Source of the DNA: Bradyrhizobium altum
Lineage (GTDB): Bacteria; Pseudomonadota; Alphaproteobacteria; Rhizobiales; Xanthobacteraceae
NCBI RefSeq assembly: GCF_020889705.1
Contig: NZ_JACMYP010000003.1
Span: 1-64,000, forward strand
DNA length: 64,000 nt
Reading direction: 5' to 3'
Shown here: positions 1 through 64,000 of the stretch, piece by piece
How positions within the stretch are numbered: position 1 is the first letter of the stretch
Layout: the number at the start of each line of letters is the position of its first letter
Made by a program: the position numbers and the translations under genes
Notes under the pieces: model-generated
What the model was told of the DNA's origin: nothing
The model's input: the letters and a program-made list of their open reading frames with translations, nothing else
Databases searched by the model: none

Positions 1-3000
1 CCGCGCTGCCGTCGCTGCGGCTCGCCAACCTCGCGGAGTTGCGCCATCCGTTGTCGGTCGATACCTATATCGAGCGGACGCTGTCGCATGCGCGCGGCAT
101 CCTGGTGCGGCTGATCGGCGGCGAACCCTATTGGTCATACGGGCTGGCCGCGGTGCATCGTCTTGCGAAGGAACGCGGAATTGCGCTGGTGGTGCTGCCG
201 GCGGATGGCCGCGACGATTTGCGGCTGGATGAATTCTCGACCTTGCCGGTCTCGACGTTGCGCCGCCTGAAGGTGCTATGCGACAAGGGCGGCCCCGTTG
301 CCGCGCAGGCCGTGATCGCGCAACTGGCGCTGGCGTCCGGCCTTTATGCCGGACCGGTCGTCGGTGAGATCGATCTTCCCGAGATCGGCGTCTACGATAC
401 GCGGCGCGGCGCCGTCGCGGCGCTGCCGGCATCGGATGGCCGGCCGCTTGTGCTCGTGACCTTCTATCGCTCCTATCTGGCGGCCGGCGACACCGCGCCG
501 GTCGATGCGCTGATCGATGCGTTGCGCGAACGGGGATTTGACGCCCACGGCGTGTTCGTCATCTCGTTGAAGGCGGCGGGCGTGGCCGATTGGCTGCGCG
601 CTCAGTTCGCGCAATGCTCGCCGGCCGCCATCGTCAATGTGACCGCGTTCTCCGCGGCGGGTGATGACGGCACGACGCCGTTCGACGCTGCTTCATGTCC
701 GGTGTTCCAGGTCGCTCTGTCCACGGCGCGGCGCGAGGATTGGGCCTTGTCGCTGCGCGGTCTGTCGCCCGGCGATCTCGCGATGCATGTGGTGTTGCCG
801 GAGGTCGACGGTCGCGTGTTCACGGGCGTCGTGAGTTTCAAGTCGCCAGGCGAGCGCGATCCCGATCTGCAGTTCGCGCATCTTGCGCATCGGCCGGATG
901 CCGAGCGCGTCGCAGCGGTCGCCGCGCGCGTGACAGCCTGGCATCGGCTTGCCGGCAAGCCCGCCGGAGACAAGCAGCTTGCGGTCGTGCTCTCGAACTA
1001 TCCCGGCCGCCCGCACCAGATCGCGCACGCCGTTGGCCTCGATGCGCTGGCTTCGGTGGAGACGTTGCTGGCCGATCTCGCGGCTGCGGGCTTTGATCTT
1101 GAGCCGGTGCAGTCGCTAGGTGGCGTGCTGCTGCACCGGAAGCTGACATGGGACGTGGCTGAATATCGCGCAGCGGTCTCCAGCCTTCCCGAGCTGCTCC
1201 AGGACGATCTTGCGCGCGCATGGGGCGCGCCGGAGGATGATCCCGATTGCCGCGACGGCGCGTTTCATTTCGCGGCGATCCGGTGCGGCAAGTCGATCAT
1301 CGCGGTTCAGCCGGAACGCGGTGAGGTCGGTCAGCGCGATGCCGATTATCACGATCTCTCACGCACGCCGCGCCATGCCTATGTCGCGTTCTACCTGTGG
1401 CTCAGGCAGCAGGACATCGATGCCGTCGTCCATATGGGCGCGCATGGAACGCTGGAATGGCTGCCCGGCAAGTCGGTTGCACTGTCATCCGCATGCTGGC
1501 CGGAAGCGCTGATCGGCGATCTGCCGATTGTCTATCCCTTCATCGTCAATGACCCCGGCGAGGCCGCGCAGGCCAAGCGCCGGATCGGTGCCGTGACGAT
1601 CGGCCATCTGCCGCCACCGCTGGCGCAGGCGGCGGTGCCGGAGGGCTTGCGCAGGCTCGAGCGGTTGCTCGATGAATATTCGACTGCGGACGGCCTCGAT
1701 CCGGCGCGGCGGCAGCGCCTGATCGCTGCGATCCGCGAAGAAGCGCGCATCGCCGGGCTGGAGGACGATCTCGGTCTCGCGGCGTCGGTCTCGGCGGCCG
1801 AAGCCATTCCGCAGATCGATCGCTTCGTCTGCGATCTCAAGGAAAGCCAGTTCGGCGACGGCCTGCATGTGTTCGGGCAAGGTGCTTGCGGCGAGGCGGA
1901 GAGGGCAGCGTTGCGCGATGCGCTCGCGGGACGGCGTGTTGCGCCGGGACCGTCGGGCTCGCCCTATCGCGGGCGAAGCGACGTGCTGCCGACCGGACGC
2001 AATCTGTTTGCAGTCGATCCGCGCGCGGTGCCGACGCCGTCGGCGCATGCGCAGGGCGTGAAGCTCGCCGAGGAGCTGCTGCGCCGTCACTTGCAGGATC
2101 ACGGCGACTGGCCGAAAGGGCTGGTCGTCGATCTCTGGGGATCGTCGACGATGCGCACCGCCGGCGAGGATTTTGCGATGGCGCTGCATCTCGCCGGGAT
2201 CGCGCCGCGCTGGGATCATGGATCGGGCAGGGTGTCGGGCTACGACATCATCGCGCCGGCGGAGCTCGGCCGTCCGCGCATCGACGTGACGCTGCGCGTG
2301 TCTGGGCTGTTCCGCGACGTCTTCTCGGGGCTTGCGCAGTTGTTCGAAGCGGCGACCGAGGCGTTGTCCGAACGCAGCGAGGAGAGCGATGAGAATCCTT
2401 ACCGGCAGCGCATCTCGCGCGTGTTCGGGCCTCGCCCCGGGCACTATGGCGCCGGCATCGCGGCTGTCCCGGATGTCTTCACGGAGGAGGCGCGCGAGGC
2501 GGCCGGCGAAGCCTGGCTGTCGGCATCGTCCTGGGCCACTGCATCTGATGGCGAGATCAGGCCTGACCGCGCCGGCATCGAGGCACGGCTCGCTGCTGCC
2601 GACAGCTTCGTCCACACCCAGGACTTGCCGGAGACCGATCTCTTGCTGGCGGCGGACTATGCAGCGCATGAGGCCGGCATCGCCGCCGCGGCGCGGCGGC
2701 TCGGCGCAAAAGTCCCGTCGCTCTATCACCTTGATGCGACGCGGCCGGATCAGCCGCACGCCCGCTCGTTGACCGAGGAAATCTCGCGCGTGGTGCGGGC
2801 GCGCGCCGCCAATCCTGCATGGATCGCGGGCATGATGCGCCACGGCTTCCGCGGCGCCGCCGAGATATCGGCGACGCTAGAGCACATGGCGGCGTTCGCG
2901 CATCTCGCAGGTGCGGTGCCGCCGCATCTATTCGATCTCTATTACGACGCGACGCTCGGCAATGACGACGTTCGTGGCTTCATGGCGCGCGAGAATCCGG

Positions 3001-3104
3001 CGGCGCTGGCTGCGATCGAAACCTGCTTCACCCGGCTGCACGACGCGTCGCTCTGGCAGACGCGGCGCAATTCGATTGCGGCGGCGCTGCAGGAGGCCTC
3101 ATGA
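1..3104 (+). CDS. cobN: CobN, cobaltochelatase large subunit (5' end outside window)
   Basis: Large subunit of the aerobic, ATP-dependent cobaltochelatase, which inserts cobalt into hydrogenobyrinate a,c-diamide in the cytoplasm with CobS and CobT (neither is in the window). The frame is open to the first base, so the gene starts upstream; about 1033 residues are visible. Recognised from CobN/magnesium-chelatase-H landmarks: the opening LRLANLAELRHPLSVD stretch, VVHMGAHGTLEWLPGKSVAL near the middle, and a C-terminal region ending in RRNSIAAALQEAS. The stop overlaps the cobG start as ATGA. It heads the visible part of the cob operon. Confidence 0.95.
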   Translation, partial: ALPSLRLANLAELRHPLSVDTYIERTLSHARGILVRLIGGEPYWSYGLAAVHRLAKERGIALVVLPADGRDDLRLDEFSTLPVSTLRRLKVLCDKGGPVAAQAVIAQLALASGLYAGPVVGEIDLPEIGVYDTRRGAVAALPASDGRPLVLVTFYRSYLAAGDTAPVDALIDALRERGFDAHGVFVISLKAAGVADWLRAQFAQCSPAAIVNVTAFSAAGDDGTTPFDAASCPVFQVALSTARREDWALSLRGLSPGDLAMHVVLPEVDGRVFTGVVSFKSPGERDPDLQFAHLAHRPDAERVAAVAARVTAWHRLAGKPAGDKQLAVVLSNYPGRPHQIAHAVGLDALASVETLLADLAAAGFDLEPVQSLGGVLLHRKLTWDVAEYRAAVSSLPELLQDDLARAWGAPEDDPDCRDGAFHFAAIRCGKSIIAVQPERGEVGQRDADYHDLSRTPRHAYVAFYLWLRQQDIDAVVHMGAHGTLEWLPGKSVALSSACWPEALIGDLPIVYPFIVNDPGEAAQAKRRIGAVTIGHLPPPLAQAAVPEGLRRLERLLDEYSTADGLDPARRQRLIAAIREEARIAGLEDDLGLAASVSAAEAIPQIDRFVCDLKESQFGDGLHVFGQGACGEAERAALRDALAGRRVAPGPSGSPYRGRSDVLPTGRNLFAVDPRAVPTPSAHAQGVKLAEELLRRHLQDHGDWPKGLVVDLWGSSTMRTAGEDFAMALHLAGIAPRWDHGSGRVSGYDIIAPAELGRPRIDVTLRVSGLFRDVFSGLAQLFEAATEALSERSEESDENPYRQRISRVFGPRPGHYGAGIAAVPDVFTEEAREAAGEAWLSASSWATASDGEIRPDRAGIEARLAAADSFVHTQDLPETDLLLAADYAAHEAGIAAAARRLGAKVPSLYHLDATRPDQPHARSLTEEISRVVRARAANPAWIAGMMRHGFRGAAEISATLEHMAAFAHLAGAVPPHLFDLYYDATLGNDDVRGFMARENPAALAAIETCFTRLHDASLWQTRRNSIAAALQEAS

Positions 3105-4264
3105 GCGCGGTCGCGATCAAGGGCTGGTGTCCGGGCGCGCTGCGGCCGATGCTATCAGGCGATGGCCTCGTGGTGCGCATTCGCCCGCGCGGCGGGCGGC
3201 TGGACGCGTCGCAGGCGACGGGAATTGCTGAGCTCGCTGCGCGATACGGCAACGGCCTGACCGATCTGACCAGCCGCGCCAATCTCCAGATCCGCGGCGT
3301 CAGCGATGAAGGTTATCCGGCCTTGATCGATGGGCTCGCCGGGCTCGGGTTGCTGGACGCGGATTCAGATACCGAGGCGCAGCGCAACGTCCTGGTGACG
3401 CCATTCTGGACTGCCGGTGACGAGACGCGCTCGCTTGCGGCCGAACTTGAGCAGGCGCTCGCCAGCGCGCGGCTCGATCTTCCGACCAAGTTCGGTTTCG
3501 CGATCGATGATGGCAGCGAGCGGGTGCTGGGCGGCGCGTCGGCGGATATCAGGATCGAGCGCGATCGCAATGGCGGACTGCTGGTGCGTGCCGATGGCGC
3601 ACAATTCGGGCTTTCTGTCGCGCGGAGCGAGGCCGTGCAGGTCGCGCTGGCGCTGGCTGAGTGGTTCGTCGCCTCTGGCGGAGCCAAGGGTGAGAAGCGG
3701 CGGATGGCGGCTCATCTGGCCGGCGGCGCGAGCTTGCCGCAGTCGCTTCGCGGCGACGCCGAGCCCGTGGCCCGATCGGCGGACCCTGTGCCCGGCCTCT
3801 ATTCGACTGGCGCGATGGTCGGCCTGGCCTTCGGGCAAATGCCGCAGCAGACGCTCAGCCATCTCGCCGAGCGCGCGCAGGCTCTCCGTGTGACGCCGTG
3901 GCGGATGGTGCTGGCGGAGGCGATGCATGAGATGCCCCGTGACGCGGATCTCGTCACTGATCCCAATGATCCGGCGCTCCGCGTGATCGCTTGCAGTGGC
4001 GCACCGCGCTGTCGTGAGGCGCATGCCGACACGCGTGCATTGGCATCGGCGCTGGCATCGTTTGTCCCGGCGGATGCCCGGCTTCACGTGTCCGGCTGCG
4101 CCAAGGGCTGTGCCCATTCCGGTTCGGCTGACGTCACCCTGGTTGCGTCACGCGAGGGCTTTGATCTGATCCGCCGCGGCACGACGCGAGGTGTGCCGGT
4201 CCTGCGAGGGCTGACCCGTTCGGACCTCGTCGCGAATCCCTCTGTGCTGATGAGAGGCCATTGA
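3101..4264 (+). CDS. cobG: CobG, precorrin-3B synthase
   Basis: Oxygen-using monooxygenase that converts precorrin-3A to precorrin-3B, the step that marks the aerobic B12 route. It is a 387-residue member of the nitrite/sulfite reductase family. The C-terminal [4Fe-4S] ligand set is visible: Cys298 and Cys304 in CSGAPRC, and Cys333 and Cys337 in GCAKGC. N-terminal ferredoxin-like half-domain around GLTDLTSRANLQIRG. The ATG overlaps the cobN stop by 4 bases, indicating translational coupling. Length and motifs fit the family; I am confident. Confidence 0.93.
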   Translation: MSAVAIKGWCPGALRPMLSGDGLVVRIRPRGGRLDASQATGIAELAARYGNGLTDLTSRANLQIRGVSDEGYPALIDGLAGLGLLDADSDTEAQRNVLVTPFWTAGDETRSLAAELEQALASARLDLPTKFGFAIDDGSERVLGGASADIRIERDRNGGLLVRADGAQFGLSVARSEAVQVALALAEWFVASGGAKGEKRRMAAHLAGGASLPQSLRGDAEPVARSADPVPGLYSTGAMVGLAFGQMPQQTLSHLAERAQALRVTPWRMVLAEAMHEMPRDADLVTDPNDPALRVIACSGAPRCREAHADTRALASALASFVPADARLHVSGCAKGCAHSGSADVTLVASREGFDLIRRGTTRGVPVLRGLTRSDLVANPSVLMRGH

Positions 4265-4893
4265 TGCCGCACATCTATGAGACCGATGGCGCGGCGATCT
4301 ATCGCCAGTCCTTTGCGACGATCCGGTCGGAGGGCGACCTTGCCCGTTTCACGCCCGACGAGGAGCCGGTGGTCGTGCGCATGATCCATGCCGCGGGCAT
4401 GGTGGGCCTGGAAGCGTTTGTCCGCTTCACGCCGGGTATGGCCGCAAGCGCACGGACAGCCCTGCAGAACGGCGCGCCGATCCTCTGCGACGCACGCATG
4501 GTGTCGGAGGGCATCACGCGCGCGCGGCTGCCGGCCGGCAACGCCGTCATCTGCACGCTCGGTGATCCTAAGGTTCCCGAACTCGCGCAATCGATGCACA
4601 ACACGCGCTCCGCGGCGGCCCTCGAACTGTGGCGGCCGCATCTGGCCGGCGCCATCGTCGCGATCGGCAACGCGCCGACGGCGCTGTTCCATCTGCTCAA
4701 CATGCTGGAAAATTCTGATTGCCCGAGGCCGGCGGCGATCATCGGCTGTCCGGTCGGCTTTGTCGGTGCCGCCGAGTCGAAGGCGGCATTGATGGCAGCG
4801 CCGCCCGTGCCAGCGCTGACGGTCGAGGGACGTCTCGGCGGATCGGCGATCACGGTTGCTGCTGTCAATGCGCTGGCGAGCCGGAGCGAATAG
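4264..4893 (+). CDS. cobH: CobH, precorrin-8X methylmutase
   Basis: Isomerase that moves the C11 methyl group to C12, turning precorrin-8X into hydrogenobyrinic acid. 209 residues, normal for the family. The catalytic histidine lies in RMIHAAGMVG (His42 with the chosen start). I chose the ATG at 4264, which overlaps the cobG stop as TGATG; a TTG one codon upstream is also open, but the ATG start matches known CobH N-termini (M-P-x-x-Y then the AIY..SF motif). Third gene of the tightly packed operon. Confidence 0.93.
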   Translation: MPHIYETDGAAIYRQSFATIRSEGDLARFTPDEEPVVVRMIHAAGMVGLEAFVRFTPGMAASARTALQNGAPILCDARMVSEGITRARLPAGNAVICTLGDPKVPELAQSMHNTRSAAALELWRPHLAGAIVAIGNAPTALFHLLNMLENSDCPRPAAIIGCPVGFVGAAESKAALMAAPPVPALTVEGRLGGSAITVAAVNALASRSE

Positions 4894-4895
4894 CG

Positions 4896-5624
4896 ATGGA
4901 ACGCATCATTTGCTGCGGGCTTGGCCCAGGCGATCCGGACCTGATGAGCGTGCGTGCCGACCGGACGGTGCGCGCCGCGCGGCATGTCGCCTATTTTCGC
5001 AAGAAGGGGCAGCTCGGACAGGCGCGGCGCATTGTGGACGGATTGCTCGCCGCCGACGTCAGCGAATATCCAATGGAGTATCCGGTCACCACGGAGATTG
5101 CTTTCGACAGTCCGGACTATGCGCGGCTGCTCGCGGGCTTCTATGACGAATGGGCCGAGCGCTTGGCGCGGCTTGCGCGCGCGATCGACGTCGTCGTGCT
5201 CTGCGAGGGCGACCCCTACTTCTACGGCTCGTTCATGCATCTGCATGCGCGCCTGCAGGGACGGGTCGAGATCGAGGTGATCGCCGGCATTCCCGGTATG
5301 GTCGGTTGCTGGAATGCGGTCGGCGAGCCGATCGCGCTTGCAGACGATGTCACGACTGTGCTGATGGGCACGCTGCCTGAGGCGGAACTCGAGCAGCGGA
5401 TGCGCAGCTCCGACGCGCTCGTTGTCATGAAGACCGGCCGCAATCTGGCGAAGATCCGCCGCGCGCTCGCGGCCGCGGGGCGTCTCGACGATGCGTGGCT
5501 CGTCGAGCGCGGCACCATGCCGGATCAGCGCGTCGCCCGGCTCGCCGATCTCGCTGAGGCCGACTGTCCGTATTTTGCGATCGTGCTGGTGCACGGGCAG
5601 GGCCGGCGCAGGGGGGGGGCGTAA
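4896..5624 (+). CDS. cobI: CobI, precorrin-2 C20-methyltransferase
   Basis: SAM-dependent methyltransferase making precorrin-3A from precorrin-2. 242 residues. Starts with the tetrapyrrole methylase signature CGLGPGDPDLMSV; further family blocks are LCEGDPYFYGSF and AGIPGMVGCWNA. The frame is open far upstream inside cobH, but the ATG at 4896, three bases after the cobH stop, gives the expected N-terminus. Odd feature: nine consecutive G bases at 5611-5619, just before the stop, where a length change would alter the C-terminus. The stop TAA overlaps the cobJ ATG by one base. Confidence 0.94.
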   Translation: MERIICCGLGPGDPDLMSVRADRTVRAARHVAYFRKKGQLGQARRIVDGLLAADVSEYPMEYPVTTEIAFDSPDYARLLAGFYDEWAERLARLARAIDVVVLCEGDPYFYGSFMHLHARLQGRVEIEVIAGIPGMVGCWNAVGEPIALADDVTTVLMGTLPEAELEQRMRSSDALVVMKTGRNLAKIRRALAAAGRLDDAWLVERGTMPDQRVARLADLAEADCPYFAIVLVHGQGRRRGGA

Positions 5625-6358
5625 TGACCGGCACGCTGACCATCGCGGGACTGGGGCCGGGCGACGAGGCGCTGATCACGCCGGAGGTCTCCGCTGCGCT
5701 CGCAATAGCGACCGACATCGTCGGCTATGCGCCATACGTGACGCGCGTGCCGCCGCGCGCCGGGTTGACGCTGCATCCCTCGGACAATCGCGTGGAGCTA
5801 CAGCGCGCCGGTGAGGCACTGCGGCTTGCATCCGAAGGGCGGCAGGTCGTCGTGGTGTCCTCGGGTGACCCCGGGGTCTTCGCGATGGCATCCGCCGTGT
5901 TCGAAGCGCTCGAGGACGCACCGCAATGGCACGACCTGCCGATCCGCGTTCTACCTGGCGTGACGGCGATGCTGGCGGCGGCCGCCAGTGCCGGCGCGCC
6001 GCTCGGACATGATTTTTGCGCGATCAATCTCTCCGACAATCTCAAGCCCTGGCCGCTGATCGAGCAGCGCCTGCGGCTCGCGGCCGAGGCCGATTTCGCG
6101 ATCGCGATGTACAATCCGCGCTCGGCCAGCCGCGCTGATGGCTTTGCGCGGACGCTCGAGATTTTGAAAGAGGCGGGCTGCGGCGAGCGCATCGTGGTGT
6201 TCGCCCGCGCCGTCAGCACACCCGAGCAGCGCATTGAGACAGTCGAATTGCGCGACGCCAAGCCCGAGATGGCCGACATGCGGACGCTTGTGATCGTCTG
6301 CAATTCGACGACGCGACGGGTCGGCCGCTGGGTCTATGCCCCGAGGCAGGTCCGATGA
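5624..6358 (+). CDS. cobJ: CobJ, precorrin-3B C17-methyltransferase
   Basis: SAM-dependent ring-contraction methyltransferase converting precorrin-3B to precorrin-4. 244 residues; signature IAGLGPGDEALITPEV at the N-terminus, VSSGDPGVFAMAS and VLPGVTAMLAAAASAGAPLGHDF in the middle, and AMYNPRSASRADGF near the C-terminal half, all typical of CobJ/CbiH. Starts within the cobI stop (TAATG). Its 3' end overlaps the 3' end of the opposite-strand cobK by 25 bases, so the plus-strand message continues antisense through cobK to reach cobL. Confidence 0.94.
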   Translation: MTGTLTIAGLGPGDEALITPEVSAALAIATDIVGYAPYVTRVPPRAGLTLHPSDNRVELQRAGEALRLASEGRQVVVVSSGDPGVFAMASAVFEALEDAPQWHDLPIRVLPGVTAMLAAAASAGAPLGHDFCAINLSDNLKPWPLIEQRLRLAAEADFAIAMYNPRSASRADGFARTLEILKEAGCGERIVVFARAVSTPEQRIETVELRDAKPEMADMRTLVIVCNSTTRRVGRWVYAPRQVR

Positions 6359-7083
6359 CCGAGCCATGCCATCACCTCGCTCACGCGCTCCACCCGCGGC
6401 CTCTCGGGCAGCGGCGGCCGCGTGATCATGATAACCGGAAGGCCAAGCGTGCGGGCGGCGTCGATCTTGGCGCGCGCGCCACCTCCGCCGGAATTGCGGG
6501 CGACGATCCACGCGATAGAGCGCGCACGCATCATCTCCAGCTCGTTGTCGAGCGTGAATGGCCCGCGCGAGACGATGACGTCGGCACGAGGCAATGGCAG
6601 CGCCCCTTCGGGTGGGTCGACGAAACGCAACGTATAGGCATGCTGCGGACGGCCACCGAAGGGCGCGATGTGCTGGCGGCCGATCGCGAGGAACACGTTG
6701 GCGGGGCTGTCCGGCAGCGCCGCGACCGCCGAGACGACATCCGCGACCTCGATCCAGCGATCGCCGGATGTCTTGTCCCAGGGCACGCGTTCGAGCGCGA
6801 GCAGCGGCGTTGCGGTTTGCGCGCAGGCGGCGACCGCGTTGCGGCTGATCTCGGCCGCAAAGGGATGCGTCGCGTCGATCACATGCGTGATGCCTTTGCG
6901 ACAGAGATAGTCGGCAAGACTGTTGACGCCGCCGAAGCCGCCGATCCGGGTCGGCAGAGGTTGTTCGGCGGGAGCGGCGGTGCGTCCGCCATAGGAATAA
7001 ACCGCGTTGATCCCCGCGCGGGCCATCGCAGCGGCAAGCAAATTGGCGTCGGCCGTTCCGCCCAGGATCAGGGCGCGCATCAT
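6334..7083 (-). CDS. cobK: CobK, precorrin-6A reductase
   Basis: NADPH-dependent reductase of precorrin-6A to dihydro-precorrin-6. About 249 residues. The N-terminal LILGGTADANLLAAAMA motif and DATHPFAAEISRNA block are CobK/CbiJ hallmarks; RVPWDKTSGDRWIEV and VSRGPFTLDNELEMM follow. It is the only cob gene on the minus strand. Two successive ATG codons (7083 and 7080) can start it; the first overlaps the cobL start codon on the other strand, so the two genes are head-to-head with no intergenic space. Any promoter for cobK must lie inside cobL. Confidence 0.92.
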   Translation of the reverse strand: MMRALILGGTADANLLAAAMARAGINAVYSYGGRTAAPAEQPLPTRIGGFGGVNSLADYLCRKGITHVIDATHPFAAEISRNAVAACAQTATPLLALERVPWDKTSGDRWIEVADVVSAVAALPDSPANVFLAIGRQHIAPFGGRPQHAYTLRFVDPPEGALPLPRADVIVSRGPFTLDNELEMMRARSIAWIVARNSGGGGARAKIDAARTLGLPVIMITRPPLPERPRVERVSEVMAWLGHRTCLGA

Positions 7084-8263
7084 GGGTAATCCCTGGTTGA
7101 CCATCATCGGCATCGGCGAAGATGGCCTTGCCGGCCTCTCCGACGCAAGCCGAAAGGCGCTTGGTGAAGCCGAAACGGTGTTCGGCGGCGAAAGGCATCT
7201 GGCGCTGGCCGGAATCACCGAGCACGGCCGCGCTTGGCCGGTGCCGTTCGATGCGGAGATCGTGCTTGAATGCCGCGGGCGACCCACTGTTGTGCTCGCC
7301 TCGGGCGATCCGTTCTGGCATGGCGTCGGCGGAAGCCTTGTCGGGAAATTGCAGGTCGGCGAATGGGTCGCGCATTCTGCTCCGTCGACGTTCTCGCTGG
7401 CGGCGGCACGTTTGGGCTGGCGTCTCGAGAATGTCATCTGTCTCGGTCTTCATGCCGCACCCTTCGAACGGCTGTTGCCGCATCTGGCGCGTGGTGCACG
7501 GATCATTTGCCTGGTACGCGACGGCAGCGCGGCTTTCGATCTCTCGCAATGGCTGACGGACCATGGCTGGGGGTTGTCGGCGGTGTGGACGCTTTCCGCA
7601 CTTGGCGGACCGCGTGAGTCCATCACGCAGCATCGCGCTGACAGCTATGCCGGCGATTCAAGCGACAGTCTGGTCGCTGTTGCGCTGGAGGCCGCGGGAA
7701 CGCAGGGGATCGCGCGCAGCTCGGGTCTTTCCGACGCACTCTTCGTGCATGACGGGCAACTGACGAAACGGCCGGTCCGCGCGCTTGCGCTGTCGGCGCT
7801 TTCGCCGCGGCCCGGCGAGCGATTGTGGGACATCGGCGCCGGCTCAGGATCGATCTCGATCGAATGGGCGCTCTGCGGTGGGACGGCGATCGCCGTCGAG
7901 GCCCGTGGCGAACGGGCCGCCAACATCCGCAGCAATGCGGCAAGCTTCGGCTTGACCCACCGGATCACCGTCATCGAGGGCGAGGCGCCCGGCATTTTGT
8001 CGGACCTTGGGGCGCCCGATGCCGTGTTCATCGGTGGCGGCCTCGATGCTGATATGTTCGATGCGATCTGGTCGCGCATTTCATCGGGAACGAGACTAGT
8101 TGCGCTTGCGGTGACCCTGGAAACCGAGGCGCTGCTTTCCGATCTGCATCAGCGCCACGGCGGCGAACTGATGCGAGTGGAGATCGCGCGGGCCCAGCCC
8201 CTGGGCCGGTACCGCTCCTGGAAAGCCGCGCGGCCGATCGTGCAATGGAGCGCAGTCCGTTGA
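7082..8263 (+). CDS. cobL: CobL, precorrin-6Y C5,15-methyltransferase (decarboxylating)
   Basis: Bifunctional enzyme methylating C5 and C15 and decarboxylating the C12 acetate to give precorrin-8X. 393 residues: N-terminal CbiE-like methylase domain (roughly 1-200; IIGIGEDGLAGLSDASR, VLASGDPFWHGVG) and C-terminal CbiT-like domain (roughly 205-393; LWDIGAGSGSISIEWAL, the SAM-binding loop). The chosen ATG at 7082 gives the family N-terminus; the frame is open upstream but that part is antisense cobK. Overlaps the cobE start by 19 bases. Confidence 0.94.
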   Translation: MGNPWLTIIGIGEDGLAGLSDASRKALGEAETVFGGERHLALAGITEHGRAWPVPFDAEIVLECRGRPTVVLASGDPFWHGVGGSLVGKLQVGEWVAHSAPSTFSLAAARLGWRLENVICLGLHAAPFERLLPHLARGARIICLVRDGSAAFDLSQWLTDHGWGLSAVWTLSALGGPRESITQHRADSYAGDSSDSLVAVALEAAGTQGIARSSGLSDALFVHDGQLTKRPVRALALSALSPRPGERLWDIGAGSGSISIEWALCGGTAIAVEARGERAANIRSNAASFGLTHRITVIEGEAPGILSDLGAPDAVFIGGGLDADMFDAIWSRISSGTRLVALAVTLETEALLSDLHQRHGGELMRVEIARAQPLGRYRSWKAARPIVQWSAVR

Positions 8264-8628
8264 AGGTCGCGGGTCTGGGGTTCAGGATCAATGCCAGTGT
8301 CGCGTCGTTGCGCGACGCGCTCGACGCGGCCGGTGGTTCAGAAGGCCTTGCGGCGGTTGCGACAGTGAGTGACAAGGCTGGTGCGATGGCATTGCGAGCA
8401 CTGGCACAGGAGCTGGGGTTGCCGATCCGGGGCATTCCCGCCGAAGTATTGGCTGAGATACAAACCGCGACGCAATCCGAATTTGCTAAAGCCAGGTTCG
8501 GGACGGGTTCGGTCGCCGAAGCAGCCGCGATCGCAGCCGCTGGGCGCGGCGCGCGCCTGATTTCGGTCAGGGCCGTGTCGCAGGATCGGACGGCCACTGC
8601 GGCGATCGCAGAAGGAGACGGTGAATGA
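8245..8628 (+). CDS. cobE: CobE / CbiG C-terminal domain protein
   Basis: Small protein of 127 residues matching CobE, the counterpart of the CbiG C-terminal domain. Its exact role in the aerobic route is not well defined; genetic work links it to B12 production. Family features: [19 protein letters not shown] at the N-terminus, AALATVSDKA-like [16 protein letters not shown], and a central [16 protein letters not shown] stretch. It starts inside the end of cobL and overlaps cobM by 4 bases, so it is cotranslated with ring-modification enzymes. Confidence 0.85.
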
Positions 8629-9410
8629 CGGTGCATTTCATCGGCGCGGGGCCAGGCGCCGCCGATCTCTTGACCCTGCGGGGCCGCGATCTCATCGCCT
8701 CTTGCCCGGTCTGTCTTTATGCCGGATCGTTGGTCCCGGAGGGCGTGTTGGCGCATTGCCCGAAGGATGCGCGCATCGTCAACACGGCGCCGCTCTCGCT
8801 CGACGAGATCGTCGCCGAGATCGCTGCGGCGCATGCCGAAGGCAAGGACGTCGCGCGGCTGCATTCGGGCGATCTCTCGATCTGGTCGGCGATGGGGGAA
8901 CAGCTGCGCCGGTTGCGCGCGTTGCAAATTCCCTATTCGGTCACACCCGGCGTGCCGGCTTTCTCGGCGGCCGCGGCGGCACTGGAGGCCGAGCTGACGC
9001 TGCCTGGCCTTGCGCAATCGGTGGTGCTGACGCGCACGCCGGGCAGGGCGAGCGCGATGCCTGATGGCGAGACGCTTGCGGCCTTTGCCGCGACCGGTGC
9101 GGTGCTCGCGATCCATCTCTCGATCCATCTGCTCGACAAGGTCGTCGCCGAGCTCACGCCGCACTATGGCGCAGATTGTCCGGTGGCGATCGTCTGGCGC
9201 GCGAGCTGGCCGGAGCAGCGCATCGTGCGCGCGACGCTCGCAACGCTCGATGCCGCGGTTGGCCCCGAGCTCGAACGCACCGCGCTCATCCTGGTCGGCA
9301 AGACGCTCGGCGCCGGCGAATTCGCCGAGAGCCGGCTCTATGCGGCCGATTATGACCGCCGCTATCGCCCGGTCGGAGCGGAGCCGCGCTTTCCGGAATC
9401 ATCGCAATGA
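8625..9410 (+). CDS. cobM: CobM, precorrin-4 C11-methyltransferase
   Basis: SAM-dependent methyltransferase making precorrin-5 from precorrin-4. 261 residues. Motifs: [17 protein letters not shown] at the N-terminus, the [13 protein letters not shown] block, [14 protein letters not shown] and [17 protein letters not shown], all typical of CobM/CbiF. The ATG shares four bases with the cobE stop, and its stop shares four with the cobB start. Confidence 0.94.
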
Positions 9411-10717
9411 CCGCGGGGCTCGTGATCTCGGCACCGGCATCGGGCGTGGGCAAGACGACGCTGACCCTGGCGCTGGCGCGCGCCTATCGCAATCGCGGGC
9501 TGAGGGTGCAATGCCTCAAGAGCGGGCCGGATTATATCGATCCCGCCTTTCATGCGGTCGCGACGGGACGCGCATCCGTCAACATCGACAGCTGGGCGAT
9601 GTCGCGCGATGCGATCGCGCATCTGGCAAACCGCGGCGCGGACGCCGATCTTGTGTTGGCCGAAGGCTCGATGGGACTGTTTGACGGCGTCGCGATGCAC
9701 GGCGTTTCGGGTACCGGCGCCACCGCCGACATTGCCGAGATGATGGGATGGCCGGTGCTGCTGGTGATCGATCCCTCCGGCCAGGCACAGACGGCGGCGG
9801 CGGTCGCAGCGGGATTGCGCGATTTTCGCGCCGGCGTGCGGTTTGCGGGTGTCGTGCTCAACCGCGTCGCCAGCGCGCGGCACGAAGCGCTGGTGCGCAG
9901 CGCGATGGCGGGCGCGGGCATTCCGGTGTTGGGTGCGCTGCCCCGCCACGCCGAGATCGCCTTGCCGAAGCGGCATCTCGGCCTGGTGCAGGCCGAAGAG
10001 CAGGCGGAGATCGACGGCCTGATCGACGAAGCCGCACGCTTCGTCGTCGAGCATGTCGATCTCGACGCCGTGATGCAATCGGCGCGCGCCTGGTCGCCGC
10101 AATCGGCCGTGCGCAGCCTCGACATCACGCCGCCGGGCCAGCGCATTGCGCTCGCGCGCGACGCCGCATTCTCCTTTGTCTACCCGCACATGCTGGAAGC
10201 CTGGCGCGCGGCCGGCGCCGAGATCGTGACGTTCTCGCCGCTTGCCGACGAAGCTCCCGACGCGGACTCCGATGTGTGCTGGCTGCCCGGTGGCTATCCC
10301 GAACTGCATGCCGCCCGGCTTGCCTCCAACAAGCGGTTTCTTGGGCAGTTGCGTGCCTTTGCGGAGACGAAGCCGGTGCACGGCGAGTGCGGGGGCTACA
10401 TGGTGCTGGGCGCCGCGTTGACCGATGCCGAAGGCGTGCGCCACCCGATGGCGGGCTTGCTCGGCCTTGAGACCAGCTATGCCAAGCGCCGCATGCATCT
10501 CGGCTACCGGCTCGCCGAGCTGGTCGCTGCGATGCCGGGGCACGGTCCGGGCGCGCGTCTGCGCGGCCACGAATTTCACTATTCGACGATCGTCGCGCAG
10601 CCGGATACGCCGATCGCGGTGGTGCGCGATGCGACCGGCGCGATCGTTGCCGAGACCGGATCGCGGCGGGGCAATGCAACGGGTACATTCTTCCATCTGA
10701 TCGCGGAGGACCGGTGA
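9407..10717 (+). CDS. cobB: CobB, hydrogenobyrinic acid a,c-diamide synthase
   Basis: Glutamine-dependent amidase that amidates the a and c acetates of hydrogenobyrinic acid. 436 residues. N-terminal nucleotide-binding domain with [20 protein letters not shown] (about residues 8-27) and the [10 protein letters not shown] motif; C-terminal class-I glutamine amidotransferase-like domain with the nucleophile Cys328 in [11 protein letters not shown]. Translationally coupled on both sides (ATGA with cobM, GTGA with cobA). Produces the substrate for CobN. Confidence 0.94.
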
Positions 10718-11442
10718 GCGGATTCGTTTCCTTCGTGTCGGCCGGCCCCGGCGATCCCGAGCTCCTGACCATGAAGGGAGCCGCGCGGCTGCGCGAGGCC
10801 GACGTGGTGCTCTATGATGACCTCGCCTCGGGCGCGATCCTCGATCTCGCGCGTTCCGGCGCCAATCTCGTCGCGGTCGGCAAACGCGCCGGCCGCCTCT
10901 CGGCGAAGCAGCATCACGTCAGCCGGCTGCTGGTCGACTACGCAGCGGCCGGCGTGCGCGTGGTGCGGCTGAAATCCGGTGACGCCGGCATCTTTGGACG
11001 GCTCGAGGAGGAGATCGCGGCATTGCGCGCGGCCGGCATCGGCTACGAGATCATTCCCGGCGTGACCTCGGCCTCGGTCGCCGCGGCGCAGGCGGGCATT
11101 CCGCTGACGCGGCGGCTGACCTCGCGCCGGGTCCAATTCGTGACCGGTGCCGATGTCACGGGCGAGTTGCCCGCGGATTTGAACTGGGCGGCGCTGGCCG
11201 ATCCGGAAGCGACCACCGTCGTCTATATGGGCCGGCGCACCTTTCCGGCCTTGGCCGCAAGGCTGATCGCGCATGGCCTCGCCCCCGAGACGCCTGCACT
11301 CTTGGCGGAGTCGCTCGGTCACGCCGACGAGCGGCTTGTCCGCACCACGATCGCAGAGCTCGCCGAGCGGCTCACGCATGCAGGCGCTGCCACCGCGGCT
11401 GCCGTTATCCTGTTCGGTGCGCTGGCGCCGGAGCAAGGTTGA
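10714..11442 (+). CDS. cobA: CobA, uroporphyrinogen-III C-methyltransferase
   Basis: SUMT, which methylates uroporphyrinogen III twice to give precorrin-2, the entry to B12 (and siroheme). 242 residues, a single methylase domain without a CysG fusion. Motifs: FVSAGPGDPELLTMKGAARL, VLYDDLAS, RLKSGDAGIFGRLEEEI and IIPGVTSASVAAAQAGIPLT. Starts with GTG overlapping the cobB stop as GTGA. Its place near the end of the operon means the first committed enzyme is encoded after later ones. Confidence 0.93.
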   Translation: MSGFVSFVSAGPGDPELLTMKGAARLREADVVLYDDLASGAILDLARSGANLVAVGKRAGRLSAKQHHVSRLLVDYAAAGVRVVRLKSGDAGIFGRLEEEIAALRAAGIGYEIIPGVTSASVAAAQAGIPLTRRLTSRRVQFVTGADVTGELPADLNWAALADPEATTVVYMGRRTFPALAARLIAHGLAPETPALLAESLGHADERLVRTTIAELAERLTHAGAATAAAVILFGALAPEQG

Positions 11443-11449
11443 TACGGCC

Positions 11450-12199
11450 ATGTTGACGCTTTCCCTGATCGGTATCGGTTGTGGCGATCCGCAGCAGCTC
11501 ACGCTTGCTGCGATCGCCGCCATCAATGCCGCCGACCTGGTCCTGATCCCACGCAAGGGGACCGCGAAGTCGGACCTCGCCGACTTGCGCCGAACGATCT
11601 GCGCGGAGGCGTTGAACAACGACCGCACGCGCATTGCCGAATTCGACCTGCCGATGCGTGACGCCGGCGAGGCGGACTATCGCAAGGGCGTCGACGATTG
11701 GCACGATGCGGTCGCTGCGACCTGGTCACAGGAAATCGCGCGCCATCTCGGCGGCGAGGGCCGCGTCGCCCTGCTGATCTGGGGCGATCCCTCGCTCTAC
11801 GATTCGAGCCTGCGGATCGCGCAACGGCTCGATCCGTTGCCATCGATCGAGGTGATCCCGGGCATCACGTCGATCCAGGCGCTGTGCGCGGCGCATGCGC
11901 TGCCGCTCAACGAGATCGGCGAGCCGTTCCTGGTCACGACCGGCCGGCGGCTCCGCGAGGCCGGTTGGCCCTCCGGCGTCGACACCATCGTCGTGATGCT
12001 CGACGGCGGCGCCGCCTTCCAGACGCTGGATCCGGAGGGCTTAACGATCTGGTGGGGCGCCTATCTCGGCATGCCCGATCAGATCCTCATGGCGGGGGAG
12101 TTGGCCGAGGCGGGCCCTCGCATCGTCGCCGCGCGTCGGGATGCGCGTGAGCGGCACGGCTGGATCATGGACAGCTACGTCCTCAAGCGGCGATCGTGA
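11450..12199 (+). CDS. cobF: CobF, precorrin-6A synthase (deacetylating)
   Basis: SAM-dependent methyltransferase that methylates C1 of precorrin-5 with loss of acetate, giving precorrin-6A. 249 residues. N-terminal LSLIGIGCGDPQQLTLAA and LVLIPRKGTAKSDLADLRR are characteristic; LLIWGDPSLYDSSLRI and VIPGITSIQALCAAH follow. I chose the ATG at 11450, seven bases after the cobA stop; the frame is open upstream inside cobA. Last recognisable gene of the operon. Confidence 0.93.
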   Translation: MLTLSLIGIGCGDPQQLTLAAIAAINAADLVLIPRKGTAKSDLADLRRTICAEALNNDRTRIAEFDLPMRDAGEADYRKGVDDWHDAVAATWSQEIARHLGGEGRVALLIWGDPSLYDSSLRIAQRLDPLPSIEVIPGITSIQALCAAHALPLNEIGEPFLVTTGRRLREAGWPSGVDTIVVMLDGGAAFQTLDPEGLTIWWGAYLGMPDQILMAGELAEAGPRIVAARRDARERHGWIMDSYVLKRRS

Positions 12200-12236
12200 T
12201 CGAGGGATTGCGTCGGCATTCCATGCAGCAGGGCGG

Positions 12237-12431
12237 CTATCCGGTTTTCAGCCCGCGAATCGAGGGTTGGATCGTCAGGCGGTAGGCCACGAGCGTGTCG
12301 CCATCGAACTGCTCGAGGGTTGTCTCGCAGACCGGGCAGCGATACTCGCCCTTGCTTCCTGATCCGGATGCCAGCTCAAGGCGCCGGAATCCAGCCCCGC
12401 AGCGCGGACATGTGACGTCGTCCTTCTTCAT
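12237..12431 (-). CDS. Small zinc-ribbon protein, function unknown
   Basis: 64-residue protein with two CxxC pairs (Cys8/Cys11 in CPRCG and Cys32/Cys35 in CPVC), a classic zinc-ribbon spacing, followed by a DGDTLVAYRLTIQP tail. Start chosen at the ATG giving MKKDDVTCPRC; an upstream in-frame ATG at 12497 would add an unconvincing leader. Convergent with cobF, 37 bases away. I recall similar short proteins in rhizobia but no assigned function; a nucleic-acid or metal-binding role is inference. Confidence 0.7.
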   Translation of the reverse strand: MKKDDVTCPRCGAGFRRLELASGSGSKGEYRCPVCETTLEQFDGDTLVAYRLTIQPSIRGLKTG

Positions 12432-12729
12432 CAACTCACCCCAGAACAACACCGGCGGTATCTTGTAACCCGGACCGCACGGCAGAGCTATGTTCATGGC
12501 CGGGAGAGCGACCGATCATTCCTGCATGGCAACGCCGATGCGATCGAGATCGAACATCCGGGGTCGCCAGTCCGATCCCGCACAGGAACGGACCGGCAAC
12601 TGCAACGCATTCCGCAAACTCAGCAACAGCTTATGGCGTGACGTCGAAGCAGGATCCGACTTCGCCCGCACCGCAACAATGGCTGCGATGTCGCGACGCC
12701 CGCGGTCCCCCGACCCCCGATCAACGCGC
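12432..12729. other. Stretch without a supported gene
   Basis: Open frames here overlap one another and show no family features or good ribosome sites. It lies upstream of the small zinc-ribbon gene (minus strand), so it may hold its promoter, but I cannot point to one with confidence. Confidence 0.4.
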
Positions 12730-12762
12730 GATCGCCGGCGAACGCAGGGTTCGCCGGCGATC
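12730..12762 (-). terminator. Strong hairpin downstream of the DUF417 gene
   Basis: Perfect inverted repeat with 14-base arms (12730-12743 and 12749-12762; left arm GATCGCCGGCGAAC) around a 5-base loop. It sits 22 bases after the stop of the minus-strand DUF417 gene. No T-run follows on either strand, so it may be a 3'-end stabilising hairpin or a Rho-type stop rather than a classic intrinsic terminator. Confidence 0.55.
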
Positions 12763-12784
12763 CATCGCCATCAGCGGACGCCAC

Positions 12785-13291
12785 CTATTGCCGCGTCAGG
12801 CGAACCACGTCCTGCCTCAGCAGGTAGAGCGACACGGCGAGCAGAACGACGTCCTTCATCAGGAAGGGCACGTTGCCGGTCATTGCAGGGAAGCCTCCTG
12901 CGGCAACGTCCCAACCATCAGGCATGAACGGGATGATGGTGACGGTCGCGATGAAGGTGCCGGTCGAGCCGAGGGCGCCGAGCACGCCGAGGCGCTTGTC
13001 CCAGAAGCCCGCCAGCAGCAGCGAGCCGAACGTCCACTCCGAGGCGCCGAGGAAGTAGCTGGCGCCGGCATGGCCGAAGGCTGGATAGAGCCACCAGATC
13101 AGCGGCCCGTTGCTGATGAACGGGACCAGCCGTTCGAATTCGTACGGAAACCACTTCTGGTAACCGAAGAACAGGAACATGATCACCATCGCGGCGCGGA
13201 CGACATGGTAGTCGAGATCTTCAGTGAGCAGGCCGGACCTGTACAGCGTGCGGACAAGTGGACTTTGCGTGGTGTTGGAAAGCGTGGTCAT
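12785..13291 (-). CDS. DUF417 family inner-membrane protein
   Basis: 168 residues with about four hydrophobic segments (AAMVIMFLFFGYQKW, the GPLIWWLYPAF region, LGALGSTGTFIATVTIIPFM and LLAVSLYLLRQ). The YQKWFPYEFERLVPFISNGPL stretch is typical of the DUF417/YkgB (RclC-like) family, linked in enterobacteria to reactive chlorine resistance. Start chosen at MTTLSN because AAGGGA lies nine bases upstream; eight more codons are open. Just downstream of, and probably cotranscribed with, the AhpD-like gene, which supports an oxidative or electrophile stress role (inference). Confidence 0.82.
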   Translation of the reverse strand: MTTLSNTTQSPLVRTLYRSGLLTEDLDYHVVRAAMVIMFLFFGYQKWFPYEFERLVPFISNGPLIWWLYPAFGHAGASYFLGASEWTFGSLLLAGFWDKRLGVLGALGSTGTFIATVTIIPFMPDGWDVAAGGFPAMTGNVPFLMKDVVLLAVSLYLLRQDVVRLTRQ

Positions 13292-13327
13292 GGTCGTGAT
13301 CCCTTCGTGTGACACCGCGCGGTCGCT

Positions 13328-13864
13328 CTAGCCGACCGCGGGGAAGTCGATGTCGGTGTCGTTGATGCGGTTGAAGACGTTGGTGAAGACGATGGTCGCG
13401 AACGCCAGGCTGATCTCGACCAGCTGCGCGTCGCTGTAGCCGGCGGCCTTGATCGCGGCGAAATCCGCGTCGCTGACGGTGCCGCTCGACTGCGCGAGCT
13501 TACGGACGAAATGCACCAGCGCATCGCGCTTGGCGTCACCGGTCGGCGCGCCGTCGCGGATCTGCTGGAGGACGTCCGCGTTCACGCCGGCGAGCCTGGC
13601 AAGATGGGAATGCGCGGCGACACAGTAGTCGCAGCCGCCGGCGGCGCTGATGACGAGCTTGATGATCTCCCGATCGCGCTTGGAAAGGCTTCCGCTGGCG
13701 AGCACCGCATCGGCGGCGAGCATCGACTTGAGCGCGGCCGGGCCATGGGCGGCGATCGCCGCGTAGGCGTTCGGGACGCTGCCGGCCGCCTTCTTGATCT
13801 GGGCGTAGATCTGGCCCGACGGGCCGGTATCGGTTTCGAGATTGGGGACTGAGAGACGGGACAT
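13328..13864 (-). CDS. Carboxymuconolactone decarboxylase / AhpD-like protein
   Basis: 178 residues. Carries the AhpD-family redox motif CDYCVAAH (Cys78, Cys81, His85) followed by SHLARLAGV, typical of peroxidase-related alkylhydroperoxidase core proteins. Start set at MSRLSVPN, which has AAGGAG eight bases upstream; the longer open frame lacks support. Divergent from an AraC regulator and followed by the DUF417 gene, an arrangement suggesting a small AraC-controlled redox-stress unit. Substrate unknown. Confidence 0.85.
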   Translation of the reverse strand: MSRLSVPNLETDTGPSGQIYAQIKKAAGSVPNAYAAIAAHGPAALKSMLAADAVLASGSLSKRDREIIKLVISAAGGCDYCVAAHSHLARLAGVNADVLQQIRDGAPTGDAKRDALVHFVRKLAQSSGTVSDADFAAIKAAGYSDAQLVEISLAFATIVFTNVFNRINDTDIDFPAVG

Positions 13865-13922
13865 GGTGGCACTCCTTGTTGGGGTTGGTGAACGATTGTG
13901 GAGTGACAATAGGATCGAGATG

Positions 13923-13970
13923 TGAGACATTGAATGTCTGTTTAGCTCATATATATGCTCAATCGTCTCA
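13923..13970. promoter_or_regulatory. Divergent promoter region with nested inverted repeats
   Basis: Between the AhpD-like gene and araC. It contains GACAT-TGA-ATGTC (13926-13938) and a wider imperfect pair, TGAGACATTGA (13923-13933) against TCAATCGTCTCA (13959-13970), around an AT-rich centre CATATATATG. Likely operator/promoter for the AraC regulator; inference from position and symmetry. Confidence 0.45.
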
Positions 13971-13994
13971 ATCCGGTCGCTTTGGGGGACTGCC

Positions 13995-14981
13995 ATGGAC
14001 TGGCTCAGCGGGCTGTTCGCGATGATGCCGGTGCGCGGGCGGCTCGACCTGCGCTGCAGCTACAGCGTGCCCTGGCGCATCGACCAGGGGCCGGGCGCGT
14101 CCAACGAGATCCCCTATCATGCGGTGCTTGCCGGCTCGGCGATCCTGGACGATCCCGCAGGCGGTCGGCCGTTGCTGCTGAAGACCGGCGACATTCTCCT
14201 GCTGCCCGGCAACCCGCGACACGTGATGTATGACGGCAGCGGGGCGACGCCGCTGCCGGCGCGCAACCGGGCGGCACAGAATTTCACGATCAGCGAAAAC
14301 CTGGGTTCGGACGAACGGCTCGACCTGCTGTGCGGACACTTCGCGATTGCGCCCCCGCACGACCGTCTGTTGCGCACTTATCTTCCGCCGCGTCTTGTCG
14401 TGCATGCCGGCCCGCGCACGGGAAAGGGAACGGCCGCACAGCTCGCCGGGCTCGTGTCCCTGATGCGCAGCGAAACGGCCGACGATCGTCTGGGCGGCCG
14501 CGCCATGCTGGACGCGTTGTCCACGGCGATGTTTGCGCTTGTGCTGCGGCTTGCGAGCGAGACCGATGACAGGTCACACGGTCTGCTTGCACTGGTCGGC
14601 GATCCCCGTCTTGCGCCGGCGGTGGCGGCCATGTTCAACCAGCCTGCGCGCGCATGGTCGCTGCCGGAGCTTGCGCGTCTCTGCAACATGTCGCGCGCCA
14701 CGCTTGCACGGCAGTTCCAGGAGAAGCTTGGGCGATCGGCCAGCGATCTGCTCACCGATATCAGGATGACGCTTGCGGCGAACGAGTTGAGGAGATCATC
14801 GCTGTCGACCGGCGCCGTTGCGGAGATGGTCGGCTACCAGTCCGAGGCCGCATTTCAGCGCGCCTTCAAGAGCCATATGGGCGTGACGCCGGCGCAGTGG
14901 CGAAAGGCGCAACCCTCCGAACCGGATGCCGTGACGGGTGTCGCCGCACCGGATGACCCGCCAGGCGCCGTACCAGTTTGA
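13995..14981 (+). CDS. AraC family transcriptional regulator (cupin sensor domain)
   Basis: 328 residues. N-terminal cupin-type sensor (about 10-190; LKTGDILLLPGNPRHVMYDG) and C-terminal AraC double helix-turn-helix (about 205-310; WSLPELARLCNMSRATLARQF and TGAVAEMVGYQSEAAFQRAFKSHMGVTPAQWR). Start ATG has GGGGG seven bases upstream. Its divergent placement suggests control of the AhpD-like/DUF417 pair, a common pattern for this AraC subgroup. Confidence 0.9.
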   Translation: MDWLSGLFAMMPVRGRLDLRCSYSVPWRIDQGPGASNEIPYHAVLAGSAILDDPAGGRPLLLKTGDILLLPGNPRHVMYDGSGATPLPARNRAAQNFTISENLGSDERLDLLCGHFAIAPPHDRLLRTYLPPRLVVHAGPRTGKGTAAQLAGLVSLMRSETADDRLGGRAMLDALSTAMFALVLRLASETDDRSHGLLALVGDPRLAPAVAAMFNQPARAWSLPELARLCNMSRATLARQFQEKLGRSASDLLTDIRMTLAANELRRSSLSTGAVAEMVGYQSEAAFQRAFKSHMGVTPAQWRKAQPSEPDAVTGVAAPDDPPGAVPV

Positions 14982-14995
14982 CCCACGACAGGCAA

Positions 14996-15024
14996 GCGGC
15001 CGATGGGCGATCGCCACCGGCCGC
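14996..15024. terminator. Hairpin between convergent araC and peroxiredoxin genes
   Basis: Inverted repeat GCGGCCG (14996-15002) / CGGCCGC (15018-15024) with further near-symmetry inside. It sits between two converging stops, so it may end both transcripts. No T-run. Confidence 0.45.
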
Positions 15025-15035
15025 ACCGCGCGCTG

Positions 15036-15710
15036 TCATGCCTTCACGGCGGCCGCCTGCTGGAGAACTGCGATCATGTCCTCGGGCTCCGGGCGGCGGG
15101 TATAGTCGGGGTTCACTTCCGAGTAGAGGATCACGCCGTCCTGTCCGATGACGTAGCGGGCCGGCATCGGCAACGTCCAGCTCGGATCGTCGTTGAAGGT
15201 CGGCAGATCGTTCTTCAGCTGCTTGTAAAGTTCGACCAGATAGTTGGGCAGATGGAAGCGTAGTCCGAAGGCGTCGCCGATCTGACCCTTGACGTCGGAC
15301 AGGATCGGGAAGGAGAGCTTGTTCTGCCGCACCGACTTCCGGCTGTTCGGCGCGGTCTGCGGCGAGATCGCGACCAGCGAAGCGCCGTATTTGTCGAATT
15401 CCGGCTTGGCGGCTTCGAGCGCCTGCAGCTCCATGTTGCAATACGGGCACCAGACGCCGCGGTAGAAGCTGAGCACCAGCGGGCCGCGTTTCAGCAAGTC
15501 GGCCGAGTTGACGATATTGCCGTCGGGATCCCGGAGCGAGAAGGCCGGGGCCACATCGCCCGCCTTCTTGGCGCGCTGCGCCGCACCGGACGCGACAAGC
15601 TCTGCGGTGGCACGGTGCATCGTCTCGATGAAGGCGCGCGGAACGCTGTAGGGCGGCTTTCCGGCTCCGAAGTCGGCTTTGAAAGCGTCGAGCTTGGCTT
15701 GAAGCGACAT
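15036..15710 (-). CDS. Peroxiredoxin-like protein (AhpC/TSA family)
   Basis: 224 residues. Thioredoxin fold with FYRGVWCPYCNMELQAL holding Cys88 and Cys91, the peroxiredoxin-like AhpC/TSA active site; a helical N-terminal extension (about 1-45) precedes it. Predicted thiol peroxidase in the cytoplasm. Start at MSLQAKL, with AAGGAG eight bases upstream; a longer frame is open but unsupported. A LysR regulator lies immediately upstream on the same strand, with a palindrome between them. Confidence 0.87.
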   Translation of the reverse strand: MSLQAKLDAFKADFGAGKPPYSVPRAFIETMHRATAELVASGAAQRAKKAGDVAPAFSLRDPDGNIVNSADLLKRGPLVLSFYRGVWCPYCNMELQALEAAKPEFDKYGASLVAISPQTAPNSRKSVRQNKLSFPILSDVKGQIGDAFGLRFHLPNYLVELYKQLKNDLPTFNDDPSWTLPMPARYVIGQDGVILYSEVNPDYTRRPEPEDMIAVLQQAAAVKA

Positions 15711-15823
15711 GGCGGTCTCCTTGGGCTTCCGGGTGAGGGACGGCGGCGCCGTCTGTTCGGTTGAACTCACACCCAGGAAGCTAACGGAGATGGCCGCGCG
15801 GGGTAGCGCTGTCGCTCGACTAG

Positions 15824-15848
15824 CGCTTATTCCTGTCCGGAATAAGCG
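15824..15848. promoter_or_regulatory. Palindrome, candidate LysR operator
   Basis: Perfect 10-base arms CGCTTATTCC (15824-15833) and GGAATAAGCG (15839-15848) around TGTCC. Contains a T-N11-A core of the LysR type. It lies 114 bases upstream of the peroxiredoxin start and 29 bases past the LysR stop. Lack of a T-run argues against a terminator. Confidence 0.5.
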
Positions 15849-15876
15849 TGAACCGCTTCAACCGGCGGATGACGCG

Positions 15877-16755
15877 TCATGCATTGAAGCTGCGCTCGAA
15901 GAAGTTCACGAATGCGCGGGCCTTGGCGGTCGCGGCGCGCCCGGTCGGAAGCACGGCCCAAAGATCGTGCGCGGGGAGGCTCCACTCTGGCAGGACCGCG
16001 CGCACCGTGCGCGCCTTGAGTTCGGGGGTGAACATCCATTCCGAGGCGATCGCGAGCCCGGCGTCGGCGAGCACCGCAGCCCGGACGCCTTCGGCCGCGG
16101 TGACCCGCAACCGGCTCCGTACCGTGACGGCCAGTACGGTGCTCTCGCGCTGAAAGGACCACACGCTGCCCTCGCGCAGATAAACGACGGCCTGGTGCCG
16201 GCTCAATTCGCTCGGCGTGGCAGGCGTGCCGGCGCGGTCGAAATAGGCCGGCGTGCCCAGAACGAGGCGCTTGCATCTCGCGACACGGCGGGCAGTCAGC
16301 ATCGAATCCGTCATCTTGCCCATCCGCAGGGCGACGTCGATGCCTTCCTGCACGAGATCGATCTGGCGGTCGTCGAGCACGACCTCAAGCTCCAGCTCCG
16401 GGTGCTGCGCGAGAAACTTCGGCAGCATCGGAATGAGATGAATCCGGGCGAAGGTGACGGCGGCGCAGATCCGCAATCGGCCCTTGAGGCCGGCTCCGGC
16501 GCCGCGCGCGGCGATCTCGGCCTCGGCCGCCTCTTCGAGCGCGCGCCTGGCGCGCTCGAGATAGCCGAGCCCCGCTTCGGTCGGGGTGAGGCCATGGGTC
16601 GAACGCGTGAGCAGCTTGACCCCGAGAAATTCCTCGAGCTGCGCGACTGATTTCGAGACAGCCGGCTGGCCGACCCGGAGTTGTCGCGCCGCTCCGGAGA
16701 ACGAGCCGGTCTCGACCACCCGCACGAACGTCTCCATCGCCGCCAGACGATCCAT
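15877..16755 (-). CDS. LysR family transcriptional regulator
   Basis: 292 residues. N-terminal winged helix (MDRLAAMETFVRVVETGSFS, AARQLRVGQPAVSKSVAQLEEFLGVKLL) and a C-terminal periplasmic-binding-like effector domain (about 90-290). Upstream of the peroxiredoxin gene on the same strand, so likely its regulator. Effector unknown; the subgroup resembles LysR proteins with the MDRLxAMxTF opening found near oxidoreductases. Confidence 0.9.
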   Translation of the reverse strand: MDRLAAMETFVRVVETGSFSGAARQLRVGQPAVSKSVAQLEEFLGVKLLTRSTHGLTPTEAGLGYLERARRALEEAAEAEIAARGAGAGLKGRLRICAAVTFARIHLIPMLPKFLAQHPELELEVVLDDRQIDLVQEGIDVALRMGKMTDSMLTARRVARCKRLVLGTPAYFDRAGTPATPSELSRHQAVVYLREGSVWSFQRESTVLAVTVRSRLRVTAAEGVRAAVLADAGLAIASEWMFTPELKARTVRAVLPEWSLPAHDLWAVLPTGRAATAKARAFVNFFERSFNA

Positions 16756-16851
16756 GGCTATTCTCCACAGGAATGAGCGATCATGCCCATCCTGTCACGG
16801 TCCGAGGCGATTGGCCATTTCCGGACGCGCGCCGGCAGCGGAGGCGGCAGG

Positions 16852-17778
16852 CTACGACTTGCGATGCCTGGCGTTGACCGCGATCGCGGCGGCGGCGGTG
16901 CGGTTCTCGACGCCGAGTTTTGCGTAGATCTGCTCGAGATGCTTGTCGACGGTGCGCGGGCTTAAGCCCAGGATCTGCGCGATGTCGCGGTTGGTCTTGC
17001 CCTTGGAGAGCCAGGACAGCACCTCGCCCTCGCGGGTGGTCAGGCCGAGCTCGCTGGAGAACTCGGCCGGCATGTCGCCGCTGGCGTCCTTGGCCAGCCG
17101 CAGCAGGAATTCGTTGGGCCCGAGCTTGCCCATGAACTGCAGGCGAAGCTGCTCGCTGCCGGGGAATGGCGCCACGGTTGCGGTCTTCGCTCCGGCTTTG
17201 CCCTTCTGCGCCTGTTCAAGCCATTGCGGCATCGGCTCCGGCAGCACGAAATTGTCGGCGGCGTCGGCAAGCGTATCCGACAGCAGTCGCTGTGCCTGCG
17301 GCGTCGCCCATAGCAGCGTGCCTGAGCTGTTGACCGCGAGCAGATAGCGGCCGGAGACGTCCAGCGCGGCGCGGGCGCTCTGCGTCATCCGCGCATTGGC
17401 GAGATGCACCCGGATGCGCGCCAGCATTTCCTCGACCACGATCGGCTTGGTGACATAGTCGACGCCGCCGGCTTCCAGCCCACGCACGATGTGCTCGGTT
17501 TCGGCCAGCCCCGTCATGAAGATGATCGGGACGCCGTCGAGCCCGGCGTCGCGCTTCAGCCGCCGGCAGGTCTCGAACCCGTCCATGCCGGGCATCACGG
17601 CATCGAGCAGCACGATATCGGGCGTGATCTGGTCGACGATGCGCATCGCGGAGGCGCCGTCGAGTGCGACCATCACGGTCATGCCGGCGCCGTCGAGCGC
17701 GTCGGTGAGCAGGCGCAACGTCTCGGGCGAGTCGTCGACGACGAGGGCGACGTCGCGCTTTCGCTGTTCAATGGTCAT
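16852..17778 (-). CDS. Response regulator: receiver plus LuxR-type DNA-binding domain
   Basis: 308 residues. Receiver about 8-125 with acidic pair Asp15/Asp16, phospho-acceptor Asp59 in IVLLDAVMPGMDGFE and Lys111 in YVTKPI. A middle PAS-like stretch (about 135-225) reads LLAVNSSGTLLWATPQAQRLL. C-terminal LuxR helix-turn-helix (about 243-300; TTREGEVLSWLSKGKTNRDIAQILGLSPRTVDKHL). Starts 11 bases inside the end of the hybrid kinase gene, so they are translated together. Likely activates the divergent fmd operon (inference). Confidence 0.92.
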   Translation of the reverse strand: MTIEQRKRDVALVVDDSPETLRLLTDALDGAGMTVMVALDGASAMRIVDQITPDIVLLDAVMPGMDGFETCRRLKRDAGLDGVPIIFMTGLAETEHIVRGLEAGGVDYVTKPIVVEEMLARIRVHLANARMTQSARAALDVSGRYLLAVNSSGTLLWATPQAQRLLSDTLADAADNFVLPEPMPQWLEQAQKGKAGAKTATVAPFPGSEQLRLQFMGKLGPNEFLLRLAKDASGDMPAEFSSELGLTTREGEVLSWLSKGKTNRDIAQILGLSPRTVDKHLEQIYAKLGVENRTAAAAIAVNARHRKS

Positions 17779-20700
17779 AGCTGTGCAATGTTTTCAACGT
17801 CGCCATATATTGATCAAGATCGAACCGGTCGATCAGCGTGCGCATCTGGCCGACGAAGTCGGCATGTTCGGGACATTCGTTGCCGATCTCGTCGAGCTTG
17901 AGCTGGATCGCCCTGATATAGCCGAGCTGGCCGAGGCTGATCAGCTCTTCGACATACTTCACCGGCGGGCGCGAACCAGTGTCGGGCTTCCATTGCGGGG
18001 GCGGAACCTGCTCGGCCTCATACTGCCACTCGATCTTGAGCAGTTGGCGGATGCTCTCGAGCAGCCGCGGGATGTCGATCGGCTTCATCAAATAGCCGTC
18101 GTGGAACGGTTGCGCCAGTGGCGCGCCATGGGCTTCCAATGCGCTCGCGGATATCATCAGGATGCGGGCCTGGTGATGGCCTTCGGAGCGCAAGGTTTCA
18201 GCGACCGTCCAGCCGTCCATGCCCGCCATCGAGATGTCGAGCAGGAACATGTCCGGCCGGCAATGCTGCGCGAGGGCAAGGCAACCTGGCCCGTCCGGTG
18301 CACTGAGCAGGATGAAGCCAAGCGGCGCCAGGATCTCGCGCAGGAGGTCGCGGTGGGTCGGGTCATCGTCGGTGATCAGGATCGTCTTGCGCGGGCCGTG
18401 ATAGCCGTACACCGGAGCGTCGACCGGCGCATCGCGGCGTGGATTGGTGACTTCGGAGAGCAGCAGCTTGACGCGGAAGGTGCTGCCGGTGCCGACCGTG
18501 CTCAAGACCTTGATGTCGCCGCCCATCACACCCGCGAGCAGGCGGCTGATGGTGAGGCCGAGCCCGGTGCCGGTCTGCGGCTGGGTGACGCCGAGCGCGC
18601 CGCGCTCGAACGGCGCGAAGATCCGTTCGAGATCGTCGGGCTGGATGCCCGGCCCGGTATCGATCACCTCGAACTCGGCGACCGGGCTGCGATAATGCAC
18701 CACGAATTGCACCTTGCCGGTCTGCGTGAACTTGATCGCGTTCGAGAGCAGGTTGATCAGGATTTGCCGCAGCCGCTTCTCGTCGGCATAGACCACGACC
18801 GGCAGCACGGCCGGCCGCCTGAACACGAAGTCGATGCCCTTGGCCGCGGCCTGCAGGCGGAACATGCCGACCAGCTGCTCGAGGAAATCGTTCAGCCGCA
18901 CCTCATCGCGCGAAAGATAGAGGCGGCCGGCCTCGATCTTGGAGATATCAAGGATGCCGTCGATCAGTCCCGACAGATGATCGGCGCTCCGGCGGACCAC
19001 GCGCACTTGCCCGCGGGGCCGCACCGGGAGGCTGTCGTCCTGCTCCAGCAGCTGTGCGTAGCCGGAGATCGCATTGAGCGGCGAGCGGAGCTCGTGGCTG
19101 AGGCCGACGACGTATCTGCTCTTGGCGAGATTGGCGGCCTCGGCGACTTCCTTGGCGCGCTGCAGCTCGGCGTCGGTGCGCTTGTGGGCGTCGATCTCCT
19201 GGATTAGCAGCGTGGTCTGCCGGCGGGTTTCGTCTTCCGCGGCACGCCGGCTCTGTTGCGCCAGCACGAACAGCCAAGCGACGACGCCGATGATGAGGGT
19301 CAGCGCAAAGAACACCTTCCACAGCACGTCGGCTAATAGCTCGTTGGCATGCACGGCTGCGGTGGTCTGCAGGTAGATCAGGCCGAGCACCAGCGCCACG
19401 AGGCCGGCCGAGACCGCGAACACGCCGAGGTAATGGCCGAGCTGCGAATTGATGCGGGCGTAGATCGGCTGCGGCATCACCTTGCCCAGGGCGTCCGAGA
19501 CCTGGGCGCCGATCCGTCCATGCGGCTTGCAGAGGTCGTGGCAGCGCGCGTCGAGCGAGCAGCACAATGAGCAGATCGGGCCGGCATAGGCCGGGCAGGC
19601 GGCCATGTCCTCGGGCTCAAACGCATGCTCGCAGATGCAGCACTGGATCGATTCAATGTTCTGCCAGCTCCGCTTCGGCTTGCGGGCGATGTAGTACTTG
19701 CCGCCGGTCGCCCAGGCAATGAGGGGTGCCGCGATGAAGGCGACCGCAAGCGCGACGAAGGCCGACAGCGCTTTCGCGGTCGGGCCGAACAGGCCGTAGA
19801 ATGCGCTGATCGAGACCACGGTCGCAATCGTCATGGCGCCGACGCCGACCGGATTGATGTCGCAGAGGTGGGCGCGCTTGAACTCGATGTGTTGTGGCCG
19901 CAAGCCGAGCGGCTTGTTGATGACGAGGTCGGCCACCAGCGCGCCGACCCAGGCGATCGCGACGTTGGAGTAGAGCGCCAGCGTCTGCTCCAGCGCCTTG
20001 TAGACGCCGATCTCCATTAACAGCAGCGCGACGACGACGTTGAACACCAGCCACACCACGCGGCCGGGATGCGAATGGGTGAGGCGGGAGAAGAAGTTCG
20101 ACCAGGCGATCGAGCCGGCATAGGCGTTGGTGACGTTGATCTTGACCTGCGACAGGATCACGAACGTCCCGGTCAGCGCCATCGCGAGATCCGGCTGTGA
20201 CAGCACGTAGCGGAAGGCTTCGAGATACATGTTCGCGGGCTCGGCCGCGTGCTCGGCCGACACGCCGTGGCTGAGCGCGAAGAAGGCCAGGAACGAGCCG
20301 GCGAGCAGCTTGAGCGCGCCGAGCACGATCCAGCCTGGACCGGCGCTGAGCAACGCGATCCACCAGGCCTTTCGCGAGGTGCGGCGGTCGCGCGGCAGGA
20401 AGCGCAGGAAGTCGACCTGCTCGCCGATCTGCGCCACCAGCGCAAACACGACGGAGGCCGCCGTGCCGAACAGCAGGAGATCGAGGTTGCCCGCGGGATC
20501 GCCGTGCTCGCCGGCGAACTTGCGCCACTCGGTGAACGAATGCGGATTGGCCCAGGCGATCGCCGCGAACGGCATGATGTGGAGGATCACCCACAGCGGC
20601 TGGGTCCAGAGCTGAAAGCGGCTGATCAGCGTGATGCCGTAGACGACTAGCGGAATGATCACGACCGCGCTGATCAGGTAGCCGATCGGCCGCGGGATGC

Positions 20701-21136
20701 CGAAACACATGTCCAGCGCGCTGGCCAGGATCACGGCCTCGATCGCGAAGAAGATGAAGGTGAAGGAGGCGTAGATCAGCGACGTGATGGTCGAGCCGAT
20801 ATAGCCGAAGCCGGCGCCGCGGGTCAGCAGGTCGATGTCGATGCCGCTTTTCGCGGCATGGTAGGCGATCGGCAGTCCGCAGAGGAAGATGATGACGCTA
20901 ACGACCAGGATCGCCGCGGAGGCATTCATCGCGCCGTAGTTCAGCGTGATGGTGCCACCGATCGCCTCGAGCGCAAGGAAGGAGATCGCGCCGAGCGCGG
21001 TGTTGGCGACGCGGGCGGCGGACCAGCGCCGCGCGCTCTTGGCGGTGAAGCGCAGCGCATAGTCTTCCAGCGTCTGGTTGGCGACCCATTGATTATATTG
21101 GCGCCTGACGCGGTCAATCCGCTGCCGCCCTGCCAC
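17768..21136 (-). CDS. NCS1 permease - histidine kinase - receiver fusion sensor
   Basis: 1122 residues in the inner membrane. Order: NCS1 (cytosine/purine permease) transporter region about 20-485 with some 12 membrane segments; a nine-cysteine cluster at 499-536 (CCIC...CxxCC...CxxxC); two more membrane segments about 570-625; a coiled linker; histidine kinase with His681 in SHELRSPLNAI and ATP-binding NLLSNAIKF, DTGPGIQ and GTGLGLTIS blocks; a receiver with Asp967 and Lys1018; and a short helical tail. Start is GTG with AGGAG eight bases upstream; an ATG at 21250 lacks support. A sensor built on a transporter, like CbrA but of a different transporter family. Ligand unknown; neighbours suggest amides or related nitrogen compounds. 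Confidence 0.9.
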   Translation of the reverse strand: MAGRQRIDRVRRQYNQWVANQTLEDYALRFTAKSARRWSAARVANTALGAISFLALEAIGGTITLNYGAMNASAAILVVSVIIFLCGLPIAYHAAKSGIDIDLLTRGAGFGYIGSTITSLIYASFTFIFFAIEAVILASALDMCFGIPRPIGYLISAVVIIPLVVYGITLISRFQLWTQPLWVILHIMPFAAIAWANPHSFTEWRKFAGEHGDPAGNLDLLLFGTAASVVFALVAQIGEQVDFLRFLPRDRRTSRKAWWIALLSAGPGWIVLGALKLLAGSFLAFFALSHGVSAEHAAEPANMYLEAFRYVLSQPDLAMALTGTFVILSQVKINVTNAYAGSIAWSNFFSRLTHSHPGRVVWLVFNVVVALLLMEIGVYKALEQTLALYSNVAIAWVGALVADLVINKPLGLRPQHIEFKRAHLCDINPVGVGAMTIATVVSISAFYGLFGPTAKALSAFVALAVAFIAAPLIAWATGGKYYIARKPKRSWQNIESIQCCICEHAFEPEDMAACPAYAGPICSLCCSLDARCHDLCKPHGRIGAQVSDALGKVMPQPIYARINSQLGHYLGVFAVSAGLVALVLGLIYLQTTAAVHANELLADVLWKVFFALTLIIGVVAWLFVLAQQSRRAAEDETRRQTTLLIQEIDAHKRTDAELQRAKEVAEAANLAKSRYVVGLSHELRSPLNAISGYAQLLEQDDSLPVRPRGQVRVVRRSADHLSGLIDGILDISKIEAGRLYLSRDEVRLNDFLEQLVGMFRLQAAAKGIDFVFRRPAVLPVVVYADEKRLRQILINLLSNAIKFTQTGKVQFVVHYRSPVAEFEVIDTGPGIQPDDLERIFAPFERGALGVTQPQTGTGLGLTISRLLAGVMGGDIKVLSTVGTGSTFRVKLLLSEVTNPRRDAPVDAPVYGYHGPRKTILITDDDPTHRDLLREILAPLGFILLSAPDGPGCLALAQHCRPDMFLLDISMAGMDGWTVAETLRSEGHHQARILMISASALEAHGAPLAQPFHDGYLMKPIDIPRLLESIRQLLKIEWQYEAEQVPPPQWKPDTGSRPPVKYVEELISLGQLGYIRAIQLKLDEIGNECPEHADFVGQMRTLIDRFDLDQYMATLKTLHSYDH

Positions 21137-21303
21137 TCGCTCTACTCCTGGTCCACGATGCTCTGATCGCGGGCAAATCCCGTACCAAAAACCTACGTCG
21201 CTATTTTGCGGTGCAGTATACGCGATCTCACGTATCAGTGCGCTGCACAAAAGTAAGCAATCCTCGCCCGATCAATAAGCGTTCTCGAACCAATGGGGTG
21301 CTC
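21137..21303. promoter_or_regulatory. Divergent promoter region, sensor kinase / fmd operon
   Basis: 167 bases between the two divergent units. Shows an imperfect dyad: TTTTG..GTGCAG on the left and CTGCAC..AAAA on the right, around TATACG/CGTATC, at about 21203-21257. Candidate binding site for the LuxR-type response regulator; no confident -35/-10 call. Confidence 0.35.
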
Positions 21304-22566
21304 ATGTCAGACGAAACCAAACCAGGCCTGAAGTCTCCGCTCCGGCGCAAGCTCTTGATGGGAATGGCTGCTTTGCCGGCCGTTTCGATGCTGGGCCGTC
21401 CCGCTTTTGCAGACGTTCCTGCAACCTCCGCGGTCAACACCACGGGTCTTGCAGTCACCGATAGCGAAGTCACGGTGGGCATCCTGCATTCCGTGACCGG
21501 CACCATGGCGATCTCCGAGACCGGATCTGTCGAGGCCGAGAAGCTCGCGATCGAGCAGATCAACGCCGCCGGCGGCGTGCTCGGCCGCAAGATCAAGTTC
21601 ATCCAGGAAGACGGCGCGAGCGACTGGCCGACCTTCGCGGAAAAGGCCAAGAAGCTCCTGGTCAACGACAAATGCGCGGCCGTGATGGGCTGCTGGACCT
21701 CGGCCTCGCGCAAGGCGGTGCTGCCGGTGTTCGAGCAGTACAACGGCATGCTCTATTACCCGACCTTCTATGAAGGCCTCGAGCAGTCCAAGAACGTCAT
21801 CTACACCGGCCAGGAGGCGACGCAGCAGATCATCGCCGGCCTCGACTGGGTCAACAAGACCAAGGGCGCCAAGAGCTTCTATCTGCTCGGCTCGGACTAC
21901 ATCTGGCCTCGCACCTCGAACAAGATCGCGCGCAAGCACATCGAGAACCATCTGCAGGGCTGCAAGGTGGTCGGTGAGGAGTACTTCCCGCTCGGCTCGA
22001 CCCAGTTCAACTCGGTCATCAACAAGATCAAGCTGACCAAGCCGGACGTGATCTACGCGATCATCGTCGGCGGCTCCAATGTCGCGTTCTACAAGCAGCT
22101 CAAGGCGGCCGGCATCGACCTGTCGAAGCAGACGCTGCTGACCATCTCGGTCACCGAGGACGAGATCGACGGTATCGGCGGCGAGAACATCGCCGGTGCC
22201 TATGCCTGCATGAAGTACTTCCAGTCGCTCGACAATCCGAACAACAAGGCCTTCGTACCCGCGTTCAAGAAGATGTGGGGCGAGAAGACCGTGATCGGCG
22301 ACGTGACACAGGCTGCCTATCTCGGCCCGTGGCTGTGGAAGTTGACGGTCGAGAAGGCGGGCTCCTTCGACATCGACAAGATCGCGGCGGCTTCCCCCGG
22401 CGTCGAGTTCAAGGGCGCGCCGGAAGGCTATGTCCGGATCCACGAGAACCATCATCTGTGGTCGAAGACCCGCGTCGGACGCGCCAAGGCCGATGGGCAG
22501 TATGAGCTGATCTACGAGACCGCCGATCTCGTCGAGCCGGATCCGTTCCCCAAGGGCTACCAGTGA
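21304..22566 (+). CDS. fmdD: Amide/urea ABC transporter substrate-binding protein (FmdD/UrtA type)
   Basis: 420 residues. Twin-arginine-like signal (Arg14-Arg15, RRKLLMGMAALPAVSMLG, ending AFA near residue 36), then a type-I periplasmic binding fold of the UrtA/FmdD/AmiC family (VTVGILHSVTGTMAISE, AAGGVLGRKIKFIQEDGASD, CWTSASRKAVLPVFE, YYPTFYEGLEQS). First gene of an operon with formamidase, so likely captures formamide or short amides, as in Methylophilus FmdD. Start MSDETKP chosen over an ATG 31 codons upstream because it gives a clean signal peptide. Confidence 0.9.
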   Translation: MSDETKPGLKSPLRRKLLMGMAALPAVSMLGRPAFADVPATSAVNTTGLAVTDSEVTVGILHSVTGTMAISETGSVEAEKLAIEQINAAGGVLGRKIKFIQEDGASDWPTFAEKAKKLLVNDKCAAVMGCWTSASRKAVLPVFEQYNGMLYYPTFYEGLEQSKNVIYTGQEATQQIIAGLDWVNKTKGAKSFYLLGSDYIWPRTSNKIARKHIENHLQGCKVVGEEYFPLGSTQFNSVINKIKLTKPDVIYAIIVGGSNVAFYKQLKAAGIDLSKQTLLTISVTEDEIDGIGGENIAGAYACMKYFQSLDNPNNKAFVPAFKKMWGEKTVIGDVTQAAYLGPWLWKLTVEKAGSFDIDKIAAASPGVEFKGAPEGYVRIHENHHLWSKTRVGRAKADGQYELIYETADLVEPDPFPKGYQ

Positions 22567-22570
22567 GCCA

Positions 22571-22633
22571 GTAGCCCGCATGAGCGGAGCGATATGCGGG
22601 GCCGTCCCCGGTATCGCACCCGCTCACCCGGGC
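22571..22633. repeat. Palindromic intergenic repeat (Bradyrhizobium type)
   Basis: Long imperfect hairpin with left arm GCCCGCATGAGCGGAGCGAT from 22573 and right arm ending CGCTCACCCGGGC at 22633, loop near 22602-22605. I recognise this GCCCGCATGAGCG...CGCTCAxCCGGGC pattern as a frequent dispersed element in Bradyrhizobium genomes. It lies between the binding-protein and permease genes and may set their relative expression. Confidence 0.65.
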
Positions 22634-22736
22634 AACGAAGCACACAACGCATCGTGGCGTGGACGTCATCGTCCTCGCCACGGAACGAGCGTCGCTTGAC
22701 CGGCGGCGCGTGCCCCTTGGAATGACGGAGGACCAG

Positions 22737-23663
22737 ATGTTCGGCGACTATTCGATCAGTGATCTCGGCGCCATCCTTGCAATGCAAGGATTTGCCGGGC
22801 TCATCCTGTTCTCCGTCTATGTGCTGATGGCGCTCGGGCTTGCCATCATCTTCGGCCAGATGGGCGTCATCAACATGGCGCATGGCGAGTTCATGATCCT
22901 CGGCGCCTACGTCACCTGGATGACGTCGAACGCCGTGCAGCACGTCGCGCCCTGGCTGTTCCCCGGCTACTTCTTCATCGCGATGATCCTGGCATTCATC
23001 GCCTCCGGCGCACTCGGCATGCTGGTCGAATGGGCGCTGATACGCCATCTCTACAAGCGCCCGCTCGATACGCTGCTGGCAACCTGGGGGCTCAGCCTGA
23101 TCCTGCAGCAGGCCTATCGCTCGATCTTTGGCGCGCGCGAGGTCGGCGTCGAGCTGCCGGAATGGATGATGGGCTCCTGGCAGGCGACCGACTCGATCCA
23201 GATCCCGATCAACGGCATGTTCGTGATGGCGCTGACCATGCTGATCACGATCGTGGTCGCCTATGTGCTGTTCTGGTCCAGTTGGGGCAAGCAGGTGCGC
23301 GCCGTGGTGCAGAACCGCGTGATGGCGGGCGCCGTCGGCATCAATACCGAGAAGGTCGATCGCTACACCTTTGGCCTCGGTTGCGGCATCGCCGGGATTG
23401 CAGGCTCGGCCTTCACCATGATCGGCTCGACCGGGCCGACCGCCGGCCAGCTCTACATCGTCGACACCTTCCTGGTCGTCGTGTTCGGCGGCGCCGCCTC
23501 GCTGTTCGGCACCATCGCCTCCGCCTTCTCGATCTCGCAGACCCAGTCGACGCTGGAGTTCTTCCTGTCGGGATCGATGGCCAAGGTGATCACGCTCTTG
23601 ACCATCGTCGCGATCCTGATGGTGCGTCCGCAGGGGCTCTTCGCGCTCAACGTCCGCAAATAA
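22737..23663 (+). CDS. Amide/urea ABC transporter permease 1 (UrtB/LivH type)
   Basis: 308 residues, about eight membrane segments, LivH/UrtB family: LAIIFGQMGVINMAHGEFMILGAY, RHLYKRPLDTLLATWGLSLILQQ, and C-terminal LLTIVAILMVRPQGLFAL. Inner-membrane half of the importer fed by the binding protein upstream. Start at MFGDYS with GGAGG five bases upstream; an ATG five codons earlier is possible. Preceded by a 170-base gap containing a palindromic repeat. Confidence 0.9.
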   Translation: MFGDYSISDLGAILAMQGFAGLILFSVYVLMALGLAIIFGQMGVINMAHGEFMILGAYVTWMTSNAVQHVAPWLFPGYFFIAMILAFIASGALGMLVEWALIRHLYKRPLDTLLATWGLSLILQQAYRSIFGAREVGVELPEWMMGSWQATDSIQIPINGMFVMALTMLITIVVAYVLFWSSWGKQVRAVVQNRVMAGAVGINTEKVDRYTFGLGCGIAGIAGSAFTMIGSTGPTAGQLYIVDTFLVVVFGGAASLFGTIASAFSISQTQSTLEFFLSGSMAKVITLLTIVAILMVRPQGLFALNVRK

Positions 23664-23680
23664 GAACAAGCAGGCAGGTC

Positions 23681-24814
23681 ATGGTCATCAACTCGCGCTT
23701 TTTCAATCGCTCCGAACTGCTCGGCTTCCTTGCGCTCGCGGTGCTGTTGCTTCTCATCCTGCCGCTGTCGCTGGATATCTTCCGCCTCAACCTGGTCGCC
23801 AAATACCTGACTTACGCCTTCGTCGGCATCGGCCTCGTGCTGTGCTGGGGCTATGGCGGCATCCTGAGCCTGGGGCAAGGCGTGTTCTTCGGTCTCGGCG
23901 GCTACTGCATGGCGATGTACCTCAAGCTCGAGGCGTCCTCGGTCGCGAACACCAAGATCCAGTCGACGCCCGGTATCCCCGACTTCATGGACTGGAACCA
24001 GATCACGCAGCTTCCGCTGTTCTGGAAGCCGTTCCACAGCTTCCCGGTCACGCTGCTGGCGATCTTGCTGGTTCCTGCCTTCTTCGCGCTGATCATCGGC
24101 GCCGCGATGTTCAAGCGCCGGGTCGGCGGCGTCTACTTTGCGATCATCACGCAAGCGATCGCCGCGATCCTCACCATTCTGATCGTGGGGCAGCAGGGTT
24201 ACACCGGCGGCATCAACGGCATCACGGATCTGCGCACACTGCACGGCTGGGACATCCGCACCGATCACGCCAAGTTCATTCTGTATTTTGTCGAGGTTGT
24301 GTTGCTGTTCGGATGCATCGTTGCCGCGCAATTCATCCGCCTGACAAAACTCGGGCGCATCCTGGTGGCGATGAGGGAGCAGGAGGATCGCGTGCGCTTC
24401 TCCGGTTACAGCGTCGCCAACTTCAAGATCTTCGCGTTCTGTGCCGCGGCGGTGTTCGCCGCGATCGGCGGCGCCATGTTCACGCTCGAGGTCGGCTTCA
24501 TGTCGCCCTCCTTTGTCGGCATCGTGCCGTCGATCGAGATGGTGATCTACACCGCGGTTGGTGGCCGGATGTCGATCTTCGGCGCGGTCTGGGGCGCGCT
24601 GCTGGTCAATTTCGCCAAGACCAGCCTCTCGGAATCCTTCCCGCAGCTCTGGCTGTTCGGCCTCGGCGCGCTGTTCATCGCGGTGGTGCTGGCCTTCCCG
24701 AACGGCCTCGCCGGTGTCTGGGCGGACCATATCCAGCCGCGCATCGATCGCCTGCTGGCATCGCGAAGATCAAAATCGGCGGGCCTTGTCGCCGACGGCG
24801 CACCGGCCGAGTGA
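23681..24814 (+). CDS. Amide/urea ABC transporter permease 2 (UrtC/LivM type)
   Basis: 377 residues with about nine to ten membrane segments; LivM/UrtC family blocks LCWGYGGILSLGQGVFFGLGGYCMA, IITQAIAAILTILIVGQQGYTGGINGITDL, and SIEMVIYTAVGGRMSIFGAVWGALL. Pairs with permease 1. ATG at 23681, 18 bases after the previous stop, behind a weak purine-rich site; the frame is open upstream but only as a shadow of the preceding gene. Confidence 0.9.
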   Translation: MVINSRFFNRSELLGFLALAVLLLLILPLSLDIFRLNLVAKYLTYAFVGIGLVLCWGYGGILSLGQGVFFGLGGYCMAMYLKLEASSVANTKIQSTPGIPDFMDWNQITQLPLFWKPFHSFPVTLLAILLVPAFFALIIGAAMFKRRVGGVYFAIITQAIAAILTILIVGQQGYTGGINGITDLRTLHGWDIRTDHAKFILYFVEVVLLFGCIVAAQFIRLTKLGRILVAMREQEDRVRFSGYSVANFKIFAFCAAAVFAAIGGAMFTLEVGFMSPSFVGIVPSIEMVIYTAVGGRMSIFGAVWGALLVNFAKTSLSESFPQLWLFGLGALFIAVVLAFPNGLAGVWADHIQPRIDRLLASRRSKSAGLVADGAPAE

Positions 24815-24826
24815 GGAGGGACCATC

Positions 24827-25582
24827 ATGCTCGTCGGCCATCAGCCCAAGGATTTCCTGCTCGCGGTCTCCGGACTCACCGTGTCCTTTGACGGCTTCAA
24901 GGCGGTGAACGATCTCTCCTTCTATGTTGAGGAGAACGAGATCCGCGTCATCATCGGCCCGAACGGCGCCGGCAAGACCACCGTGCTCGACCTGATCTGC
25001 GGCAAAACAAGGGCCACGTCAGGCTCGATCCAGTTCCGCGGCCAGGAGCTGACCCGGCTGCGCGAGAACGAGATCGTGCAGGCTGGCGTCGGCCGTAAGT
25101 TCCAGACGCCGTCGGTGTTCGAGGACCTCACCGTGTTCGAGAACCTCGAAATCTCCTACCCGCGCGGCCGCACCGTGTTCGGCTCGCTGACTTTCCAGCG
25201 CGACGACGCGGTCAAGCAGCGGGTCGAGGAGGTCGCCGAGATGATCTTCCTGAAGGACCGCCTCAACACCTATGCCGACCAGCTCAGCCATGGCCAGAAG
25301 CAGTGGCTCGAGATCGGCATGCTGCTGATCCAGGACCCGGATCTCTTGATGCTCGACGAGCCGGTGGCCGGCATGAGCGTCTCCGAGCGCGCCAAGACCG
25401 CCGAGCTGCTCAACCGGATCATCAAGGACCGCTCGGTGCTGGTGATCGAGCACGACATGAAGTTCGTCGAGGACATCGCGCACAAGGTCACGGTGCTGCA
25501 TCAGGGCCAGATCCTGTCCGAAGGGACGATGGAGCACGTCAAGAACGATCCAAAAGTGATCGAAGTTTACCTGGGCCACTAG
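24827..25582 (+). CDS. Amide/urea ABC transporter ATPase 1 (UrtD/LivG type)
   Basis: 251 residues. Walker A GPNGAGKT at about 44-51, signature QLSHGQKQWLEIGM, Walker B LLMLDEPVAGMS, switch histidine in VLVIEHDMKFVE. The LSHGQKQWLEI variant of the ABC signature is typical of the urea/amide importer ATPases. GAGGAGG precedes the start. Energises the importer with ATPase 2. Confidence 0.92.
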   Translation: MLVGHQPKDFLLAVSGLTVSFDGFKAVNDLSFYVEENEIRVIIGPNGAGKTTVLDLICGKTRATSGSIQFRGQELTRLRENEIVQAGVGRKFQTPSVFEDLTVFENLEISYPRGRTVFGSLTFQRDDAVKQRVEEVAEMIFLKDRLNTYADQLSHGQKQWLEIGMLLIQDPDLLMLDEPVAGMSVSERAKTAELLNRIIKDRSVLVIEHDMKFVEDIAHKVTVLHQGQILSEGTMEHVKNDPKVIEVYLGH

Positions 25583-25630
25583 CCCATGATCCCGGAAAGT
25601 GGCGTCCAGTTTCCGGACAAGATCATGGGC
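25582..25630. repeat. Palindromic repeat between the two ATPase genes
   Basis: Outer arms GCCCATGATC (25582-25591) / GATCATGGGC (25621-25630) and inner arms CCGGAAA (25592-25598) / TTTCCGG (25610-25616). I recognise the CATGATC..GGAAA..TTTCC..GATCATG pattern as a dispersed rhizobial element. It begins at the last base of the ATPase 1 stop codon and ends 20 bases before the ATPase 2 start. Confidence 0.65.
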
Positions 25631-25650
25631 AAGAACTGAGGAACACCGCG

Positions 25651-26340
25651 ATGCTGGCAATCAATGATCTTCATGTCGCCTACGGCCAGAGCGAGGTGCT
25701 GCACGGCCTCAACGTCTCCGTCGCGCCCAACGAGATCGTCGCGATCATGGGCCGCAACGGCATGGGCAAGACCACGCTGATGAAGTCGCTGATGGGCATC
25801 CTGCCGGCCAAGAGCGGCAAGGTGACCATGGACGGCACCGAACTCGGCGCGATGAAGAGCTACGAGCGGGTGGCGAAGGGGCTTGCGTACGTGCCGCAGG
25901 GCCGCATGATCTTCTCCACCATGACGGTGAAGGAGAACATCGAGACCGGCCTCGTTATCTCCGGCGGCTCGGAAGTGCCCGGCGATATCTACGAGCTGTT
26001 TCCGGTGCTGCTCGAGATGAAGGGCCGCCGCGGCGGCAATCTCTCGGGCGGACAGCAGCAGCAGCTCGCGATCGCCCGCGCGCTGGCGACCAAGCCGAAG
26101 GTGCTGCTGCTGGACGAGCCGACCGAAGGCATCCAGCCGTCGATCATCAAGGACATGGCGCGCACCCTGAAGCGGATCCGCGATGAACGGGGGCTGTCGA
26201 TCGTCGTCTCCGAGCAGGTCCTGAGCTTCGCGCTCGACATCGCCGACCGTGTGCTGGTCATCGAGAACGGCGAGATCGTCCGCGACGATTCGCGCGCCAG
26301 CGTCGATGCCGCGCAGATCTCGAAATATCTTTCCGTCTAA
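25651..26340 (+). CDS. Amide/urea ABC transporter ATPase 2 (UrtE/LivF type)
   Basis: 229 residues. Walker A GRNGMGKTT at about 34-42, signature [16 protein letters not shown], Walker [14 protein letters not shown], and the LivF-type PQGRMIFSTMTVKENI. Its C-terminal portion ends with SEQVLSFALDIADRVLVIENG. Completes the five-part importer ahead of formamidase. Confidence 0.92.
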   Translation: MLAINDLHVAYGQSEVLHGLNVSVAPNEIVAIMGRNGMGKTTLMKSLMGILPAKSGKVTMDGTELGAMKSYERVAKGLAYVPQGRMIFSTMTVKENIETGLVISGGSEVPGDIYELFPVLLEMKGRRGGNLSGGQQQQLAIARALATKPKVLLLDEPTEGIQPSIIKDMARTLKRIRDERGLSIVVSEQVLSFALDIADRVLVIENGEIVRDDSRASVDAAQISKYLSV

Positions 26341-26365
26341 CCAGTAAGCGAAGGGGAGCATCTCG

Positions 26366-27595
26366 ATGCCTGATACACTGATCAAGGTCGATCTCAGCAA
26401 GTCGGCCTATGAAAACGACAAGATTCACAACCGCTGGCATCCGGAGGTTCCGATCGTCGAGTGGGTCAGCCCGGGCGACGACTTCATCATCGAGACGGTC
26501 GACTGGACCGGTGGCTTCATCAAGAACAACGATTCCGCCGATGACGTGCGCGACATCGATCTGTCGATCGTGCACTTCCTGTCCGGTCCGATCGGCGTCA
26601 AGGGCGCCGAGCCCGGCGATCTCCTCGTCGTCGACCTGCTCGACGTCGGTCCCTTGAAGGAGAGCCTGTGGGGCTTCAACGGCTTCTTCTCCAAGCAGAA
26701 TGGTGGCGGCTTCCTCACCGACCATTTCCCGCTCGCGCAGAAGTCGATCTGGGACATCAAGGGTCTCTACACGTCGTCGCGTCACATCCCGGGCGTCGAC
26801 TTCGCCGGCCTGATCCATCCCGGCCTGATCGGCTGTCTGCCCGACGCCAAGATGCTGGCGGCCTGGAACAAGCGCGAAGCCGAGCTGATCGCGACCAACC
26901 CGACCCGCGTGCCGGGCCTCGCCAATCCGCCGTTCGCGCCGACCGCGCATGCCGGCCAGGCCAAGGGTGACGTCAAGGCCAAGATCGGTCTTGAGGGCGC
27001 CCGCACCGTGCCGCCGCGTGAGCATGGCGGCAACTGCGACATCAAGGATCTGTCGCGCGGATCGAAGATCTATTTCCCGGTCTATGTACCGGGCGGCGGC
27101 CTTTCGATGGGCGATTTGCATTTCAGCCAGGGCGACGGCGAGATCACCTTCTGCGGCGCCATCGAGATGGCCGGCTGGCTGCACATCAAGGTCGACATCA
27201 TCAAGGACGGCGTATCGAAGTACGGCATCAAGAACCCCGTGTTCAAGCCGTCGCCGATCACGCCGAACTACAAGGACTATCTGATCTTCGAGGGCATCTC
27301 GGTCGACGAGGCGGGCAAGCAACACTATCTCGATGTCCACATTGCCTATCGCCAGGCCTGCCTCAACGCGATCGAGTATCTGAAGAAGTTCGGCTACTCC
27401 GGCGCCCAGGCCTATTCGATCCTCGGCACCGCGCCGTGTCAGGGCCATATCTCCGGCGTGGTCGACGTGCCCAACGCCTGCGCCACGCTGTGGTTGCCGA
27501 CGGAGATCTTCGACTTCGACGTCATGCCGTCGTCGGCGGGACCGATCAAGCACATCAAGGGCGACGTGCAGATGCCGATCTCGCCAGACAAGTGA
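26366..27595 (+). CDS. fmdA: Formamidase (FmdA/AmdA family)
   Basis: Hydrolyses formamide (perhaps acetamide) to ammonia and formate. 409 residues, the usual length. Family blocks: NRWHPEVPIVEWVSPGDDF, IPGVDFAGLIHPGLIGCLP, PPREHGGNCDIKDLSRGSKI, FPVYVPGGGLSMGDLHFSQGDGEI, and the C-terminal YSILGTAPCQGHISGVVDVPNA. Strong ribosome site AAGGGGAG. Directly after the amide importer, which supports amide uptake followed by cytoplasmic hydrolysis. Confidence 0.93.
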   Translation: MPDTLIKVDLSKSAYENDKIHNRWHPEVPIVEWVSPGDDFIIETVDWTGGFIKNNDSADDVRDIDLSIVHFLSGPIGVKGAEPGDLLVVDLLDVGPLKESLWGFNGFFSKQNGGGFLTDHFPLAQKSIWDIKGLYTSSRHIPGVDFAGLIHPGLIGCLPDAKMLAAWNKREAELIATNPTRVPGLANPPFAPTAHAGQAKGDVKAKIGLEGARTVPPREHGGNCDIKDLSRGSKIYFPVYVPGGGLSMGDLHFSQGDGEITFCGAIEMAGWLHIKVDIIKDGVSKYGIKNPVFKPSPITPNYKDYLIFEGISVDEAGKQHYLDVHIAYRQACLNAIEYLKKFGYSGAQAYSILGTAPCQGHISGVVDVPNACATLWLPTEIFDFDVMPSSAGPIKHIKGDVQMPISPDK

Positions 27596-27695
27596 TCCTT
27601 CAAGTGATCCCTGCGCGAAGGGTGCGGGACGGCTGCGTATTGGCCGCCCCGCATCCATCGCCGGACGTCACAACGACTGCGCAAGGATTAAGGAA

Positions 27696-28043
27696 ATGCC
27701 GATCTACGAATATCTCTGCAACGATTGCGGTCCCTTTACCGACATGCGGCCGATGGCGGAATGCGACCTGCCGCAGGACTGCCCGCAATGCGAGACGACG
27801 TCGCCGCGTGTGATCCTCACTGCGCCGGCGTTCTTCTGCATGCCCTCGGACAAGCGCAAGGCGCACGCCACCAACGAGCAGAGCCGGCACGCGCCGAAGA
27901 CGCTCGATCAGTACAAGGCCGCGCACGGCCCGGGCTGCGGCTGCTGCTCTACGGGCAAGAAGAAGCCGGCGCGGCTGATGACCAAGACGAAGAGCGGCGC
28001 GAAAGGCTTTCCGACCGCGCGTCCCTGGATGATCAGCCACTAG
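27696..28043 (+). CDS. fmdB: FmdB zinc-ribbon protein
   Basis: 115 residues. N-terminal MPIYEYLCNDCG with Cys8, Cys11, Cys29 and Cys32, the FmdB zinc ribbon; followed by a basic, flexible C-terminal half containing CGCC. Proposed in Methylophilus as a regulator of formamidase and found beside fmdA here as well. Start has AAGGA upstream. Role as regulator or assembly factor is by family analogy only. Confidence 0.88.
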   Translation: MPIYEYLCNDCGPFTDMRPMAECDLPQDCPQCETTSPRVILTAPAFFCMPSDKRKAHATNEQSRHAPKTLDQYKAAHGPGCGCCSTGKKKPARLMTKTKSGAKGFPTARPWMISH

Positions 28044-28145
28044 AGCGTTTTCGAGCGAAGTAGATACCGGTTCGCGTTGAGAAAACGCGTCAAGACAAAA
28101 GCCTAGAGCCCCGTTCCGATCCAATCGGAACGGGAAAGGCTCTAG
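28044..28145. repeat. Bradyrhizobium-type intergenic repeat / possible terminator
   Basis: Two-part palindrome right after the fmdB stop: GAGCGTTTTC opposite GAAAACGCG, then CTAGAGCC (28103-28110) / GGCTCTAG (28138-28145) enclosing GTTCCGAT / ATCGGAAC. I recognise this composite as abundant in Bradyrhizobium. It lies between convergent fmdB and the Tau-type ABC genes and could end both transcripts. Confidence 0.65.
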
Positions 28146-28160
28146 AGGCGTGGCTGATCG

Positions 28161-28946
28161 TCAGGCCTGCTCGGCGACCTTCAGCGCCTCGGTGCGGATC
28201 TCCTCGACCAGCCGTTCCTTCAGCGCGACGAATTCGGGCGTGGTCTTGATCTTGTAGGAGCGGGGATGCGGCAGCTCGACCGCGATCTCGGCCTTGACGC
28301 GGCCGGGACGCGCGCTCATGACGATGACGCGGCTGCCGAGGAAGATCGCTTCCTCGATGTCGTGGGTGACGAACAGCACCGTCTTCTGATCGCGCTCCCA
28401 GATCCCGAGCAGCATCTCCTGCATCAATGCGCGCGTCTGGTTGTCGAGCGCGCCGAACGGTTCGTCGAGCAGCAGGATCTTCGGATCATTGGCCAGCGCG
28501 CGGGCGATCGCGGTGCGTTGCTGCATGCCGCCGGACAGCTGCTTCGGCCAATGATGTTCGAAGCCGGATAGCCCGACCCGGCGAATGAAGGCGTCGGCGA
28601 TGTCATGGCGCCCTTGTTGCGGAACGCCGCGCTCGCGCAGGCCGAAGGCGATGTTCTCGCGCACGGTCAGCCAGGGGAACAGCGTGTAGGACTGAAACAC
28701 CATGCCGCGGTCGGCGCCGGGGCCGGTGACCTCGCGGCCATCGAGCGTGACCCGTCCGCTGGTCGGCCGGTCGAGCCCGGCGATGATCCGGAGCAGGGTG
28801 GATTTCCCGCAGCCGGAGGGACCGAGGATGGTGACGAAGTCGTTGTCGCCGACATCGAGCGTGGTCGGCTCGAGGGCTCTCGTCGGCGCGTGGCCGGCGC
28901 GGGCGGGAAAGGTTCGCGAGACCTGATCGATCCTCAGCGCGGTCAT
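28161..28946 (-). CDS. ABC transporter ATPase (TauB/SsuB family)
   Basis: 261 residues. Walker A GPSGCGKST, Q-loop QSYTLFPWLTVRENIAFGL, signature LSGGMQQRTAIARAL, Walker B ILLLDEPFGALD, switch VLFVTHDIEEAIFLGSRVIVM. Start at MTALRID shares ATGA with the permease stop; the frame upstream is a shadow. Works with the permease and binding protein that follow on the same strand. Substrate unknown: candidates include a nitrogen compound, given neighbours hut and fmd. Confidence 0.9.
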   Translation of the reverse strand: MTALRIDQVSRTFPARAGHAPTRALEPTTLDVGDNDFVTILGPSGCGKSTLLRIIAGLDRPTSGRVTLDGREVTGPGADRGMVFQSYTLFPWLTVRENIAFGLRERGVPQQGRHDIADAFIRRVGLSGFEHHWPKQLSGGMQQRTAIARALANDPKILLLDEPFGALDNQTRALMQEMLLGIWERDQKTVLFVTHDIEEAIFLGSRVIVMSARPGRVKAEIAVELPHPRSYKIKTTPEFVALKERLVEEIRTEALKVAEQA

Positions 28947-29746
28947 GCGAGCTTCCACGGGAACAGCCAGGCGTTGAAGGCCTTGAACAGGAAGTCGGAG
29001 ATCAGGCCGATCAGCCCGATCACGATGATGCCGAAGATGATCTGGCCGGTGTTGAGCAGCGCCTGGCTGTCGGTGATCATGTGCCCGATGCCGGACGATG
29101 AGCCGATCAATTCGGCCACGATGACGTAGGTCCAGGCCCAGCCGAGCACCAGCCTCAGGATCTCTGCGATCTCGGGCGCCGCGGAGGGCAGCAGCACGCG
29201 GCGGATGACGCCGCTGTCGCCGGCGCCGAGCGTGTAGGCCGCTTCGACCAGGTCGCGCCGTGTGGCGCCGACGGTCACGGCCACCATCAGGATGATCTGA
29301 AACACCGCGCCGATGAAGATCACGAGCAGCTTTTGCAGCTCGCCGATGCCCGCCCACAGGATCAACAACGGGATGAAGGCCGATGCCGGCAGATAGCGCG
29401 CAAAGGATACGAAGGGTTCGAGAAAGGCCTCGACCGGCTTGTAGGCGCCCATCAGCACGCCGATCGGCACCGCGATGACGGCGGCAAGGGCAAAGCCGCC
29501 GATGACGCGCCAGATCGTCATTCCGATGTCGAACAGGAAGCCTTGCTTGGCGAGCAGCTCATAGCCTTCCTGCACCATGGTGAGCGGGTTGGCGAGGAAT
29601 GTCTTGGATACATGGCCGCCGAACGTCGCCCAGGACCAGAGGGCGACGAACAGCACGAAGAAGGCGAGGCCGTAGACCACGCGCTGCTTCGATGTTGTGG
29701 GCTCAAGGGGACGCATCAATTGATCCGGGCGTATCTCATGCGCCAA
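28943..29746 (-). CDS. ABC transporter permease (TauC/SsuC family)
   Basis: 267 residues with about six membrane segments and the binding-protein-dependent permease loop EAAYTLGAGDSGVIRRVLLPSAAPEI (EAA motif). RYLPASAFIPLLILWAGIG is typical of the Tau/Ssu/nitrate group. Either ATG at 29746 or the in-frame ATG at 29716 could be used; neither has a strong ribosome site. A hairpin TCCCGCC / GGCGGGA (29747-29773) separates it from the binding-protein gene and may lower its expression. Confidence 0.88.
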   Translation of the reverse strand: MAHEIRPDQLMRPLEPTTSKQRVVYGLAFFVLFVALWSWATFGGHVSKTFLANPLTMVQEGYELLAKQGFLFDIGMTIWRVIGGFALAAVIAVPIGVLMGAYKPVEAFLEPFVSFARYLPASAFIPLLILWAGIGELQKLLVIFIGAVFQIILMVAVTVGATRRDLVEAAYTLGAGDSGVIRRVLLPSAAPEIAEILRLVLGWAWTYVIVAELIGSSSGIGHMITDSQALLNTGQIIFGIIVIGLIGLISDFLFKAFNAWLFPWKLA

Positions 29747-29794
29747 TCCCGCCCGGCTTGTCGCGAGGCGGGACCGGCCGAAATGATGGCTGCG

Positions 29795-30739
29795 TTACTT
29801 GATGAAGCTGGCGTCGTAGATGTCTTCAACCTTCGGCGCGGCCTTGATGATGCCGACCTCGAGCAGGAGCTCCGCGGCATCCCTGTTGAAGCTGAGGAAG
29901 TCGCCGGCGAAGAACTTCTGGTTGGCGGCCTTGTCCTGCCAGCGCAGGTACTTTGCCGAGTTGCCGAACTGCTCGCCGGACTGCTTCACGTCGGCGCCCA
30001 TGATCTCATAGGCCTTGGCCTGATCCTTGGCGATCATGTCGAGCGCCTCGAAATAGCTGTCGGCCAGCGCCTGGGCCGCCTTCGGATTGTCGGTGAGGAA
30101 TTTCGGGGTGCAGCCGAACGTGTCCATCACGATCGGATAGTCGAGCGTGGTCGCGATGATCTTGCCCTTGTCGGGGGCGGCGCGCACGGTCGACAAATAA
30201 GGCTCGTAGGTCATCGCGGCATCGTTCTGGCCGGAGACGAAGGCCTGCGCCGCGGCGGCGGGCTCCAAATTGACCACGGTGACGTCCTTCACCGAGAGGC
30301 CGTTCTTCTTCAGCATCCAGGCCAGCGCGAAGTAGGGCGAGGTGCCCGGCGCCGACGCCGCGACGGTCTTGCCTTTGAGATCCTTGATCGCGGCGACGTC
30401 GTTGCGCACGGCCATGCCGTCGGCGCCATAGCTCTTGTCGAGCTGGAAGATCTGCTTGGTCGCGACGCCGTTGGCGTTCCAGGAGATCCAGGTCTCCACC
30501 GTCGTCGCCGCGCACTGGATGTCGCCCGAAGCGATCGCGAGATGGCGGTCCTTCTGCGGAATCTTCTTCAAGGTCACGTCGAGGCCGTTCTTCTTGAAGA
30601 TGCCGGCCTCCTTGGCGAGCGTCAGCGGCGCGAACCCGGTCCAGCCGGAGATGCCGACGCCGACCTTGACGTCATCCGCGAACGCGGCGGTAGACGCGAG
30701 CAAAGCTGCGATTGCGGGCAATAGCTTGAACGAACGCAT
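29795..30739 (-). CDS. ABC transporter substrate-binding protein (TauA/NMT1-like)
   Basis: 314 residues. Signal peptide MRSFKLLPAIAALLASTAAFA followed by DDVKVGVGISGWTGFAPLTLAKEAGIF, the opening of the SsuA/TauA/NMT1-like binding family. Start chosen at MRSFKLL, which has AAGGGG eight bases upstream. First gene of a three-gene importer unit. Between hutC and the fmd cluster; the ligand cannot be told from sequence. Confidence 0.88.
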   Translation of the reverse strand: MRSFKLLPAIAALLASTAAFADDVKVGVGISGWTGFAPLTLAKEAGIFKKNGLDVTLKKIPQKDRHLAIASGDIQCAATTVETWISWNANGVATKQIFQLDKSYGADGMAVRNDVAAIKDLKGKTVAASAPGTSPYFALAWMLKKNGLSVKDVTVVNLEPAAAAQAFVSGQNDAAMTYEPYLSTVRAAPDKGKIIATTLDYPIVMDTFGCTPKFLTDNPKAAQALADSYFEALDMIAKDQAKAYEIMGADVKQSGEQFGNSAKYLRWQDKAANQKFFAGDFLSFNRDAAELLLEVGIIKAAPKVEDIYDASFIK

Positions 30740-30776
30740 GATTGTCGACCCCTTGGACGATGGATTGAACCCTGTT

Positions 30777-30810
30777 GATGTCTTCACGTCAGTGATGTCT
30801 TCACGTCAGT
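30777..30810. repeat. Tandem 17-bp direct repeat upstream of the binding-protein gene
   Basis: GATGTCTTCACGTCAGT occurs twice back to back (30777-30793, 30794-30810), 38-71 bases upstream of the start of the TauA-like gene. Exact copies suggest a recent duplication or a two-site operator. Confidence 0.6.
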
Positions 30811-30889
30811 CGCGGCGGATTGCCGCATCAGAGACGTTGGTGGATGGTGGCCCATGATGCATTGCATGAAATATGCCGCGCAAGCCGTC

Positions 30890-31633
30890 TCAGCCTCCCT
30901 TGAAGCGAGCCACCAGCCGGTGCGTCTCGCCTGGATAATGCAGCCGCACCGCCGTTACCGTGCGCGCGCTGCGCCAGGTGTAGCGGTCGATCACAAGGCA
31001 GGGCGCGCCGACCGCGATGTCGAGCGCTTTCGCGGTGCGATCGTCAGCAACGACCGCGCTGATCGTATGTTCAGCCTCGGTCCAAGGCACGTGATGCAGC
31101 AGCCATGATCCCGGCGGCTCGCGGGCGAAGTCGGCCGTCGCGGCCTCCGGAACCGTCGAGAGATCAATCAGCCTGTCTTCAACGGCAAACGGCACATTGT
31201 CGGCGCTGTGCCGGCAGGCGATCGCGATCACCTTGCCGGCCGTGCTCATACCGAGCCGGGCGCGATCGGCCGCAGTCGCGGTGCGTCGCCGGCAATCGAT
31301 CAGTTGATAGCCGTAGCTGCGGCCGAGCGCGGTGATCTCGGCGCGAATGTCGGAGATCTTGAGCACCGCCGACAGATGCTGCGGACGGCGCACGAATGAG
31401 CCGGCGCGCCGCCGCCGCTCGATCAGGTCGGCCCGCGCCAGTTCCGACAGCGCCTTGTTGACGGTCATGCGCGAGCAGCGGTAGCGCGCCATCAACTGGT
31501 GCTCGAACGGGATGCGGTGGCCCGGCGGCCATTCGCCCGTCAGGATGCGGGTCTCGATGTCGAGCCGGATCCGCTTGTAGAGCGTCGGCTTTTCGGCGGC
31601 GCCCGGCCTGGCCTGATCGGAAGCGAGGCTCAT
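30890..31633 (-). CDS. hutC: HutC, GntR-family repressor of histidine utilisation
   Basis: 247 residues. N-terminal winged helix (about 15-85; LYKRIRLDIETRILTGEWPPGHRIP, YRCSRMTVNKALSELARADLIER) and a C-terminal UTRA effector domain ending YPGETHRLVARFKGG. In the family the effector is urocanate. The stop-start overlap ATGA with hutF couples the two. Target is probably the 20-bp palindrome at 33023-33042. Confidence 0.9.
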   Translation of the reverse strand: MSLASDQARPGAAEKPTLYKRIRLDIETRILTGEWPPGHRIPFEHQLMARYRCSRMTVNKALSELARADLIERRRRAGSFVRRPQHLSAVLKISDIRAEITALGRSYGYQLIDCRRRTATAADRARLGMSTAGKVIAIACRHSADNVPFAVEDRLIDLSTVPEAATADFAREPPGSWLLHHVPWTEAEHTISAVVADDRTAKALDIAVGAPCLVIDRYTWRSARTVTAVRLHYPGETHRLVARFKGG

Positions 31634-32988
31634 GCCACGAGCCTCCGGACGCAGGTGTTGAACCGCTCGCGCGCCATGTCGCGCAACCGGTGCCGTCCGC
31701 CGGCGACGACCTTGTCGCCGCCAGCCCAGACGCAATCGATCGCGTCGCCTCCGGCTGCAAACAGCCAGCCGTCGAGGACGGCATCGCCCAATCGCCCCGC
31801 CAGGGACGGGTGCGTGGTGTCGAGGCTGACGATGTCGGCGCGCGCGCCGGACACAAGCCCGGCGTTGGTTTGTGCGAGGGCTTGCGCGCCGCCGGCGAGT
31901 GCGTGATCGAACAAGGCGCGGCCGGTGGACGCGCCGGGACGCCCCGAGAGCACGTTGCGCTCGCGGTGCTTCAGCCGCTGGCCGTATTCGAGTTGGCGAA
32001 GCTCGTCGGCGACCCCGACCAGCACGTTGGAATCGGTTCCGATGCCGAACCGGCCGCCGGCGGCGAGGAATTCGCGCGCGGAAAAGATGCCGTCGCCGAG
32101 GCTTGCTTCGGTGACGGGGCAGAGGCCGGCCACGGCGCCGCTGCGGGCGAGCGCTGTGACTTCCTGCTCCGTCATGTGGGTTGCGTGGATCAGGCACCAG
32201 CGCTGATTGACCGGGGCGTTTTCGAGCAGCCATTGCACCGGCCGTTGGCCTGACCAGGCCATGCAATCTTCGACCTCACGCACCTGTTCGGCGGCGTGGA
32301 TGTGGATTGGATCCGTCCCGGCAAGCGGAATGATCGCCGCGAGCTCGTCCGGCGCCACAGCGCGCAGGCTGTGCGGAGCGATGCCGATGTTGGCACCGGG
32401 GAGTGTTCGGATTGCCTCGCGCGAGGCCGCCATCAGCGCGGCGAACTGATCGACCGAACAGATGAAGCGACGCTGCCCGGCATGCGGTGCTGCGCCGCCG
32501 AACGTGCCGTGTGCATAAAAGCTCGGCAGCAGCGTGAGCCCGATGCCGGACGCCTCGGTCGCCTCCGTAATGCGCACGGCCATCTCGGCCGGATTGGCGT
32601 AAGGCGAGCCGTCCCGATCATGATGGAGATAGTGGAACTCGCCGACGCGGGTAAAGCCGCGCTCGAGCATTTCGACATAGAGCAGGGTCGCGACGGCCGC
32701 GACGTCGTCCGGCGTTATCGTCAGCGCAAAGCGGAACATCGTCTCGCGCCAGGTCCAGAACGTGTCGGTGGTGTCGCCGCGCAGTTCGGCAAGGCCGGCC
32801 ATGCCGCGCTGAAACGCGTGGCTGTGCAGGCTCGCCAATCCCGGAACTGCCAATTGGTGACGTTCATCTCCGGCGGCGGGCCGCACGCCTGCCGTCACCG
32901 AGGCGATCGCGCCGTCGGTGACCACGATTTGCACGTCGTTGGCCCAGCCCGAGGGCAGCAGCGCGAATGCGAAATGCAGTCGTGTCAT
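31630..32988 (-). CDS. hutF: HutF, formimidoylglutamate deiminase
   Basis: Converts N-formimino-L-glutamate to N-formyl-L-glutamate plus ammonia. 452 residues, amidohydrolase superfamily: metal-binding LHSHAFQRG (His55, His57), FHYLHHDRDG, IHIHAAEQ, HATHMTEQE and FGIGTDSN. First gene of the minus-strand hutF-hutC unit, divergent from hutIHU. This is the two-step (HutF/HutG) route; no hutG lies in the window. Confidence 0.93.
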   Translation of the reverse strand: MTRLHFAFALLPSGWANDVQIVVTDGAIASVTAGVRPAAGDERHQLAVPGLASLHSHAFQRGMAGLAELRGDTTDTFWTWRETMFRFALTITPDDVAAVATLLYVEMLERGFTRVGEFHYLHHDRDGSPYANPAEMAVRITEATEASGIGLTLLPSFYAHGTFGGAAPHAGQRRFICSVDQFAALMAASREAIRTLPGANIGIAPHSLRAVAPDELAAIIPLAGTDPIHIHAAEQVREVEDCMAWSGQRPVQWLLENAPVNQRWCLIHATHMTEQEVTALARSGAVAGLCPVTEASLGDGIFSAREFLAAGGRFGIGTDSNVLVGVADELRQLEYGQRLKHRERNVLSGRPGASTGRALFDHALAGGAQALAQTNAGLVSGARADIVSLDTTHPSLAGRLGDAVLDGWLFAAGGDAIDCVWAGGDKVVAGGRHRLRDMARERFNTCVRRLVA

Positions 32989-33022
32989 TTTTCCATGCCG
33001 GCTGGACAGAACCCGGACACGA

Positions 33023-33042
33023 TTATATGTCTAGACATATAA
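33023..33042. promoter_or_regulatory. 20-bp perfect palindrome, likely HutC operator
   Basis: TTATATGTCTAGACATATAA in the 84-base gap between divergent hutF and hutI. The GTCTAGAC core fits sites bound by GntR/HutC-type repressors. One site placed here could control both transcripts, including hutC itself. Confidence 0.8.
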
Positions 33043-33072
33043 GTCAAGCATCCCACCTCGGGGGACGATCGC

Positions 33073-34287
33073 ATGGCAGAGCGTTTCGACCGCATCTGGC
33101 ACAACGCCCAGCTCGCCACGATGCGCGGCGATCGCGCCGATCTCGGCGAGATCGAGCGCGGCCTGATCGCGGCGCGCGACGGCCGCATTGTCTATGCAGG
33201 CGTGCGGTCAGACTTTCCTGCGGATGCGGACGCCGCGGAGCGGATCGATTGCGGCGGCCGCTGGATCACGCCCGGGCTGGTCGACTGCCACACCCATCTG
33301 GTCTTTGGCGGCAACCGCGCGCACGAATTCGAGCTTCGTCTGAAAGGCGCGAGCTATGAGGAGATCGCGCGCGCGGGCGGCGGCATCGTCTCGACCGTTG
33401 CTGCCACGCGCAGCGCGACCGAGGCCGAGCTCGTCGCCGGCGCACTGCCGCGGCTGGACGCGCTGATCGGGGAGGGCGCAACCACCGTCGAGATCAAGTC
33501 CGGCTATGGCCTCAATGCCGAGACCGAGATGCGGCAGCTGGCGGCGGCACGCAGCCTCGGCCGCTTGCGGCAGGTTGCGATCCGCACATCTTTTCTGGGG
33601 GCGCACGCGTTGCCGCCCGAGGCCGATGGCGACAAGGACCGCTACATCGATCTGGTCTGTAACGAGATGCTGCCGGCGGTGGCCAAGTCCGGCCTTGCCG
33701 ATGCCGTCGACGGCTTCATGGAGGGCATCGCATTTTCCGGCGAGCAGACCGCTCGGGTGTTCGCGGCGGCGCATGCGCTCGGATTACGCGTGAAGCTGCA
33801 TGCGGATCAGTTGTCGAATCTCGGCGGTGCCGCGCTCGCCGCAAAATTCTCCGCGCTATCGGCCGATCATCTGGAGCACACCGATGAAGCCGGTGCTGTT
33901 GCAATGGCGAAGAGCGGGACGGTCGCGGTGCTGCTGCCCGGTGCGTTCTATTTCATTCGCGAAACGCAGAAGCCGCCGGTTGAGCTGTTCCGCAGCCACG
34001 GCGTGAACATGGCGCTGGCGACGGACTGCAATCCCGGCAGCTCGCCGCTGACCTCGCTTCTGCTTACGATGAACATGGGCGCAACGCTGTTCCGGATGAC
34101 GGTCGCCGAGTGCCTCGCCGGGGTGACGCGGGAAGGGGCGCGTGCGCTCGGCCTGCTCGCCGAGACCGGGACGTTAGAGGCCGGCAAATGGTGCGATCTG
34201 GCGATCTGGGACATCGAGCGCCCCGCCGAGCTGGTCTACCGCATCGGCTTCAATCCGTTGCACGGCCGGGTGTGGAGGGGCCAATGA
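33073..34287 (+). CDS. hutI: HutI, imidazolonepropionase
   Basis: Hydrolyses 4-imidazolone-5-propanoate to N-formimino-L-glutamate. 404 residues, amidohydrolase fold: metal ligands His73 and His75 in [42 protein letters not shown], and [10 protein letters not shown] near the C-terminus. Opens the plus-strand hutIHU unit; its stop overlaps the hutH ATG by four bases. Confidence 0.94.
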
Positions 34288-35843
34288 CCGATCCGGATGT
34301 CCCTATTGTCGTGAAGCCCGGAGCGGTCAGCCTCGACGTCCTGGCGCGGGTGCTCGCAGGTGCGCCCATCGTGCTCGATCCATCGTTCTGGCCGCGCGTC
34401 GAGGCGGCCGCGGAGATCGTGGCGAAGGCCGTGCGTATCGCCGTTCCCGTGTACGGCATCAATACCGGTTTCGGGAAGCTGGCCTCGACGCGTATCGCCC
34501 CCGACCGGACGGCGCTGCTTCAACGCAACCTCATCCTGTCGCACTGCTGCGGGGTCGGGCCGGCCACGCCAGAGCCGATCGTGCGCTTGATGATGGCGTT
34601 GAAGGTGATCTCGCTCGGGCGCGGCGCGTCCGGCGTGCGCCGCGATGTGATCGAGCAGTTGCAGGGCATGCTGGCGCGCGGCGTCTCACCGCTGGTGCCG
34701 CAGCAGGGCTCGGTCGGCGCCTCCGGCGACCTGGCGCCGCTCGCCCATATGACCGCCGTCATGATCGGGGAGGGGCAGGCATTCCTTGAGGGCAAGATCG
34801 TGCCGGGTCGTGACGCGCTTGCCGCTGCCGGTCTCGCGCCGTTGACGCTCGGCCCCAAGGAGGGGCTCGCGCTGATCAACGGCACGCAATTCTCGACTGC
34901 CTATGCGATTTCCGGCCTGCTGCGCGCGCATCGTCTGGCGTGTGCCGCGCTGGTAACCGGTGCGCTGTCGGTCGACGCGGCGATGGCCTCGACCGTGCCG
35001 TTCCGTCCCGAAATCCAGGCGTTGCGCGGCCATGACGGGCAGATCGCCGCGGCTGCAGCGCTGACCACCCTGCTCGACGGCAGCGACATCAGGCAATCGC
35101 ATCTCGAAGGCGATGAGCGCGTGCAGGACCCATATTGCTTGCGCTGCCAGCCGCAAGTTGCGGGCGCGGTGCTCGACCTGCTCGTGCACGCCGCGCGCGT
35201 GCTGACCATTGAAGCCAATGCCGTGACTGATAACCCGCTGGTTCTGGTCGAGACAGGCGAGATCGTCTCAGGCGGCAATTTTCATGCTGAGCCGGTGGCG
35301 TTCGCTGCCGACCAGATCGCGCTGGCGCTCTCGGAGATCGGCGCGACCAGCGAGCGCCGGATTGCGACCCTCGTCGATCCTGCCTTGAACTTCGGCTTGC
35401 CGCCGTTCCTGACACCCGAGCCCGGCATCAATTCCGGATTCATGATTGCCGAGGTGACGGCGGCGGCGCTTTATGCCGAGAACAAGCAGCGCGCGATGCC
35501 GTGCTCCATCGATTCCACGCCGACCAGCGCCAACCAGGAGGATCACGTCTCGATGGCCGCGCATGCCGCGCGCCGGCTGTCCGACATGGCCGACAACCTC
35601 GCGGCCATCCTCGGCATCGAGCTTCTGGTCGCCGCGCAAGGCATCACGCTGCGTGCGCCGCACGCGACGAGCGCGCCACTCGCTGCGGTCATCGCCGCGT
35701 TGCGCGAGCATGTTCCGGCGCTCGCCGCGGACCGTTACATGGCCGACGATCTCGCGCGGGCCGCGTCGCTCATCGATGCCGACGTGTTGCCGGCCGCTGC
35801 GATCGCGGTTCTTTCGTCCGATCCGTTTCCAAAACTTGCGTAG
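34284..35843 (+). CDS. hutH: HutH, histidine ammonia-lyase
   Basis: Deaminates L-histidine to urocanate. 519 residues. The MIO prosthetic group forms from Ala146-Ser147-Gly148 in [14 protein letters not shown]; Tyr57 sits in [12 protein letters not shown]. Other blocks: [32 protein letters not shown]. Start at MTDPDVP, coupled to hutI by ATGA; the upstream open frame is a shadow of hutI. Confidence 0.95.
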
Positions 35844-35861
35844 CCGACAGGGATATCCGTT

Positions 35862-37532
35862 ATGAACCGCAGACTGGATAACGAACGCATCATCCGTGCT
35901 CCCCGCGGCACCGACATCAGCGCGAAGAGCTGGCTGACGGAAGCGCCGCTGCGCATGCTGATGAACAATCTGGATCCGGATGTCGCCGAGCGTCCGAGCG
36001 AGCTCGTGGTCTATGGCGGCATCGGCCGCGCGGCGCGCGACTGGGAGAGCTTTGACCGGATCACCGCCTCCTTGCGCAAGCTCGAAGGCGACCAGACGCT
36101 GCTGGTGCAATCCGGCAAGCCGGTCGGCATCTTCCGCACCCATGCGGATGCGCCGCGCGTCTTGATCGCGAATTCGAACCTGGTGCCGCATTGGGCGACG
36201 CTCGATCATTTCAACGAGCTCGACCGCCTGGGCCTGATGATGTTCGGCCAGATGACGGCAGGCTCCTGGATCTATATCGGCAGCCAGGGCATCGTGCAGG
36301 GGACCTACGAGACGTTTGTCGAGGTCGGCCGCCGGCACTATGGCGGCAGTCTCGCCGGCAAATGGATCCTCACGGCAGGCCTCGGCGGCATGGGCGGCGC
36401 CCAGCCGCTGGCCGCGACCATGGCCGGCGCCTCGATGCTCGCCGTCGAGTGCCAGCCGAGCCGCATCGAGATGAGGTTGCGCACGGGGTATCTCGACCGC
36501 CAGGCGACGACGCTCGATGAAGCGCTGGCGATCATTGCCGATGCTGCCGAAGCTCGGAAACCCGTTTCGGTCGGCTTGCTCGGCAACGCGGCCGAGATCT
36601 TTCCGGAACTGGTGCGCCGCGGCGTGCGGCCGGACATCGTCACCGACCAGACCAGTGCGCATGATCCGATCAACGGCTACCTGCCGAAGGGATGGTCGCT
36701 CGCCGATTGGGAAGCGCGGCGTGCCGCTGACCCGAAGGCGGTCGAGACGGCCGCCAAGACCTCGATGGTCGATCATGTGCAGGCCATGCTGAATTTCCAC
36801 GCGCAGGGAATCCCGACGCTCGACTACGGCAACAACATCCGCCAGATGGCCAAGGACATGGGCCTGAAGCAGGCGTTCGATTTTCCGGGTTTCGTTCCGG
36901 CCTATATCCGTCCGCTGTTTTGCCGCGGCGTCGGTCCGTTCCGCTGGGCGGCGCTATCGGGGGATCCCGAGGACATCTTCAAGACCGATGCCAAGGTCAA
37001 GGAGCTGATGCCGAACGACGGACACCTCCACAACTGGCTCGACATGGCGAAGGCACGCATCAAGTTTCAGGGGCTGCCGGCGCGGATCTGCTGGGTTGGC
37101 CTCGGCGACCGTCATCGCCTCGGCCTTGCCTTCAACGAGATGGTGGCGCGCGGCGAGCTCAAGGCGCCGATCGTGATCGGCCGCGATCATCTCGACAGCG
37201 GCTCGGTGGCGAGCCCGAACCGCGAGACCGAAGCGATGCGCGACGGCTCCGATGCGGTGTCCGACTGGCCGCTGCTCAATGCGCTGCTCAACTGTGCGAG
37301 CGGCGCCACCTGGGTGTCGCTGCACCATGGCGGCGGCGTCGGCATCGGCTATTCGCAGCACGCCGGCATGGTGATCGTCGCGGACGGCACGCCGGAGGCG
37401 GCGCGCCGGCTCGAGCGCGTGCTGTGGAACGATCCGGCGACAGGTGTGATGCGTCACGCCGACGCCGGCTATGACACCGCGATCGACTGCGCGCGCGCCA
37501 ACGGGCTCGATCTGCCGAGCTTGCGCGCCTGA
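35862..37532 (+). CDS. hutU: HutU, urocanate hydratase
   Basis: NAD-dependent hydratase converting urocanate to imidazolonepropionate. 556 residues, full length. Family blocks: [57 protein letters not shown] (NAD site), [17 protein letters not shown] and [17 protein letters not shown]. Last gene of the hutIHU unit; a hairpin follows at 37539-37574. Confidence 0.96.
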
Positions 37533-37538
37533 GATGAC

Positions 37539-37574
37539 GTTGGCGAGAAGCCACTGATGACGGTTCTCGCCAAC
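37539..37574. terminator. Bidirectional hairpin terminator candidate
   Basis: Perfect 11-base arms GTTGGCGAGAA (37539-37549) / TTCTCGCCAAC (37564-37574), loop of 14, between the converging stops of hutU and a substrate-binding protein gene. No T-run. Confidence 0.6.
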
Positions 37575-37579
37575 CCGGC

Positions 37580-38791
37580 TCAATCGGCCGACAGCGGCTC
37601 GCCGGTCAGCGACCAGCTCTCGCCATCGAACGTCGCGATCCGCAAAGTCCTGAACGGCGTGTAGTCGCCGGGCCGGGTGCTGATCGAGACGCCCGGCAGC
37701 ATCATCGGCAGTCGCTCGCCGCCGAGCGATGTCGCCTGCTTGATCAGGTTCTCGCGGGTCAGGTCGTCGCCGCATTTGCGCAAGGCCAGCTCCACGGCGT
37801 GCACGTTCATATAGGCAACGAGCACGGAATAGTCGTCCGGGTTGGCCGAAGCTGCGTACGTCTTCAGGAAATCCTTGTAGGCCTTGACCTCGTCGTCATT
37901 GGCCCAGGCCGGGTCGCCGGGCTGCTTGAGGAATTGCGTGGTGACCAGCCCCTTCGATGCTTCGGGGCCTGCGGGCTTCAGAATGGTTTCGACCGATGCC
38001 GTCGAGCCGCCGATCACGTGCAGCGGCTTCCAGCCGAGCTCGTAGACCTTGCGGATCGATTGCGCGGCGGCCTTCGACGACGACTGCTCGATCAGCGTGT
38101 CGACGCCGGCGGCCTTGAGCTGGACGATCTGCGAGTCGATCGTCGGGTCGGCAAGTTCGTAGGAGGCCTGGGCGACGATCAGGTCGGCCTTCGGACCGAG
38201 ACCGGCGCGGAGGCCCTTGAGATAGTCCTTGCCGTAGTCGTCATTCTGGTAGAGCACGCCGATCCTGGCGTCGGGCTTTGCCTTCAGGATGTACTTGGCG
38301 ACGACGCGGCCTTCGGTTTCGAAGTCCGGATAGAGCGGGATTGTCCACGGGAACGTCTTGGGATCGTTGAAGCGGCGTCCGCCGGCAGTGATGAAGAGCT
38401 GTGGCACCTGCTTGCCGTTGAGGTATTTCTGGATTGCGACGTTGGGCGCGGTGCCGATCGTACCGACCTCGGCCAAGATGCCGACGTCCTCGATCAGCTT
38501 GCGCGATTGCTCGACCGCTTTCGGCGCGCTGTAGGCGTTGTCGAGCTGGGTGAAGTTGATCTTGCGACCATTGATGCCGCCTTTCGCGTTCAGCATCTCG
38601 AAATAGCCGACCACGGCGCGCCCGGCGCCGGCGCCGAAGGCGGAGGCGGGGCCGCTCAGCGGCGTCGATTGGCCGAGCTTGATCTCGGTGTCGCTGGCGC
38701 CGGGTCCATAAGCCTTCTGCGCGTAGGCAGGCGCCGCCAGCAGGGCTGACAGGGCGACGGCCGCCAACGCCCGGTCGATGATCTGGTTCAA
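37580..38791 (-). CDS. Branched-chain-type ABC substrate-binding protein, no partners nearby
   Basis: 403 residues. Signal peptide ending APAYA, then LivK-type binding fold (EIKLGQSTPLSGPASAFGAGAG, INGRKINFTQLDNAYSAPKAVEQSRKL). TTG start with GGAGG seven bases upstream; the only upstream ATG (38830) lacks support. Lies 45 bases downstream of an acyl-CoA dehydrogenase gene, so probably imports an acid that becomes a CoA ester (inference). No permease or ATPase for it is adjacent. Confidence 0.87.
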   Translation of the reverse strand: MNQIIDRALAAVALSALLAAPAYAQKAYGPGASDTEIKLGQSTPLSGPASAFGAGAGRAVVGYFEMLNAKGGINGRKINFTQLDNAYSAPKAVEQSRKLIEDVGILAEVGTIGTAPNVAIQKYLNGKQVPQLFITAGGRRFNDPKTFPWTIPLYPDFETEGRVVAKYILKAKPDARIGVLYQNDDYGKDYLKGLRAGLGPKADLIVAQASYELADPTIDSQIVQLKAAGVDTLIEQSSSKAAAQSIRKVYELGWKPLHVIGGSTASVETILKPAGPEASKGLVTTQFLKQPGDPAWANDDEVKAYKDFLKTYAASANPDDYSVLVAYMNVHAVELALRKCGDDLTRENLIKQATSLGGERLPMMLPGVSISTRPGDYTPFRTLRIATFDGESWSLTGEPLSAD

Positions 38792-38836
38792 GGTCGTTCC
38801 TCCCTGTAATTCGTTTCTTGTTGCAATCAATCTGCG

Positions 38837-39976
38837 CTAGCGCAGCAGCTCGCGGGCGATCACCACGCGCTGGATCTGGTTGGTGCCTTCGAAAATCTGG
38901 GTCAGCTTGGCGTCGCGCATCATGCGTTCGACCGGGTAGTCCATGGTGTAGCCGTAGCCGCCGAAGATCTGGACCGCGTCGGTCGTCACCTTCATGGCCA
39001 TGTCGCTGCCGACGCATTTAGCCATGCTGGCCAGCACGTTGAGCCGCTTCCAGTCGCCGGCATCGCCGGCGCGGGCGCATTCGTAGACCAGCGCACGGGC
39101 CGCCTCGATCTGCATCGCCATGTCGGCGAGCATGAATTGCACGCCCTGGAATTCGGCGATCGGCTGCTTGAACTGCTTGCGTTCCTTGGCGTAGGCGATG
39201 CACGCATCGAGCGCGCCCTGGGCGAGGCCAACCGACTGTGCGCCGATGGTCGGGCGGTTGAGGTCGAGCGCGCGCATCGACGCGCGAAAACCCTTGCCTT
39301 CCTCGCCGACAAGGTTTTCGGCCGGGACCCGAACATTGTCGAAGAAGATCGGGGTGTTGGGGGCACCGCGAAAGCCCATCTTGCGCTCATGGCGGCCGAA
39401 CGTGATGCCCGGCATCTTCTTCGGCTCGACGATGAAGGCGCTGATTCCGTCCGCGCCGGCGCCGTCACTGGTCCGCGCCATCACCACGATGTAGTCGGCG
39501 ACGACGCCGTAGCTGCACCACTGTTTGCGGCCGTTCAGGACATAGCTGTCGCCGTCCTTGCGGGCGCGGGTGTTGAGTGCGGCCACGTCGGAGCCGGCCT
39601 GCGGCTCCGAGATCGCGATCGCCGTGACCACGCCGCCCTCGGCGACGATCGGCAAATATTTCTGGCGTTGCTCTTCCGAGCCGAAATGCAGCAACGGCAT
39701 GATGAACATGGTGTTGAGCGCCGCGATCGATGCGCAGGCAGGCGAGACCTTCGAGATTTCCTCGCGCGCGATGCAGGCCATGGTGAGGTTGCCGTTCGGG
39801 CCGCCATAGCGCTCCGGCACCCAGAGCTGCATCAGCCCCATCTCGCCGAACAGCTTGACCAGCTCGAGCGGGAAGCGGTCGGTCTCGTCGATTTCGGCGG
39901 CGATCGGCGCCACATGCCTGGCGACCATCCTGCGCAAATTGTCGCGGAAGGCGACCTGCTCCTCGGAAAAACTCAT
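38837..39976 (-). CDS. Acyl-CoA dehydrogenase
   Basis: 379 residues, full-length flavoprotein of the acyl-CoA dehydrogenase family: [18 protein letters not shown] (FAD-binding), [50 protein letters not shown], and the catalytic glutamate in [11 protein letters not shown]. Start MSFSEEQ has GGGGAG upstream. Divergent from a FadR-like GntR regulator, which probably controls it. Acyl substrate unknown. Confidence 0.92.
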
Positions 39977-40026
39977 ACGGACTCCCCGTCTGTTTTCTTT
40001 GCCGGAAGCCAAAAAAGGGGCTTCCA

Positions 40027-40047
40027 TTGAATGGGTGATCCATTTAA
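40027..40047. promoter_or_regulatory. Inverted repeat, candidate GntR operator
   Basis: AATGG-GTGAT-CCATT (40030-40044), extendable to TTGAATGG / CCATTTAA with one mismatch, in the 82-base gap between the divergent dehydrogenase and gntR genes. Size and spacing fit FadR-subfamily operators. Confidence 0.5.
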
Positions 40048-40058
40048 TAACTCACCGC

Positions 40059-40925
40059 ATGAGCACCAAGTCAAGCCCTCGCGCGCCGCAGCGCCCCCGC
40101 ACCGCCTCGCCGAACCGCAGGGAGCGGGCCACCGATCTCCGTGCCGCCGGCTCCGCGGCCACGCCGACATTCAAGCCGATCCACACCAGGCGGACGTTCG
40201 AGGAGATCTGCGAGCGCATTCGCGAGCAGCTGGCGCTCGGCGTGCTGAAACCCGGCGACAAGCTGCCGGCCGAGCGCGAGCTTGCCCAGCAGCTCGGCGT
40301 CAGCCGGAATGTGCTGCGGGAGGCGCTGCGCAGCCTGGAGATGGCCGGCGTGCTGCGGCTGCAGAAGGGCGTCAAGGGCGGCGCCTTCATCCAGCAGGGC
40401 GACACCCGACGCATGAACGAGGTCATGCGCGACATGCTGAGCCTCGGGACGATTTCGGTGCGGGAATTGTCGGAGGCGCGGGTCCACGTCCTCGACCTCG
40501 TGGTGCAGTTGGCGTGTGCAAATGCCCGGCGCACCGACCTCGATGCGCTGGAAGCCAATATCGAGCGAACCGAGCTTGCGACGAAGGAAGGCAGGCTGCT
40601 CGATCGGGTCGAATGCTCGCGCGAGTTCTACAAGTTGCTCGCGGCCTCGACCGGCAACAAGGTGATCGCGATGATCGTGGACTCGGTCACCGAGATCCAC
40701 ATGCGCTTCGTCTACGCCAAGGTCGCTTCCAGCGGGGTCGCGATGGCGCGGCTCGCCGAGAAGCGGCGGCAATTCCTGGCGGCGCTGAGCGAGCGAGACG
40801 TGGCGCTGGCAAGCCGGCTGCTGCGATCGCACCTGGAATCCGTGCAGCGCATGCTGGAGCAGGACCCGGGAGCCATGTCGCTTCATGTCGCATTGGCCGA
40901 CGTGCAGCCCGGGCTGCGCCGGTAG
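40059..40925 (+). CDS. GntR family regulator, FadR subfamily (FCD domain)
   Basis: 288 residues. An unstructured basic N-terminus (about 1-45), winged helix (about 48-115; EEICERIREQLALGVLKPGDKLPAERELAQQLGVSRNVLREALRSLE split over two blocks), then an all-helical FCD effector domain. Start MSTKSSP chosen at 40059. Divergent from acyl-CoA dehydrogenase and upstream of a CoA-ester operon, so likely a repressor relieved by an acyl-CoA or acid from the pathway. Confidence 0.88.
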   Translation: MSTKSSPRAPQRPRTASPNRRERATDLRAAGSAATPTFKPIHTRRTFEEICERIREQLALGVLKPGDKLPAERELAQQLGVSRNVLREALRSLEMAGVLRLQKGVKGGAFIQQGDTRRMNEVMRDMLSLGTISVRELSEARVHVLDLVVQLACANARRTDLDALEANIERTELATKEGRLLDRVECSREFYKLLAASTGNKVIAMIVDSVTEIHMRFVYAKVASSGVAMARLAEKRRQFLAALSERDVALASRLLRSHLESVQRMLEQDPGAMSLHVALADVQPGLRR

Positions 40926-40981
40926 CGCGCCGCGCCGGCGAATAGATCAATACTCAAACAGCGATAACAATGGAGGCAAAC

Positions 40982-41791
40982 GTGTCCAACTACGCCAAGT
41001 ATGAATGCCTGAAGGTCGAAGTCGCGGACAAGGTCGCGACCGTGACCTTGTATCGCCCAGAGGCGCGCAATGCCATCAACCAGAAGCTGATCCGCGAGCT
41101 GCGGACGATCTGGGACGACCTCGCCGACGATCACGCCGTCAATGCCGTGGTCCTGACCGGCGCCGGCGACTTCTTCAGCGTCGGCGGTGACGTGAAGGCG
41201 ATGTCCGAGCGGCCGGGCGGCGATGTGCTCGAAGAGGGCGAGGTGCACGATCCAATGATCAGCCGGCGCGGCGTTACCCGGCAGCTCGAGCTCGACAAGC
41301 CGATCATCGCGGCGATCAACGGCGACGCGATCGGCCTGGCGGCGACCCATGCGCTGCTCTGCGACATCACCGTGATGGCTGAGGATGCGCGGATCGGCGA
41401 CACCCACGTCTCGCGCGTCGGCCTGGTCGCGGGCGACGGCGGCACGGTGATCTGGCCGCTGCTGGTCGGCATCAACAAGGCCAAGGAATTCCTGATCCGC
41501 GGCACGCTGCTGAAGGGCAAGGAGGCGGAGCGGATCGGGCTGGTCAACCATGTCGCGCCGCGCGCGGAGGTACTGGCCAAGGCTCGCGATATCGCGGTCG
41601 AGCTCGCCAACGGTCCGACCTGGGCCATTCGCTGGACCAAGCTGTCGATCAACCAGATCGTCAAGGAGCGCGTGAACATGCTGCTGGAGGCGTCGATGGC
41701 GCTGGAGCAGGTGACGTTCGAGACCGCCGACCACAAGGAAGCGACGATGTCGTTCAAGGAGAAGCGCAAGCCGAGGTTCGGCCAGGCATAG
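40982..41791 (+). CDS. Crotonase-fold (enoyl-CoA hydratase/isomerase family) protein
   Basis: 269 residues. Oxyanion-hole segments FFSVGGDVKAM and INGDAIGLAATHALLCD are present. By alignment to rat enoyl-CoA hydratase, Glu144 corresponds to Thr122 and Glu164 to His142, so both catalytic glutamates are missing; the protein may be an isomerase, thioesterase, lyase or other crotonase activity rather than a hydratase. GTG start with GGAGG five bases upstream; an ATG four codons earlier lacks a site of its own. 16 bases before the double dehydrogenase gene. Confidence 0.88.
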   Translation: MSNYAKYECLKVEVADKVATVTLYRPEARNAINQKLIRELRTIWDDLADDHAVNAVVLTGAGDFFSVGGDVKAMSERPGGDVLEEGEVHDPMISRRGVTRQLELDKPIIAAINGDAIGLAATHALLCDITVMAEDARIGDTHVSRVGLVAGDGGTVIWPLLVGINKAKEFLIRGTLLKGKEAERIGLVNHVAPRAEVLAKARDIAVELANGPTWAIRWTKLSINQIVKERVNMLLEASMALEQVTFETADHKEATMSFKEKRKPRFGQA

Positions 41792-41807
41792 CTCGGGGGT
41801 TGGGGCC

Positions 41808-44045
41808 ATGGCCGCGACCGAAGCGTCGAACGACGATGTCGCGGGGATGCTGCGCGATTCCTTGCGCGGCTTCCTTGACGAGCATTGGCGTCCGCGCGGC
41901 GCAACGGCGTCGTCAACGCCGGACGAGGGGTCGGCGATCTGGCGCAGGCTGGTCGGGCAGGGTGTTGCCGCGCTCGGCGCGACGAGCGGCGAGGGCGGGC
42001 TCGCCGAGATCCTCGTTGTCATGGCGGAGCTCGGCCGCGCCGGGTGTCCGGCGCCGATGTGGTCTGCGGCGCTCGCCAATCTTGCGATCGCCGGATCGCC
42101 GGACGACGTCGTGGTGGATCTGCTGGAGCGGCTGCATTCCGGGAAGGCGATCATCGCCTTCTCGTTCGGCGCGCTGGATCGCGATCCGGGCGCGGGCTCG
42201 GTGGAAGTCGCGGACTTCAAGGCAACGGGCGTGCTTCGCTTCGTCGAGGCCGCGGGAGCTGCCACGCATCTTCTGGTCGCGCTCGATCAGGCCCATCTTG
42301 CGCTGATCGATCTTGGCGGTCCCGGTGTCGAATGCGTCGCGACCCGCGCGATGGGGGCGTGGGGACTCTCCGAGGTCAGGCTGAACGCCGCGCCGCTCAC
42401 GCGCATTCCCGTCGGGACGGCCGATCTGGACGATCTCCGCATCAGGGGCAAGGCGGCGTTGACCGCGCGCGCTTACGGCGCGGCGCAGCGTGCGTTTGAG
42501 CTGGCGGTGGACTACGCCAAGGAACGGCACCAGTTCGGACAAGCGATCGGCAAGTTCCAGGCCATCCAGCACAAGCTGGCAAACTGCCTGATCGCGCTCG
42601 AAGGCGTCAGGCTGATCCTCGAGCATACCGCCAGACTGCATGATGGCGGCGACGATGACTGGCGCTACTTCGCCGATTGCGCATCGGCGTTCTCCGGCAA
42701 TGCGCTGCGGCAGGTCTCGCTGGAGACCCAGCATACATTCGGTGCGATCGGCTACGCCGAGGAGCACGAGGCGCCGATCCATTTCAAGCGCGTGCATCTC
42801 GATATGATCGCGCTCGGCGGCGCCTCGGATGCAAAGCCCAGACTTGCCGGTCGGCTATTGGATGCGGGCGGCGCCGGGCTGCCGCAATACGACCTCGGGT
42901 CCGCCGGAAATGCGTTTCGCGAGCAGGTCCGGCGCTGGCTCGAACAAAACTGGACCGGCGACACGAAGCAGGCGTTCGACCAGAGGCCGTTCGCCAAGCG
43001 CGAGTTCGATGCGAGCTTCGCCCGAGATATCGGCGAGACCGGGTGGATTGGGCTCGGATGGCCGGAGCAGTTCGGCGGCCAGGCTCGCTCTCCGCTGGAG
43101 CAGATCGCCTTCATGGAGACGATGGAGCGGGGCGAGGCACCACGGATCGGTGCGGCGATCCAGGCCAACGCGCTGATGATGTTCGGCACGCCAGAGCAGC
43201 AGCAAAAATACCTTCCGGAAATCCTGCGCGGCGAAGCCGTGCACGGCATGGGTTACAGCGAGCCCCAGGCGGGCTCGGACCTCGCGGCGCTGCGCACCAG
43301 CGCGATCAGGGACGGCGATCACTGGGTGATCAACGGCCAGAAGATCTGGACCACCACCTGGTGGGGCAAATACATGTTCCTCGCCGCGCGGACCGACAAG
43401 GATGCAAAGCCGCCGCATGCCGGCATCAGCATGTTCATCGTGCCGATGGATACGCCGGGCATCACCATCCGTCCATCTGTCACCATGTATGACGGCACGT
43501 TTGCCAACATCTTCTACGACAATGTCCGCATTCCCGCCGAGAATTTGGTTGGCGAGGTCAATGGCGGCTGGAAGGTGCTGACCGGCGCGCTGGCCTTCGA
43601 GCGAGGGCTGGTCGGTGGCGGGATCGTCCTGAAGGTCGCGCACGCCTTCGAGCAGCTGCGTTCGCATGTGATGACCAAGGAGGGCGATCGGTCTCTGGCC
43701 GATGACCCCATCGTCCGCGACAGGATGGCGATCCTGGCATCCGAGATCGAAATCGGCCGTCTATTGATGATGCATTGTGCCGAGCTCGCAGCCGACGGCA
43801 TGACTCCGCTGGAGTATGGCGCGATCAGCAAGGTGTTCTCCGGAGAGCTGATGGAGCGTTTCGGAGAGGCCGCGCTCGACATTCTCGGGATGCGCGCCGC
43901 GCTGTCCGAACAGATGCCGGGCGCGATCGACAACGGCCGCTTCGAGCAGAACCTGCGGCATTCGCTGATGTGGGTCATCAGCATCGGGACCAACGAGATT
44001 CAGCGCAGCCTGATCGCGCAACGCGCGCTCGGGTTGCCGAGATAG
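41808..44045 (+). CDS. Double-domain acyl-CoA dehydrogenase fusion
   Basis: 745 residues, twice normal length: domain A about 1-360 and domain B about 368-745. B has [29 protein letters not shown] and IGTNEIQRSLIAQRALG. The usual EGT catalytic Glu is Ile in B, but Glu598 in LAFERG matches the alternative base position of isovaleryl-CoA dehydrogenase. Domain A has no Glu at either site and weak FAD motifs, so it looks structural. Resembles the two-subunit dehydrogenases of steroid side-chain breakdown, here joined in one chain. Confidence 0.88.
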   Translation: MAATEASNDDVAGMLRDSLRGFLDEHWRPRGATASSTPDEGSAIWRRLVGQGVAALGATSGEGGLAEILVVMAELGRAGCPAPMWSAALANLAIAGSPDDVVVDLLERLHSGKAIIAFSFGALDRDPGAGSVEVADFKATGVLRFVEAAGAATHLLVALDQAHLALIDLGGPGVECVATRAMGAWGLSEVRLNAAPLTRIPVGTADLDDLRIRGKAALTARAYGAAQRAFELAVDYAKERHQFGQAIGKFQAIQHKLANCLIALEGVRLILEHTARLHDGGDDDWRYFADCASAFSGNALRQVSLETQHTFGAIGYAEEHEAPIHFKRVHLDMIALGGASDAKPRLAGRLLDAGGAGLPQYDLGSAGNAFREQVRRWLEQNWTGDTKQAFDQRPFAKREFDASFARDIGETGWIGLGWPEQFGGQARSPLEQIAFMETMERGEAPRIGAAIQANALMMFGTPEQQQKYLPEILRGEAVHGMGYSEPQAGSDLAALRTSAIRDGDHWVINGQKIWTTTWWGKYMFLAARTDKDAKPPHAGISMFIVPMDTPGITIRPSVTMYDGTFANIFYDNVRIPAENLVGEVNGGWKVLTGALAFERGLVGGGIVLKVAHAFEQLRSHVMTKEGDRSLADDPIVRDRMAILASEIEIGRLLMMHCAELAADGMTPLEYGAISKVFSGELMERFGEAALDILGMRAALSEQMPGAIDNGRFEQNLRHSLMWVISIGTNEIQRSLIAQRALGLPR

Positions 44046-44055
44046 GAGAGATCGG

Positions 44056-45249
44056 ATGCAGAAAGATGGCGACAGGGCGCCGCTCGCCGGGGTGCGGGTG
44101 CTGGATTTTTCCATCATGGTGGCGGGGCCCTATTGCGCGCGGCTGCTCGCCGACGTCGGTGCCGAGGTCATCAAGATCGAGCCGCCGGAAGGCGACGACA
44201 TGCGGCTGCGGACGCCGCTGCGCGAAGGCCACAGCACCTATTTCGGCCAGCTCAATGCCGGCAAGCGCAGCCTCGCGCTGGACCTGAAGAACGCCGATGC
44301 CATCAAGCTCGTGCATCGCATGGTCGCGGAGGCGGACATTCTCGTCGAGAACTTCCGTCCGGGCGTGATGGAGCGGCTCGGCCTCGGCTATGACGCGCTT
44401 CGCGAGATCAACCCGCGCCTGATCTATTGTTCGATCTCGGGCTATGGCCAGTCGGGCCCTGCCGCCGAGCGCGCGGCCTACGCCATGATCGTGCATGCCG
44501 AAAGCGGATTCGATACCTCGCTGATGCGCTATGCCGGCGACCGGGAACGTCCCGCGGCCGGAGCGATCTTCGTCGCCGACATCCTCGGCGGCATCTTCGG
44601 CTACTCCGCGATCCAGACCGCGATGGTCCAGCGCGAACGCACCGGCAAGGGGCAGCTCGTCGATGTGGCGTTGATGGACTGCATGCTCAACCTGCTGGTC
44701 TATGAACTCCAGGAAGCGCAATTCCCGATCCGCTCGCCGCGTCCGACCTATGGGCCGGTGCGCACGCGCGATGGTGATATCCTGATCGCCCCGGTCACGC
44801 CGCGCAATTTTGCGGCGCTATGTGAGGTGACGGGGCAGGATGAGTTGGCGAACGATCCACGCTTTGCGACCATTCCGGCGCGCGGTGCCAACTGGACCGC
44901 CATGATGCAGGTGATCGAAAAATGGACCGAACGTCACACCGTCGCTGAATGCATTGCGGCGCTGGATCGCGCCGGCGTTCCCTGCGCCGAGTACCGGACG
45001 CCCGGCGCGGCGCTGACCGATGCCCATCTGCGTCAACGGGGCGTGTTTGGGACGGTCTCGGATGGTGCCGGCGAATTCGTCGGCGTCAATGCGCCATGGC
45101 AGATGTCCGGGGCCGATATCTCGATCGGAAGTCACGTTCCCGGGATCGGCGCGCAGCGCGACGATGTGCTGTCGCGGATCCTGGGATTGTCGCCGCAGGC
45201 AATCGCGGCGCTCGCGGCTGCGGGCACGTTCGGCAGGGCGCAGGCCTAG
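44056..45249 (+). CDS. CaiB/BaiF (family III) CoA-transferase
   Basis: 397 residues. Family blocks VRVLDFSIMVAGPYCARLLADVGAEVIKIE, LNAGKRSLALDLKN, VENFRPGVMERLGLGY and RLIYCSISGYGQSGP; Asp175 in IFVADILGG is the expected nucleophile. Moves CoA between acyl-CoA and a free acid, likely activating the pathway substrate. 10 bases after the dehydrogenase fusion, and the last gene of this plus-strand unit. Confidence 0.9.
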   Translation: MQKDGDRAPLAGVRVLDFSIMVAGPYCARLLADVGAEVIKIEPPEGDDMRLRTPLREGHSTYFGQLNAGKRSLALDLKNADAIKLVHRMVAEADILVENFRPGVMERLGLGYDALREINPRLIYCSISGYGQSGPAAERAAYAMIVHAESGFDTSLMRYAGDRERPAAGAIFVADILGGIFGYSAIQTAMVQRERTGKGQLVDVALMDCMLNLLVYELQEAQFPIRSPRPTYGPVRTRDGDILIAPVTPRNFAALCEVTGQDELANDPRFATIPARGANWTAMMQVIEKWTERHTVAECIAALDRAGVPCAEYRTPGAALTDAHLRQRGVFGTVSDGAGEFVGVNAPWQMSGADISIGSHVPGIGAQRDDVLSRILGLSPQAIAALAAAGTFGRAQA

Positions 45250-45268
45250 GCAGGCGACGCCGGCGATC

Positions 45269-45763
45269 TCAGGTATCGGACGGAGCGTCCGGCGGCGGAG
45301 CCTTCGCGATCGCGAGCAGGCATTTCAGGAAATGCGCGCGGTCTTCCTTGCGCAGGGGAGCCAGCATGATGTTTTGCAGCTCGGCGGCGGCGGGGATAAC
45401 GGCCAGAAGCGCTTCCTCGCCCTTGGCGGTGATCTGCACCTGGAGCGAGCGGCGGTCGTCCGGATTGTTCTTCTTCGAGACCAGCCGGCGCGCGACCATC
45501 CGCTTCAGCATCTCGCTGAGCGTGTTGCGGTCGCAGCTGATCCGTTCCGCCAGCACTGAGGGGGTGAGAGGACCCAATTGGTACAGCGCCATCAGCACGC
45601 CGAACTGCCGCGGCGTGATGTCGCTCTGGCGCGTCATGCTCTGATAGAGCCCGTCGTAGCGAGCCTCCAGCAGCCGCAGCAGAAACCCGACGCCGCCTTC
45701 GAGCTGCCAGTCGCGGGCAATGTCCGTTGCCGAGCTTGCTTTCATACCCTTGTCGGCTGCCAT
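45269..45763 (-). CDS. MarR family transcriptional regulator
   Basis: 164 residues. Winged helix in the middle: ITPRQFGVLMALYQLGPLTPSVLAERISCDRNTLSEMLKRM then NNPDDRRSLQVQITAKGEE (the wing with the DxRS motif). Divergent from the small HicB-like gene and Rieske oxygenase operon, with a palindrome between. Convergent with the CoA-transferase gene 19 bases away. Probably represses the oxygenase unit; ligand unknown. An ATG at 45745 is an alternative start. Confidence 0.9.
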   Translation of the reverse strand: MAADKGMKASSATDIARDWQLEGGVGFLLRLLEARYDGLYQSMTRQSDITPRQFGVLMALYQLGPLTPSVLAERISCDRNTLSEMLKRMVARRLVSKKNNPDDRRSLQVQITAKGEEALLAVIPAAAELQNIMLAPLRKEDRAHFLKCLLAIAKAPPPDAPSDT

Positions 45764-45908
45764 GCCGTCGTTGGACTCCGATTTTTCGAATTCGCGTTAG
45801 CCGTTAGCAGCTTGGCCTGACGTCCTCAACCCTGCGGTGAACCGCACCCGGCCTGTTCACGGCCCGATGCAATTGCGTTCGGTCCTTGTCAGCCATCCGG
45901 CAATGTAG

Positions 45909-45920
45909 TACGTATACGTA
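45909..45920. promoter_or_regulatory. Palindrome, candidate MarR operator
   Basis: TACGTATACGTA, a perfect 12-base palindrome 39 bases upstream of the HicB-like start in the 196-base divergent gap with marR. Position and symmetry fit a MarR-family site. Confidence 0.5.
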
Positions 45921-45959
45921 TCAAATGCGATGCGAAGACATCGTGCAGGGAGGTTGAAC

Positions 45960-46286
45960 TTGGACCTGCGTGAGCTGCTGTCGATCCCCTATTTGCTCGA
46001 GGCCGAGGCCGTCGAAACCGAGCCGGGGCAGTGGCGGGTTCGCCTTGCCTATCCGGAGCTGCCGGGATGCACAGCGGAAGCCGCCGTCGTCGAGGACGCA
46101 TTGCGGCAGCTCGAGCGGCGCCGCATCGAATTGATCGTCGGCATGATGGAGGAGGGCAAGCAGCCTCCCGTTCCACGCAAGCCGCTCACCGCATCCGATC
46201 CGCTTTGGACCGCTCAGGATCTCGGACTGTCTGACCGTGTCGCCGCGCTTCTCGGCGGTGCGGCGGGCCCGGCCACACGCAATTGA
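45960..46286 (+). CDS. HicB-like small protein without a HicA partner
   Basis: 108 residues. The stretch ETEPGQWRVRLAYPELPGC, then TAEAAVVEDALRQLERRRIELIVGMMEEGKQPPVP, follows the HicB partial RNase H-like fold (strand-strand-PELPGC-helix). No C-terminal DNA-binding domain and no HicA toxin alongside. TTG start with GGGAGG six bases upstream; the nearest upstream ATG lacks a site. Ends 13 bases before the Rieske oxygenase gene and is surely cotranscribed. Role unknown: it may be an adaptor or regulator rather than an antitoxin. Confidence 0.72.
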   Translation: MDLRELLSIPYLLEAEAVETEPGQWRVRLAYPELPGCTAEAAVVEDALRQLERRRIELIVGMMEEGKQPPVPRKPLTASDPLWTAQDLGLSDRVAALLGGAAGPATRN

Positions 46287-46299
46287 AGGAGGCAAATCC

Positions 46300-47619
46300 A
46301 TGCTGTCGCGCGAAGACAATGAACGCCTGGTGAGGGTCGGCAAGGGAACGCCGCTCGGCGAGCTGTTTCGGCTGTACTGGATTCCCTTCCTGCCGTCGGC
46401 CGACCTCGCCAAGGACGGACAGCCGAAGCGCATCCGGCTGCTCGGCGAGGATCTGGTTGCTTTCCGTGACACCGAGGGACGGGTCGGGTTGGTCGATCAG
46501 GCCTGTCCGCATCGCGGCGCGCCGCTGATCTTCGCACGAAACGAGGATTGCGGGCTGCGCTGCGTCTATCACGGCTGGAAATTCGACGTCACCGGCGCGG
46601 TGACGGACATGCCGGCCGAGCCGATGCGCAGCCGCCTCAAGGAGCGGGTGCGGATCAAGGCCTATCCCTGCAAGGAGCGCAACGGAATGATCTGGACCTA
46701 TATGGGTCCCGACCAGGCCGAGCTTCCGCCGCTGCCGAACCTCGAATGGAATCTGGTGCCGGCCGAGCAGGTGCACATCTCGGTTCGCGTCCAGGAGTGC
46801 AACTGGCTGCAGGCGGTCGAAGGCGAGATCGACTCGGCGCACGCGCCGCTGCTTCACGGTCGGCTCGACGCCCAGGGCACGACGAGCGCCTGGATCCAGA
46901 AGCGCGACCTGCGACCGACCTTCGAATGCATCAAGCAAGACTTCGGCATGAGCATCGCCGCGCGTCGCAACTACGATGCCAACACGCTGTACTGGCGAGT
47001 CAACCAGTTCATGCTGCCGTTCTATACGCTGGTGCCCCCGCTGTCGCCGTTCCCGGATCTGAGCGGGCACGCCTGGGTGCCGATCGATGACGAGAACACG
47101 CTCTGCATCATGTTCTCCTATCATCCGTCGGAGCCGCTGCTGGAGAAGACGCGGCAGGTCTTCGCCGAAGGACACAAGGGCCGCGAGAGCGGTCATGCCA
47201 GCCGCCACGCGCTGGTCCAGCACCCGGTGACGGTGCCGTATGCGGGCTACTGGACCAAATACAATCCTCAGAACGGCTTTCAATTCGACTACGAGGCGCA
47301 GCGGACCACCTGGTTCTCGGGCCTGCCGGGGCTGTGGGTGCAGGACGGCGCCTGCCAGAGCGGCATCTCGCCGATCTTCGATCGCACCAGGGAGACGCTC
47401 TGCTCCAGCGATACCGGCATCGCGATGACGCGGCGCTTCATTCTGGAAGCGCTCGGCGCGTATCGCGATCACGCGATCAAGCCGAAGGGTGTCTTGGACC
47501 CCGACGTGTTCATGGTGCGGGCGGTGTCGCTGCGGCTGCCGCCGGAGGATTCCTGGGTCGATGTCGGCGCGCCGTTCATGCGGGCGAAGCTCGGCGCCGA
47601 TTTCGGATACGAGCTGTGA
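46300..47619 (+). CDS. Rieske non-haem iron oxygenase, alpha subunit
   Basis: 439 residues. Rieske cluster ligands Cys69/His71 in CPHRGAP and Cys88/His91 in CVYHGWKFD; mononuclear iron site Asp178-x2-His181-x4-His186 in DSAHAPLLH. Overall layout matches the phthalate-oxygenase-type single-component alpha subunits. GAAGGAGG precedes the ATG. Electrons presumably come from the reductase encoded next. Substrate not predictable; aromatic or alicyclic acid is likely. Confidence 0.92.
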   Translation: MLSREDNERLVRVGKGTPLGELFRLYWIPFLPSADLAKDGQPKRIRLLGEDLVAFRDTEGRVGLVDQACPHRGAPLIFARNEDCGLRCVYHGWKFDVTGAVTDMPAEPMRSRLKERVRIKAYPCKERNGMIWTYMGPDQAELPPLPNLEWNLVPAEQVHISVRVQECNWLQAVEGEIDSAHAPLLHGRLDAQGTTSAWIQKRDLRPTFECIKQDFGMSIAARRNYDANTLYWRVNQFMLPFYTLVPPLSPFPDLSGHAWVPIDDENTLCIMFSYHPSEPLLEKTRQVFAEGHKGRESGHASRHALVQHPVTVPYAGYWTKYNPQNGFQFDYEAQRTTWFSGLPGLWVQDGACQSGISPIFDRTRETLCSSDTGIAMTRRFILEALGAYRDHAIKPKGVLDPDVFMVRAVSLRLPPEDSWVDVGAPFMRAKLGADFGYEL

Positions 47620-47631
47620 GCGCGTCCGGCC

Positions 47632-48594
47632 ATGGCTGAGGTGACGCAGGACGTGCTGGTCAAGCGCATCGGCTACGAGGCCGAGCGGATCAATTCCTAT
47701 GAGCTGATCGTACGGACGGGCGGAGAGCTGACGTCGTTCACGGCCGGCAGCCATATCGACCTGCATCTGCCGAACGGCATGATCCGGAGCTACTCGCTGG
47801 TGAACGATCAGCGCGAGCGGCACCGGTATGTCATCGCAGTCAACAAGGATGCTGAGAGCCGGGGCGGCTCCAGCTTCGTCCACGACTCCGTGAAGGTCGG
47901 CGACATCATGACGATCTCCGGGCCGCGCAATAATTTTGCGCTGCACGAAGAGGCAGAGCATTCGGTCCTGATCGCCGGCGGCATCGGCATCACGCCATTG
48001 CTGTCGATGATCCGGCGTCTGGAGGCGATCGGACGTCGCTGGGAGCTGTTCTACGCCGCGAGGACGCGCGCCGCTGCCGCATTCCTAGACGAGCTCGACG
48101 CATTCCGATCCGATCTTCGCCCCAGGATGCATGTCGATTTCGACGACGAGCGATCGGGGCGCATCTTCGATCTGCCGGCAATCGTCGGAAACGTGCCGGC
48201 CCACGCGCATCTCTATTGCTGCGGTCCGGTGCCCATGCTCGCGGCATTCGAGGCGGCGACGGCCGATCGGCCGTCGGATCGCGTGCATGTCGAATACTTC
48301 CAGGCGCGGGAAGCGCCCGCAACCGAGGGCGGCTTCGACGTCAAGCTCGCGCGAAGCAATCGCACGATTGCGGTCGAGCCAGGCAAGACGATCCTCGATG
48401 CGTTACTGGAGGCCGGCATCACCGCGAACTACGCCTGCACCGAAGGGGTCTGCGGCACCTGCGAGACGCGCGTGCTCGAGGGCACGCCCGACCATCGCGA
48501 CCAGTTTCTGAGCAAGGAAGAGCAGGCGGCGAACAAGAGCGTCATGATCTGCTGCTCGGGCGCCAAGTCCCGCACGCTCGTGCTCGATCTCTAG
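47632..48594 (+). CDS. Oxygenase reductase (FMN / NADH / [2Fe-2S], VanB/PDR type)
   Basis: 320 residues. Flavin domain with RSYSLVN, NAD domain with GGIGITPLLSMIRRL and YCCGPVPMLAAFE, and C-terminal plant-type ferredoxin with Cys ligands in ACTEGVCGTCETRVLEG plus a last Cys in MICCSG. Phthalate-dioxygenase-reductase arrangement. 12 bases after the Rieske gene; together they make a two-component oxygenase. Confidence 0.92.
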   Translation: MAEVTQDVLVKRIGYEAERINSYELIVRTGGELTSFTAGSHIDLHLPNGMIRSYSLVNDQRERHRYVIAVNKDAESRGGSSFVHDSVKVGDIMTISGPRNNFALHEEAEHSVLIAGGIGITPLLSMIRRLEAIGRRWELFYAARTRAAAAFLDELDAFRSDLRPRMHVDFDDERSGRIFDLPAIVGNVPAHAHLYCCGPVPMLAAFEAATADRPSDRVHVEYFQAREAPATEGGFDVKLARSNRTIAVEPGKTILDALLEAGITANYACTEGVCGTCETRVLEGTPDHRDQFLSKEEQAANKSVMICCSGAKSRTLVLDL

Positions 48595-48621
48595 AACAAC
48601 AACATACGACGGGTGGAACCA

Positions 48622-49845
48622 ATGAAGTATCTTTCGCATATTGCCGGAATGGCCCTGCTGGCCGTTTGCGCCGGCTCGCCCGCGTCGGCGGATGCTGCGC
48701 GCTCCTTGAAGATCGGCGTGCTCAACGACGCATCCGGCCCTTACTCGGACAATGCCGGCGAAGGCTCGGTGACGGCGGCCAGGATGGCTGCCGAGGATTT
48801 CATGCGGCTTCATCCGGATTTCAAGGTCGAGATTGTCTCGGCCGATCATCAGAACAAGGCGGATGTCGGCGCGGCGATCGCGCGCCGCTGGATCGATCAG
48901 GAGAAGGTCGACGCAGTCGCCGACGTGCCGAACTCGGCCGTCGGTCTCGCCGTCAACGAAGTCGTGCGCGGCACCAGGGCGGCGTTGATTGCATCGAGCG
49001 CGGCATCCTCCGACCTGACCGGGAAATACTGCTCGCCCAACACGATCCAATGGACCTTCGATACCTGGGCCGCCTCGCACACCATCGGTGCCTATCTCGT
49101 GCGTCACGGCGCCAGGAAATGGTACTTCATCGCGACCGACAATGCGCTCGGCAAGTCGATGGTACGCGACGGCACCGCGGTGATCGGCGCCGGCGGCGGC
49201 ACCGTTCTCGGATCGGTCAATGTGCCGATCAACAATGCGGACTACGCGTCGTTCATCCTGCAGGCCGAGAGCTCCGGCGCCGACGTGATCGCGTTCGCGA
49301 CCGCCGGCGGCGACACGGTCAGCCTGATCAAGCAATCCGCCGAGTTCGGGCTGAAGCAGAGCGGACGCACCTTCGCGGCGCTGTTGACCACCACCAACGA
49401 TGTCGAGTCCAGCGGACTTGCGGTCGGCGAGGGACTGATCATCACCCAGCCGTTCTACTGGGACCTCAACGATGCCAGCCATGCCTGGTCGGCCAGGTTC
49501 AGCGCGCGTCAGCACGGGCAATCGCCGACGGCGTTCCACGCCGGTGTCTACGCCTCTGTGCTGGCTTACCTGAACGCGGCGTCGGCGGCAGGAACCAATG
49601 ACGCGCCGGCCGTGATCCAGAAGTTGAAGGAGAAGCCGATCGACGACGCCTTGTTCGGGCCGGTCGTGGTGCGCGCGGACGGCCGCACCATTCACAACAT
49701 GTACATCTTCAAAGTGAAGAGCCCGAATGCGTCGAAGAGCAAGTGGGACCTGCTGGAGCAGGTCGGCGTGCTGTCCGGGCCGGAGGCGTTTCGGCCGCTC
49801 GACCAGGGCGGATGCTCGCTCGTCGAGCCGCCGAAGAGCAATTGA
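48622..49845 (+). CDS. ABC substrate-binding protein (LivK-like), no partners nearby
   Basis: 407 residues. Signal peptide MKYLSHIAGMALLAVCAGSP ending ASA near residue 24, then LKIGVLNDASGPYSDNAGEGSV and a type-I binding fold. Start ATG at 48622 rather than a GTG three codons earlier. Cotranscribed with the oxygenase genes, so it probably binds the pathway substrate in the periplasm. No cognate permease or ATPase is adjacent; it may use a shared importer. Confidence 0.87.
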   Translation: MKYLSHIAGMALLAVCAGSPASADAARSLKIGVLNDASGPYSDNAGEGSVTAARMAAEDFMRLHPDFKVEIVSADHQNKADVGAAIARRWIDQEKVDAVADVPNSAVGLAVNEVVRGTRAALIASSAASSDLTGKYCSPNTIQWTFDTWAASHTIGAYLVRHGARKWYFIATDNALGKSMVRDGTAVIGAGGGTVLGSVNVPINNADYASFILQAESSGADVIAFATAGGDTVSLIKQSAEFGLKQSGRTFAALLTTTNDVESSGLAVGEGLIITQPFYWDLNDASHAWSARFSARQHGQSPTAFHAGVYASVLAYLNAASAAGTNDAPAVIQKLKEKPIDDALFGPVVVRADGRTIHNMYIFKVKSPNASKSKWDLLEQVGVLSGPEAFRPLDQGGCSLVEPPKSN

Positions 49846-49898
49846 CGACGACGGCTGCGGCCCTCGGATCAACACTTCTCAAACTGACGGATGCCCCG

Positions 49899-51182
49899 AT
49901 GCTGGATCAGCTTGAAGCCGACTTCCCCGAGCACACGCCGCGCCCTGTCGATGCGCCAAGGGCGCTCGAGGGGGTCCGGGTGATCGATTTCTCGCACTTC
50001 ATCGCGGGACCGTTTGCGACCATGATCCTTGCTGACATGGGCGCCGAGGTAATCAAGATCGAAGCGCCGGGCCGCGGTGACGATTTGCGCCGCTATCCCC
50101 CGGTGCATCCCGACCTCAGGCACGGTGCGCCGTTCCTCTGGACCAACCGCAACAAGCGCAGCATAGCCCTCGACCTCAAATCGCCTGAGGGCCTCAAGGT
50201 CGCGCGCGAGCTGATCGCGACGGCGGACGTTCTGGTCGAGAATTTTTCGTCGAGCGTGATGGCACGGCTGGGGCTCGACTACGAGAGCTGCCGCAAGATC
50301 AAACCCGAGATCATCTATTGCTCGGTGTCGGCTTATGGCCGTGACGGGGCATTTTCGGACCGGCTCGGCTTCGATCCGATCGCGCAGGTCGAGAGCGGCT
50401 TCGTGGCGATGAATGGCTATGCCGACCGGGAGGGCGTGCGGGCATTGTCGCCGGTGATGGATATCAGCACCGCGATGATGGCCAGCAATGCGATCCTCGG
50501 CGCGTTGTTCGCGCGGCAGCGCAGCGGGCAGGGCCAGGCCATCGAGGTGTCGTTGTTCGAGAATGCCGTCCTGATGACCGGCTACGCGACCATGCAGTCG
50601 CTCTTCAGCGGCACCGATCCGAAGCGAAGCGGCAACACCAGCCCGGACACCTGTCCGTCGGGTGTGTTCCTGGCGAGCGATTGCGCCTTCTATATCAACT
50701 GCGGCAATGACAAGATCTTCCAACGCCTGATGGCGCAGGTTCTCGAGCGCGAGGACCTCGCGGCGGCCGAGATCTATGCAACCGGCCCGGATCGAATCCG
50801 CCGGCGCGAGGAGCTGTTCGCGATCCTTGGCGACGCCTTTGCGCAGCAGCCCTGGTCGCACTGGCAGTCGCGGATGCGGGCGGCCGGGGTGCCGTGCGGT
50901 CAGGTGCGCACCGTCGGCGAGGCGATCCGTTCCCCGGAGGCAAGGGAGCGCGGCATCGTCACTCGGATCCCGCACGAGACGGTGGGTTGGGTGCCGAACG
51001 TGAACCTGCCGATCCGCTATTCGCGGACGCCGATCGTTGATCCCGTCGCGGCACCGGCCGTTGGGCAGCACACCGAAAATGTCCTGCGTGAGTTACTCGG
51101 CTACGACGAGGCGGAGATTGCGCGCCTCGCCGCAGGCGGGGCTTTCGGCAGCCAGCCCGCGCGACAGGATGCCAGGCCGTGA
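49899..51182 (+). CDS. CaiB/BaiF (family III) CoA-transferase
   Basis: 427 residues. VRVIDFSHFIAGPFATMILADMGAEVIKIE, WTNRNKRSIALDLKSPEG, VENFSSSVMARLGLDY and IYCSVSAYGRDGAF; Asp188 in LSPVMDISTAMMA is the expected nucleophile. Second such enzyme in the region. Start at MLDQLEADF; a TTG at 49842 that overlaps the preceding stop is an alternative giving 19 more residues. Stop overlaps the next gene's GTG by four bases. Confidence 0.88.
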   Translation: MLDQLEADFPEHTPRPVDAPRALEGVRVIDFSHFIAGPFATMILADMGAEVIKIEAPGRGDDLRRYPPVHPDLRHGAPFLWTNRNKRSIALDLKSPEGLKVARELIATADVLVENFSSSVMARLGLDYESCRKIKPEIIYCSVSAYGRDGAFSDRLGFDPIAQVESGFVAMNGYADREGVRALSPVMDISTAMMASNAILGALFARQRSGQGQAIEVSLFENAVLMTGYATMQSLFSGTDPKRSGNTSPDTCPSGVFLASDCAFYINCGNDKIFQRLMAQVLEREDLAAAEIYATGPDRIRRREELFAILGDAFAQQPWSHWQSRMRAAGVPCGQVRTVGEAIRSPEARERGIVTRIPHETVGWVPNVNLPIRYSRTPIVDPVAAPAVGQHTENVLRELLGYDEAEIARLAAGGAFGSQPARQDARP

Positions 51183-52375
51183 CGGCGCGCGGGCGAGACG
51201 AGCGGACGCTGCGGGGCCGTGTGGCTGTGATCGGGATCGGTGAAACGGAATATTATCGCCACGGCGCTTCTCCCGACCCGGAATTCAAGCTCGCGCTGAA
51301 AGCCATTCTGGCGGCGTGCGAGGATGCCGGGCTCGATCCGCGCGAGATCGACGGGTTCTCGTCCTACAGCGACGATCGCAGCGAGGCGTCGCGGCTCGCC
51401 GCGGCGCTGGGTACACATCGATTGCGCTCCGCCACCATGCAATGGGGCGGCGGCGGCGGCGGTTGCTGTGCTGCGGTTGCCAACGCGGCGGCCTCGATCG
51501 TCGCGGGCCTCGCCGATTGTGTCGTGGTGTTCCGCTCATTGGCGCAGGGCCAATATGGCCGGTTTGGACAGGCGGGCGGCATCCACACGGTTTCGGGCGA
51601 ACGGTCCTACCTGATGCCCTATGGTGTGCTGGCGCCGCCGCAGCGTTTTGCCATGCGGGTGCAGCGCTACATGCACGAGCATGGCGTGCGGCAAGAGGCG
51701 TTGCGCGCGATCGCGCTCGCCTCCTATCACCACGCCCAGGCCAACCCGCGCGCCGTGATGCACGGCAGGCCACTGGACGTCGAGAAATACGATGCCTCGC
51801 GCTGGATCGTGGAGCCGTTCCATCTTTACGATTGCTGCATGGAAAATGACGGTGCAGCGGCATTGCTGCTGGTATCGGCGGAGCGCGCCAATGAATTCCG
51901 GCACAAGCCGGCCTATCTGCTCGGTGCCGCCTTCGGATCCGGACATCGTGCGGCGGCGACGGCGCACAATGCGCCGCTCTACGCCACGGCGAGCTTCGAC
52001 ACCGTCGCTCCCGATCTCTATCGCATGGCCGGGGTAGGGCCGTCCGATGTTTGCGTCGTCCAGGCGTACGAGAATTTCACCGGCGGTGTCGTGATGGCGC
52101 TGGCGGAGCACGGCTTCTTCAAGCCGGAGGAAGCCAACGACTTCCTGACCTTCGAGAACCTGATCGCGCCGTCCGGGCGGCTGCCGCTCAACACCAGTGG
52201 CGGCAACCTCGCCGAATGCTACATGCACGGTTTTGAGCTCGTGCTGGAAGCGGTTCGCCAGGTGCGCGGCACCTCGACGAGCCAGGCTCGACGGAGCGAC
52301 GTCGCAATGGTCATTGGAGGTCCGATGGTCTCTCCTGCGAGCAACCTCATTTTGGGTTCGGAGGCCACCATATGA
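51179..52375 (+). CDS. Thiolase-like lipid-transfer protein (Ltp/SCP2-thiolase type)
   Basis: 398 residues. Thiolase superfamily: VAVIGIGETEYYRHG opening, glycine-rich loop with Cys96-Cys97 in GGGGCCAAVANAA, and C-terminal LNTSGGNLAECYMHGFELVLEA, where classical thiolases have a GHPxGxTG loop. This resembles Ltp2-type retro-aldolases that work with a DUF35 partner in steroid side-chain removal. GTG start overlapping the CoA-transferase stop; overlaps the DUF35 gene by four bases. Confidence 0.87.
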   Translation: MTARGRDERTLRGRVAVIGIGETEYYRHGASPDPEFKLALKAILAACEDAGLDPREIDGFSSYSDDRSEASRLAAALGTHRLRSATMQWGGGGGGCCAAVANAAASIVAGLADCVVVFRSLAQGQYGRFGQAGGIHTVSGERSYLMPYGVLAPPQRFAMRVQRYMHEHGVRQEALRAIALASYHHAQANPRAVMHGRPLDVEKYDASRWIVEPFHLYDCCMENDGAAALLLVSAERANEFRHKPAYLLGAAFGSGHRAAATAHNAPLYATASFDTVAPDLYRMAGVGPSDVCVVQAYENFTGGVVMALAEHGFFKPEEANDFLTFENLIAPSGRLPLNTSGGNLAECYMHGFELVLEAVRQVRGTSTSQARRSDVAMVIGGPMVSPASNLILGSEATI

Positions 52376-52821
52376 GCAAGCCGGGCGCGCGCTATCTCCC
52401 GGCAGGTCTGCCGATCCCGGTCGCAGAACCTGACGGCCTCTCCGCGCCCTACTGGGAAGGAGTGCGTCAGGGCAAGCTGCTGGTGCAACGCTGCGACCGC
52501 TGCAACACGTGGCAGTTCGGACCCGAGTGGCTCTGCCACCACTGCCACGCCTTCGACCCGGCATGGACCGAGGTCGCGCCGCGCGGCCGGATCTTCAGCT
52601 GGGAACGCGCGTGGCATCCATCGCATGCGGCGCTGAAAGGGCATGGACCGTACATCGCGGTGCTTGTCGAACTGCCGCATGCCGGCTGCATTCGCATGGT
52701 CGGCAATCTGCTCGGCGATCCCGAACAGGCGGTTGCAATCGGCGCTGATGTCGAAGGGGTCTTCGAGCATCACCCGGAGTCGAACCCGCCTTATTCCTTG
52801 CTGCAATGGCGCCGGCCGTAG
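52372..52821 (+). CDS. DUF35 / OB-fold zinc-ribbon acyl-CoA-associated protein
   Basis: 149 residues. N-terminal helix (PYWEGVRQGKLLVQRC), zinc ribbon Cys41/Cys44 and Cys55/Cys58 (CDRC, CHHC), then an OB fold with GRIFSWERAWHP. DUF35 proteins bind thiolase-like enzymes and CoA substrates; the ATGA overlap with the thiolase-like gene strongly suggests a complex. Ends the catabolic operon. Confidence 0.9.
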   Translation: MSKPGARYLPAGLPIPVAEPDGLSAPYWEGVRQGKLLVQRCDRCNTWQFGPEWLCHHCHAFDPAWTEVAPRGRIFSWERAWHPSHAALKGHGPYIAVLVELPHAGCIRMVGNLLGDPEQAVAIGADVEGVFEHHPESNPPYSLLQWRRP

Positions 52822-53095
52822 GTTTCCCCCGAGTTACTATCGATCCCTGCGCTCGATGCGGGCAATCGATCGCGCGTCTACCGGAGATAGATGGTCCGTG
52901 GATCGCTGCACCTGTGATCATTCGCGGGTGACATGCGGTTTGCCTGCTTTCGCGTCAGCGGCGCTGACAGGATGAGCTGCCTGGGTCCTTGTCTCGCGGC
53001 AGATGACATGCAATCTTTCGCCCCCGGCAATGCTGTTCGAGAGCAACAAGAACAATAATCCCTCTCGTCCCTCCAATTCTGTCGAGGGCTTGATC
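52822..53095. other. Intergenic region upstream of amiC
   Basis: 274 bases without a gene. Contains the dyad GTCAGC-GGC-GCTGAC at 52954-52968 and two copies of TGACATGC about 78 bases apart (52929 and 53007 regions). It should hold the end of the catabolic operon and the promoter of amiCR; I cannot assign promoter boxes. Confidence 0.4.
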
Positions 53096-54250
53096 ATGTC
53101 GAATCCTACCCAAGCGACCTCCGCTCCATGGCGGATAGGCGTGCTGTTCTCGCGAACCGGCTTCATGTCGGTGATCGAGGAGACCCAGTATCAGGGCACG
53201 CAGCTTGCGATCGAGGAGGTGAACGAGGCGGGCGGGGTCTGCGGCCGCGAGCTGGTTCCCGTCGCCTACGACCCCGGCTCGGACTCGGCCGCCTATGGCC
53301 ACTACGCCAAACGGTTGATGGTGGAGGATCAGGTCAGCACTATATTCGGCTGCTACACCTCGTCGAGCCGCAAGGCGGTGCTGCCGGTGGTCGAACGGCT
53401 GAACGGCCTGCTTTGGTACCCGACGCTCTATGAGGGTTTCGAGGCGTCGCCGAACGTCATCTACACCGGCGCCTCGCCGAATCAGAACAGCCTCGCGCTG
53501 TGCCGCTATCTGATGGATACGTTCGGAACACGATTTTATTTCGTGGGGTCGGACTACATCTATCCGCGCGAGTCCAACCGGGTGATGCGCGAACTGCTGA
53601 AGAGCAATGGCGGCTCGGTCGTGGGCGAACGCTACGTCAATGTCTACGCGCGCTGGCAGGACTTTGTCCCGATCATCCAGGACATCAAGCGGGTCAGGCC
53701 CGACGTGATCTTCTCGACCGTCGTGGGGGAGGGCACGGTCTTCCTCTATCAGGCCTACGCAAATGTCGGGCTCGATCCAAAGCAAGTGCCGATCGCCAGC
53801 CTGACCACGACGGAAGCCGAAATCGCCGCCATGGGTTTCGACGTCGGCGAAGGACACGTCACCGCGGCATCCTATTTCCAGGGTGTCGAGGGCAGCGCCA
53901 ACAGCGCGTTTGTGCAGCGCTTCAAGAAGCGGTTCGGCGCCGATATCTCGACCAACATGTGCGCAGAGGCATCCTATTTCCAGCTGCATCTGTTTGCGAA
54001 GGCGCTCGAGCAGGTCAATTCGCTCGACACGGAAGTGCTCCGCTCCATGGTGTTCGGCACCAGCTTTGATGCACCGCAAGGTGCCGTCACCGTCAACCCG
54101 ATGTCGGGCCACACCGATCTGTGGACACGCATCGGGCGCGCCAACCGCCAGGGACAGTTCGATGTGGTCAGCCAGTCGAAGGAGCCGGTGCATGCAGATC
54201 CGTTCCTGATCGGGTATGGTCGTGCAACGCAAACAGGAAGCGTCCAATGA
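53096..54250 (+). CDS. amiC: AmiC, amide-sensing negative regulator
   Basis: 384 residues, the length of Pseudomonas AmiC (385). Periplasmic-binding-protein fold of the AmiC/FmdD family (IGVLFSRTGFMSVIEETQYQG, CYTSSSRKAVLPVVERLNGLLWYPTLYEGFE) but no signal peptide, so it stays in the cytoplasm. In Pseudomonas it binds amides and, when empty, silences AmiR. Start at MSNPTQA with GAGGG upstream. Stop overlaps amiR as ATGA, matching the AmiC-AmiR complex. Confidence 0.92.
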   Translation: MSNPTQATSAPWRIGVLFSRTGFMSVIEETQYQGTQLAIEEVNEAGGVCGRELVPVAYDPGSDSAAYGHYAKRLMVEDQVSTIFGCYTSSSRKAVLPVVERLNGLLWYPTLYEGFEASPNVIYTGASPNQNSLALCRYLMDTFGTRFYFVGSDYIYPRESNRVMRELLKSNGGSVVGERYVNVYARWQDFVPIIQDIKRVRPDVIFSTVVGEGTVFLYQAYANVGLDPKQVPIASLTTTEAEIAAMGFDVGEGHVTAASYFQGVEGSANSAFVQRFKKRFGADISTNMCAEASYFQLHLFAKALEQVNSLDTEVLRSMVFGTSFDAPQGAVTVNPMSGHTDLWTRIGRANRQGQFDVVSQSKEPVHADPFLIGYGRATQTGSVQ

Positions 54251-54888
54251 ACGAGCAGTCGCGTAAGCCGTCGCTGAGCCGAGACGTCGGCGGACGCAAG
54301 ACCATGGTTCAGGAACTTGCCGATCTGTCGGCCGTGGTGGTCGCGCCGGTCGACGATCAGGTCGGCATGTTGCTGCGCGAATTGCAGCGATTCAGGATGC
54401 GGGTGCGTCAGGTCTGGCCTATGCCGGAGAGCGTGCCGGCCGATGCCGACGTGGTTTACTGCGAATACTCGCCGGATCTGGCACGGCGCCTGCCGTGGAT
54501 TCCAGGCGATGCACGTTCCGCGCTGGTCGTGATCCTGCCGGCGACGGAGACCGTTCACGCCGATGCGCTGTGTCACGCAACGCCCAACGCCGTTCTGCCG
54601 CGGCCGTTCACGCAGAATGCAGTGTTGTCCAGCCTCGTGCTGGCGCGCAGCCAGTTCAGTTACGAACGGCGGCTTCGCAGCAAGATCGAGAAGCTCGACG
54701 ACAATCTGCGCTCGATGCGCACGGTGGAACGCGCCAAGGCCATCCTGATGGCGACGCGCCAAATGCCGGAAACCGAAGCCTATGGCTTCATCAGACGACA
54801 GGCGATGGATCGTCGCGTGTCGGCAAGTGCAGTCGCCGCGGCGATTGTTGACTCGTTCGAACTGCTTGGCTACGATCATCAACAGTAA
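54247..54888 (+). CDS. amiR: AmiR, ANTAR-domain antiterminator
   Basis: 213 residues. N-terminal pseudo-receiver (about 28-135) without the usual aspartate-lysine set, a coiled coil (about 138-160), and a C-terminal three-helix ANTAR RNA-binding domain (MRTVERAKAILMATRQMPETEAYGFIRRQAMDRRVS). In Pseudomonas AmiR binds the amidase leader RNA and stops termination when amide frees it from AmiC. A leader terminator lies directly downstream here. Start chosen within the amiC stop. Confidence 0.92.
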   Translation: MNEQSRKPSLSRDVGGRKTMVQELADLSAVVVAPVDDQVGMLLRELQRFRMRVRQVWPMPESVPADADVVYCEYSPDLARRLPWIPGDARSALVVILPATETVHADALCHATPNAVLPRPFTQNAVLSSLVLARSQFSYERRLRSKIEKLDDNLRSMRTVERAKAILMATRQMPETEAYGFIRRQAMDRRVSASAVAAAIVDSFELLGYDHQQ

Positions 54889-54905
54889 GCCCCAATAGCG
54901 GGGCC

Positions 54906-54923
54906 GGCGGCGACAGCGCCGCC
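54906..54923 (+). promoter_or_regulatory. Leader RNA hairpin upstream of the ami terminator
   Basis: GGCGGCG (54906-54912) / CGCCGCC (54917-54923) with loop ACAG. A second, weak hairpin GGC-AACAAA-GCC (54936-54947) with a six-base loop overlaps the first arm of the terminator, as an antiterminator would. Loops do not fully match the A1/G4 hexaloop rule for ANTAR targets. Confidence 0.45.
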
Positions 54924-54944
54924 TTCGACACAACCGGCAACAAA

Positions 54945-54993
54945 GCCCTCCCAATGCTCGCGTAAGCGCGCATCGGGAGGGCTTTTTGTTTTT
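54945..54993 (+). terminator. Intrinsic leader terminator, likely AmiR antitermination site
   Basis: GCCCTCCC (54945-54952) pairs with GGGAGGGC (54975-54982), with an upper stem ATGC/GCAT capped by a GTAA loop, then TTTTTGTTTTT. A textbook intrinsic terminator 22 bases before the binding-protein ATG. Placed between amiR and the transporter genes it would attenuate the whole downstream operon. Confidence 0.85.
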
Positions 54994-55014
54994 CAGTCCT
55001 GAAGGGAGCTAGGG

Positions 55015-56265
55015 ATGAGCATTTCACGGCGGACTTTGCTGAGGAATACCGCGGCGCTCGGCGCATTTGCGGGCGCCGGACTGCCGCATATCTGGATCAA
55101 GAACGCCGACCTCGCGTACGCCGCGGGCGGCGAGATCAAGGTCGGCGTGCTGTTCTCGCTGACGGGAACGACCGCGATCATCGAGGAATCGCTCAACAAG
55201 GCGACGCTGCTTGCGATCGAGGAGATCAACGCCGCCGGCGGCATCAAGGGCAGCAAGATCGTGCCGATCGTCGAGGATCCTGCGTCGGATCCGGCGACCT
55301 TCTCGGAGAAGGCCCGCAAGCTCGTCGTCGGCGACAAATGCGTGAGCGTGTTCGGCTCCTATACCTCGGCGAGCCGCAAGGCGGTGCTTCCGGTCTTCGA
55401 GCGGCAGAACAATCTCTATTGGTATCCGACGCTCTATGAGGGCCGCGAGTGCTCGAAGAACGTCATCTACACCGGCGCGGTGCCGAACCAGCAGCAGGAC
55501 GAGTTCGTGCCCTGGCTGGTCAAGAAGTTCGGCAAGAAGTTCTATCTGATCGGCTCCAACTACATCTATCCGAAGGAAGAGAACAACTATTGCAAGAAGC
55601 TGCTCGAGAAGCTCGGCGGCGAGGTCGTGGCGGAAGAATATGTGCCGCTCGGCCATTCCGAATTTTCTTCCGTCATCAACAAGATCCGCTCGACGCAGCC
55701 GAACGTGATCTTCTCCACCGTGGTCGGCGATTCCGTGGTCGCACTGCATCGTCAGTACAAGGCGGCCGGTCTCGATCCCGAGAAGATGCCGATGGCGAGC
55801 CTGACGACTTCCGAGAACGAGGTCGCGGCGATGGGCGGAGAGGCTGCCGCCGGTCACTTCACCTCGGCGCCGTACTTCATGGTGCACAAGTCGCCTGAGA
55901 ACGAGAAGTTCGTCGAGGCCTACAAGAAGCGCTGGGGCGCCGACAAGGTGACGCATTTCGTCTCCGAGGCCTGCTACTTCCAGACCTATCTGTTCAAGCA
56001 GGCGGTCGAGAAGCTCGCGACCAGCGACCTCACGCCGCCGAACATCCGCGACGCGGTCAAGGGCCAGGAAGTGATCGCGCCGCAGGGCAAGGTCCGGATC
56101 GAGCCGGAGAATCTGCACACCTGGCTGTGGCCCAAGATCGCGCAGGCGAAGTCGAACGGCCAGTTCGAGATTCTCGTCGAGGCCAAGGATTGGCTGAAGC
56201 CGGTGCCGTACGCGGCCTATCCCGGGCAGTCCTGCACCGAGAAGGGCCTGGTCGAGAAGAGCTGA
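55015..56265 (+). CDS. Amide/urea ABC transporter substrate-binding protein
   Basis: 416 residues. Twin-arginine signal (SRRTLLRN, Arg5-Arg6) with likely cleavage after AYA near residue 37, then the UrtA/FmdD/AmiC fold (IKVGVLFSLTGTTAIIEESLN, SYTSASRKAVLPVFERQNNLYWYPTLYEG). Homologous to AmiC just upstream and to FmdD at 21.3 kb. First gene after the leader terminator. Start has GAAGGGAG upstream. Confidence 0.92.
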   Translation: MSISRRTLLRNTAALGAFAGAGLPHIWIKNADLAYAAGGEIKVGVLFSLTGTTAIIEESLNKATLLAIEEINAAGGIKGSKIVPIVEDPASDPATFSEKARKLVVGDKCVSVFGSYTSASRKAVLPVFERQNNLYWYPTLYEGRECSKNVIYTGAVPNQQQDEFVPWLVKKFGKKFYLIGSNYIYPKEENNYCKKLLEKLGGEVVAEEYVPLGHSEFSSVINKIRSTQPNVIFSTVVGDSVVALHRQYKAAGLDPEKMPMASLTTSENEVAAMGGEAAAGHFTSAPYFMVHKSPENEKFVEAYKKRWGADKVTHFVSEACYFQTYLFKQAVEKLATSDLTPPNIRDAVKGQEVIAPQGKVRIEPENLHTWLWPKIAQAKSNGQFEILVEAKDWLKPVPYAAYPGQSCTEKGLVEKS

Positions 56266-56388
56266 CGGGGGCTGACGACGGCCGTCGGCGTGCGGCGCCG
56301 GCGGCCGGCTTCCGGCAACGAAAGCGGCCTCTCGCACACATGCGAGGGGTGCAGGGCGCCCAAACCAACTTCGAAAGCGGATCCCGAC

Positions 56389-57258
56389 GTGGACCAACTC
56401 ATCGAACAAATTGTCACAGGCCTCAGCATCGGGTCGATTCTGCTGCTGGTGGCGCTGGGACTGTCCATCATCTACGGCTCGATGGGCATCATCAATCTCG
56501 CGCATGGCGAGTTCGTGATGCTCGGCGCTTACGCCGCCTGGGTGTTCCACACCTATCTCGGGCTCGGCCTGCTGGCGAGCCTCGTTCCGATCTTCCTGGT
56601 GGTGGCCGCGTTCGGCTGGGTCATCGAACGCTACGTCCTGAGCCTGCTGAACAACCGGCCGCTCGACACGATCCTCGCTACCTGGGGCGTCGGCATCATG
56701 CTGCAACAGGCGGTGCGGCTGATGGTCGGCAGCGAACTCCGCTATGTGCAGCTGCCGCCGGCGCTGGCCGACAGCATGGACGTGTTCGGCATCCCGATAT
56801 CGTCGTACCGGGTGTTCCTGTTCGTCGTGTCGATCGCACTGTTCGGGGCGACCTGGTTGCTCATGAACCGCACCACGGTCGGGATGAAGCTGCGTGCCAT
56901 CATCCAGGACCGCTCGGTTGCCGCCTCGTTCGGCATCAACGCCAAGCGGGTCTATGCGCTGACCTTCGCCTATGGCGCAGGCCTTGCCGGACTCGCCGGC
57001 GCGCTGGTGTCGCCGCTCAAGAGCGTCTCGCCCGATATGGGCACCGGCTACGTGGTCGACGCCTTCATGGTGGTGGTGCTCGGCGGCGTGCAGAGCCTCG
57101 CCGGCACCGTGGCAAGTGCCTTCATCCTCGGCGAGCTCTCCGGCGGCATCGCCTTCCTGCAAAACGACACGGTGGCCAAGACGATCGTGCTGCTCGCCAT
57201 CGTCGTGCTCATCCGTTTCCGCCCCGAGGGGCTTTTCACCGCACGCGTGCGGGCCTGA
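56389..57258 (+). CDS. Amide/urea ABC transporter permease 1 (UrtB/LivH type)
   Basis: 289 residues, about eight membrane segments: LSIIYGSMGIINLAHGEFVMLGAY, LLNNRPLDTILATWGVGIMLQQ, and C-terminal IVVLIRFRPEGLFTARVRA. GTG at 56389 (MDQLIEQIV) gives the normal family N-terminus; a GTG at 56290 would add a basic leader of 33 residues and is less likely. Same order as in the fmd system. Confidence 0.88.
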   Translation: MDQLIEQIVTGLSIGSILLLVALGLSIIYGSMGIINLAHGEFVMLGAYAAWVFHTYLGLGLLASLVPIFLVVAAFGWVIERYVLSLLNNRPLDTILATWGVGIMLQQAVRLMVGSELRYVQLPPALADSMDVFGIPISSYRVFLFVVSIALFGATWLLMNRTTVGMKLRAIIQDRSVAASFGINAKRVYALTFAYGAGLAGLAGALVSPLKSVSPDMGTGYVVDAFMVVVLGGVQSLAGTVASAFILGELSGGIAFLQNDTVAKTIVLLAIVVLIRFRPEGLFTARVRA

Positions 57259-57274
57259 GACAGATCGCTCATCT

Positions 57275-58414
57275 ATGCCTTCGAATATTTCTAACTCCAG
57301 CGGATTGCAGCGCCTGATCGCGCAACTTGCACCGTTGCTCATCGTTTCCGCGCTGGTGTTCGCGCTCCCGGTGCTGCTCAACAATGACTTCCTGCTCAAC
57401 AAGGTCGCGCGCTATCTCGTGCTGGGCATCCTCACGATATCGCTCGGGCTGTCCTGGGGCTTCGGCGGCATCCTGAATCTGGGCCAGGCGATGAGCTTCG
57501 GGCTCGGCTCCTACGCCATGGCGATGGCGCTGAAGCTCAAGACCGTGCCGGTGCATACGGGGGCCAGCGGACTGCCGGACTTCATGGTCTGGAACAATGT
57601 CCAGCATTTGCCATGGTTCTGGGAGCCGTTCCGGTCGCTGAGCTTCGCCATCGCTGCGGGCCTGCTCGTGCCGGCGCTGGTTGCGGCGGGACTCGGCTGG
57701 TTCATGTTCCGGGGGCGCGTCACCGGCGTCTACGTCTCGATCATCACGCTCGCCACCATGGTGGTGATCAATCTCGTGATCATCGACCAGCAGAGCTACA
57801 CCGGCGGCTTCAACGGCATCACCGATCTCGCCCAGCTCGAGCTGTTCGGCGTCGCGTTCGATGCCTACGGCCGCGCGACCTACTATCTCGTTGCCGGATG
57901 TGTGCTACTCAGCCTGCTGATTGCCTTTGCCTTTACCAAGTCAAGGGCCGGCCTGATCGTGCAGGCGATCCGCGACCACGAAAGCCGGGTGCGCTACTTC
58001 GGCTACGACGTCGCGCTCTACCAGATCTTCGTGTTCGCGCTGTCGGCTGCGATCGCTGGCCTCGCCGGCATGCTCTACACGGTCGTGATGGAGTTTGCCT
58101 CGCCGACCTTCCTTGGCGTGCAGCTCTCGCTCTCGGTGGTGGTGTGGTGCGCCGTCGGCGGCAGGCAAAGCCTGGTGGGGGCATTCCTCGGCGCAGTGCT
58201 GGTCGCGGGCATGCAGGGCGCGCTATCGGAATCCGCGGCGTTCCTGGAAACCTGGACGCTGGTGATGGGCGCGCTGTTCGTGCTCGTGGTGCTGTTCCTG
58301 CCCAAGGGGCTCGCCGGCCTCGCGCAGGCCACTTGTCGCTGGGTTGCCCAGCGCAGACAGGCCGCCAGCGGCGCGGTTGGACGGGGTGTCAGCCAGACGG
58401 AGGGCAGCACATGA
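57275..58414 (+). CDS. Amide/urea ABC transporter permease 2 (UrtC/LivM type)
   Basis: 379 residues with nine to ten membrane segments; LSWGFGGILNLGQAMSFGLGSYAMA, IITLATMVVINLVIIDQQSYTGGFNGITDL and LSLSVVVWCAVGGRQSLVGAFLG. Partner of permease 1. ATG at 57275, 16 bases after the previous stop; stop overlaps the ATPase 1 ATG by four bases. Confidence 0.9.
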   Translation: MPSNISNSSGLQRLIAQLAPLLIVSALVFALPVLLNNDFLLNKVARYLVLGILTISLGLSWGFGGILNLGQAMSFGLGSYAMAMALKLKTVPVHTGASGLPDFMVWNNVQHLPWFWEPFRSLSFAIAAGLLVPALVAAGLGWFMFRGRVTGVYVSIITLATMVVINLVIIDQQSYTGGFNGITDLAQLELFGVAFDAYGRATYYLVAGCVLLSLLIAFAFTKSRAGLIVQAIRDHESRVRYFGYDVALYQIFVFALSAAIAGLAGMLYTVVMEFASPTFLGVQLSLSVVVWCAVGGRQSLVGAFLGAVLVAGMQGALSESAAFLETWTLVMGALFVLVVLFLPKGLAGLAQATCRWVAQRRQAASGAVGRGVSQTEGST

Positions 58415-59163
58415 GCTCCCATCTCGATCTCCGCGACGTCTCGGTCAGCTTCAACGGTTTCAAGGCGCTCAATTCGCTCAACATGAGTGTCTGCAAGGGC
58501 GAGCTACGCTGCCTGATCGGGCCGAACGGCGCCGGCAAGACCACGGCGCTCGACATCATCTGCGGCAAGGTCAAACCCAGCGCCGGCATTGTTAGCTTTG
58601 ACGGCACCGCGCTGCAGGATCTCGAGGAATACGAGATCGCCCGCGCCGGTGTCGGCCGCAAGTTCCAGGTGCCGAGCGTCTTCCGCGAGCTCTCGGTCAG
58701 CGACAATCTCGAAGTGGCGCGGGCGCGCCGCACCTCCGTGTTCGGCAATCTGCGCTGGAGTATCGGCAATGCCGGCCGCGACGACATCGAGCGTCTTGCC
58801 GAACTGGTCGGGCTTACCGAACAGCTCGACCGGCCGGCCGCCTATCTGTCGCACGGCCAGACCCAGTGGCTGGAGATCGGCATGCTGGTCGCCCAGGACG
58901 CCGAGCTGATCCTGATGGACGAGCCGACCGCGGGCATGACGGCGCAGGAAACCCGCAAGACCGCCGAACTGTTCGCGCGGCTGAAGGGCAAGCACACGCT
59001 GATCGTGGTCGAGCACGACATGGGCTTCGTCAAGGCGATCGGCGACATCATCTCGGTGATGCATATGGGCCAGATGCTGGCCGAGGGCACCGCAGCGGAG
59101 GTGGAAGCGCATCCGGAAGTGCGCCGCGCCTATCTCGGATCGGGAGGCATTAGCCATGCTTGA
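58411..59163 (+). CDS. Amide/urea ABC transporter ATPase 1 (UrtD type)
   Basis: 250 residues. Walker A GPNGAGKTT (about 38-46), signature LSHGQTQWLEIGM, Walker B LILMDEPTAGMTAQE, switch LIVVEHDMGFVKAIGD. Same unusual LSHGQxQWLEI signature as the fmd ATPase. Overlaps permease 2 by four bases and ATPase 2 by eight. Confidence 0.92.
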   Translation: MSSHLDLRDVSVSFNGFKALNSLNMSVCKGELRCLIGPNGAGKTTALDIICGKVKPSAGIVSFDGTALQDLEEYEIARAGVGRKFQVPSVFRELSVSDNLEVARARRTSVFGNLRWSIGNAGRDDIERLAELVGLTEQLDRPAAYLSHGQTQWLEIGMLVAQDAELILMDEPTAGMTAQETRKTAELFARLKGKHTLIVVEHDMGFVKAIGDIISVMHMGQMLAEGTAAEVEAHPEVRRAYLGSGGISHA

Positions 59164-59848
59164 GCTGACCGACGTCGACGCTTTCTATGGCAACAGCCGC
59201 GCGCTGCAAGGCATCAACCTGATGGTCGGCAACGGCGAATTCCTGTCGGTGCTCGGCCGCAACGGCGTCGGCAAGACCACCCTGATGCGCAGCATCCTTG
59301 GCCTGATGGACCGGTGCACCGGACGCCTGTCGCTCGACGGCGCCGACATCTCGCCGTTGCGCACCCATCAGCGCGCCAAGGCCGGCATTGCCTATGTGCC
59401 GCAGGGCCGCGGGATCCTGCCGCGCTTCACTGTGCGGGAGAATTTGACGCTCGGCACCTTCGCGGCGAAATCGGCCAACGGCATCGAGGAATGGGTGCTG
59501 GAGCTGTTTCCGGTGCTCAAGGATTTTCTCAATCGCTACGGCGGCAATCTCTCCGGCGGTCAGCAGCAGCAGCTTGCAATCGCGCGCGCGCTGCTTGCTC
59601 AGCCCAAGGTCATCCTGCTGGACGAGCCCACCGAGGGCATCCAGCCGAACATCGTCGAGCAGATCGAGGACGTGATCGTCAAACTCAATCGCGAGCGCGG
59701 AATCACGGTGGTGCTGGTCGAACAGAATGTCGCGTTCGCGCGGCGCGCGTCCCACCGCTTCGCGTTGCTCGAAAAGGGACGCGTCGTCGCCAAGGGCGCG
59801 ATCGGTGAACTCACCGATGATCTCATCCAGCTGCACATGGCCGTGTAG
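59156..59848 (+). CDS. Amide/urea ABC transporter ATPase 2 (UrtE type)
   Basis: 230 residues. Walker [26 protein letters not shown], signature [17 protein letters not shown], Walker [14 protein letters not shown], switch [16 protein letters not shown]. Completes the importer; followed 32 bases later by amiE, tying uptake to hydrolysis. Confidence 0.92.
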
Positions 59849-59880
59849 CGGGAATTATCGTTCAGAAAGGGAGTCGAGAC

Positions 59881-60918
59881 ATGTTGCATGGAGATATATC
59901 GAGCAGCAAGGACACGGTCGGCGTCGCCGTGGTCAATTACAAGATGCCGCGTCTGCACACCAAGGCCGAGGTGCTGGATAACGCGCGCAACATCGCCAAG
60001 ATGGTCGAGGGCATGAAGCTCGGTCTGCCGGGCATGGATCTCGTGATCTTCCCGGAATACTCGACCCACGGCATCATGTACGACTCCAAGGAGATGTACG
60101 AGACCGCTTCGTCGGTGCCGGGCGAGGAAACCCGCATCTTCGCCGACGCCTGCCGCAAGGCGAAGGTCTGGGGCGTGTTCTCGCTCACCGGCGAACGCCA
60201 TGAGGAGCATCCCAACAAGGCGCCGTACAACACGTTGATCCTGATGAACGACAAGGGCGAGATCGTCCAGAAGTATCGCAAGATCATGCCGTGGGTGCCG
60301 ATCGAAGGGTGGTATCCCGGCGATTGCACCTATGTCTCGGAAGGGCCGAAGGGCCTGAAGATCAGCCTGATCATCTGCGACGACGGCAACTACCCGGAGA
60401 TCTGGCGTGACTGCGCAATGCGCGGCGCCGAGCTGATCGTCCGCTGCCAGGGCTACATGTATCCGGCCAAGGAGCAGCAGATCCAGATCTCGAAATCGAT
60501 GGCCTGGGCCAACAACTGCTACGTCGCGGTCGCCAACGCATCCGGCTTCGACGGCGTGTATTCTTACTTCGGCCATTCCGCGATCATCGGCTTCGACGGC
60601 CGGACGCTCGGCGAATGCGGCACCGAGGAGAACGGCATCCAGTACGCCCAGCTCTCGGTGTCGCTGATCCGCGATGCCCGCCGCAACATGCAGTCGCAGA
60701 ACCATCTCTTCAAGCTGATGCACCGCGGCTATACCGGCCTGATCAACTCCGGAGAGGGCGATCGCGGCCACGCGGTCTGTCCGTACACCTTCTACAAGAA
60801 CTGGATCACGGATCCCGAAGGTACGCGGGAAATGGTTGAAGCCATGACCCGTCCGACCGTCGGGACCGACGAGTGTCCGATCGAGGGCATTCCGAACCAG
60901 AAAGTCGCACATCGTTGA
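59881..60918 (+). CDS. amiE: AmiE, aliphatic amidase
   Basis: Hydrolyses short aliphatic amides to the acid plus ammonia. 345 residues, very close to Pseudomonas AmiE (346). Nitrilase-superfamily triad in the same numbering: Glu59 (VIFPEYS), Lys134 (QKYRKIMPW), Cys166 ([15 protein letters not shown]). The N-terminal [20 protein letters not shown] is nearly identical to AmiE. Here it is the sixth gene after the leader terminator, not the first. Confidence 0.96.
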
Positions 60919-60999
60919 TTGGAAAAGCCGAGCTGTGCCGGCGCGATCATTCGCGCCGGCGCGGTTCTGAAACTGTTGCAGCGGGAAACGGGGGTTACC

Positions 61000-62334
61000 A
61001 TGAGCAGCGAAGCAAATAGCGGACTGGTGCATCAGACCGAGGGGCAGATCGACGACCTTCTCGGTCACGAGTTCGAGCATGAGCCGGTGCCGATCAGTGC
61101 CCGGCGCAGCGCCTTCTCGGTCACCATGGTGTGGCTGGGCTTTCCGATGATCATCACCGGCGCAATGACGGGATCGCTGCTGGTGCTGGGCATGGGCTTC
61201 AAGAATGCACTGGTTGCCATGATCATCGGCAATCTGATCATGTTCGCCTATGTGGGCGCGCTCGGCCTGATCGGCACCAGGCGCGGCATGAACTTCGCAC
61301 TGATCGCGAGCATCGTGTTCGGAAAGAAGGGTTATGTGCTGGCGTCGGGCCTGCTGTCGACCCTGCTGCTCGGCTGGTACGCGGTGCAGACCGGTATCAC
61401 CGGCGCATTGATCTCCTCGACCTACGGCCTCAATTATGTGGCGATGACCATCGTCGCAGGCGTGCTCTATATCGGCATCACCTTCGTCGGCGTGAAGGGA
61501 TTGCACTATATCGGGCTGGCGTCGGTACCGTTGTTTGTCATCCTCGGCCTCTGGGTCGCGGCCGATGCTGCCTCGACCACGACGGCAGCGGCGATCTTCG
61601 GCTATGCGGGCAATAATGGCGTCGCCAGCATGTCGATGGGCGTCGGCCTCACGGTGGTGCTTGCGCTATTCATCGACGCCGGCACGGTAACGGCGGACTT
61701 CAACCGCTGGGCGCCGAGTCCGCGGGCGTCCCTGTTTTCCACGTTCAGCGCGTTTCCGTTCGCCAATCTGGTGGCGATGCTGGTTGGCGGCGTGATGACG
61801 GCTGCGCTTGCGGTACCGAACGCCAACCCGTTCGGTGTCGACAACATGTTCGGCTACATGAACGGCAAGCAGCTCACCTGGCTCAGCATTCTCGCCTTTA
61901 TCTTCCTCTACGCCAATCTCGGCTCGGTCTGCTCGCACTGCCTTTACAATGCGGCCACCGGCTGGTCCCGTATCCTCGGGACCAACATGCGGCTGATGGC
62001 CGTGATACTCGGCGCCATCGGCATCATCGTTGCCGCGGGCAACGTCTGGGCGTTCTTCATCCAGTGGCTGTCGCTGCTCGGCATTCTCGTGCCGCCGATC
62101 GGCGCGATCATCCTGGTCGATCAGTATTTGTTGCGCACCGGGGCGCGTGCGGACGTCGACTGGCGCGCGAAGCCCTTCATCGCCTGGGGCATCGGGTCGC
62201 TGTGCGCATTTGCGGTTGAAAATCTGATGCCGGGGCTGTCCACTGCGATCTCCGCCGCGCTGGTCGCCGGCATCGTGTACGGGGCGATCGCGCGAGTGGA
62301 ATCTTCCACCGAAAAGGTGGCGCGTCCCGCGTAA
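61000..62334 (+). CDS. NCS1 family permease (CodB-like)
   Basis: 444 residues, about 12 membrane segments. NCS1 landmarks: VTMVWLGFPMIITGAMTGSLL, GTRRGMNFALIASIVFGKKGYVLASGLLSTLLLGWYAVQTG spread over segments 3-4, and ALFIDAGTVTADFNRWAPSPR. Proton/sodium symporter for a nucleobase, hydantoin-like or similar nitrogen compound. GGGGG lies six bases before the ATG. Interesting because the large sensor kinase at 17.8-21.1 kb is built on the same transporter family. Confidence 0.9.
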   Translation: MSSEANSGLVHQTEGQIDDLLGHEFEHEPVPISARRSAFSVTMVWLGFPMIITGAMTGSLLVLGMGFKNALVAMIIGNLIMFAYVGALGLIGTRRGMNFALIASIVFGKKGYVLASGLLSTLLLGWYAVQTGITGALISSTYGLNYVAMTIVAGVLYIGITFVGVKGLHYIGLASVPLFVILGLWVAADAASTTTAAAIFGYAGNNGVASMSMGVGLTVVLALFIDAGTVTADFNRWAPSPRASLFSTFSAFPFANLVAMLVGGVMTAALAVPNANPFGVDNMFGYMNGKQLTWLSILAFIFLYANLGSVCSHCLYNAATGWSRILGTNMRLMAVILGAIGIIVAAGNVWAFFIQWLSLLGILVPPIGAIILVDQYLLRTGARADVDWRAKPFIAWGIGSLCAFAVENLMPGLSTAISAALVAGIVYGAIARVESSTEKVARPA

Positions 62335-62368
62335 GCGACAAGCTCGATCAAGCAAGAAGGATACATCA

Positions 62369-63388
62369 ATGAGCGTCGACTATCAGATCTATGATCTCGG
62401 CAATCTGGCCTTGCAGCGCGGCGCGACCCTCCGCGACTGCAAGCTCGCCTACAAAACGTTTGGCCAGCTCAACGCGGCCAAGGACAACGTGATCGTCTAT
62501 CCGACCTGGTACTCCGGCCAGCACTACGACAATGAATGGCTGATCGGGCCGGGCATGGCGCTCGATCCGGCGAAATACTTCATCATCATTCCCAACATGT
62601 TGGGCAACGGCCTGTCGTCGTCGCCGAGCAACACGCCGGAGCCTTATAACGGGCCGCGTTTTCCGCAGGTGACGGCCTATGACAATGTCCGCGCCCAGCA
62701 CCGGTTGGTGACCGAGAAATTCGGCATCAAGCACATCCGTCTGGTCGTCGGCTGGTCGATGGGCGCGTTGCAGACGTTCCATTGGGGCGCGCTCTATCCC
62801 GATATGATGGACCTGCTGGCGCCGTTCTGCGGCTCGGCCAAATGCTCGCGACACAACTACGTGTTCCTCGAGGGCGTCAAGGCCGCGCTGACCGCGGATG
62901 CGGCATGGAAGGAGGGCTGGTACACCGATAAGCCGGCCCGCGGCCTGCGCGCCGCCGCGCGGGTCTATGCGGGTTGGGGCTTTTCGCAGGCCTTCTATCG
63001 CGAGCAACTCGACATCAAGACGATGGGCTTTTCGTCGCTGGAGGATTTCCTGGTGGCGTTCTGGGAGGGTTTCTTCCTGCCGAAGGATCCGAACAACCTG
63101 CTCACCATGCTGTGGACCTGGCAGAATGGCGACATCAGCGCCAACGAGATCTACAACGGCGACTTCAAGGCTGCGCTGAAGGCAATCAAGGCCAAGGCCT
63201 ATGTCATGCCGGGGCAGACCGATCTCTACTTCCCGCCTGAAGACAGCGAGAACGAGGTCGCTAACATGTCGAACGCCAAGTTCGTGCCGGTGCCGTCGAT
63301 CTGGGGACACTTCGCGGGCGGGCCGGGGACCAATCCGGTCGATGTCGCCTTCATCGATACCAAGCTCAAGGAACTGCTCGCATCGTGA
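62369..63388 (+). CDS. Alpha/beta hydrolase, homoserine O-acetyltransferase (MetX)-like
   Basis: 339 residues. MetX-type fold with nucleophile Ser130 in GWSMGALQ, Asp285 in GQTDLYF and His314 in WGHFAGGPG. The N-terminal [23 protein letters not shown] is typical of the MetX-like branch that includes non-biosynthetic hydrolases. In an amide operon an acyl hydrolase or transferase role is more likely than methionine synthesis, but the activity is unknown. Confidence 0.85.
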
Positions 63389-63437
63389 GTTCAATCGGTT
63401 GCGAACGGCTGCCTGCGCGATCATGGGAGGCGTGAGC

Positions 63438-64000
63438 TTGTCCAATCCCGCTTTGCTGCTCGACCAGTACCGCATCCGCCAGGAGCCGTATTACCGGCCG
63501 CTCAAGGATGAGGTCGAACTGTTCGGTGCAGCCTATGCGAACCGTATGCCGGTGATGCTGAAAGGCCCCACCGGCTGCGGCAAGACCCGCTTCATCGAAT
63601 ACATGGCCTGGCGGCTCGGCCGTCCGCTCATCACGGTCGCCTGTCACGAGGACATGACGGCGGCGGATCTGGTGGGACGCTGGCTGCTCGATGCGGAGGG
63701 TACGGTGTGGAGCGACGGGCCGCTCACGACGGCCGTGCGTCTTGGCGCGATCTGCTACCTCGACGAGATCGTCGAGGCGCGCCAGGACACGACGGTCGTG
63801 ATCCATCCCTTGACCGACGATCGGCGTGTACTGCCGCTGGAAAAGCGTGGCGAGCTGATCCACGCGCATTCCGATTTCCAGCTCGTGATCTCCTACAACC
63901 CGGGCTACCAGAGCGCGATCAAGGACCTCAAGGAATCCACCAAGCAGCGTTTTGCGGCGCTGGATTTCGGGTATCCCGACCGGCCGGTCGAAACCGAGGT
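63438..64000 (+). CDS. MoxR-type AAA+ ATPase, CbbQ/NirQ/NorQ-like (3' end outside window)
   Basis: About 187 residues visible; the frame runs off the window. [12 protein letters not shown] opening, Walker A GPTGCGKT (43-50), [17 protein letters not shown], Walker [12 protein letters not shown] (107-110) and the sensor region [25 protein letters not shown] are typical of CbbQ/NorQ chaperone ATPases. TTG start with GGAGG seven bases upstream; ATG at 63423 is the alternative. Such proteins work with a VWA-domain partner, expected just past the window. The Pseudomonas ami operon also has an ATPase (AmiB), so this may be its counterpart. Confidence 0.85.

Follow-up and report, generated by a model that had tools for sequence, protein, structure and literature searches.

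The window analyzed here, a stretch of 64,000 nucleotides from Bradyrhizobium altum, encodes a permease-kinase-receiver fusion and a LuxR-type response regulator. We consider it likely that the fusion is a transporter-receptor ("transceptor") histidine kinase for short amides, and for urea in some lineages, and that its partner regulator binds a palindrome and activates the divergent urt-fmd operon. The presence of an NCS1-type fold on a kinase and the link of this kinase to amide uptake are well supported by the fold, the bridging homologues, the gene neighbourhood and the shared palindrome.

Architecture of the sensor and origin of its permease domain

The gene pair comprises the following features:

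16852 to 17778, minus strand: response regulator (308 aa, ATG start) with a receiver (Asp 59), a middle domain and a LuxR-type HTH
17768 to 21136, minus strand: permease-kinase-receiver fusion (1122 aa plus stop, GTG start)
18050 to 18382, minus strand: receiver domain of the fusion (Response_reg, residues 919-1029 by Pfam; Asp 967)
18458 to 18784, minus strand: HATPase_c domain of the fusion (residues 785-893 by Pfam)
18926 to 19123, minus strand: HisKA domain of the fusion (residues 672-737 by Pfam; phospho-acceptor His 681)
19259 to 19444, minus strand: two membrane helices (residues about 565-626, from the structure model and sequence)
19529 to 19642, minus strand: eight-cysteine element (residues 499-536; may form a treble clef or metal site)
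19682 to 21037, minus strand: NCS1-type permease domain (residues about 34-485, from the model, fold searches and a bridging homologue)

The preliminary description of this DNA had proposed a single 1122-residue chain whose end is overlapped by 11 bases by the gene of a LuxR-type regulator, and each of these points held. The frame reads through from the permease-like domain to the cysteine-rich element, two membrane helices, HisKA, HATPase and receiver, with the last three domains assigned by Pfam; positions 17768-17778 are common to both genes, and the regulator is matched by Response_reg (96.1 bits) and GerE (LuxR, 66.9 bits). The GTG start of the fusion at 21136-21134 is preceded by an AGGAG ending 8 bases upstream, and position 1 is aligned to Met or Val in 46 of the 63 homologues of a thinned alignment. 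The fusion is the sole full-length copy in its own genome, where other matches cover kinase or receiver parts. No sequence error splitting the frame was found; since open frames of similar length occur repeatedly across many genomes and 501 plasmid records contain a match covering at least 80% of the fusion query, the frame is not an assembly accident. Residues H681 and D967 of the fusion and D59 of the regulator are invariant in seven-sequence alignments, and D59 also across 37 sequences. A structure model of the regulator (mean pLDDT 84.2) has a small alpha-beta domain between the receiver and the HTH, which is tentatively taken as PAS-like.

The N-terminal part had been described as a complete NCS1 permease, an assignment borne out by fold and bridging homologues but not by Pfam. 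Residues 1-600 of the fusion have no Pfam family match (one insignificant row), PF02133 or another transporter family such as SSF is matched by none of the 63 members of the thinned alignment, and sequence searches of solved structures revealed no credible relative of the permease domain. With an AlphaFold2 model built from 37 sequences (mean pLDDT 77.8, pTM 0.79) as the query, the first five Foldseek ranks are held by CodB and Mhp1 (CodB E 1.2e-8). The VIA-align Z-scores, in a ranking that covers Foldseek's own matches only, are 33.2 for CodB, 28.6, 27.3 and 25.5 for Mhp1, and 24.2 for the best-ranked chain from a different family. A bridging stand-alone permease (L136:7949-9442), matched by the sensor family profile at E 2e-40 and 27% identical to the permease domain over 483 residues, passes PF02133 with 36.4 bits against a cut-off of 23.5. 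Given the similarity in fold to CodB and Mhp1 and the bridging homologue that passes PF02133, the domain is best regarded as a divergent NCS1 relative; it is NCS1-related, not a filed PF02133 member. Compared profile to profile, the domain and the other NCS1 protein of the window match weakly (probability 36%, E 0.0004).

The binding pocket was compared with CodB in an alignment made by hand, using CodB numbering and the Na+ ligands given in the part of PMC9379551 available to us. The ligands T278 and T279 align to K332 and I333, and N280 to N334; all three sensor residues are invariant in 63 of 63 members. Position 332 is lysine or arginine in the stand-alone relatives as well, and this residue therefore marks the permease branch, not the sensor. 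The replaced ligands hint at a sodium-independent pocket, and their apparent replacement by K332 and I333 may also mean that transport has been lost. To our knowledge, Na+ use is not common to all NCS1 carriers. The stacking residue F204 of CodB aligns without gaps to leucine 233, and the pocket helices are highly conserved. Columns 230-235 and 323 are among those that best separate 66 amide-linked sensors from 15 urea-linked ones (86 of 123 distinct domains after thinning, with five lacking a linked enzyme excluded), a difference that is suggestive only because the labels change five times on the tree and provide only about three independent pairs.

The extra membrane segments noted earlier correspond to the two helices at about residues 565-626; the eight-cysteine element had been absent from that description. 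All 63 members keep its residues C499, C502, C514, C522, C525, C526, C532 and C536, and the model folds the element at moderate confidence into a treble-clef-like hairpin and short helix that may bind metal. The CxxC...CxxC half is kept by stand-alone permeases of Acinetobacter, Klebsiella, Moraxella and Streptomyces, and all eight cysteines by that of Methylovirgula; those of Arthrobacter and Tsukamurella are without the pattern. Since cysteines are kept by stand-alone permeases, the element appears to belong to the permease branch, to which the helices and kinase were added. Among 44 matches to the cysteine element plus helices in 299 genomes, 42 lie in a permease-kinase sensor (two variant kinases included), one is a 25-residue fragment and one belongs to a permease-less kinase, and a free general module was accordingly rejected for this sample. 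L186:3357-5213 encodes a 618-aa kinase-receiver protein of the sensor family without a permease, retaining only a remnant cysteine stretch.

Genomic linkage to amide and urea utilization

The sensor pair had been described as divergent from an amide importer-formamidase operon, which NCBIfam and similarity searches now identify as urtABCDE-fmdA:

21304 to 22566, plus strand: urtA, substrate-binding protein (ATG; TIGR03407, 547 bits against a cut-off of 492.75)
22659 to 23663, plus strand: urtB, start uncertain (TIGR03409)
23681 to 24814, plus strand: urtC (ATG; by similarity only)
24827 to 25582, plus strand: urtD (TIGR03411)
25573 to 26340, plus strand: urtE, start uncertain (by similarity only)
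26366 to 27595, plus strand: fmdA, formamidase (NF045496, 752 bits against a cut-off of 500)
27696 to 28043, plus strand: FmdB-like zinc-ribbon gene, similar to the zinc-ribbon gene of locus L009

UrtA, UrtB, UrtD and FmdA all score above the curated NCBIfam cut-offs. A second amide cluster at 53003-62334 on the plus strand of the window contains two UrtA-like genes, urtBCDE-like genes, an aliphatic amidase (59881-60918) and a CodB-like NCS1 permease (60919-62334); neither the palindrome nor a sensor was found in it. Two further urtA genes of the same genome are located on short contigs without a sensor.

A survey of genomes for this domain order and its neighbours, suggested earlier as a check, was carried out with a profile of sensor residues 1-580. 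Matches were obtained in 39 of 299 Pseudomonadota genomes, own included; the 44 profile rows include one stand-alone permease, one 53-residue fragment and one gene cut by a contig end. FmdA above the cut-off is encoded in 31 of the 299 genomes, 30 of which also have the sensor, while nine genomes have the sensor but no FmdA and one (G114) has FmdA but no sensor (Fisher p 4e-32, without correction for relatedness). For 30 of 34 FmdA genes a sensor lies within 10 kb on the same contig; of the remaining four, three belong to genomes that carry the sensor on a different contig. Conversely, FmdA is missing from the 10 kb on either side of 13 of 43 sensor genes, a count that excludes the stand-alone permease. 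The surroundings of 11 of these 13 were examined: seven are near urease UreC, three have an importer whose urtA is of the type seen next to urease, and a contig end truncates the last; the two outside this set are a copy in G111, whose FmdA is on another contig, and a fragment in G236. The urease-linked sensors are scattered over several places on the tree.

A scan of a genome collection yielded at least 588 confirmed stretches, and Bradyrhizobium is over-represented in our set because the best 80 of these were used. In the 87 loci formed by the window and L009-L094, many of which are close relatives, the sensor has a divergent urtA-type gene next to it in 78 and the regulator gene next to it in 84; 64 loci encode FmdA, 38 aliphatic amidase and one UreC. 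Nine loci are without the divergent urtA: the sensor stands at a contig end in L052, L062, L072 and L093, an ORF-calling artefact accounts for L051, an aliphatic amidase is divergent from the sensor instead of urtA in L020, fmdA lies upstream of the sensor in its place in L094, and no urt or amidase gene is near the sensor of L012 or L059.

Variants of the arrangement were also observed. In two genomes, the permease, cysteine and helix parts of the sensor are joined to a different kinase without a receiver (L137:7499-10156 and L138:7663-10347), and a REC-kinase partner protein and fmdA are nearby. The fusion is also present on a conjugative plasmid of Enterobacter hormaechei (L172:10941-14321, annotated "ATP-binding protein"), where it adjoins urtABCDE and a CN-hydrolase-type formamidase and insertion sequences flank the region. 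The permease query matches 342 Klebsiella records, fusions and stand-alone proteins not being separated in this count; the one examined encodes a stand-alone permease.

Stand-alone relatives of the permease domain were inspected in nine annotated records of a plasmid collection. Seven of these proteins, when compared with the sensor domain, are 40-54% identical to it; the A. ursingii permease is 99.8% identical to that of A. lwoffii, and the value for Arthrobacter U41 is 62%. In seven of the nine records, the permease gene is near urease (A. lwoffii, A. ursingii and K. pneumoniae), formamidase (Moraxella and Tsukamurella) or aliphatic amidase (Methylovirgula and Arthrobacter U41); no matching enzyme is annotated near it in the Streptomyces angustmyceticus and Arthrobacter NicSoilB11 records. 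In Methylovirgula the gene order is fmdA, sensor, regulator, stand-alone permease, amidase. Two further records are unannotated in the stretch concerned; in one of them, from A. baumannii (4.1 Mb, filed as a plasmid), a search of the sequence places the sensor and regulator divergent from a stand-alone permease, and the palindrome lies between them (score 24.3, next 7.5). That the sensor stands next to a separate permease of the type it contains is the strongest indication that the two have a ligand in common. The genes of more remote relatives (27%) are followed by a CN-hydrolase gene, and in Pantoea genes for a binding protein and an AmiR-like protein come after it.

The permeases beside urease in Acinetobacter and Klebsiella (L214:7944-9551, L216:5956-7563 and L222:6001-7608) are annotated as hypothetical, cytosine or allantoin permeases and are candidate urea permeases. 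On the Arthrobacter U41 plasmid (L223:6013-12131), a stand-alone permease, an aliphatic amidase, an AAA ATPase and an acetate-CoA ligase follow in a row that reads as an acetamide-use cassette.

These relatives bear on an alternative that we consider unlikely, in which the permease domain serves only as an anchor or reports on importer activity, and the kinase detects amide or nitrogen status by another route, for instance through contact with UrtABCDE or through the cysteine element responding to metal or redox state. No part of the sensor is more invariant than the eight cysteines, a permease-less kinase with the two helices exists, and the CodB sodium site is apparently lost, all of which would agree with such a role; yet the pocket helices are highly conserved, and in both Methylovirgula and the A. 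baumannii record a stand-alone permease gene is next to the sensor pair. Moreover, no Urt gene was found in the 13.6-kb stretch of A. baumannii (by search) or the 13.5-kb stretch of Methylovirgula (by annotation), so that kinase contact with Urt is not general.

The putative operator

The transceptor reading assigns the following element to the regulator:

21218 to 21235: palindrome ATACG-N8-CGTAT, proposed operator of the regulator (core TACG-N8-CGTA at 21219-21234)

The core has one match in the window, where 0.08 is expected, at about 80 bp from the sensor start and about 70 bp from urtA. Among 50 upstream regions picked by locus number, omitting most Bradyrhizobium, it is present in 24, more than any other of the 3840 inverted 4-mer pairs tested; the leading pair outside the palindrome reaches 9 of 50. 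In the 98 loci with enough upstream DNA, many of them close relatives, 60 have the exact palindrome no more than 500 bp from the start of the sensor gene and 38 do not; 62 of the 87 matches in 2.03 Mb fall within this distance. One-base variants occur in L029, L030, L040, L055, L074 and L094, and no convincing palindrome was found in L020, L059, L089, L093 and the urease-linked L140, L174 and L175; L020 and L089 are amide-linked.

The palindrome also precedes fmdA in 10 of 12 loci where this gene has its own promoter (the ten being related Gammaproteobacteria), against one of 52 where it lies inside the operon and 59 of 3000 random stretches of the same loci. Among 24 aliphatic amidase genes with their own promoter, only two have it. 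No palindrome occurs in the two variant loci (best scores 3.3 and 4.8), where the REC-kinase partner shows no DNA-binding domain, an absence that agrees with binding by the LuxR-type regulator.

An extended form of the palindrome has three copies in the whole genome, one of them here, and a reversed control is equally frequent; if the palindrome is the operator, this scarcity suggests a narrow regulon. The same count weighs against a broad CbrA-like regulator of carbon and nitrogen balance with urt-fmd as only one target among others, a reading that recalls the many genes controlled by CbrA (PMC8871633, in the portion available) and that we hold to be quite improbable.

A sigma-54 promoter was considered and set aside. 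Sites with at least 9 of 11 matches occur in 46 of 84 regions compared with 3.3 in shuffles, but they were not relied on because most of the 46 regions come from the Bradyrhizobium group. In the window, a sigma-54-like element common to Bradyrhizobium relatives lies at 21172-21187 on the minus strand, about 50 bp before the sensor start.

Proposed signalling and comparison with known systems

In the proposed transceptor mechanism, the permease domain would bind, and perhaps carry, a short carboxamide: formamide or acetamide here, and urea in urease-linked relatives. The resulting shape change would pass via the cysteine element and helices to the kinase, and phosphate would move from H681, directly or through D967, to D59 of the regulator. 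The phosphorylated regulator would then bind ATACG-N8-CGTAT at 21218-21235 and activate urtABCDE-fmdA, and probably its own operon too. Formamide or acetamide is the likeliest ligand in the organism of the window. For the formamidase-linked urt cluster of B. japonicum, a SIMBAL study argued that amides rather than urea are carried (PMC3098086), and formamide was suggested for such a cluster in Pseudomonas veronii (PMC13209695, 2026); the plasmid urt-formamidase cluster of Klebsiella ST307/CG307 is treated as a urea system (PMC5506382, PMC13060141). All four sources are represented here by partial text, and in that of the two Klebsiella papers the term "histidine kinase" is absent.

Amides or nucleobase-derived nitrogen had been suggested as the signal; the neighbours and the palindrome sustain the amide part, and the nucleobase part is poorly supported, the genes near both sensors and stand-alone permeases being amide- and urea-degrading. 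A nucleobase, hydantoin or allantoin-like ring as ligand, with the amide genes serving a downstream part of ring breakdown, is very improbable: although characterised bacterial NCS1 carriers mostly take nitrogen heterocycles and some stand-alone relatives are annotated as cytosine or allantoin permeases, the stacking F204 of CodB is apparently replaced by leucine 233, and MetT is an NCS1 carrier of a non-cyclic substrate (both statements on carriers from the available text of PMC13390362).

A broader proposal, on which we are evenly divided, is that an NCS1-like branch in Proteobacteria and Actinobacteria, found beside urease in Acinetobacter and Klebsiella, consists of unrecognised urea and short-amide permeases, and that it gave rise to widespread transporter-receptor kinases which use the same pocket and a cysteine-rich metal element to switch on the importer and hydrolase of each lineage.

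If the transceptor reading is true, a second transporter family is used in a kinase fusion with another coupling element, and the design evolved more than once; an NCS1-type kinase would then offer a comparison for the transmission of transporter motion to a kinase. It would also name a sensor of amide and urea use, in rhizobia as well as in further bacteria from soils and the sea, and the palindrome makes its regulon directly testable. The sensor stands beside urt-formamidase on an Enterobacter plasmid, and papers on Klebsiella call such clusters urea systems (PMC5506382 and PMC13060141, as far as their available text goes).

Several known systems resemble parts of this arrangement. The B. 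japonicum formamidase-linked urt cluster represents the same type of target operon, and the available text of its description (PMC3098086) neither contains the term "two-component" nor mentions the sensor. MetT, the NCS1 metformin carrier likened here by its description, has a non-cyclic nitrogen substrate and is described as a transporter only (PMC13390362, partial text). CodB and Mhp1, the nearest solved folds to the permease domain, have no kinase and bind cytosine or hydantoins with Na+, and by alignment their key pocket and sodium residues differ from those of the sensor. AmiC/AmiR exerts amide-responsive control of aliphatic amidase genes and consists of a binding protein and an antiterminator, with no kinase. 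It is amide-responsive like the proposed sensor, and in Pantoea such an AmiR-like gene occurs after that of the remote stand-alone permease.

The closest parallels in design are CbrA/CbrB, CrbS/R, RpuS/R and PrlS/R, which likewise combine a transporter domain and a histidine kinase in one chain; the fusions in the cited papers are SLC5-based (PMC13022988, PMC7918813, PMC9100948), and the term "NCS1" is absent from the portions of these texts available to us. The earlier view that an NCS1-based sensor is a different design from CbrA is upheld by a fold nearest to CodB and Mhp1 and by PF00474 (SSF), which matches neither the fusion nor any of the 63 members and has its matches elsewhere in the same genome. 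Such a sensor had also been called poorly described, and literature searches covering open-licence papers returned no account of an NCS1-type kinase. According to the same partial sources, several SLC5/STAC kinases are hybrids with a LuxR-type partner, like the present pair; they couple an SLC5 transporter to a STAC linker, whereas the sensor described here has an NCS1-type fold followed by the cysteine element and two helices and, unlike them, a predicted amide or urea ligand. The sensor is a transporter-kinase fusion as CbrA is, but with a different transporter family, an apparently different linker and a different predicted ligand.
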